Origin: a virus
DNA: 24,966 nt
Strand: one strand, 5' to 3'
Virus record (IMG/VR): IMGVR_UViG_3300033151_000312
Coordinates: 1-24,966 of that record
Both the position numbers and the translations under genes were made by a program. Below, piece by piece: positions 1-24,966 of the stretch. Within the stretch, counting starts at the first letter, position 1. Each line of letters opens with the position of its first letter. The notes under the pieces were generated by a model. That model was given only the letters and a program-made list of their open reading frames with translations, ran no database searches and was not told the origin of the DNA.

Positions 1-157
1 CGTCGTATGCGTTGTGAACATCAATGCTGACTGTGTAACCAGCGCCAGGACCGTCACCTGTAGTATCTACAAGAACAGCGCGAATCACGCCAACAGTCCA
101 ATCAATGTCTGCTTCTAGAAAAGCCTGTCTACCCAGGCCATAAAGTGCGTTAGCCAT
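1..157 (-). CDS. Virion-region protein of unknown function, 3' end outside window
   Basis: The first 52 codons are visible; the gene runs off the left edge. The product starts MANALYGLGRQAFLEADIDW and continues with a strand-rich stretch containing AVLVDTTGDGPGAGYTV. The N-terminal pattern (MANALY..GR..FL...IDW....I...LVD) resembles, from memory, a family of small beta-rich proteins found in head-tail regions of actinophages, usually annotated only as hypothetical or structural. The start is fixed by GGAGG at 174-170, 12 bases upstream of the ATG, a slightly long spacing. It follows its own terminator/promoter junction, downstream of the capsid genes, so a virion role is likely but unproven. 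It overlaps the small frame at 150-236 by 8 bases. Confidence 0.75.
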   Translation of the reverse strand, partial: MANALYGLGRQAFLEADIDWTVGVIRAVLVDTTGDGPGAGYTVSIDVHNAYD

Positions 158-236
158 ATTTATCCCATACCTCCATCAGAAATGCATTCTGGATATGAAG
201 GCCAACAGGGAACGCGTCGTCCTTCCCTAGAAGCAT
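150..236 (-). CDS. Possible 28-residue peptide upstream of the virion-region gene
   Basis: A short open frame begins MLLGKDDAFPVGLHIQNAF, ends VWDKYG, and its stop overlaps the first 8 bases of the next gene, the usual spacing for translational coupling in this genome. Residue composition looks protein-like. Against it: no Shine-Dalgarno sequence precedes the ATG, the frame is very short, and part of it must also serve as ribosome-binding region for the downstream gene. It lies immediately downstream of a TATAAT box at 258-253. I do not recognise a family. It may be a real small gene or a leader peptide. Confidence 0.35.
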   Translation of the reverse strand: MLLGKDDAFPVGLHIQNAFLMEVWDKYG

Positions 237-252
237 CGGCAAACCACAACCG

Positions 253-258
253 ATTATA
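253..258 (-). promoter_or_regulatory. Candidate promoter -10 box (TATAAT)
   Basis: A perfect TATAAT reads on the minus strand at 258-253, preceded by TGCTG and lying between the hairpin at 274-310 and the next genes. No convincing -35 box is present 16-18 bases upstream; that position falls in the hairpin stem. It resembles the other extended -10 elements of this window but has two extra bases between TGC and the hexamer. Transcription would start near 246. Confidence 0.4.
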
Positions 259-273
259 CAGCACGGACGCGAA

Positions 274-310
274 GAAGGGAGGGATCGTCTCAATGGACGT
301 CCCTCCCTTC
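274..310 (-). terminator. Hairpin terminator after the 175-residue gene
   Basis: Positions 274-284 and 300-310 form an 11-bp perfect stem rich in G/C; four more pairs (286-289 with 296-299) can stack inside with one bulged base. Read on the minus strand the stem is followed by only a short pyrimidine run (TTCTTC), so termination may be imperfect. The rest of 311-393 holds no gene that I can see. Confidence 0.6.
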
Positions 311-393
311 AAAACAGGCGACTAGCGACTACCGACCTACACTGCCGCATTACCCGATCCCTGGAGGTAACCGGGCACGTCAAGCCTGCGAAC

Positions 394-921
394 TCAGGAA
401 GGCGTAATCGCCTTCATTGGACCCTCTTTCGGCTCACCGAAAGAAGTAACCGTGTTGCCAGAAGCGTCATCCAACAGGATAGACGGATCAACCGCAGCAA
501 TCCGAGACTTGATCGAATTCATCTGACGGACAGTAGCGTCAGCATCAGTTGCCATCTCCATCAAACGAGTCAACGCAGACACGTTCGTGATATGCGACAA
601 CTCGCCATCAAACTTCTTCCAATGCAACGAAAACAAAGCCTCTAGATCATCAGCAGACAATACGTTCGGATTCGCTGCAATCATCGCAGCATCCTCAGAA
701 TCATCTAGCAAAGTCACAGGAACCAGCATTCCGTTACTGAACGGGTCCTGACCCGGAGTAGCGGCTCTCTCCGTGTTGTACCGACGTTCATCAGGGGTCA
801 AATGAAGCAGACGACCACCACGAACAATCTCAGTAGCGAGATCACCGCGACGATCAAACTTCTTCACACCAATAGTCCCCTTGATAGCGGACTCCCAAGT
901 TTCAAACTCTTTCTTAGCCAT
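394..921 (-). CDS. Hypothetical virion-region protein, 175 residues
   Basis: The product starts MAKKEFETWESAIKG and is mostly charged and helical by composition. The middle contains GGRLLHLTPDERRYNTER and a tract (about residues 85-150) ending in a run likely to form helices (LTRLMEMATDADATVRQM). No catalytic motif, signal peptide or membrane segment is visible. GGAGG at 932-928, 6 bases before the ATG, fixes the start; a longer in-frame extension upstream to 1035 would cover the promoter and two terminators and is rejected. It follows the capsid gene after a double terminator and has its own promoter, so it is expressed separately from the head operon. Position suggests a head-tail or minor virion protein; I do not recognise the family with certainty. 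Confidence 0.8.
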   Translation of the reverse strand: MAKKEFETWESAIKGTIGVKKFDRRGDLATEIVRGGRLLHLTPDERRYNTERAATPGQDPFSNGMLVPVTLLDDSEDAAMIAANPNVLSADDLEALFSLHWKKFDGELSHITNVSALTRLMEMATDADATVRQMNSIKSRIAAVDPSILLDDASGNTVTSFGEPKEGPMKAITPS

Positions 922-951
922 AAATATCCTCCATAGACCGGGGTAATCGTC

Positions 952-960
952 ATTATAGCA
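952..960 (-). promoter_or_regulatory. Extended -10 promoter (TGC-TATAAT) for the 175-residue gene
   Basis: The minus strand reads TGCTATAAT at 960-952, a perfect -10 hexamer with an upstream TG, placed just after two tandem terminators and about 30 bases before the gene start. There is no TTGACA-like -35 at the right distance, as expected for an extended -10. The leader of roughly 24 bases contains the GGAGG ribosome site. Confidence 0.65.
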
Positions 961-975
961 CCAAAATGTAAGAAA

Positions 976-991
976 GGGAGCCGAAACTCCC
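976..991 (-). terminator. Second terminator after the capsid gene
   Basis: A 5-bp stem (976-980 with 987-991) with a 6-base loop is followed on the minus strand by TTTCTTACATTTT, a good T-rich tract. It lies about 40 bases beyond the stronger UUCG hairpin and directly before the next promoter. Confidence 0.6.
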
Positions 992-1030
992 CAACTTACT
1001 TCCTGTCGGGAAACCTTAAACGCGCAAAGA

Positions 1031-1048
1031 CCCACCCCGAAGGGTGGG
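1031..1048 (-). terminator. Strong UUCG-loop terminator after the major capsid gene
   Basis: CCCACCC and GGGTGGG (1048-1042 and 1037-1031 on the minus strand) enclose a TTCG loop, an extra-stable RNA tetraloop, followed by TCTTTGCGCG. It sits 37 bases after the capsid stop codon and ends the packaging/head operon. Confidence 0.8.
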
Positions 1049-1084
1049 CCGAATGCGTAGCTTCACTTGCTTCCTAGAGACCTA

Positions 1085-2041
1085 TCAGGCAGCTAGGTTA
1101 GAGTCAACGTAACGACGTGCTCGCGCTGGGCGATGTACGACGCCACCGAAGTCTCGGCGGGCAAGGAAATGCCAGTACCAGTTGTCCTGCTCAACGTACT
1201 CCTTCGAAAGAAGACCGCCCCAGAAGGCGAACTTCGAAGCATCACGAGACATAATGTACATCTCATTTGCTGGGAAGAAGCTGACGTCATTGTCATCCTC
1301 GTAGTTCTTGAGGGTAACAATGCGTGCACCACGGTATACACCGAGCACACCACGTTGAATCATCGCCTCGTTGGTTTCAGGAATGAAACCGGAGCCGTTG
1401 TTCGTTGTGCCAAGCAGTTGATCAATGAACTGCTCTGTCATAGTCGAGCGCCCAATAATCGTAATTTCGAATGTCTTGGACTCGTCACGGACCTCACGGA
1501 GAGCCGTGTTGACAGTGCCAAGATCCACACCCGAAGTTGTGAGATAGAAGGCGGACGAACTTGGAATAGCGGCCTGGAACGTAGCCAGGACTCGCTGGTT
1601 GATCTCAGCATCCATCCGCTGAATACCCAGATCGATCAGAGTCGTCTGTGTCTCAGAGAAGTTTGTGCGGCGCTTGTCTTCAAAGTCGTAGACATGGAAG
1701 CCAATGGTATCCCGAGGGATCTCCATGACCTGCGCCTTGAGCGTGCTGGCCTCAATGTGACCACCACGAGCGACCCAGAATGCACGTAGACCACGAACTT
1801 CCTTGACGAAGACTCGGCCATCGAACGGTGCGTTCTCGACCTCAGCCAACAGGGCAAGTAGGTTTTCGTGTGTAAAGCCTTCGAAGATAGTCTCAGTCAT
1901 TTCCTGAGCCATCTCTCGACGCCAAGCTGGGTCATCCCAGTTCTTAGCGGCGATTTCGTTCAGCTTATCGCGTGCTTCCCGAAGAGCCTTACGCTCTTCA
2001 ATGTCACGACCGTATGGATCGATGTAAGTAGAGTTTACCAT
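1085..2041 (-). CDS. Major capsid protein (HK97-like fold)
   Basis: A 318-residue protein in the expected place, immediately after the protease/scaffold and decoration-like genes and before a strong terminator. It has an N-terminal helical, charged region (about residues 12-75, with ERKALREARDKL), then a mixed region containing FDGRVFVKEVRGLRAFWVARGG, which suits an N-arm and E-loop, and a C-terminal domain with EITIIGRSTMTEQFIDQLLG and a region resembling the capsid P and A domains (GVLGVYRGARIVTLKNY). The length is normal for short HK97-type coat proteins without a long delta domain, consistent with scaffold being supplied by the upstream gene. AAGGGGG at 2056-2050, overlapping the stop codon of the preceding gene, fixes the ATG. 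The assignment rests on gene order plus recognisable sequence character; cross-linking residues cannot be judged. Confidence 0.9.
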   Translation of the reverse strand: MVNSTYIDPYGRDIEERKALREARDKLNEIAAKNWDDPAWRREMAQEMTETIFEGFTHENLLALLAEVENAPFDGRVFVKEVRGLRAFWVARGGHIEASTLKAQVMEIPRDTIGFHVYDFEDKRRTNFSETQTTLIDLGIQRMDAEINQRVLATFQAAIPSSSAFYLTTSGVDLGTVNTALREVRDESKTFEITIIGRSTMTEQFIDQLLGTTNNGSGFIPETNEAMIQRGVLGVYRGARIVTLKNYEDDNDVSFFPANEMYIMSRDASKFAFWGGLLSKEYVEQDNWYWHFLARRDFGGVVHRPARARRYVDSNLAA

Positions 2042-2054
2042 TTGTCAATCCCCC

Positions 2055-2642
2055 TTAGAACGTCAGTCGGCATTCGAATTCCTGCCGATCTGCGTCTACC
2101 TTAGTAACTACGAGCCAAGCGTTAGCCTGTGTTGCCGCAGTTTCGGTCCAATATCCATCAGTATCGTTTCCGGTACCGGGAATCAAATAGTCACCAACAA
2201 TGAGACTAACAGTAGCAGGCGAACCTGCAACCATTACTCGACCTGTATAGTCACGTGTGTTCAAGAAGGTCTCATCATCCGTATTGCGAAGAACAACCTT
2301 AACATCATTACCGCTAACAACCTGAACTGCTGCGCCTGCTGGCACAACATCAAGGTCACTATAAGTAGTGAGGAACGGATCATTCCCAGCAAACGCTGCT
2401 GGACCATACTCGTATACTGCAATACCAGCCTCACCGGCTAGTGGTCGTTCTGTTGCCGGTGTTGAATCCGCCAGAACAACTGGTTCCAAACCAAGTGCAT
2501 TTGCCACACCAAGCGTACCCGTGGTAGCATACTCAACCGGGGCGCCAATTGGAACAGCAGCCTGATCGAGGAAATGCCTACCCGAGCGCTGGCTCGACTG
2601 TGGCGGTGTGCGGAACTCGAAGTTCCGTCCATAATTGCTCAT
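2055..2642 (-). CDS. Head decoration-like protein
   Basis: A 195-residue, beta-rich and Gly/Ala/Val-rich protein located between the protease/scaffold gene and the capsid gene, the usual place of capsid-stabilising decoration proteins. Visible features are a basic/aromatic N-terminus (MSNYGRNFEFRTPP), PIGAPV near residue 32, GIAVYEYGPAAFAGNDPFLTT around 73-92, and two Gly-turn segments (GRVMVAGSP, GDYLIPGTGND). From memory this sequence type is common next to capsid genes in actinophages and is often left as a hypothetical or capsid-associated protein. No enzyme motif is seen. GGAGGG at 2657-2652, 9 bases upstream, supports the ATG. The role as decoration protein is inferred from position and composition. 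Confidence 0.75.
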   Translation of the reverse strand: MSNYGRNFEFRTPPQSSQRSGRHFLDQAAVPIGAPVEYATTGTLGVANALGLEPVVLADSTPATERPLAGEAGIAVYEYGPAAFAGNDPFLTTYSDLDVVPAGAAVQVVSGNDVKVVLRNTDDETFLNTRDYTGRVMVAGSPATVSLIVGDYLIPGTGNDTDGYWTETAATQANAWLVVTKVDADRQEFECRLTF

Positions 2643-2661
2643 CTATATCAACCCTCCGGTA

Positions 2662-3240
2662 TCAGAGCGTCGAGAGATCAACCTTACGAAGCTGAGCCAG
2701 GGTTGCACCCATCGTCATCTCCGTAGAGCCATCTTCACGACCTGCCTTCATGGCAGTCTCACCCAATGTGTCATCGGAATCAGACGACTTGTCCTCATCC
2801 TCATCATCAGACTTAATCGACGCTGCCGCATAATCAGCTAGAAGAGCTTCGAACGTCTCATCGTCCATAGAAGCCCAACGCTCAGCGTTAGCCTCTAGGT
2901 ACTCCGCAGGGAAGGACGCAGTGTCCTTAACCTGGGTGAGTCGCTCGTCACGACGTGCAGCAATTTCAGCGGCTTCAGCGGAAGCAACAGCCTCTGCATC
3001 CAACCACGCTACCACGGCGTCACGCTCTTCAGTAGCTGCCTGTGCTTCAAGCACGGCAGTATCGAGCTTCTTCTCAAGTTCAGCTACCTGCACTTCAGCG
3101 GCCTCTCGGATCTCAGCGATCTTGAGTTCGACGGCATCTGCATCAGCAGACATCTTCAAAGTCTCAAGTTCAGCCATGACCGGAGCCAACGCCTCAGCGA
3201 CAGCAGCCTGGAACTCGGCTTCGGTGTAAGTATCAGTCAC
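2662..3240 (-). CDS. Probable nested scaffolding protein from an internal GTG
   Basis: Inside the protease-scaffold gene, in the same frame, a GTG at 3240-3238 is preceded by GGAGG at 3253-3249 within AGGGAGGG, 8 bases away, which is one of the best ribosome sites in the window. Initiation there gives a 192-residue protein starting (V/M)TDTYTEAEFQAAV that is exactly the coiled-coil scaffold half, without the protease. The same in-frame arrangement is known for lambda C/Nu3 and related head genes. A supporting point is that the parent gene's own start has no comparable ribosome site, so scaffold could be made in excess. The SD could arise by chance because it encodes Glu-Arg-Glu-Gly, so this remains a strong inference. 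Confidence 0.6.
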   Translation of the reverse strand: MTDTYTEAEFQAAVAEALAPVMAELETLKMSADADAVELKIAEIREAAEVQVAELEKKLDTAVLEAQAATEERDAVVAWLDAEAVASAEAAEIAARRDERLTQVKDTASFPAEYLEANAERWASMDDETFEALLADYAAASIKSDDEDEDKSSDSDDTLGETAMKAGREDGSTEMTMGATLAQLRKVDLSTL

Positions 3241-4116
3241 CGTGTCACCCTCCCTTTCGGAGTCACTCTCAGACAGGGCACGGTCGTGCTCTGTCAAGTC
3301 TTCTTTCGTCTTCTGATCAGAAACAATTGAATTTCCATCAGATGAATCAATACCTTTCTGCAAGAATCCGAGCATTACTTCCTCAATTTGATGCGAAGAT
3401 AAGTGCGGAGAGTCGGCCTCAATAGAGTTATAGACCTCTTCCGCTTCGGCCGCATGTTGCTTTACATACCTGGAAATATCTGTGATCTCTGCACCTTTCC
3501 AGCCAGGCTGAGTAGGAGGCAGAATCAATGCTCCGCCCAAGAAATGCGGGTTGTTGATCTGACGAATAGCGTTCTCTGTCTTGTTCCAATCGCCGTAAGA
3601 CTCGTGGAACGCTCCCTTGAATGGGAACGTTTCGTTCTCGCCCATATCAGCAGTATGGAATGTGACGCTCTCACCGATGCACTCCATCGAGAAAAACAAA
3701 GCTCCTTCGGCATGTGCGCGTTCAACAAGCTCTAGTTCCTCTGGGAAATATGCTTTCCAGAAAGCACCCAGAGCTTCGATCCAAGGGTTAACGCCTTCTT
3801 GCGCAAGTTCATCAGTTGGGTACATCATCGACGTGTTCGTGAATGTACCAACGATGTTCTTTTGATCGTGAAGCAGGTTCATCGGAGCATACTGAATAGT
3901 AGGCTCAGCCATCGTCAAGTCAGCATGAGTCCACATCTGACGATTCTGGTTCGGGTTGTCAGCTTCTACATAACGGCCAACGATCCACTTCAAAGCAGAG
4001 TTAGCAGCGATGTGATCGCTGTACCAGTTCTCTGCGGCTAGTTCCTTCTGGTCGTCAATGACCCGCGCACGTGCGCCAAGGAAATACGAACGGGAACCTG
4101 GGACAACGATGCTCAT
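2662..4116 (-). CDS. Capsid maturation protease with C-terminal scaffold domain
   Basis: A 484-residue two-part protein (counted from the ATG at 4116). Residues about 1-240 look like a phage prohead protease: NLLHDQKNIVGTF places a His at about 83 next to a turn and strand, and ALFFSMECIGES supplies a candidate nucleophile Ser at about 143, the His...Ser spacing of the S78/assemblin-type enzymes. Residues about 290-425 are Ala/Glu-rich heptad-like coiled coil (AELETLKMSADADAVELKI onward), and the C-terminus is acidic (DDEDEDKSSDSDD) then basic, typical of scaffold that binds and leaves the coat. The ATG follows the sulfotransferase stop by 7 bases; a TTG at 4134 is an alternative start. A strong internal ribosome site at 3253-3249 implies separate scaffold production. 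Function is inferred; catalytic residues are tentative. Confidence 0.85.
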   Translation of the reverse strand: MSIVVPGSRSYFLGARARVIDDQKELAAENWYSDHIAANSALKWIVGRYVEADNPNQNRQMWTHADLTMAEPTIQYAPMNLLHDQKNIVGTFTNTSMMYPTDELAQEGVNPWIEALGAFWKAYFPEELELVERAHAEGALFFSMECIGESVTFHTADMGENETFPFKGAFHESYGDWNKTENAIRQINNPHFLGGALILPPTQPGWKGAEITDISRYVKQHAAEAEEVYNSIEADSPHLSSHQIEEVMLGFLQKGIDSSDGNSIVSDQKTKEDLTEHDRALSESDSEREGDTVTDTYTEAEFQAAVAEALAPVMAELETLKMSADADAVELKIAEIREAAEVQVAELEKKLDTAVLEAQAATEERDAVVAWLDAEAVASAEAAEIAARRDERLTQVKDTASFPAEYLEANAERWASMDDETFEALLADYAAASIKSDDEDEDKSSDSDDTLGETAMKAGREDGSTEMTMGATLAQLRKVDLSTL

Positions 4117-4123
4117 ACGTAGA

Positions 4124-4675
4124 CTATCGGTCAATCACACTAGACAGATTGAAAATTTCCAGATCCCTGTCGTAGAACTCCAATACCTTCTGACGTCCTA
4201 CGTCGCCAAGCATTTCTACAAACGTATCAGCCTCTACACTATCCGAAGCATTCCATTTACCCAATGCCACCGGAATTTGCAGATAATCAGTGAGTCTGTC
4301 TCCTAGACGGTCATCCAAAGAGAACACCTTGTCAGCCCATGCATGGCTCCACCATTGAGGTTCTGTGTGATGGTCAACAACTCGTGGGCCTTCTTTGATC
4401 TCGTTCTGCAAGAACTCGTGTAGGTCGTTGATGAATCCAGGGATTCTACGGTCCAAGCCATGCACTACATGCCAATACCACAGCACGCCAGAGACATAGC
4501 GCGAGAAAGGCTCACGCACGACAACGAAGCCTTCTGCCTCCACAGGACGCACACTGCACAGATCGAAACGCGACCATCCCTGCTCTATGAAAAACCGAGA
4601 GAGAGATGTGCTAGCACATTTGTACACCTCCGTGTACAAGTGGCTGCCCGAATACCCAGACAGTCGACGCTTCAT
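4124..4675 (-). CDS. Sulfotransferase-like protein inside the head operon
   Basis: A 183-residue protein with the signature pieces of PAPS-dependent sulfotransferases of the family-2 (carbohydrate) type. EVYKCASTSLSRFF at residues 16-29 fits the 5'-phosphosulfate loop, with Lys19 where the family has its catalytic Lys. VVVREPFSRYVSG at 51-63 fits the 3'-phosphate-binding strand/helix, and DHHTEPQWW (101-109) matches the His/Pro-Gln element seen downstream in this family. The C-terminal FYDRDLEIFNL also fits. It is shorter than cellular enzymes and has no membrane anchor, so it would act in the cytoplasm. It overlaps the portal stop (TAATG) and is followed by the protease gene after 7 bases, so it is co-translated with head proteins. 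Substrate unknown; virion protein or its glycan is possible. Confidence 0.75.
   Translation of the reverse strand: MKRRLSGYSGSHLYTEVYKCASTSLSRFFIEQGWSRFDLCSVRPVEAEGFVVVREPFSRYVSGVLWYWHVVHGLDRRIPGFINDLHEFLQNEIKEGPRVVDHHTEPQWWSHAWADKVFSLDDRLGDRLTDYLQIPVALGKWNASDSVEADTFVEMLGDVGRQKVLEFYDRDLEIFNLSSVIDR
4606..4638. repeat. Two adjacent perfect inverted repeats inside the sulfotransferase gene
   Basis: Positions 4606-4619 are a 14-bp perfect palindrome (ATGTGCTAGCACAT). Positions 4621-4638 are a second perfect inverted repeat with 7-bp arms (TGTACAC/GTGTACA) around CTCC. Both lie in the codons for residues 13-23, the phosphosulfate-binding loop. On the minus strand the second repeat also contains GGAGG, 7 bases before an out-of-frame ATG-TGC-TAG. 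Confidence 0.7.
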
Positions 4676-6342
4676 TACGCCTCTTTAGCAGGACCTCGAC
4701 CCGGACCAGAATCAGTAGACTTGGTGTTAGTGCCACCGCCACCCGCAGATCCACCACCGGCTCGACCGGCACCCTTCGGAGATGCCCCGCCTCCAGGCTG
4801 ACCACCTCCAGGCTGACCGGGCTGACCGCTGAACGGTACTTCGGTAGGCTTGAAGATGTCGTCGTAGCCGTCCTCTTCCTCACGTTCACGCTTACGTGCC
4901 TCGTCTTCCTGGTTGATGTCAACCTCGCCGAGTAGCGTCTCACGGGAAATGTCGCCACGGTCACGAAGATCAAGCATGAACGTAGTCATGTTCGGATCGA
5001 ACTCTAGAGAGATACGACGTGGGATGTAATTCAGGACAGGCTTGTCTTCAAGCTTGGATTCATTCATCTTGTAGGCTCTCGTGAAAATTTCGTCTTCCAT
5101 TGTGCGGCCAATGTTCTGCCGACGAGATTCCATTCCCTTCGCAACAACACGAGCCAACTTGAGCGAATCGTCGCCCTTGGCACCAGCAGCGAAGTTACCA
5201 GTCATGAACATCTGATACAAACGGGCGGTGATACGAGCATCAATACCGTTGTACCTCGTAGGATCAAGCGTCTGATCCGTCTTCGGGGTGATGATCTCAA
5301 CCTCGATACGGTGATCGCCAACAATGACAGGAACACGAGCAGCGCCACGGACCTGACCGGCCAGAGCGTTGACTTCATTCTGCTTTGCAGGCATTGTGTC
5401 AGAACCCTTTTTGACAAGCACGATGAAGTTGGTGCCACCAATCAGGTGAGCACGGTCCATCTGTCGAAGCTGATGCTTCAAGTCGAGAAGCTCGAACACA
5501 GACTTCATACGGACCTCAGCGAAACGCATGTAATCAGGACGTGTCGAGGTGATACGGAACACACGGTTTGGGTTGAGCCAGAACATGTTGCTGGTGTCTG
5601 CGCCAGAGTAGTTCGTTATTAGACTCGCCTCTGCACGATCCGGTTCATATCGAGAGTCAATTAGCTGACCAACAGCCAAATCGCTTGTGTTCTGGCCAGC
5701 CAGCACCGAGTCGATAGCAGCACCTTCGTTCCTGTCAACAACATACGCTAGACGTTCTTGTCCAAACAAGAAATTCCCGACAGGAACAACCTTGAGAGGA
5801 TCAAGAATCGTCATAGCTGTCGGAACGCGCATGTTCTTGAATTCCTTGCGCTTCTTGTTGCCGTCTGCTGTCTTGCCACGAACACGATAACTCTTCGTAC
5901 CCCAAAGCACACCAACATAACATTGCGACACTATGAATAGCTCACGCCAAATCTCGCGGAGTCGTTCTTCCAGGTTCAGATCATCTGACACCTGATTCCA
6001 GAAATCTTCTTCGTCGCGGTCTTCGCAGTCGATGCGTGCCTTGTTGAAAGCCAACGCTTCTGTCGTCTCAAGAATGCCGGACACAACATCATCAGTCTGA
6101 GCAGCGTCGAACGCTACTGCGAACTGTTCGAAAACTTTGTCTGGGGTAACGAACCTATCTCGTTCAAAAATTCCACCCGCACGCCCTCCACCGCTAATCT
6201 GCTGACCCCAGCGGGTCAGAGCAGCAACCTCAGGATGCTGTTCATTAAGAGCGGAGAAGACATCATCTGACGAAACGTCCGTGTCGTTCAAAACGACTGT
6301 CCCGATATCCGGGTCCACCATGATTTCTGATCCTGCGGTCAT
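4675..6342 (-). CDS. Portal protein
   Basis: A 555-residue protein in the canonical place between large terminase and the protease/scaffold. The body has portal-like features: a long helical region, a beta segment with RVPTAMTILDPLKVVPVGN (about 177-195), a segment SVFELLDLKHQLRQMDRAHLIGGTNFIVLVKKG (about 285-317) that fits the portal wing and stem, and YNGIDARITARLYQMFMTG (about 371-389) that fits the clip/crown approach. The last 50 residues are a Gly/Pro-rich tail (GQPGQPGGGQPGGG...) encoded by a 15-bp tandem repeat. The start overlaps the previous stop (ATGA). Twelve copies would form the vertex ring through which DNA is packaged. Identification is by length, order and sequence character; high confidence. 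Confidence 0.88.
   Translation of the reverse strand: MTAGSEIMVDPDIGTVVLNDTDVSSDDVFSALNEQHPEVAALTRWGQQISGGGRAGGIFERDRFVTPDKVFEQFAVAFDAAQTDDVVSGILETTEALAFNKARIDCEDRDEEDFWNQVSDDLNLEERLREIWRELFIVSQCYVGVLWGTKSYRVRGKTADGNKKRKEFKNMRVPTAMTILDPLKVVPVGNFLFGQERLAYVVDRNEGAAIDSVLAGQNTSDLAVGQLIDSRYEPDRAEASLITNYSGADTSNMFWLNPNRVFRITSTRPDYMRFAEVRMKSVFELLDLKHQLRQMDRAHLIGGTNFIVLVKKGSDTMPAKQNEVNALAGQVRGAARVPVIVGDHRIEVEIITPKTDQTLDPTRYNGIDARITARLYQMFMTGNFAAGAKGDDSLKLARVVAKGMESRRQNIGRTMEDEIFTRAYKMNESKLEDKPVLNYIPRRISLEFDPNMTTFMLDLRDRGDISRETLLGEVDINQEDEARKREREEEDGYDDIFKPTEVPFSGQPGQPGGGQPGGGASPKGAGRAGGGSAGGGGTNTKSTDSGPGRGPAKEA
4791..4820 (-). repeat. 15-bp tandem repeat in the portal gene tail
   Basis: The unit at 4791-4805 repeats at 4806-4820 with the last two bases changed. 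It encodes GQPGG twice in the low-complexity C-terminal tail of the portal, a site where copy number could drift between relatives. Confidence 0.7.
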
Positions 6343-6680
6343 TTGCTAGTTGTCTCCCATTCGAACTGACTTACTGAAAATACTCTGGACCAAATCTTGA
6401 ACTGCCTATCACACTCTTTGAGAAATGGATCAACCTCTTGAGTACGAAACACCTGTAATCCTCTAGTCTCCTTGCGAACAACCTGACTTCTCATCTGCGA
6501 TGCTCTTGCTGACATGCCAGAGAGCGAACGGAAGATTTCATCCTCATCGACGCCAAAACAGTTCATGACATCGTAAAACTCGTCCAGTTCGGCTCTCCAG
6601 CCATTCAAATCGTCTCGTCCGCTTCTCCTAACAGGTGTTGGCTGATGTGCTTTTGGGGCTAATCCTAGTTCAAGCTCCAT
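6339..6680 (-). CDS. Hypothetical 113-residue protein between terminase and portal
   Basis: I do not recognise this protein. It starts MELELGLAPKAHQPTPVRRSG, with a Pro/basic N-terminus, then charged helices (WRAELDEFYDVMNCFGVDEDEIFRSL), and ends with an aromatic stretch (FKIWSRVFSVSQFEWE). No membrane segment or known motif. Its ATG overlaps the preceding gene by 11 bases and its TGA overlaps the portal ATG (ATGA), so it is translationally coupled to both. In related phages small head or packaging accessory genes occur here; any role is inferred from position. Confidence 0.75.
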   Translation of the reverse strand: MELELGLAPKAHQPTPVRRSGRDDLNGWRAELDEFYDVMNCFGVDEDEIFRSLSGMSARASQMRSQVVRKETRGLQVFRTQEVDPFLKECDRQFKIWSRVFSVSQFEWETTSK

Positions 6681-7104
6681 TACTGTACCTCAATCGGAGT
6701 TGTCCGTCGCTATTTTGAGTATCTAGGTCTTCCTTGACACTTGAGAGGAAATCGTCTAGACCGTGAATGCTGAACAGTGAATCAACTGCCTCATCGAAGA
6801 CAACCACCATTTTGTCGTTGACCTCAACTGCCAAATACCATTGAGACATGCCATCCCGACTTTGCAAATCGGGATCGTCTGTTGTGATGCGAGCGACTGT
6901 TGACATCAGACAGACGTCGCACAACGTGATACGATGCGTGTTGAAGTCAATCCAGCGAACCTCAGAAGTAGTGGAACAAGCAACGCAAGAGAGATCATTC
7001 GAGTATGATCGACCTGACCGGCTCCCAGCTTTCTTCTTTCGTGATCGCTTCGATCGAGTGTTGTGCCCACCCAAGCGCCGCCATTCTGCTCGCATCCAAC
7101 GCAT
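6670..7104 (-). CDS. Basic zinc-ribbon protein overlapping the terminase 3' end
   Basis: A 144-residue protein with a strongly basic N-terminus (TRSKRSRKKKAGSRSGRS, residues 16-33) followed by two CxxC pairs at Cys40/Cys43 and Cys62/Cys65 that could bind one zinc, then an acidic C-terminal half (VVFDEAVDSLFSIHGLDDFLSSVKEDLD). This suggests a nucleic-acid-binding zinc ribbon, perhaps a packaging or nuclease partner, but no nuclease motif is visible. The start is supported by AAGGGG at 7117-7112, 7 bases before the ATG, which places the first 110 bases inside the terminase gene in another frame; the basic N-terminus is therefore written over the terminase C-terminal codons. It overlaps the next gene by 11 bases. 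Confidence 0.72.
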   Translation of the reverse strand: MRWMRAEWRRLGGHNTRSKRSRKKKAGSRSGRSYSNDLSCVACSTTSEVRWIDFNTHRITLCDVCLMSTVARITTDDPDLQSRDGMSQWYLAVEVNDKMVVVFDEAVDSLFSIHGLDDFLSSVKEDLDTQNSDGQLRLRYSNGA

Positions 7105-8629
7105 GGAAATTCCCCTTGGAGAAGACTTTTCTTCGTCCGTACATGTCCATTACGGACTTGTCGTAAGTGTAGGTCTGCCCCTGATATTCGCCAATCAGTT
7201 CAGTGTCCCAAGGAAGCCTGAGCCTCTTGGTGTCCACCAGCCATCGAAGTTTGTCAGAACTGTATTCTAGCACGTTCTTATACATGCCTGCATCCTTAAC
7301 TGCGTCACCTCTGAACTCATCGACCTCAATAGTTGAGTCGAAGTCCACCAGAATTTTCTCCGAGAAACCGTAACCTTTGATCGCATCAAGGTACGATCGC
7401 AATTGTGGGTTCGCTGCCGCCGCAGCCTGAATGTCTTGAAACAGCGGAAGACCGACGCCAGTCTTATCCATAGCAAACGCCTTCGGCTTGTAGAAGTCAA
7501 TCAGCCACAAAATCGCAGCCACCTGATGCGGGTTGCTAATGCGCTCAAGTTGAATGCGCGCCACCAGTTTCAACACGGTATCGGTTTTGTTGATCTTCTT
7601 GTCCACAACCTCTGCAAAAACAAGGATCTCGGATGGGTCGTTGGTGTAACCAACATCCATACCGATCCACACCGTCTTGTAATTCAGATGTGAAGCCGGG
7701 AAATCTAACAACGGCAAGATGTCGTCGTCCATCTCCAACACAAGCTCGTTTGTGATGCGCAGCTTCGTGTACTCGTGGTTATTGTACGGCTCTTCAAGGT
7801 TGTCGTCCACGCACTCCATCAGACGATGCAGAACGAACAGTGGGTTAGTAGCATCACCATGCAAACCTAGTACGTTTCGTCTATAATCAGGGTGGTCCCT
7901 AGACCCGTACTCGCTGATCTTGTCTTGTCGTTCCTCATCGGTCCACGTCGGACGATGCATACCGGTGTACCGGTTGATCGACCAGCCAGAATCGGCCTGC
8001 GTGAACTTGTAGAAGTAGTCACGCACGCCACGGGTCACACCATGAGCGCGCCAACGGGCACCATCAAAACCTCGTTTCAACGTCTCAAGAATCTCAATCC
8101 AACCCTTGTCAGGGAAATCCTGAGCCTCGTCCATTTCCAACCAGATAGGGTGAATGCCCTTCATGCCTTTGCCGTCCCGCTGAGGGATACGGCCCATGAT
8201 ACGAGCACCGGACTGGAAGTTCATATGGAACGGGCGATGCTTCACGCCTGTACGTCCCTTCACCAGCATCTCACGCCCAAGTCGAGTGTTAGCGAAAGAA
8301 GTTTCTACAACATCCGTGACAGCATCCAAATGGACACCCTCAGGAGCAGTGATAACCATTTCGCCACCCGGATGAATAAACGGAAAAGCGAACGCTCGCG
8401 CCTTGATAGATAGAGACTTGCCGATCGAACGACCTGCCTGGTCTATCTGCTTCGGAGCCGGGTTCCTCCACCACGACCATTGGAAGGCCCAACAACGGAA
8501 AATCATGTCATCCCTGTCCATGTCGGTCCACGAGAACTCGGCATGATCCAGACCCGACTCGTCCTGAAGAATACAGAACAGGTAAAGCTCTTCTTCCGTC
8601 AGGTCCTCAAGTACGCCGCTGTCACTCAT
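6995..8629 (-). CDS. terL: Terminase large subunit (packaging ATPase-nuclease)
   Basis: A 544-residue protein with a complete ATPase-nuclease layout. QAGRSIGKSLS at residues 64-74 is a variant Walker A loop, WLEMDEAQDF (163-172) is the Walker B with catalytic Glu168, and the nuclease has three acidic sites in order: GMDVGYTNDPSE (Asp325), FAMDKTGVG (Asp388) and FHALDASRMA (Asp512). It cuts and pumps DNA through the portal encoded two genes downstream. The ATG overlaps the upstream stop (ATGA). The last 110 bases also encode the start of the basic zinc-ribbon protein. Length and motifs are normal; no truncation. Confidence 0.95.
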   Translation of the reverse strand: MSDSGVLEDLTEEELYLFCILQDESGLDHAEFSWTDMDRDDMIFRCWAFQWSWWRNPAPKQIDQAGRSIGKSLSIKARAFAFPFIHPGGEMVITAPEGVHLDAVTDVVETSFANTRLGREMLVKGRTGVKHRPFHMNFQSGARIMGRIPQRDGKGMKGIHPIWLEMDEAQDFPDKGWIEILETLKRGFDGARWRAHGVTRGVRDYFYKFTQADSGWSINRYTGMHRPTWTDEERQDKISEYGSRDHPDYRRNVLGLHGDATNPLFVLHRLMECVDDNLEEPYNNHEYTKLRITNELVLEMDDDILPLLDFPASHLNYKTVWIGMDVGYTNDPSEILVFAEVVDKKINKTDTVLKLVARIQLERISNPHQVAAILWLIDFYKPKAFAMDKTGVGLPLFQDIQAAAAANPQLRSYLDAIKGYGFSEKILVDFDSTIEVDEFRGDAVKDAGMYKNVLEYSSDKLRWLVDTKRLRLPWDTELIGEYQGQTYTYDKSVMDMYGRRKVFSKGNFHALDASRMAALGWAQHSIEAITKEESWEPVRSIILE

Positions 8630-9174
8630 TTCAATGCTCTTAGCAGCTTCTCATATTGAACAACCGTAGACTCTGGCGACCGCGAAAACAACTCGACCAT
8701 CGAAGCCACAACAAAAGCAACCCGGTACTCCATGAAATATGACGGGTCCTTGCGAAGACCCTTAGAAATAGCTTCGATCTGTTCCACGGTCGGATGAGCT
8801 TTTCCTTCAACAAGACGATGGATGGTTGACTTGGGCAGACCCGAAGAGTGAGCCAAGCTCCTAATCGACTTGTCTGCACGAGCTAACTCAAGTGCTGAAA
8901 CGAAAGGCAGAACCGTGTAGTCTTCACCCCTGATCTGACGTAGCTTCAATTCTGCACGTTCGATGTTAAGGGCGGGTCGCTTGCCTGGACGTCCCGGCTC
9001 GGCCTGGTCAATCTTCAATACATCGTTCACGATGCGGCCCATAATCGCGGGATCGTCTCGGAAGACCTTGTTCCAATCCAAGGTTTCTACGGTAGGGAAA
9101 GTTTTCTTGATGGCCTTGAAGCGTTCTTGCCAAGGCATCTTTTCATCGAAGACAGAGAGATCGTAGTCCATCAT
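8626..9174 (-). CDS. HTH DNA-binding protein, candidate terminase small subunit
   Basis: A 182-residue protein directly upstream of large terminase, coupled by ATGA. Residues 103-123 (SIRSLAHSSGLPKSTIHRLVEG) form an XRE-like helix-turn-helix followed by AHPTVEQIEAISKGL, the third and fourth helices of that fold. A small AT-hook-like GRPGKRP occurs at 61-67, linking a helical N-terminal region. The C-terminal helices (EYRVAFVVASMVELF onward) could serve oligomerisation. A sequence-specific DNA binder next to TerL is most simply the packaging-site recognition subunit; a transcriptional regulator is the alternative. The start could be either Met of the MM pair at 9174 or 9171. Confidence 0.75.
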   Translation of the reverse strand: MMDYDLSVFDEKMPWQERFKAIKKTFPTVETLDWNKVFRDDPAIMGRIVNDVLKIDQAEPGRPGKRPALNIERAELKLRQIRGEDYTVLPFVSALELARADKSIRSLAHSSGLPKSTIHRLVEGKAHPTVEQIEAISKGLRKDPSYFMEYRVAFVVASMVELFSRSPESTVVQYEKLLRALK

Positions 9175-9175
9175 G

Positions 9176-9799
9176 TCACATCGCTCGTATCCACATCGTC
9201 TGTTCTTTACGGAACTCGATGTCGATAGAATCGAACTCTGGAATGGCTATCTCTTTGATCCATTCCATGATGTCCTCAACCGCTACGCTGTTCTCCTTTC
9301 GTTCGATCGGAGTGCAGTTCTCATGGAATTCCATCAGCGCCTTGAGATCCATGAACAACTCGATCGTCTTGGCGTGCTGATTGTTTCGCATGATCCCGAA
9401 AGCCTTGGCGCGCACATTGAGGTTATCGAGATACACCTGGGTTGATTCGCCCTTGTCTTTCTCACGGGTAGCCTTGTCCATACCAAGCGACTTCTTCACA
9501 AGACGAACTTCGCTAGAGAAATCTTTGATGGACTTGTTCAAGGCAAGCGGGTCAACCTGCAATCCTTGATAGTCTGTCTCGTTCGTGAGCCATGACGACC
9601 ACCGATAGATCAGCAGTTCCATCATCAAAACTCTATCCAAATCCTGCACGTCGGAGATGTTGATGAACTGGTTATCTGCCATGTAGCGATTAGCTACGTC
9701 TTCGTAGTAGTCTCGTTCGGCCTCTACCAAAACATGGAACAAGGCCCCCGAAGGAGCCTCGACCGGAATGTTGCCTTCTTCTTCAAGATAGTCTGTCAT
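9176..9799 (-). CDS. Packaging-region protein, alternative terminase small-subunit candidate
   Basis: A 207-residue helical, charged protein, first gene of the packaging/head operon. It starts MTDYLEEEGNIPVEAPSG and contains VEAERDYYEDVANRYMADN, DLDRVLMMELLIYRWSSWL and GMDKATREKDKGESTQVYL. From memory this type sits near terminase in many actinophages and is sometimes annotated as terminase small subunit or left hypothetical. No HTH is clear, so together with the next gene it may form a bipartite small subunit. I chose the ATG at 9799 because a TACAAT -10 box lies 8 bases before it; the upstream TTG at 9829 lies within the promoter and inverted repeat. The mRNA is therefore predicted to be leaderless or nearly so. 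Confidence 0.72.
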   Translation of the reverse strand: MTDYLEEEGNIPVEAPSGALFHVLVEAERDYYEDVANRYMADNQFINISDVQDLDRVLMMELLIYRWSSWLTNETDYQGLQVDPLALNKSIKDFSSEVRLVKKSLGMDKATREKDKGESTQVYLDNLNVRAKAFGIMRNNQHAKTIELFMDLKALMEFHENCTPIERKENSVAVEDIMEWIKEIAIPEFDSIDIEFRKEQTMWIRAM

Positions 9800-9807
9800 T
9801 AAGAAGT

Positions 9808-9816
9808 ATTGTAGCA
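9808..9816 (-). promoter_or_regulatory. Extended -10 promoter (TGC-TACAAT) of the packaging/head operon
   Basis: The minus strand reads TGCTACAAT at 9816-9808, 8 bases before the ATG at 9799, so transcription should begin at or one or two bases before the start codon. The -35 position (about 9836-9831) falls inside the perfect inverted repeat at 9823-9839. The operon downstream runs without an evident terminator to the capsid gene. Confidence 0.65.
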
Positions 9817-9822
9817 CACACT

Positions 9823-9839
9823 GTCCCAAGTTTTGGGAC
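9823..9839. promoter_or_regulatory. Perfect inverted repeat on the -35 region: candidate operator
   Basis: GTCCCAA and TTGGGAC (7-bp arms, 3-base spacer) lie where the -35 contact of the packaging operon promoter would be. As RNA it would also form a hairpin after the glycan operon, but the downstream minus strand (AGTGTGTGC) is not T-rich, so a protein-binding site fits at least as well as a terminator. Confidence 0.5.
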
Positions 9840-9843
9840 GTAC

Positions 9844-9866
9844 TAGCTCTTATCGACTAAGAACTA
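9844..9866 (-). terminator. Hairpin at the end of the glycan operon
   Basis: A 9-bp stem (58-66 with 44-52 of the 9800s, one G-U pair in RNA) with loop GTCGA starts exactly at the TAG stop codon of the last sulfotransferase. It lacks a following T run, so it may be a 3'-end stabiliser or a factor-dependent terminator together with the adjacent repeat. Confidence 0.45.
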
Positions 9867-10535
9867 CAAAGTTTGAGCAAATTCGTAAAGCTTAGTATCC
9901 CACACTGTGAGTTTGCGGATCGTGTCCTGAGCATGTTCGCTGAGATTCTCGATGTAGGTTCTCGGCATGTTGATATGCTCAGGACCTGTCCACGGAACTT
10001 CCAACACATTGAAGAAATCAGCGAGGTCGTCGTCCAGTGTACTGGTCTCACCAACCCAATCCAATCCTGCCAACACTTCGCAAGCGTTGTCGAACTGCTC
10101 ACTGATCGGCATGTCGTCCTTGTAGAAGTTGCCTCCCAACTGACGTACCATGCGGTCACGGAACCCAACCTTGATAGAAGGTGTCAAAGAGTCAGCCAAC
10201 ATGTACTCGACTGGATTCATACCTACCGCATTCATCTGGTTCTGCCGAAGGTTGAGTAGAGAAAATACTCGCTCATACGGCTCACGCAGAACAGTGAAAC
10301 GCACACGACCTTCTTCGTGACGAGTCAGAAGGCTTACCGGTTCGTGACTCGAAACAAAGGGACCATCGTACTCCTTCCAAGAGCCAGGGGCATCAGGTCG
10401 ATCGTCTGAAGCGTGCCCGTCTTGTCGTTGACCCTTATCTGTGTAAGCAGCATCACGGCCAATGTAGTTCCATACCTTCGTAGCCAACATTTGGCCACCA
10501 GTACGAGGGATGTGGTAGAACAATGCATCTTTCAT
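9864..10535 (-). CDS. Sulfotransferase, carbohydrate (family 2) type
   Basis: A 223-residue soluble protein. FYHIPRTGGQML at residues 6-17 is the classical phosphosulfate loop of family-2 sulfotransferases (H-I/V-P-K/R-T-G-G), though with Arg rather than the more common Lys, and FTVLREPYERVFSLLN (80-95) is the 3'-phosphate-binding site (LREP..R). SSHEP at 62-66 resembles the family's histidine element. It would move sulfate from PAPS to a sugar hydroxyl or similar acceptor. It is the last gene of the glycan operon and overlaps the preceding methyltransferase (ATGA), so the two are made together. The acceptor is unknown. Confidence 0.82.
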   Translation of the reverse strand: MKDALFYHIPRTGGQMLATKVWNYIGRDAAYTDKGQRQDGHASDDRPDAPGSWKEYDGPFVSSHEPVSLLTRHEEGRVRFTVLREPYERVFSLLNLRQNQMNAVGMNPVEYMLADSLTPSIKVGFRDRMVRQLGGNFYKDDMPISEQFDNACEVLAGLDWVGETSTLDDDLADFFNVLEVPWTGPEHINMPRTYIENLSEHAQDTIRKLTVWDTKLYEFAQTL

Positions 10536-11218
10536 GATTCCAACTCTAGCACATCTGGAACAGGCTCAGGGTCAGGAACTCCACTAACTACAAACACACC
10601 TTCGTGCTCACGATACAAACTGAACGTCCGAACCCAGTCACCCGCTTCCTTGTCAATCGTGAAACCGCGGCTCTTTAGCGTGTCTGTCCACCAGGCACGA
10701 GAATGCATATTGATATGTGTTGGATCTGTTTCCCAACCTTCATTTTCTAGTACGCAGATAGCAAAGAAGCCAACGCCACCTTCAAGAGGCCACAAGTTTC
10801 GAAGGTTAGACAATGCCACATCCGTAGTAAGCGGACGAATGTGCTCCAGAGTCTCAAGACACGTTACAATCTCAAATTGTCGCCATCCATAGAAAGGTCC
10901 GACATGTGGCAAAGCGAAATCCCAAGTGCTGACATTGCGTCGAACGCTTTTGTCTGCGTGAGTGATTGCATGGTGACTGATATCGAGTCCAAAGCTTTCG
11001 ATACCTCTCCGTCGCACATGTTTAACGAGGTATCCCATAGCGCAACCGATGTCAATAAGTCGCGTCCCGCTGCTGCGATCCTGTCCCATCTCATCGTAAC
11101 CAAACAATTCCTTGACAATGTGTGCTGTGTCTTCCCAGACAGGAGAATCGGTGTAACCCTTGCCGTCATCGTAAGTTTCCCAGTAGTTTCGACCATAAGC
11201 CGTGTCCTCCGTTCTCAT
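10532..11218 (-). CDS. SAM-dependent methyltransferase (class I)
   Basis: A 228-residue protein with motif I LIDIGCAMGYLVKHV at 54-68, the ribose-binding acidic residue in FGLDIS (Asp79), and motif IV-like IVTCLETLEHI (about 117-127), followed by a conserved-looking C-terminal half with HINMHSRAWW. The N-terminus AYGRNYWETYDDG resembles small-molecule or sugar methyltransferases associated with polysaccharide loci. It is probably an O-methyltransferase acting on a sugar, by context. It starts within the preceding methyltransferase stop (ATGA) and stops within the following sulfotransferase start, so three modifying enzymes are tightly coupled. Confidence 0.85.
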   Translation of the reverse strand: MRTEDTAYGRNYWETYDDGKGYTDSPVWEDTAHIVKELFGYDEMGQDRSSGTRLIDIGCAMGYLVKHVRRRGIESFGLDISHHAITHADKSVRRNVSTWDFALPHVGPFYGWRQFEIVTCLETLEHIRPLTTDVALSNLRNLWPLEGGVGFFAICVLENEGWETDPTHINMHSRAWWTDTLKSRGFTIDKEAGDWVRTFSLYREHEGVFVVSGVPDPEPVPDVLELES

Positions 11219-11802
11219 GTTCGTTTCCGGCCGATGGCTTGCAAATACCCCGCTTCATATCCACGACGCATACTGATCACGTCAAAACCACGTTGATCGA
11301 ACTCTGCTTCGAATATGCGCGGTGTGAAACCGTTGTAATGGAAATCGAATTCGGTCGCTTGACCACCATAGAACAACTGCTGGATACCACGATCCATTTC
11401 GAGAGTGTCGATCTGTAGAACCTGCTCGCAGCAGGCCAAGAAATCAGGGACCTCGATCCAGAGGAAACCACCCGGCTTGACAATACGTGCCCACTCGTTC
11501 AACACTCGTGGATACTGCTTGCGAGCTACATGCTCAAGCATCTCCTGACTATACAGAAGGTCTGCCGTGTTGGAGGTCATTTTGATCTGGTGAGCTTCAG
11601 CGACAATATCAACCGGGTAAGTCTTGTTCGTGTCCCAATCGCGCAATGGTGCTTTGTCGATGTCCACGTGGGTCCACTCGGGACCAAGATAGGTGCGTGT
11701 GCCAACAACGACCTGCTTGCCGCCTGCCACCTCTGCGAGAACGGCCCCGGCTACCCAAGCTACCGCTTCTCTGCCCTCTTCGATCTCAGCTTCCGTAACC
11801 AT
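11215..11802 (-). CDS. Methyltransferase-like protein with an unusual SAM motif
   Basis: A 195-residue protein. The second half is typical of Methyltransf_11-type enzymes: ADLLYSQEMLEHV (80-92) and WARIVKPGGFLWIEVPDF (104-121). The first half is atypical: where GxGxG is expected there is VVVGTRTYLGPEWTHVDID (31-49), which keeps a strand and an acidic end (Asp47/Asp49) but has few glycines. It resembles the predicted SAM-dependent methyltransferases that act in sugar or lipid modification. It may be active with a modified loop or be a non-catalytic partner of the neighbouring methyltransferase. AGGAGA overlapping the upstream stop codon supports the ATG. Confidence 0.75.
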   Translation of the reverse strand: MVTEAEIEEGREAVAWVAGAVLAEVAGGKQVVVGTRTYLGPEWTHVDIDKAPLRDWDTNKTYPVDIVAEAHQIKMTSNTADLLYSQEMLEHVARKQYPRVLNEWARIVKPGGFLWIEVPDFLACCEQVLQIDTLEMDRGIQQLFYGGQATEFDFHYNGFTPRIFEAEFDQRGFDVISMRRGYEAGYLQAIGRKRT

Positions 11803-11809
11803 GTTTCTC

Positions 11810-12631
11810 CTAGTATCCGTAAGTGTCGATAAGCTTCTTTAGCTCGTCCGTCAAAGGGATGGTTTTCAAATCCGCTCGCCGTGCCTCAGCAGCGTAATCG
11901 CTGCCCATCACCACGCCTCTCTTGAGTTTTAGAGCACCGCCCGCATCATAACTCTCAGCGATGTCGTTGCTATCCAACTCTAGATGATCACAAACCCGAC
12001 GCAACTCCCGCATCGGATCTTCGCAAACATCTTCGTAACGTACAAAGAGTCTATCAGGAATCGCAAGCGCCTGCTGCTCCAACCGTACATAGTAGTCCAC
12101 CAGGAAGTCACGGTCGCCGCCTTCCCAAGCCAATCCAGCCATCGAAGCGATGCAATGAATCGGGTCGCGAACCAAATGGATATATTTGGCGTCAGGGAAA
12201 TGTTGTTCGATCCACGGCCTCATCGCTGGGTCTGTGATCGATGCCGGTTTCTTGTCTCCCGCCCACACCAATTCGACATCGAGCTTTTCAGGGTATGCGT
12301 CCTGCCGATTAAGGATACCGTGATCTTTAACATATAGAAGATCCTTGAAAAAGTTCTCTCGTATTTCTCCTACAAGATCATCGTCTCCAAGGAACCCGCC
12401 TTCTAATCTACTAGAACGACTTTTGGTTCTCAAATTCGCTGGGTCGTCATCTGGATGAGCACCAATCCCTCTGAGAGGTACATCTAAACCCTTGTTTCCA
12501 TCAGCCCCGTTGAACAGAAACCACAACGTGTCTGCCTCTGATGCCATGTAGATGTGAGGATGCAGGTTCAAGACATACGTCATCATCGTCGTACCGGAAC
12601 GCCGGTTGCCGACAAAAAATAGTGGCTTCAT
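11810..12631 (-). CDS. Sulfotransferase, family-3 / bacterial type
   Basis: A 273-residue protein with a clear PAPS-site pair: FFVGNRRSGTTMMTYVL at 5-21 (5'-phosphosulfate loop, G-x-x-R-S-G-T-T) and YIHLVRDPIHCIASM at 150-164 (3'-phosphate-binding, RDP...S). WAGDKKPAS (123-131) matches the GEKTP element of this family, and LFVRYEDVCEDPMRELRRVCDHL near the C-terminus matches the usual RYEDL..DP...L region. It is close to full length for the family. It is clearly different from the family-2 enzymes at 9864 and 4124, so the phage carries at least two lineages. It lies 5 bases after the coiled-coil gene, with no strong ribosome site. The acceptor is unknown. Confidence 0.88.
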   Translation of the reverse strand: MKPLFFVGNRRSGTTMMTYVLNLHPHIYMASEADTLWFLFNGADGNKGLDVPLRGIGAHPDDDPANLRTKSRSSRLEGGFLGDDDLVGEIRENFFKDLLYVKDHGILNRQDAYPEKLDVELVWAGDKKPASITDPAMRPWIEQHFPDAKYIHLVRDPIHCIASMAGLAWEGGDRDFLVDYYVRLEQQALAIPDRLFVRYEDVCEDPMRELRRVCDHLELDSNDIAESYDAGGALKLKRGVVMGSDYAAEARRADLKTIPLTDELKKLIDTYGY

Positions 12632-12636
12632 TAAGC

Positions 12637-12900
12637 TCAGCTATCAAACCTGATTACCGTCTGCGACCTGCCGTCCAGAACAATCAAATGCCCGGTAGGG
12701 AACCTAGACAAATACTCGTCAATAGTCGCCATCTTCGCTACAGCAACACTTGCAGCATCCACCTCTGCTTCCAGTCCAACAATCTTGGCTTCAAGCTGTT
12801 GAATCTTGGCTCTCAGTTTACTCTCAGAACTCGGCAGTGCCGAAGGTCGATCCGCGTTTCCCTGTGCGGTTCTCTTCGATCCTATTTGTCTATCACTCAT
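12637..12900 (-). CDS. Small coiled-coil protein in the glycan operon
   Basis: An 87-residue protein not recognised as a family member. A basic, polar N-terminus (MSDRQIGSKRTAQG) leads to a coiled coil at about 26-58 (SKLRAKIQQLEAKIVGLEAEV), followed by a compact C-terminal part (YLSRFPTGHLIVLDGRSQTVIRF) that may form a beta hairpin. The ATG overlaps the glycosyltransferase stop (TGATG) so it is coupled to it. It may oligomerise or bridge enzymes; that is a guess. Confidence 0.72.
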   Translation of the reverse strand: MSDRQIGSKRTAQGNADRPSALPSSESKLRAKIQQLEAKIVGLEAEVDAASVAVAKMATIDEYLSRFPTGHLIVLDGRSQTVIRFDS

Positions 12901-13757
12901 CAGATAATTCTCCCAGTATACAGATTCCTGTATCTAGGAACCTTGATCAAATCCATTGTTACTCCATCTACATCGACTGTTTCCGGTGTCTTGTTTAGAT
13001 TCGGGAACTTCTGTAGGTAGTATTCTTCCAAGTACAGAGCGTTCACCGGCCAGTCAGCGAAACGAATCACATTCGGAGAATGGTACGTCATGTGCTTCCC
13101 GCCGAAATACGCAACCCACTTGTTGACCCAGTTGATGATGCCCTCGTTGATGCGCGCCTGAGATTCGGGATTCATAGACGATGTGGCATCATGCTTCACA
13201 TGGACATCAGAAAGGGCAGCAATCTTCCAACCGTCAAGTCTGAGCCTAGTCTGAAAGTCGACTTCTTCCTGATGGCCCAAGTCTTCATCGAACGGACCAA
13301 CATCAATCCAACGTTGACGGTTCAGCATCCAACAGAAACCGATACCCCACAGAACCTCTGTGTAATGAGTGCGTGGAATCGGATAATTGCCGCCGTTAGG
13401 GAACACCATCGCTAGCTCATGAAAGCTACCAATCTTCTCCATCATCAGCTTGTCCCAACCGTGGGTAGAGACATAGGCATCATTGTCGAAATACGCTACG
13501 AACGTGGTCTCTGCAAGCTCTATGAACTTGTTGACAGCGCCAGGGTAACCAGTGTTCTCTTCCAGCATGACAGGCACGATGCGCTTGTTGTGTGCTGCCA
13601 TTTCTTTGATCGCAGCAGCGACCTTCAGATCGGGCGAAGCGTTGTCCACGATAAACAGACGGTAGTCCGATACCGTATTGTTCTCGATGTACTTGACTGT
13701 TTTGAGTAGCTTCTGTGGGCTGCCCCACGACGCAATTCCGATATCTAGTTCGCTCAT
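12900..13757 (-). CDS. Family-2 (GT-A) glycosyltransferase
   Basis: A 285-residue soluble enzyme with the GT-A order: LDIGIASWGSP at the N-terminus, FIVDNASPD at 35-43 (nucleotide-sugar contact), MLEENTGYPGAVN at 64-76, the metal-binding DND in AYFDNDAYVS at 91-93, and a later GPFDEDLGHQEEVDF segment typical of the acceptor side of family-2 enzymes (the E/D before the base). It transfers a sugar from a nucleotide donor, possibly rhamnosyl-like, to an acceptor that cannot be read from sequence. The start is the ATG at 13757, overlapping the preceding stop (ATGA); a GTG at 13772 is less likely. Confidence 0.87.
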   Translation of the reverse strand: MSELDIGIASWGSPQKLLKTVKYIENNTVSDYRLFIVDNASPDLKVAAAIKEMAAHNKRIVPVMLEENTGYPGAVNKFIELAETTFVAYFDNDAYVSTHGWDKLMMEKIGSFHELAMVFPNGGNYPIPRTHYTEVLWGIGFCWMLNRQRWIDVGPFDEDLGHQEEVDFQTRLRLDGWKIAALSDVHVKHDATSSMNPESQARINEGIINWVNKWVAYFGGKHMTYHSPNVIRFADWPVNALYLEEYYLQKFPNLNKTPETVDVDGVTMDLIKVPRYRNLYTGRII

Positions 13758-15355
13758 GTCTTCTTCCACCATTCGGCTATCACGTGTTCAAATCCTAGGC
13801 TCTGCAAAAAGGTGTGCCATTGTTTCTCATACTTGTTGTTGATAGACAAATGCATCGGAATAGAATCACCATGCTCAGCGTCTCCAATAGCGAAAGCATT
13901 CTGTGCCATGAAGAACCCGTCAGGGACCAGCATGTCATACACGGCCTTTGCCCATTCGTCTACGTTGACAAGATGCTCAAAGAAGTCAAGAGCAACAACA
14001 CAATCCAAGTCTTCGGCTACGGGGGGAGTCCACGAATTAGTCAAGTTCACAGGAACCGATGTAGCGCAATTAAGAGCGATACGAAACTGAGCAAACTCTG
14101 CCGTTAGCGATCCTTCAAGATCGTGATAGGTAGGCTGTAAACCTGACTCGTAGCAGTCCATAGTCAAATCACCAATGCCATCACCCATGCACAACACATG
14201 CGGCTTGTTTTCGTTGATCAACCTAGCAGTAATGCCCTCACACATGCCGATGTAGTTGAATCCCACATCTAGATGATAGGCAGACAACTCCCAAATGTAC
14301 TTGTCTGTAACTTGATACCAGTCAAGCAGAGAACCATCATCTTTCACATCGGTATCATGGTCACGGAAATCCTGAGCCACATCATGATGGGCAGGATGAA
14401 AACCGCGCTCAAGCCGAGTCTTCGCTTCTGCCTGATCCATGTCGAAGAACAACGACAGTTCGTATGAACGACGGTTGATGTTGCGACCCTTGACTTCTTT
14501 CCAATCACTGAAAGCAATCTCAATTGCCTCATCCAAACGAACAGTGTACAATGACCCTCGTCCCCAAGTCGTATCAGCAGGACGACGAGCCAAACCCTTC
14601 GAAGAGAAATGATCATGAGACACGCCGACAAGTTCTGTATCCTTTCCGGCGATCGACCCGATCCGTGCAGCGCCCTGTGCAAGCTGGAACCGCGATACCT
14701 TCTCAGGCATACCAAGATGATAAATGCCGACGTTGCAATCTCTAGCAAATCCCCACAGGATCTCAGCAGCTTCCTGCGCCAACAATGGCGAGAAGAAATG
14801 ATCATCGACCTGAATCTGCTTGTCCCGATTGAACATGTCCTCAAGAGGATTCATGCGACCAAAGCCAGGAAACGGACGTGCGCCGATCACAAATGTGAGA
14901 CGAGCGATCGTCCAGTTCGTTCCGGTTTGCACAAGGTCCTCAGCGACGGCCTTCTGTTTGCCATACTCCGTGATAGGGTTCACGGTGGAATCAGCCGAGT
15001 ACGGCCCATCCTCTCCAGAAAACACACCCTGGGTACTGCCCTGAACTAGATGGGCGTCATTGGCGTCACACCAGTTGACCAAGAACAAAGGCAACGCTCC
15101 GTTGATGTTCTCGTATGCTGAGGGGTCCTTCTCAACCACGTCAACGTTATTCTGCCCTGCAAGGTTCACGATGGCATCAGGCTGTGCCTCGTTCAAGAAA
15201 TCACCGAGTGCCCAGAAATCTTCACAGTCCAAGGATATATAGCCCTTGAGCGGAGGACAGTTGCGAACCACGAACGTGGCCTCTACATCGTCTGGCTTGT
15301 TCACGTACATGTGCTGACCAACGATACCGCTAGCCCCTAGAACAACAACTCTCAT
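13754..15355 (-). CDS. Fusion of RmlD-like sugar reductase/epimerase and methyltransferase
   Basis: A 533-residue two-domain enzyme. Residues 1-290 are an extended SDR of the dTDP-4-dehydrorhamnose-reductase (RmlD) type: GASGIVGQ at 7-14 binds NAD(P)H, IVNLAGQNNVDVVEKDP follows at 62-78, VQGSTQGVFSG at 104-114 carries the Ser/Thr of the triad, and the catalytic Tyr-x3-Lys is Tyr131/Lys135. Residues about 340-533 are a class I methyltransferase with HVLCMGDGIGDLTMDC at 386-401 and CVVALDFFEHL at 452-462, then VPDGFFMAQN as the late strand. One chain may thus make a deoxysugar nucleotide and methylate it. Its start overlaps the previous stop (TAATG). No frameshift or internal stop separates the parts. 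Substrates are inferred. Confidence 0.87.
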   Translation of the reverse strand: MRVVVLGASGIVGQHMYVNKPDDVEATFVVRNCPPLKGYISLDCEDFWALGDFLNEAQPDAIVNLAGQNNVDVVEKDPSAYENINGALPLFLVNWCDANDAHLVQGSTQGVFSGEDGPYSADSTVNPITEYGKQKAVAEDLVQTGTNWTIARLTFVIGARPFPGFGRMNPLEDMFNRDKQIQVDDHFFSPLLAQEAAEILWGFARDCNVGIYHLGMPEKVSRFQLAQGAARIGSIAGKDTELVGVSHDHFSSKGLARRPADTTWGRGSLYTVRLDEAIEIAFSDWKEVKGRNINRRSYELSLFFDMDQAEAKTRLERGFHPAHHDVAQDFRDHDTDVKDDGSLLDWYQVTDKYIWELSAYHLDVGFNYIGMCEGITARLINENKPHVLCMGDGIGDLTMDCYESGLQPTYHDLEGSLTAEFAQFRIALNCATSVPVNLTNSWTPPVAEDLDCVVALDFFEHLVNVDEWAKAVYDMLVPDGFFMAQNAFAIGDAEHGDSIPMHLSINNKYEKQWHTFLQSLGFEHVIAEWWKKT

Positions 15356-16104
15356 TAGTCAAATCTCCATGTCGGCGTCGGACCACCCCAAGGCACCAAT
15401 GTTGGCTGCGTGATGATAGACTGAATGTGTTTGTTATTGTGTCCGTGATCGAACAACTCTGTATATCGAGCGTGCTTCTCTTCATGATCCTTTGGGTCTG
15501 CGTAACCCAGATGCAGCATGGTCAACTCAAGATTCTGTGTCGACACATGCCCTCTCGAAACGTAGGTAGGTTCAGATCCACAACCCATCGCCTTATTGCT
15601 CCACTCTGCGTTCTGTTGATATCTGAACAGGCGAGGTCCACGGATAGTATCCCACAGTCCATCCGTCCGCATCAGCAAAGTGTCACGCTTCTTCGTCCCA
15701 AAGATTTCAGGAAACGGAAGAACAACTCCAACCTTGCCGTGCTTATCTGCATACGCTGTAGCTTGTTCAAGCTTCTGTCTCACATCGGAGAAATCAGGCT
15801 CAGTGCAAACGAGAAATTCGTCAGCGTCAAACGACAGAATCCAATCGCCATCGTCTGGCAAAATCGTCTGTTCGAACTGCTTCCACGCTGCATGACGGAA
15901 CTGTCCTTCGTGTTCTAGCCATGACGGCACATCATCAGGACGCACCACAACCTTGCCGTACTCGCTGGCGACAGCAACGGACTCGTCGTCCGACTGATCA
16001 TCCCACACAAACACTTCATCAAGAAACGGCACCATGTGTCGAAGACAAGCTTCCAAATACCGATCAGCTTCGTTTTTGATTACGATAGATCCAAATATAG
16101 CCAT
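15355..16104 (-). CDS. GT-A-type glycosyltransferase
   Basis: A 249-residue enzyme. MAIFGSIVIKNEADRYLEACL is the opening of the 'KNE' subgroup of family-2 glycosyltransferases, VFVWDDQSDDES (31-42) contacts the nucleotide and SFDADEFL at 91-98 provides the metal-binding DAD. The C-terminal part has KAMGCGSEPTYVSRG and HLGYAD, typical of that subgroup. GAGGA overlapping the upstream stop, 4 bases before the ATG at 16104, fixes the start; the earlier ATG at 16149 lies inside the preceding gene. Acceptor and donor unknown. Confidence 0.83.
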   Translation of the reverse strand: MAIFGSIVIKNEADRYLEACLRHMVPFLDEVFVWDDQSDDESVAVASEYGKVVVRPDDVPSWLEHEGQFRHAAWKQFEQTILPDDGDWILSFDADEFLVCTEPDFSDVRQKLEQATAYADKHGKVGVVLPFPEIFGTKKRDTLLMRTDGLWDTIRGPRLFRYQQNAEWSNKAMGCGSEPTYVSRGHVSTQNLELTMLHLGYADPKDHEEKHARYTELFDHGHNNKHIQSIITQPTLVPWGGPTPTWRFD

Positions 16105-16111
16105 GCTGTCC

Positions 16112-16924
16112 TCAGTCGTGGGCGATGTTGTGATGATCACAGGCGGCACGGAACATCACACGAGACGCCCCCATTTGTTGATCGGCCCACCCGCCCTTCG
16201 GGGAAGCCTTGTGCCAACGATGAACCATCTGAGAAGTACCAAGATACACACACTTGTAGCCGTGTGCCTGCAAATGGTATGAGTACCATGTCTCTTCGTA
16301 ATAGTGGGTCGTGGGCAAGAAAGGACCACGGGCATTTGGGTATAAATCTCGATAGAGTTCGCAGCTACTCAACTCGTCCCAAACGGAACGCTTCGTGAAG
16401 TAAGCAGAACCTGAAATAGTGACAGCATTCTCGTTGACATCCCGAAACTGATCATGCATTTTCTGGTGCCATCCACGATGCTTCGGAGCTTCAAGCGTGC
16501 CAAAGATTCCGGCGTGCGTTACTTCGTTGTTATCTCCAGTTTGCAGAGGACCAACCGCTCCCCAAGTCGGGTTGTCCATCAAAGCGTGATAACACGTATC
16601 AATGGAACCAGGCAAAAATCGTGTGTCAGCATTGAGAATTGCTAACGTCTCGCGACGGGCGATGCCGCCGATTACGTTTGCTGCACCCGAGTAGTAAAGG
16701 TTCTCGCTGAACGGGAAAATCATCACCTTGCCGGGGATGTGCGGACGGATGCCTTCGATGGCTTTTTCGTCAGCTTCAGTCACGTCATTGCAGACGATGT
16801 AAAGCGTCGATTCTACCTCAGGGAAATTCTCGATGTACGACTCGCAGAAACCAACAAGATCATCAGGTGTCTTGTAGTTCACCACGATCAAATCAATTCC
16901 AGGTTCATACATAGGCACAACCAT
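16112..16924 (-). CDS. Family-2 glycosyltransferase, rhamnosyltransferase-like
   Basis: A 270-residue enzyme with IDLIVVNYKTPDDL at 10-23, FSENLYYSGAANVIGGIA at 72-89 (the N.GYs.A.N element), the metal site LNADTRFLPGS at 97-107, and ISGSAYFTKRSVWDEL later in the sequence, the G.....R....VG-like acceptor segment of this family. HYYEETWYSYHLQAHGY fits the catalytic base region (EE/D). The start is the ATG at 16924, one base after the upstream stop; a frame extending to 17065 would read through that upstream gene and is rejected. An in-frame ATG at 16912 is an alternative. Confidence 0.85.
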   Translation of the reverse strand: MVVPMYEPGIDLIVVNYKTPDDLVGFCESYIENFPEVESTLYIVCNDVTEADEKAIEGIRPHIPGKVMIFPFSENLYYSGAANVIGGIARRETLAILNADTRFLPGSIDTCYHALMDNPTWGAVGPLQTGDNNEVTHAGIFGTLEAPKHRGWHQKMHDQFRDVNENAVTISGSAYFTKRSVWDELSSCELYRDLYPNARGPFLPTTHYYEETWYSYHLQAHGYKCVYLGTSQMVHRWHKASPKGGWADQQMGASRVMFRAACDHHNIAHD

Positions 16925-16925
16925 A

Positions 16926-17117
16926 TCACATCCACTCCCAGTTCGCTGGACCGTCCACGGCTTTCTCTCCAGTCTCTTTAATGTTGGTATCCCACATGTT
17001 CCAGTAAATATCTGAAGTACCAAAGTACACGAACACGGCGTGTCCAGCTTCATCTTGCCAGACATAGATTTCTAGGTCAGAAATCTCTTCCCACCAATGA
17101 TCTTCGAACTCTTCCAT
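16926..17117 (-). CDS. Acidic, tryptophan-rich 63-residue protein
   Basis: Not recognised. It has seven Trp in 63 residues (8, 9, 20, 39, 42, 60, 62), many Asp/Glu and few Lys/Arg. Strand-forming segments (LEIYVWQD, HAVFVYFG, DIYWNMWD) suggest a small three-stranded sheet with exposed aromatic residues, as in carbohydrate- or protein-binding mini-domains. It sits exactly between two glycosyltransferases with one-base gaps on both sides, so it is co-translated with them. It may be a subunit or adaptor of a glycosyltransferase; inference from position only. Confidence 0.72.
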   Translation of the reverse strand: MEEFEDHWWEEISDLEIYVWQDEAGHAVFVYFGTSDIYWNMWDTNIKETGEKAVDGPANWEWM

Positions 17118-17118
17118 C

Positions 17119-17856
17119 TCAATAGCCGCACCGGGGATCTTCCCTACCGTTGTGCGCTTCCGTCATAACATGCTTCGAAGCAATCGAGCCATCCCAACCG
17201 AGTTTCAACCCGGCCGCGTTTACCTCTATCGACCAACCGATGTCTTCACCGTAACGATTCGCTTTGTAGTCAACCTCGTAGGCGGCAGGTGTCATCAGCT
17301 TGATAGCCATGATGATATCAACCTGGAACACGCCTTCAGAATCAGACCTAAGAAACGCACTCTTATGACCCCTCTTGAGTTGACCGTAGCTCGGATGCTG
17401 TTTACCTGTAGCAGACAGATACGTCTTACCGCCTATCGCAGCCCACTCAGGATGCTCTTCCAAATGCTCGATCATGCCTTTGATCTGCTGAGGATGTATC
17501 TGGATGTCAGAGTCCAGACTCAGAAGGTAATCTGGTTTGTGTGCCCCGTCTCGCGCCTGACGAAGGAAAGCATTTCGAACAACGCACATCTCTTCGTAGC
17601 GGTCGGTGTTCCATATTCGCTTGTCTTCACGTGACGGTTCAGTCGTGAACGCCAGCCGTGTGTTTACTTCGTGCTTTCGACTCGCCACATGAATCGCATC
17701 AATCGTGGCTTCATCATCCTTTGGGACCACAAAGGTAAACGCGAAATTGTCTGTAGCGTTCCGTGCCGCCGGGACGGCGTGATCAAAATACGCTTCAACA
17801 GCCCACTCACGTGACCTGATCGGACATCCTATGAGCAGCTTCGGATTCTGCGACAT
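17119..17856 (-). CDS. GT-A-type glycosyltransferase
   Basis: A 245-residue enzyme starting MSQNPKLLIGCPIRSREWAV. The core has FTFVVPKDDEA (40-50), MCVVRNAFLRQARDG (90-104), YLLSLDSDIQIHPQ (110-123) with the metal-binding DSD at 115-117, and late GGKTYLS, YGEDIGWSIEVNAAGLKL (acidic base region, then helix). The layout suits the Anp1-like or family-2 branch that extends glycans. GGAG about 10 bases upstream supports the ATG, which makes it overlap the HNH nuclease by 50 bases. First of the four transferases to be translated. Confidence 0.82.
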   Translation of the reverse strand: MSQNPKLLIGCPIRSREWAVEAYFDHAVPAARNATDNFAFTFVVPKDDEATIDAIHVASRKHEVNTRLAFTTEPSREDKRIWNTDRYEEMCVVRNAFLRQARDGAHKPDYLLSLDSDIQIHPQQIKGMIEHLEEHPEWAAIGGKTYLSATGKQHPSYGQLKRGHKSAFLRSDSEGVFQVDIIMAIKLMTPAAYEVDYKANRYGEDIGWSIEVNAAGLKLGWDGSIASKHVMTEAHNGREDPRCGY

Positions 17857-18250
17857 CTAGCAACTCCTGTAGACGGTCGATCTCTGTATTCCAATCTGGG
17901 TCATACTTGTCGTCCACATTCTTGCGTAACTCTCGATAGATGTCAACTGTACCATGTCGACCGATGACAAACTCGGCGAAACCTAATGGGTCTAGTCCGA
18001 AACCGTAATGACAAGACCCGCACAGACACACAGCATTGCGGTCATCGGTAACGGTAGCCTTGTATTGACGAGAGATGATGTGAGCACACTGAATCGCAAC
18101 TTTGGTGACTTTCTTCGTTTTTGGATTCGTTCGCATCATTCCACGAACAAGACCACATTTGTCGCACGTGAAATCGGAACGTGTTCGGACCAGCAGCGAG
18201 TGTAGCTTGATAGCCTTTTTTTTAGCGCCCTTACCGTAGTTGACGCTCAC
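17807..18250 (-). CDS. HNH endonuclease
   Basis: A 147-residue protein with a zinc-HNH core: Cys29/Cys32 (FTCDKCG), CAHIISRQ with the catalytic-type His57, then DDRNAVCLCGSCHYGF with Asn72, Cys77/Cys80 and His81. It would cut DNA; in phages such genes are either free-standing homing nucleases or packaging nucleases. Here it sits away from the terminase, within the accessory operon, which favours a mobile, homing-type role. I place the start at the GTG 18250, which overlaps the previous stop (GTGA), because the longer frame to 18433 would lie in the upstream gene. Codons 10-12 include a run of eight A, a potential slippage site. Confidence 0.82.
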   Translation of the reverse strand: MSVNYGKGAKKKAIKLHSLLVRTRSDFTCDKCGLVRGMMRTNPKTKKVTKVAIQCAHIISRQYKATVTDDRNAVCLCGSCHYGFGLDPLGFAEFVIGRHGTVDIYRELRKNVDDKYDPDWNTEIDRLQELLDVAESEAAHRMSDQVT

Positions 18251-18723
18251 AAAGCAATAAGCTGTTCGATGAATTGTATGCGGTTGGAAGTGTTCTCTAG
18301 CTCTTCTTTCTGCAACTCTAGGAGTCGCTTCAGGTAGCAGAACTTTTCCAAGTCTGACTCGTCTAGTTCGTCGCCGCCAGCGATCCGCTCTAGGAGCGTT
18401 CGAACACGCAAAGATACAGCAGTAGGAACCCAATCACCCAACAGCACCCTCGTACCGTCATCAGCGTAACCGATCAATCCTTCATCTTCTTCGACCACGT
18501 GAGTGATTTCCAGATCGCCAGCAGGCTCAGGAGTGTAAATGTTCGGTGTAGTCCATATCGTAGTACCTGTACCGTATCCCTGTACAGACGTGTTTGTTGC
18601 GAGTTGGTTTCCCACCAACGGCAGCAAGCCATAAGAAATCGAATCACCGCATTCATCGTTGGTGAACGTGACAGTCATGCCCGGATCACCAAATGGGGGT
18701 TCTTGTATAGCCATGTCATCCAT
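18247..18723 (-). CDS. Hypothetical 158-residue protein, first gene of the glycan operon
   Basis: Not recognised. The N-terminal 65 residues are Gly/Pro/Thr-rich with strand character (GMTVTFTNDECGDSISYG, GYGTGTTIWTTPNIYTP), the middle (LEITHVVEEDEGLIGYADDGTRVLLGDWVPTAV) looks like a small beta domain, and the C-terminal 55 residues form a charged coiled coil (LEKFCYLKRLLELQKEELENTSNRIQF). The ATG at 18723 is exactly 7 bases after a TATAGT -10 box, so the mRNA should be leaderless; a second in-frame ATG is at 18714. It could be a minor virion or scaffold-type protein, but nothing shows this directly. Confidence 0.75.
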   Translation of the reverse strand: MDDMAIQEPPFGDPGMTVTFTNDECGDSISYGLLPLVGNQLATNTSVQGYGTGTTIWTTPNIYTPEPAGDLEITHVVEEDEGLIGYADDGTRVLLGDWVPTAVSLRVRTLLERIAGGDELDESDLEKFCYLKRLLELQKEELENTSNRIQFIEQLIAL

Positions 18724-18730
18724 ATCGGAC

Positions 18731-18739
18731 ACTATAGCA
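18731..18739 (-). promoter_or_regulatory. Extended -10 promoter (TGC-TATAGT) with leaderless start
   Basis: The minus strand reads TGCTATAGT at 18739-18731. Seven bases separate it from the ATG at 18723, the distance at which bacterial RNA polymerase begins, so transcription and translation probably start at the same base. It would drive the whole HNH/glycan operon down to 9864. Confidence 0.65.
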
Positions 18740-18752
18740 TAAATACAAAGCA

Positions 18753-18790
18753 CCCACTCCCTCTACCCAACGAGAAGTAGAAGAAGTGGG
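18753..18790 (-). terminator. Hairpin terminator upstream of the glycan operon promoter
   Basis: CCCACT (minus 18790-18785) pairs with AGTGGG (18758-18753), with further imperfect pairing of CTTCTAC and GTAGAGG inside, and the minus strand continues GCTTTGTATTT. It ends the small-protein operon just before the next promoter. Confidence 0.6.
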
Positions 18791-18795
18791 TCTTG

Positions 18796-18820
18796 TAACC
18801 ACGGGGTGCCACCGCGGTTA
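18796..18820 (-). terminator. 9-bp hairpin directly after the 100-residue paralogue gene
   Basis: TAACCGCGG and CCGTGGTTA (one G-U pair) enclose a 7-base loop, starting 5 bases after the stop codon. There is no T run behind it, so it probably works with the next hairpin or protects the 3' end. Confidence 0.5.
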
Positions 18821-18824
18821 GGGT

Positions 18825-19127
18825 TTACATGCCGGAGAGCATGTCGATCGTGTCGGCCTCCGCTGCGGCAACCCGCATCTTCGTGGCCTGCTCGTTGCGC
18901 TCGATCTCCTTGGAGATATCAGTCATGAGAACACGGAACGTAACCCGAAGGCCACCCTCGTCGTCCGCATCACGCAGAGCCTCAGGAACCCAATCATCCG
19001 TGCGATCGTGAAGGCGCTCAATAGCGCCCTGCACCATCCGCCGGATAGCTTCCTGCGGATCGGTAATACCGTCAAGCAGTTCGGTTAGTGATGCATCGCC
19101 TAGTGAACTATTGCCTAGTGAACTCAT
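18825..19127 (-). CDS. Small protein, tandem paralogue B
   Basis: A 100-residue protein of unknown function. Its core PQEAIRRMVQGAIERLHDRTDDWVPEALRD and tail DISKEIERNEQATKMRVAAAEADTIDMLSGM align by eye with the upstream neighbour (AALLRLVQSSVECLHANVGDWVPADIRA and DIADEIVRYEDEVAANIAAATADTAEMLEGL), so the two come from a duplication. Shared features are V-Q-x3-E-x-L-H, D-W-V-P and an EI-x-R/RxE helix. The N-terminus begins with a Ser/Gly-Leu repeat (SSLGNSSLGDASL). It overlaps its paralogue by one base (TGATG). Possibly a regulator or host-takeover protein, like many small early phage proteins; no motif proves it. Confidence 0.75.
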   Translation of the reverse strand: MSSLGNSSLGDASLTELLDGITDPQEAIRRMVQGAIERLHDRTDDWVPEALRDADDEGGLRVTFRVLMTDISKEIERNEQATKMRVAAAEADTIDMLSGM

Positions 19128-19531
19128 CAGGTCAGTCCTTCCAACATCTCGGCTGTGTCAGCCGTGGCAGCAGCGATGTTCGCAGCAACCTCATCCTCGT
19201 AACGAACAATCTCGTCAGCGATGTCCTCAGCAGTTATCCGCCAAGTCACATCCACCCACTCGCCACCCTCAGCACGAATGTCGGCCGGAACCCAATCCCC
19301 AACGTTGGCGTGCAAACACTCAACCGAAGACTGTACCAAACGAAGCAACGCCGCTTGGCGGTCTTCGTCTTGCTTGTCCCAAACCTCTTCCCGGCTGGTT
19401 GTAGCCAGACCGATGTAGTAATCCTTGTTCTCCCAAATCTCTCGGGGAGAAATTTCGCCTGTTTCAAGTTCGATCTCAAGACCGAAGCCGTGAGTGTCAA
19501 CCTTTCCGCAGATCATGTCAGTGTCAGACAT
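19127..19531 (-). CDS. Small protein, tandem paralogue A
   Basis: A 134-residue acidic protein of unknown function, homologous over its last ~85 residues to the gene that follows (see that entry). It adds an N-terminal ~50-residue part (MSDTDMICGKVDTHGFGLEI... EISPREIWENKDYYIGLA). GAGGAAGG before the ATG at 19531 supports the start; the frame continues upstream to 19624 but that part lies inside the zinc-finger gene and over a promoter. It overlaps the preceding stop by 19 bases. It has its own internal promoter at 19615-19607, so it can be expressed without the upstream genes. Confidence 0.77.
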   Translation of the reverse strand: MSDTDMICGKVDTHGFGLEIELETGEISPREIWENKDYYIGLATTSREEVWDKQDEDRQAALLRLVQSSVECLHANVGDWVPADIRAEGGEWVDVTWRITAEDIADEIVRYEDEVAANIAAATADTAEMLEGLT

Positions 19532-19773
19532 GTTAATCCTTCCTCCGCCTCTCGACGGATCTCGTTGAATTGCCCCAGAACACTGGCGTCCGTAGGGATA
19601 TTTACGATTATAGCACGAATGCACTCAACATGCAAGGCCGTGTACCCTTCATTCCTTCGACGTTCGAAAAGAACGTGGTCACCAATCTGAATTACGAGTG
19701 AACACATGGTACACTTGACGCCTTTCACGATCCCTTGGTTCCGGTATTCTTCTACGAACTCAACCTTCATCAT
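19513..19773 (-). CDS. Small zinc-binding protein (CxxC...HxxC)
   Basis: An 86-residue protein starting MMKVEFVEEYRNQG. KCTMCSLVIQIGDHVLFE and ALHVEC give two Cys, then a His and a Cys at a spacing (C-x2-C ... H-x2-C) that forms a single zinc site like that of small phage zinc-finger proteins; C-terminal residues are helical (VLGQFNEIRREAEEG). The GGAG at 19783-19780 is 6 bases before the ATG at 19773, and a second ATG follows at 19770. It overlaps the previous gene by 14 bases. The last third of this gene also contains the promoter for the following paralogue pair. No partner is known. Confidence 0.72.
   Translation of the reverse strand: MMKVEFVEEYRNQGIVKGVKCTMCSLVIQIGDHVLFERRRNEGYTALHVECIRAIIVNIPTDASVLGQFNEIRREAEEGLTCLTLT
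19607..19615 (-). promoter_or_regulatory. Internal extended -10 promoter (TGC-TATAAT)
   Basis: The minus strand reads TGCTATAAT at 19615-19607, with TTGCAT 17 bases upstream as a weak -35. It lies inside the coding part of the zinc-finger gene and about 75 bases before paralogue A, which has a good ribosome site. Confidence 0.55.
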
Positions 19774-20155
19774 CGTTGTCTCCGTCGTCTTCAAGGTCAT
19801 CGAACACAGCAAGAAAGTCGCCTTCAGCAGCCTTCTCCTTGAGTCGTTCCACCATCATTTCGGCTTCGGAAGGCATCATGGTACGGAACTGCTTGTCCAG
19901 ATCAAACTCGTCTGGATGCAGGATTCTACGTGACCATGCCATTTCGTTCAGACGATATGTGGCGTTCAGAACGAATGACGCTTCACCGCTCTCAATCAAC
20001 TCGCGGACATCGTGGTCCATTTCGCCTTCTTCGCTTACAAGATCAGGGTTGCTTGTGCCGATCGTATAGTTGATCGAGTACAAGCCCAACTCAGACATTG
20101 CCGTGTGAGTTTTCTCGACAAGCTGGTTGATTCGTTCTTTGTTGGTTTCATCCAT
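19760..20155 (-). CDS. Acidic hypothetical protein, 131 residues
   Basis: Not recognised. The N-terminal third (MDETNKERINQLVEKTHTAM) is helical, the middle has NATYRLNEMAWSRRIL and EFDLDKQFRTMMPSEAEMMVERLKEKAAEGDFLAVF, and the C-terminus is very acidic (EDDGDNDDEG). The frame could start earlier at 20191, but the ATG at 20155 lies 6 bases after a TATGAT -10 box with TTGACA further up, so it is probably read from a leaderless mRNA. First gene of its operon. Small acidic first genes of this sort may act on host proteins; no direct support. Confidence 0.77.
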   Translation of the reverse strand: MDETNKERINQLVEKTHTAMSELGLYSINYTIGTSNPDLVSEEGEMDHDVRELIESGEASFVLNATYRLNEMAWSRRILHPDEFDLDKQFRTMMPSEAEMMVERLKEKAAEGDFLAVFDDLEDDGDNDDEG

Positions 20156-20161
20156 ATGAAG

Positions 20162-20191
20162 ATCATAGCACATGTCAATGAAGCTTGTCAA
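20162..20191 (-). promoter_or_regulatory. Strong promoter TTGACA-N18-TGC-TATGAT
   Basis: TTGACA at 20191-20186 (minus) is a consensus -35, 18 bases before TATGAT at 20167-20162, preceded by TGC. Six bases separate the -10 from the ATG at 20155. It is the only promoter in the window with a full -35, so probably the strongest. Confidence 0.75.
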
Positions 20192-20202
20192 GCGCGAAGA
20201 AA

Positions 20203-20220
20203 CCCCCGCATAAACGAGGG
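20203..20220 (-). terminator. Terminator after the holin gene
   Basis: A 6-bp G/C stem with one G-U pair (20220-20215 with 20208-20203) and a 6-base loop, followed on the minus strand by TTTCTTC. It ends the replication/holin operon just upstream of the strong promoter. Confidence 0.65.
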
Positions 20221-20235
20221 CCTCTCCTATAAGGA

Positions 20236-20249
20236 CTCGGTTGCCCGAG
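20236..20249 (-). terminator. GCAA-loop hairpin after the holin gene
   Basis: CTCGG and CCGAG close a GCAA (GNRA-type) tetraloop, 12 bases after the holin stop codon and just before the main terminator. Likely a 3'-end stabiliser or first part of a double terminator. Confidence 0.45.
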
Positions 20250-20260
20250 CAGTAAAAATG

Positions 20261-20608
20261 TTAGACGGAAAATGGATGTTTAGAGGCGACAGCTTTAGGG
20301 CCGACACCAACAACCTTTGTGACTTCCGCAACCTTGGCTGCTGCGCCCGTAGGCTTCCAGTAACCATAGTAGGTAGACACGGCGATAATCCACGTAATGA
20401 AGCCCGCATAAACGGCCTCCTGCGTAAATGCTCCACCGGCCTGGATAGCACCTGTAGCAACGCCAGAAACTGCTGCGAACAAAGCCAAGATCGTTGCCTT
20501 GAGTCCGCCCGAAGCTAGCTGCTTAGTTACGATGCCAACAAGTATCGGTAGGAAGACTCCCACCAGCGCAGAGAGCGTTGCCACGTCTCCCTGAAATACA
20601 GTATCCAT
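20261..20608 (-). CDS. Holin-like membrane protein
   Basis: A 115-residue protein with three hydrophobic segments: about 10-28 (TLSALVGVFLPILVGIVTK), 37-56 (ATILALFAAVSGVATGAIQ) and 66-83 (VYAGFITWIIAVSTYYGYW), then a basic tail (KVAEVTKVVGVGPKAVASKH). Size, number of spans and charged C-terminus match phage holins, which permeabilise the membrane at lysis. AGGAGG before the ATG at 20608 is a near-perfect ribosome site; the frame to 20644 is less likely. It ends the replication operon and no lysin gene lies next to it in the window, so a different membrane role cannot be excluded. Confidence 0.72.
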   Translation of the reverse strand: MDTVFQGDVATLSALVGVFLPILVGIVTKQLASGGLKATILALFAAVSGVATGAIQAGGAFTQEAVYAGFITWIIAVSTYYGYWKPTGAAAKVAEVTKVVGVGPKAVASKHPFSV

Positions 20609-20655
20609 TATGAACCTCCTGTAGGTTGCGAGGATGCCCCTCACAACTTTGATCG

Positions 20656-20814
20656 TCAGATATAGTTGCCGGACTGAGGCGTCTGAACAACATTGTCGCT
20701 CGACTGACTCTCGGCAAAAATGCTTGTAGGGGTCGTGTCTGCGGTGTCGTCAATGGCCTCTTGCGGAGAATTTGCCTGCACGTATGACACTCGTGTTACC
20801 TTGTATTTGCTCAT
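20656..20814 (-). CDS. Small 52-residue protein
   Basis: Starting MSKYKVTRVSYVQANSPQEA, this frame contains a strand then a helix and ends in a polar, Ser/Gln-rich tail (FAESQSSDNVVQTPQSGNY). The ATG lies one base after the preceding stop, the coupling style used throughout, and the frame fills otherwise empty sequence. The N-terminal half (MSKYKVTRVSYVQANSPQEAIDD) resembles the common phage motif of a strand plus 'A.s.eeAi..'. Function unknown. Confidence 0.68.
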   Translation of the reverse strand: MSKYKVTRVSYVQANSPQEAIDDTADTTPTSIFAESQSSDNVVQTPQSGNYI

Positions 20815-20815
20815 C

Positions 20816-21004
20816 TCAACGACCCAACCGGAGACGCACTAATTCCCAAAGATTGAGCTTCCTGCCTAGGTAAGTCTCGGCAATCTTTTTCTGAGACACT
20901 GGCTCCAACGAAGTCGGGCGTTCATGAATTTCAGACAACATCTCTTCGTTGCTGACCATAGCCTCGTTGTACAAATCAAACGCTTCTTCCACATCAGGTC
21001 TCAT
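20816..21004 (-). CDS. Hypothetical 62-residue protein
   Basis: A small helical protein (MRPDVEEAFDLYNEAMVSNEEMLSEIHER) with a basic C-terminus (YLGRKLNLWELVRLRLGR). The SQKKIAETYLGRKLNLWEL part resembles a short helix-turn-helix but is too short to be sure. It overlaps the preceding small gene by 11 bases and is followed by the next after one base. Function unknown. Confidence 0.65.
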   Translation of the reverse strand: MRPDVEEAFDLYNEAMVSNEEMLSEIHERPTSLEPVSQKKIAETYLGRKLNLWELVRLRLGR

Positions 21005-21125
21005 GATCCATCCCCTCCGCGATCATGTCAGCATCCATCTTGCGACGACCGGCTTTGCCGTGGGTTTTGGCTTCCGTTGCTCCGAACCAAGGTCGGTCAC
21101 CCTTCAAACTCTTCCGCTCAGCCAT
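20994..21125 (-). CDS. Small basic 43-residue protein
   Basis: Starts MAERKSLKGDRPWFGATEAK and ends EGMDHET, with a basic middle (THGKAGRRKMDADMI). The ATG overlaps the winged-helix gene stop by 8 bases and the stop overlaps the next start by 11, a tightly coupled small gene. A longer frame to 21203 overlaps the winged-helix gene further and is not favoured. Function unknown; a nucleic-acid-binding role is possible from charge. Confidence 0.6.
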   Translation of the reverse strand: MAERKSLKGDRPWFGATEAKTHGKAGRRKMDADMIAEGMDHET

Positions 21126-21405
21126 CATCGAACAGTCTCCCATCAATCTCGGGCTTCTCGCCCAGAGCATACATCTGCGGGTCAACAATCTGCCAAGTCG
21201 CACGGCGATGCTTAATCAGCATACCCTTCTCAGCCATTTCTGTCAAGATCAACGTCATTGCAACCTTCTTAATGCCCAGCTTCGCAGCCAAATCATTTTG
21301 TGTCCCAGCTACAAATCCTTCACGAGTACGATGCTTCCAAAGATACTCATGCAAAAGCCCACGATCCACCTTATCTTTCAGGTTACCTCGCTTGTTTTGG
21401 GCCAT
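21118..21405 (-). CDS. Winged-helix DNA-binding protein
   Basis: A 95-residue protein with a basic N-terminus (MAQNKRGNLKDKVDRG) and a helix-turn-helix at about 35-63 (TQNDLAAKLGIKKVAMTLILTEMAEKGMLI) followed by a wing-like hairpin (KHRRATWQIVDP), i.e. a MarR/Rep-type winged helix. The initiator gene of the same operon has a related fold, so this may be a regulator or accessory replication factor. I chose the ATG at 21405, 13 bases after the upstream stop; the longer frame overlaps that gene. Confidence 0.75.
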   Translation of the reverse strand: MAQNKRGNLKDKVDRGLLHEYLWKHRTREGFVAGTQNDLAAKLGIKKVAMTLILTEMAEKGMLIKHRRATWQIVDPQMYALGEKPEIDGRLFDDG

Positions 21406-21418
21406 AGTTCTTGTATCG

Positions 21419-21805
21419 TCACGTTGACGTACCTGATTCAAGTTGAGCCTGTCGCGGTGCCTTTCCTTCAAGCTGATGCTGCGCCGCAATAGCCAACTCT
21501 GTGACATGCGTCACTATCGCTACAGCCTCATCAATCTGAGGACCGTAACTATGCTGCATCCGCTCAGAATCCAAATCAGCATCAAGCGTCTTAGCCACCT
21601 TGATGATCTGCCACGGAGCAGGCCACTTACCCTCACGAGTCATCACAATATCGGCAGCGAAACACGCCACACCAAACGGCACATTACGCAACGCATGAGC
21701 ATGAGCCACAATTTGCCCCGGAGACGAAGGCTTGTTCCACTTCCCCTCGTTAGGCATCAACGCCGCAGCATACTCGTACAAAACCGAAACCTCATTCTGA
21801 TTCAC
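21419..21805 (-). CDS. Hypothetical replication-operon protein, possibly helicase-loader-like
   Basis: A 128-residue helical protein starting at a GTG (21805). VLYEYAAALMPNEGKWNKPS, AHALRNVPFGVACFAADIVMTREGKWPAPWQIIKVAKTL and a final polar helix resemble, weakly, the short helicase-loader/inhibitor proteins of phages (G39P type), which sit after the initiator gene. The pattern 'leading helix - W - ALR.vPf..a..A - P...I' is the basis. Similarity is by eye and low confidence; otherwise function unknown. Confidence 0.65.
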   Translation of the reverse strand: MNQNEVSVLYEYAAALMPNEGKWNKPSSPGQIVAHAHALRNVPFGVACFAADIVMTREGKWPAPWQIIKVAKTLDADLDSERMQHSYGPQIDEAVAIVTHVTELAIAAQHQLEGKAPRQAQLESGTST

Positions 21806-21808
21806 GAT

Positions 21809-21907
21809 TCACCACATACGGTGATTCTCGTGTCGCGCAGGGCGACGCTCCCACAAATCGACACAACACTTTCGAGGATACCTTTTGAGCCAATTCCAAA
21901 ACCTCAT
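21809..21907 (-). CDS. Possible 32-residue basic, aromatic peptide
   Basis: The frame MRFWNWLKRYPRKCCVDLW... ends RHENHRMW and fills the gap between two genes. Its ATG overlaps the preceding stop (TGATG) and its stop is 3 bases before the next start, exactly the coupling seen elsewhere. It is very basic and contains four Trp and a Cys pair. No Shine-Dalgarno is needed if coupled, but the length gives little evidence of coding. Confidence 0.42.
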   Translation of the reverse strand: MRFWNWLKRYPRKCCVDLWERRPARHENHRMW

Positions 21908-22158
21908 CACATCACCTCGTTCATAGCCCGATCATGACACTCAATCATGTTTACCAACACCGCAGCAGCCTGAACCAATTCCTCACGATAAAGCGCTGCC
22001 TCACCACAATTCTCTTCAACCCAATGAAGCCAAGCCTGATTCGCCTCACCCCATTCCTCATTGAAAATCACAGACCACATCGGATGCTCATGCTCCTGAA
22101 CACCCCACTTAGCATCCTGACGAATACGTTCATCCAAAATGTCCGAATATACACTCAT
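21907..22158 (-). CDS. MazG-like NTP pyrophosphohydrolase-family protein
   Basis: An 83-residue protein: DERIRQDAKWGVQEHEHPMW, then NEEWGEANQAWLHWV (EE..E motif of MazG-like folds, binding Mg2+), and REELVQAAAVLVNMIECHDR (second acidic helix). It is shorter than cellular MazG and matches the phage 'ER.RQD.KWG' subgroup. Likely role: hydrolysis of a (d)NTP or alarmone, sanitising pools or blunting host stress signalling; activity not shown. It starts in the stop of the initiator gene (ATGA). Confidence 0.78.
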   Translation of the reverse strand: MSVYSDILDERIRQDAKWGVQEHEHPMWSVIFNEEWGEANQAWLHWVEENCGEAALYREELVQAAAVLVNMIECHDRAMNEVM

Positions 22159-23009
22159 CTGATCTCCCTCTGCAATCTCTGAAGTTCGGCCAAACCTTCG
22201 AAGGACGAACCTTCGGTACTACGAGCAACATCACGCTTCTGCTTGTTCAAGCTGAATGTGATTCCGTTCATCGAGTAAACACTTGTGTCGTGCAATGCGT
22301 GGTAAATCGTTTGCGGTGCGTATCCAGATTCAACGAACTGCTCGACTATCTGTACCAACGCCATAAACGAGTTTCTATTCCCACCCAAAACCGGAGTAGG
22401 TTTTTTCTCTGCGATAAGTGAGTCCCAAAAGGCTGTCGCTATGTCTCTTGCAATCGTAGCGTTAGTGACGATTGTGGCTTCCACAATTTCAGGTTCTGCC
22501 AGAGTCATTCCTGTCAAGGAACCTTGCTCCCCCTGCGCCGAAGGTGCAAGGTCTTCTTGGTTTCTCTTACACTCTTGTACTTCTTGCGTGTCGGGATGGC
22601 CGACACTTTCGGCTGTCAACCCGACAGTATTGTCTGTCAACCCGACACTTTCTGTCAACCCGACACTTTCGTTACTGTCGGGATGGCCGACACTTTCTGC
22701 CTCGTTACTGTCGGGATGCCCGACACTTTCTGGAGGACCAATCCAGAAGTATTCAGTAGAACAACTACGACCTCCAGCTCTCTTTTCGGGATCGACAAGT
22801 TTCAACCATCCGTCACTGACAAAATCTTTCATCCATCCCGAAACGGTCTGTCGGCAGACCCCAACTTGCTTTGCCAAATTCTCATTCTTGGCCCACCAAC
22901 GCATGTCGTACATGTCGTTGACAACTGTCGCAATTCTGTATAGAGCGAACTTCTGTGCAGGTGAATAGCTTTCACAGTCGATCGCGTCTTGTTCAGCCTG
23001 ATGGCTCAT
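22155..23009 (-). CDS. Winged-helix replication initiator-like protein
   Basis: A 284-residue protein in three parts. Residues about 15-90 are an HTH/winged helix (RWWAKNENLAKQVGVCRQTVSGWMKDFVSDGWLKLVD), typical of phage O-type or DnaD-like initiators. Residues 93-143 are an internally repetitive linker with ESVGHPD and SVGLT units, encoded by the dyad repeats at 22589-22730. Residues about 185-284 form a C-terminal helical domain (IARDIATAFWDSLIAEKKPTP, FMALVQIVEQFVESGY) like the partner-binding part of such initiators. The operon order (initiator, MazG-like, possible loader) fits. AGGGAG, 5 bases before the ATG at 23009, fixes the start. The repeats within the gene, as in lambda O, are the strongest hint of origin function; a plain transcription regulator is the alternative. 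Confidence 0.78.
   Translation of the reverse strand: MSHQAEQDAIDCESYSPAQKFALYRIATVVNDMYDMRWWAKNENLAKQVGVCRQTVSGWMKDFVSDGWLKLVDPEKRAGGRSCSTEYFWIGPPESVGHPDSNEAESVGHPDSNESVGLTESVGLTDNTVGLTAESVGHPDTQEVQECKRNQEDLAPSAQGEQGSLTGMTLAEPEIVEATIVTNATIARDIATAFWDSLIAEKKPTPVLGGNRNSFMALVQIVEQFVESGYAPQTIYHALHDTSVYSMNGITFSLNKQKRDVARSTEGSSFEGLAELQRLQREIR
22589..22730. repeat. Array of six dyad repeats (iteron-like) in the initiator gene
   Basis: Six copies of a dyad element occur. Three have 6-bp arms, TGTCGG-N5-CCGACA, at 22589-22605, 22676-22692 and 22709-22725; three have 4-bp arms, TGTC-AACCC-GACA, at 22614-22626, 22635-22647 and 22653-22665. Five are followed by CTTTC. The last two full copies belong to a 30-bp direct repeat with one mismatch, 33 bp apart. 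GACA-to-GACA distances are 21, 21, 18, 27 and 33 bp. Unlike a simple coding repeat, the arms keep perfect dyad symmetry, as expected of protein-binding sites. Confidence 0.75.
22845..22860. repeat. Perfect inverted repeat near the helix-turn-helix codons
   Basis: GGTCTG-TCGG-CAGACC has 6-bp perfect arms in the codons for VCRQTV of the initiator. The minus strand contains CCGACA, the half-site of the iteron array 115 bp away, so it may be another binding site or coincidence. Confidence 0.4.
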
Positions 23010-23039
23010 CCTAACTCCCTAGTCGATAAATCTGTTGCC

Positions 23040-23048
23040 ATGATAGCA
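23040..23048 (-). promoter_or_regulatory. Extended -10 promoter (TGC-TATCAT) of the replication operon
   Basis: The minus strand reads TGCTATCAT at 23048-23040. Transcription should start near 23033, giving a short leader with AGGGAG before the initiator ATG at 23009. No -35 consensus is present. Confidence 0.55.
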
Positions 23049-23060
23049 TGGGAAGAAAGC

Positions 23061-23080
23061 GACGACCTGCCCAAGCCGCC
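23061..23080 (-). terminator. Candidate terminator after the ribonucleotide reductase gene
   Basis: GGCGGC and GTCGTC (two G-U pairs) enclose an 8-base loop, followed on the minus strand by GCTTTCTT. It lies 29 bases after the reductase stop and immediately before the replication operon promoter. Confidence 0.4.
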
Positions 23081-23108
23081 GACTTTCTCCATGCCCCTAA
23101 GGGTCAGT

Positions 23109-24966
23109 TCAGATTGTGCAGGTATCGTTGCTACAAAAACGTTCGCCTTCAGCGTCGTTTGCAGCACCGTCATACAAGGTGTCCCAACTCATGGGACGGA
23201 GGTTCTCTCTCATCTGAACTTGCATCTCAGGACTAATGCCTTCATACGGCATCTGCTTGTATGCTCCGCCCACGTCTAGCAGCGGCAACAAGGACAGTGA
23301 TTTCAACTGTCCGTCCTTAGCACTTAGCAGAGCCGGAATCTGATCCTTTTCATGGTCTTGGAACGTGACAGTCACGCTCACCTGATTGTCGGCCCAGAAT
23401 CTTGCTGCCATAACAGCAAGCTCCGTCTTCTCCCAGATCGTGACATCACGCTCTGTCCGTACATGCGGTCCCTGGGTTGGAAACTCAGCCACTAGGGTAT
23501 GCTTAGGGTCCATCACGTCCTCTTCGAGATGATAGCCCGCGCTTTCTAGGATGGGAACAAACGGATCGTTCGTTGCAAACCTCATTCGACGGATGTAGGT
23601 ATCTGACGCTGTGGGCCAGTGGACACCAGGCGTTGCTCCTGCGAGTAACGACACGGTGCCCGACGGCTTGACGCTTGTGGTCTTGATCGACTCACGCACA
23701 CCTAGCCACTCACTGTACTGACGGTCACGTAACTGAACAGCCATGTAACCCTCATCCAGCCAGTTCTTCAACACAGTCCAACCCCGGTCCTCTACGAACT
23801 GGGCTACACCGGAAACAGAACAACCGATTCGACGGTTGCGCTGCATGACCTCATTCGTTTCTGGCCAATGCGTAGACATGAGTGTCACGGCTTTGGCGTA
23901 CAGATACGCGTGTTTCAAGGTCTTCTTGTAGTCTTCTAGATCATCGTGATGATACGGGAATGTTTCTACGAGTGTGCAGCATTCGTAGGACTCTAGAGTC
24001 TGCTCGCCGCACGGGTTCGTTCCGGCAGCACGATGGTCCTTGTTGTTTGGCGGGTCGATCATGCGACCATGAGACTTACACAGGTCCAGCCACAGGAAGC
24101 CAGGCTCCCCGTTGTCTTGAATGCGTTCCACAATTTCGCTGTAATCGTCTCCAACAGTAGCAAAAATCGAATTGTTCGACGTGAACCCCCACCCATTTGC
24201 CCCCATACGCTCTGGGTTCTTCTCTCTGTCCTTGAGATCAAGGAACTCGGTGTCACTAGCATCACCAATGGCGATCTCAGCAGAGCGCCTTACGTTGCCT
24301 GCTACGACACATTTGCCGATGAGGTTCATCAGGTCTACGATGTCGGTTGACGTAATACGTTGACCGTCTCGCCCTGCGAACATCACCCGAATCGAGTTGT
24401 GAAGGTCTCTGAGGGGAGATGGACCTGCGGCCACGCCACCGAACCCTTTGATGAGTTCTCCTGCTTCGCGAATCAGGCCATAGTCAAAATCGACACAGGC
24501 CCGGTTCTTGAAGAAATACGATTCTAGCAGAATAGCCACAGATTCATACCAGCCCTCGCGGCTGTCCTCAATGACGATTTCTTGGATTGCTTCTGTGGGT
24601 TCGTGGATCTCTAGGTTCCCGACTCCTTTCGTGTCGAAACCTACACCAACGCCAAGCATTGACATCTCCATGAGACGAACAAAAGGGAGGGTTGCTGATC
24701 TAGCCGAGTGGGCTGAAAGCTTCTCGGTAGAAATGAAAGCACAGTTCTGGAGGGCTGCCGAGTTGTTGCGTTCGTGAATGAACTCGGTTCCCATCATCCA
24801 CAAGCCACGGCCGGGTGGCGTCCACTTGAACGTGAACAACCGATGGTATGCGTCCTGCGCTGCCTTCTGTGCCTTGTTGTCGTTCCAGTTGGTACGATTC
24901 TGATGACAGTGGTCCTTGAGTATCGAGTAGGTTCCTTCGACTACACGTCGGCAGGCTTCGTGCCAT
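23109..24966 (-). CDS. nrdJ: Adenosylcobalamin-dependent (class II) ribonucleotide reductase, 5' end outside window
   Basis: The frame is open to the window edge; 618 residues are visible, beginning WHEACRRVVEGTY, so an apparent Met (TTG) at 24839 is not the true start. It matches the monomeric RTPR type of Lactobacillus leichmannii, about 739 residues. LQNCAFIST carries the first redox Cys. NPCGEQTLESYECCTLVE holds the thiyl Cys, the Glu two residues later and the second redox Cys 11 residues on, as in RTPR (C408, E410, C419). The C-terminus CSNDTCTI has the shuttle Cys pair at C-x4-C spacing. KTTSVKPSGTVSLLAG fits the phosphate-binding loop. It makes deoxynucleotides and needs host or imported B12. 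No intein or frameshift is visible. Confidence 0.93.
   Translation of the reverse strand, partial: WHEACRRVVEGTYSILKDHCHQNRTNWNDNKAQKAAQDAYHRLFTFKWTPPGRGLWMMGTEFIHERNNSAALQNCAFISTEKLSAHSARSATLPFVRLMEMSMLGVGVGFDTKGVGNLEIHEPTEAIQEIVIEDSREGWYESVAILLESYFFKNRACVDFDYGLIREAGELIKGFGGVAAGPSPLRDLHNSIRVMFAGRDGQRITSTDIVDLMNLIGKCVVAGNVRRSAEIAIGDASDTEFLDLKDREKNPERMGANGWGFTSNNSIFATVGDDYSEIVERIQDNGEPGFLWLDLCKSHGRMIDPPNNKDHRAAGTNPCGEQTLESYECCTLVETFPYHHDDLEDYKKTLKHAYLYAKAVTLMSTHWPETNEVMQRNRRIGCSVSGVAQFVEDRGWTVLKNWLDEGYMAVQLRDRQYSEWLGVRESIKTTSVKPSGTVSLLAGATPGVHWPTASDTYIRRMRFATNDPFVPILESAGYHLEEDVMDPKHTLVAEFPTQGPHVRTERDVTIWEKTELAVMAARFWADNQVSVTVTFQDHEKDQIPALLSAKDGQLKSLSLLPLLDVGGAYKQMPYEGISPEMQVQMRENLRPMSWDTLYDGAANDAEGERFCSNDTCTI

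Follow-up and report, generated by a model that had tools for sequence, protein, structure and literature searches.

A predicted glycan-building, methylating and sulfating gene cassette next to the terminase genes of an uncultured phage

Glycosyltransferases (GTs) encoded by the mycobacteriophages Che8, Corndog and Myrna decorate capsid and tail-tube proteins (Freeman et al. 2023, as cited in PMC12363180). In chlorovirus PBCV-1, the methylated virion glycans are proven to be virus-encoded, and A064R and A061L belong to the machinery for the capsid N-glycan, methylated and rhamnose-capped, which comprises GTs and methyltransferases (PMC9614988). Moumouvirus australiensis carries a sulfotransferase beside GTs and nucleotide-sugar enzymes, which are predicted to serve the virion fibrils (PMC10117803). 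Sulfotransfer_3 (PF13469) genes are carried by OM43 phages and by the Synechococcus phage S-SRM01, and their function 'remains unclear' according to the authors (PMC10580990). Sulfation of a phage virion appears to be undescribed so far.

The window analysed here is IMG/VR virus record IMGVR_UViG_3300033151_000312 (24,966 bases), which was handled as a fragment. The glycan cassette occupied positions 9,864–17,856 on the minus strand and encoded four GT-A glycosyltransferases, an RmlD-type sugar-nucleotide reductase fused to a methyltransferase (RmlD-MT), two further methyltransferases, one secure PAPS sulfotransferase (ST3) and one sulfotransferase-like protein (ST2a). All cassette genes lay on this strand, neighbours overlapping by 1–38 nt or standing 5–53 nt apart. 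The preliminary description had reported this tight arrangement together with the GT, fusion and methyltransferase genes, and Pfam matches agreed with it on these genes. Its upper boundary at 18,250 was wrong, the gene there encoding an HNH endonuclease, and its count of two sulfotransferases overlooked a third sulfotransferase-like gene (ST2b) outside the coordinates then given. No transmembrane segments were found in any cassette protein. The features, with their profile matches in brackets, were as follows.

1085..2041: putative major capsid protein
2055..2642: conserved protein adjoining the putative capsid gene
4124..4675, minus: ST2b, third sulfotransferase-like gene, inside the head operon (PF03567 8e-4)
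6995..8629, minus: terminase large subunit (TerL), lineage marker (phrog_2 1.6e-14; 48.6% to GX15bay)
9176..9829, minus: likely small terminase subunit, 34 nt downstream of ST2a
9864..10535, minus: ST2a, sulfotransferase-like, Sulfotransfer_2 type (PF03567 0.081; phrog_3347 0.0087)
10532..11218, minus: MT_a, SAM methyltransferase (PF13489 1.3e-11)
11215..11802, minus: MT_b, SAM methyltransferase (PF08241 1e-10)
11810..12631, minus: ST3, PAPS sulfotransferase (PF13469 4.4e-21)
12637..12900, minus: 87-aa coiled-coil-like ORF (weak coiled-coil matches only)
12900..13772, minus: GT4, GT-A glycosyltransferase, partner of RmlD-MT (PF00535 3.4e-13)
13754..15355, minus: RmlD-MT (PF04321 6.5e-34; C-terminal PF08242 7e-4)
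15355..16149, minus: GT3, GT-A glycosyltransferase, start possibly 16104 (PF13704 3.4e-11)
16112..17065, minus: GT2, GT-A glycosyltransferase, start possibly 16924 (PF13632 4.4e-7)
17119..17856, minus: GT1, GT-A glycosyltransferase (PF00535 4.5e-4, the weakest GT Pfam match)
17807-18250/18433: HNH endonuclease gene, outside the glycan set

The likeness to Che8, Corndog and Myrna lies in the phage-encoded GT genes and is one of description, not of sequence; the window differs in encoding four GTs alongside an RmlD-type reductase, with three domains for methyl transfer and as many as three sulfotransferases. The analogy with actinophages drawn earlier was left unsupported, and the search of genome contigs confirmed no TerL relative. 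PBCV-1 and the window both encode GTs, methyltransferases and a multi-domain fusion including a methyltransferase. However, the PBCV-1 fusion is GT-GT-MT whereas that of the window is reductase-MT, the PBCV-1 host is a eukaryotic alga, and a sulfotransferase is not mentioned in the PBCV-1 review (PMC9614988), whereas the window has ST3. Moumouvirus shares with the window a virus-encoded sulfotransferase alongside GTs, but it is an amoeba virus with its own APS kinase (ma457), whereas none was seen in the window. OM43 phages and S-SRM01 share with the window a phage-encoded PF13469 protein, which in the window lies within a GT, methyltransferase and RmlD cassette by the terminase.

By TerL, the window belongs to the lineage of Caudovirales GX15bay (MK557849), which came from a mangrove virome (PMC6460857) and also has a GT and methyltransferase cassette upstream of its terminase genes. 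GX15bay had no Sulfotransfer_3 or Sulfotransfer_2 match, and homologues of RmlD-MT, GT4 and ST3 were not found in the part compared. The GT1–GT2–GT3 core was a lineage trait, syntenic with the terminase, lying upstream of its genes and common to GX15bay and many uncultured relatives, with GT genes at the equivalent place in e.g. GX15bay, L053, L077, L009, L015, L049, L078 and L013. GT1 homologues in which a D[ST]D motif aligns were detected in 13 loci, GT2 homologues in 15 (the GX15bay protein being 42% identical over 98%) and DxD-bearing homologues of GT3 in 10; distant GT3 relatives (L008, L050, L056 and others) were without DxD and were therefore left out of the GT count. MT_a had homologues in L013, L015 and L018. 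The likely small terminase was modelled by AlphaFold with pLDDT 90 and its best Foldseek matches were small terminases (prob 0.99, E 0.05–0.1). The earlier claim that the cassette abuts the packaging and head genes is supported.

RmlD-MT and GT4 together form a conserved phage module, found in 47 IMG/VR loci (RmlD-MT identity up to 52%) that fall into at least 11 clusters and are non-independent, one 80% cluster holding 26 of them. GT4 was downstream of RmlD-MT in all 38 testable loci. Scans with the single proteins ST3 and RmlD-MT gave no relatives, which came only from alignment-based scans; the methyltransferase of the module and GT4 had zero matches in 50,697 phage records. In the loci inspected, terminase, head-tail connector, capsid, tail or fibre-like genes were nearby, and the module usually sits close to terminase, capsid or tail genes. 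It is often accompanied by MT_b, RmlC or a WxcM-like isomerase, MT_b homologues below 1e-40 being present in 26 RmlD-MT loci. The RmlD domain scored 111 bits against the NCBIfam RmlD equivalog TIGR01214, below the cut-off of 224, and a sugar other than rhamnose may therefore be involved.

The preliminary description had also proposed a neighbourhood search, and GT, methyltransferase and sulfotransferase genes did co-occur in the phage loci L089 and L090. L089 has RmlD-MT (36%), GT4 (47%) and ST3 (34%) in common with the window, and the TerL of this lineage was not found in its 80 kb. In L090, a sulfotransferase, methyltransferases and a GT are placed between the terminase/portal region and a capsid gene. 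In the window, the sulfotransferase has a deoxysugar reductase-methyltransferase and a GT as companions, adjoining packaging and head genes. Within the lineage of the window sulfotransferases are rare: PF13469 was found in 0 of 50 records and PF03567 weakly in one. APS kinase (PF01583) was absent from the seven lineage records searched and adjoins sulfotransferases in L091 and L094; neither it nor RmlA, RmlB or RmlC was seen in the window, itself possibly a fragment.

Clear PAPS-site motifs had been ascribed to two sulfotransferases, and this held firmly for ST3. It matched the PDB sulfotransferases 4gox/4gbm (3.5e-6) and could be aligned to 4gox across both predicted PAPS regions (5'-PSB and 3'-PB), as looked for in the Sulfotransfer family. 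For ST2a the profiles were weak, phrog_3347 being galactose-3-O-sulfotransferase, and the putative assignment is supported mainly by 5'-PSB-like and 3'-PB-like motifs, which are present in order. When 3,339 ORFs from related loci were examined, both motifs occurred besides ST2a only in its L014 homologue, and in 0 of the shuffled sets, a count that is supportive only, the pattern having been composed after the sequence was seen. ST2a (38% to this homologue) had one relative in IMG/VR, and none was found in phages or plasmids. ST2b gave a tblastn match (1e-7) to a gene of Synechococcus phage S-SCSM2R annotated as sulfotransferase; it had no relatives in genome contigs and one IMG/VR locus. A PDB search with the ST2b pair returned ribonucleotide reductase matches at chance level only. 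ST2b sits between a portal-like gene and a putative protease gene. These two are direct neighbours in 41 of 64 relatives and are separated by a GT in L082 and an fn3 protein in L018.

From the enzyme classes, gene order, co-occurrence and location observed, we somewhat favour a cytoplasmic pathway in which soluble enzymes would furnish the phage's own virion proteins with a 6-deoxyhexose-type glycan carrying methyl and sulfate groups. GT1–GT3 of the lineage core and GT4 would assemble a short sugar chain. The rhamnose-type donor that GT4 adds would come from reduction of a dTDP-4-keto-6-deoxy sugar by the RmlD domain. O-methylation of the glycan would fall to the methyltransferase of the fusion together with MT_b and MT_a, and sulfate taken from host PAPS would be added by ST3, probably with ST2a and ST2b. 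Likely acceptors are capsid or tail proteins during cytoplasmic folding, and the charged, methylated coat may benefit the phage through masking, adsorption or stability. The linkage, the order of steps and the sulfated position are likewise proposals. The earlier claim of a glycan built, methylated and sulfated on the virion is supported in part, through enzyme classes and gene context and strengthened by recurrence in other phages, with the virion as a presumed target.

Adjacency of genes does not by itself define the target. The virion is the best reading because the GT core is syntenic with the terminase and RmlD-MT-GT4 recurs beside virion genes in other phages, and because there is no transmembrane segment in the cassette and no GtrA, Bac_transf or thymidylate-synthase-type family in 28 relatives. 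In both the window and its relatives, phage-encoded GT genes were associated with virion genes by gene order, the pattern looked for in virion glycosylation.

It is possible, although doubtful, that a glycan is indeed made but that ST2a and ST2b lack activity or modify other groups, ST3 alone sulfating or sulfation being marginal. Their profile scores fall below cut-off, the ST2a model (two-sequence input) reached pLDDT 37 and ST2a has a single lineage homologue; against this, the ST2a motifs are in order and ST2b matches the annotated cyanophage gene. Remodelling of a host surface glycan (LPS O-antigen or capsule) during infection, with superinfection block or altered adsorption, is unlikely. 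Surface polysaccharides are commonly built by GT2-family enzymes, and one bacterial ST3 relative belongs to a polysaccharide cluster of Parasedimentitalea that also contains GTs and an O-antigen ligase. However, the cassette lacks membrane segments, and in several lineages the location is beside terminase and head genes. GtrABC serotype conversion was rejected on the lack of GtrA in 28 relatives and of membrane segments, and a polyprenyl-phosphate transferase route on the lack of its marker family Bac_transf (PF02397) in the same 28. Quite improbable is a small-molecule or auxiliary metabolic set unconnected to virion or cell surface: PAPS sulfotransferases of the ST3 class also use small molecules, and 4gox/4gbm are polyketide-synthase sulfotransferases, but several GTs accompany RmlD-MT in many phages and the placement beside virion genes is conserved. 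Hyper-modification of phage DNA bases by the GTs and sulfotransferases, for which T-even GTs glucosylating hydroxymethylcytosine DNA are the precedent (PMC9614988), is highly improbable. None of 28 relatives had a protein of the thymidylate synthase/dCMP hydroxymethylase family PF00303, although the window may be only a fragment of its genome, and an RmlD donor step with three methyltransferases suits a glycan better.

Returning to virion glycosylation, it is tentatively suggested that RmlD-MT-GT4 equips the virions of many uncultured phage groups with a methylated deoxyhexose glycan and that some carriers, this one included, sulfate their particles. Phage sulfotransferases have been reported without an assigned function (PMC10580990), and the cassette would supply a pathway for one. 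If virions are sulfated, a charged glycan coat joins the phage-surface repertoire, with bearing on adsorption, immune recognition and host range. Since the module is present in 47 contigs and its methyltransferase and GT4 are unmatched in phage records, a common glycan system of uncultured phages may have been overlooked, and phages may coat their particles (or host) with unsuspected sugars. At locus L138, the module is extended by RmlC (PF00908 3.7e-41) and GT17.

All ORFs assigned to genes in the window, a 24,966-base IMG/VR virus record that may be a fragment, are located on the minus strand. They are listed below in the 5' to 3' direction of this strand; portal, protease and capsid are names based on gene order and lineage conservation and not on function-assigned database matches.

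Genes of the window in minus-strand order
23109-24839, minus, ribonucleotide reductase (phrog_367, 3.7e-110), precedes the cassette
between this gene and GT1, minus, small ORFs, then an HNH gene
17119-17856, minus, GT1, glycosyltransferase
16112-17065, minus, GT2, glycosyltransferase
15355-16149, minus, GT3, glycosyltransferase
13754-15355, minus, RmlD-MT, RmlD-type reductase fused to a methyltransferase
12900-13772, minus, GT4, glycosyltransferase
12637-12900, minus, coiled-coil-like ORF
11810-12631, minus, ST3, predicted sulfotransferase
11215-11802, minus, MT_b, methyltransferase
10532-11218, minus, MT_a, methyltransferase
9864-10535, minus, ST2a, sulfotransferase-like
9176-9829, minus, likely small terminase, conserved, before TerL
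8626-9174, minus, HTH-containing ORF
6995-8629, minus, large terminase (TerL)
between TerL and the portal-like gene, minus, two small ORFs
4675-6342, minus, portal-like gene
4124-4675, minus, ST2b, sulfotransferase-like, between the portal-like and putative protease genes
2662-4134, minus, putative protease gene
2055-2642, minus, conserved ORF
1085-2041, minus, putative major capsid protein

Most cassette genes overlapped by 1-38 nt or were separated by 5-7 nt, in agreement with the single polarity and near-overlapping genes of the preliminary description, and GT1 and GT2 lie 53 nt apart given the ORF start chosen. The upper boundary proposed there for the operon was not retained, as it takes in the HNH gene. 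The ORF at 9176-9829, found in 69 related loci, was modeled as a helical protein with small-terminase matches in BFVD and PDB (E 0.05-0.1) and likely encodes the small terminase.

The enzyme classes first read from the sequence were recovered by Pfam at E < 1e-3 for all cassette genes except ST2a and the coiled-coil ORF; for ST2a, the matches were weak and indicated the sulfotransferase class in two profile libraries. The assignment of ST3 as a sulfotransferase is secure at the sequence level (PF13469, 4.4e-21; two sulfotransferases matched in PDB). ST2a contains two PAPS-site motifs in order, found among 3,339 ORFs from related loci otherwise only in the ST2a homologue, with a pattern composed after the sequence had been seen. 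The AlphaFold model of ST2a was unusable. ST2b matched PF03567 (8e-4) and a Synechococcus phage gene annotated as a sulfotransferase. In Synechococcus phage S-SCSM2R (208381-232755), an annotated sulfotransferase gene is located near psbA/psbD, and the same 24 kb includes genes for glycosyltransferase and sugar synthesis.

TerL shared 48.6% identity with its counterpart in Caudovirales GX15bay, a phage of a mangrove virome (PMC6460857) whose glycosyltransferase and methyltransferase genes lie upstream of the terminase. The TerL profile scan yielded 80 IMG/VR loci; local searches detected GT1 in 13 loci, GT2 in 15 and GT3 in 26, with DxD present in 10 of the latter. In four relatives (L053, L077, L009 and L015), GT1, GT2 and GT3 were all upstream of the terminase, and in L053 and L077 the ribonucleotide reductase gene preceded them, in the order of the window. 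Gene content varies: some relatives encode rhamnosyl O-methyltransferase/CmcI, FkbM methyltransferase or UDP-glucose dehydrogenase, and GT11, a TOD1/MUCI70-type glycosyltransferase and others were also present. Sulfotransferases are rare in this lineage: PF13469 was found in none of 50 lineage records and PF03567 gave a single weak match, in L014; as in the window, the ST2a homologue of L014 is encoded ahead of the small terminase. In 41 of 64 relatives the portal-like gene directly adjoins the putative protease gene; the slot between the two holds ST2b in the window, a GT2-family gene in L082 and, in L018 (10720-11130), a fibronectin type III protein (PF00041, 8e-9), which ORFs in the same gap of L027, L029, L031 and L038 resemble by look.

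The scan that used the RmlD-MT pair as query returned 47 loci, the counts being neither independent nor complete because the loci are redundant and were retrieved through exact peptide seeds. RmlD and MT were fused in 18 of them and adjacent ORFs in 29. GT4 followed in all 38 loci with enough downstream sequence (within 1 kb in 35), and a strong MT_b homologue was located downstream in 26. The GT4 proteins formed 11 clusters at 80% identity, the largest comprising 26 contigs. The module lay 2.5-4.8 kb downstream of TerL in L105, L113 and L130; in L097 it had a head-tail connector gene on one side and a tape-measure gene on the other. In L138, RmlC (3.7e-41) and GT17 were added, with adjoining VanY-like and PA14 genes; the large contigs L107-L138 (up to 210 kb) include 26 related phage contigs with RmlD, MT, GT4 and MT_b. 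With the L138 copies as queries, the module MT and GT4 had no matches at 1e-6 in 50,697 phage records. No plasmid record covered at least 80% of RmlD-MT, and among the plasmid matches listed the alignment was confined to the RmlD part.

Within the 47 loci, ST3 was present only in L089/L134. A scan with an alignment of ST3 and two bacterial relatives identified six IMG/VR loci. The 80-kb L089 has counterparts of the window's ST3 (34%), GT4 (47%) and RmlD-MT fusion (36% over the full length) downstream of tail-like genes, and the TerL of this lineage had no match across its 80 kb. The region L090:8284-13859, flanked by terminase/portal and capsid genes, encodes a sulfotransferase, several methyltransferases, one glycosyltransferase and a sulfatase-fold protein, so that this phage carries both sulfotransferase and sulfatase-like genes. 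In L091:7210-10816 and L094:2125-3360, a Sulfotransfer_3 gene was paired with an APS kinase gene (PF01583, 1e-11 and 5e-9, respectively), which suggests that PAPS supply may be coded by the phage; L094 also carries tail-sheath genes, and L091 GT25 and a cytidylyltransferase-like gene.

RmlD reductases convert a 4-keto intermediate to dTDP-L-rhamnose. The window RmlD scores below the NCBIfam equivalog cut-off, and RmlC in L138 supports a predicted 6-deoxyhexose route. The methyltransferases and sulfotransferases would modify either the sugar or the chain; a glycan substrate is consistent with the location of a bacterial ST3 relative in a polysaccharide cluster. Virion proteins would be the likeliest acceptor because the module or cassette is placed beside virion genes in several lineages. 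GtrABC-type or polyprenyl-linked work on a surface glycan is disfavoured, since no cassette protein has membrane segments and neither GtrA nor Bac_transf was found in 28 relatives. T-even-type base hydroxymethylation is disfavoured by the absence of PF00303 from the same 28 relatives.

A search of open-access literature yielded no paper joining sulfotransferase, bacteriophage, glycosyltransferase and tail fiber. Phage sulfotransferases are on record, without a function (PMC10580990), and PMC12363180, citing Freeman et al. 2023, describes glycosylated capsid and tail tube in mycobacteriophages. A sulfotransferase and an APS kinase, predicted but unvalidated, are located within the fibril glycan cluster of moumouvirus (PMC10117803), and PBCV-1, with A064R and A061L, itself builds a methylated, rhamnose-capped virion glycan (PMC9614988).
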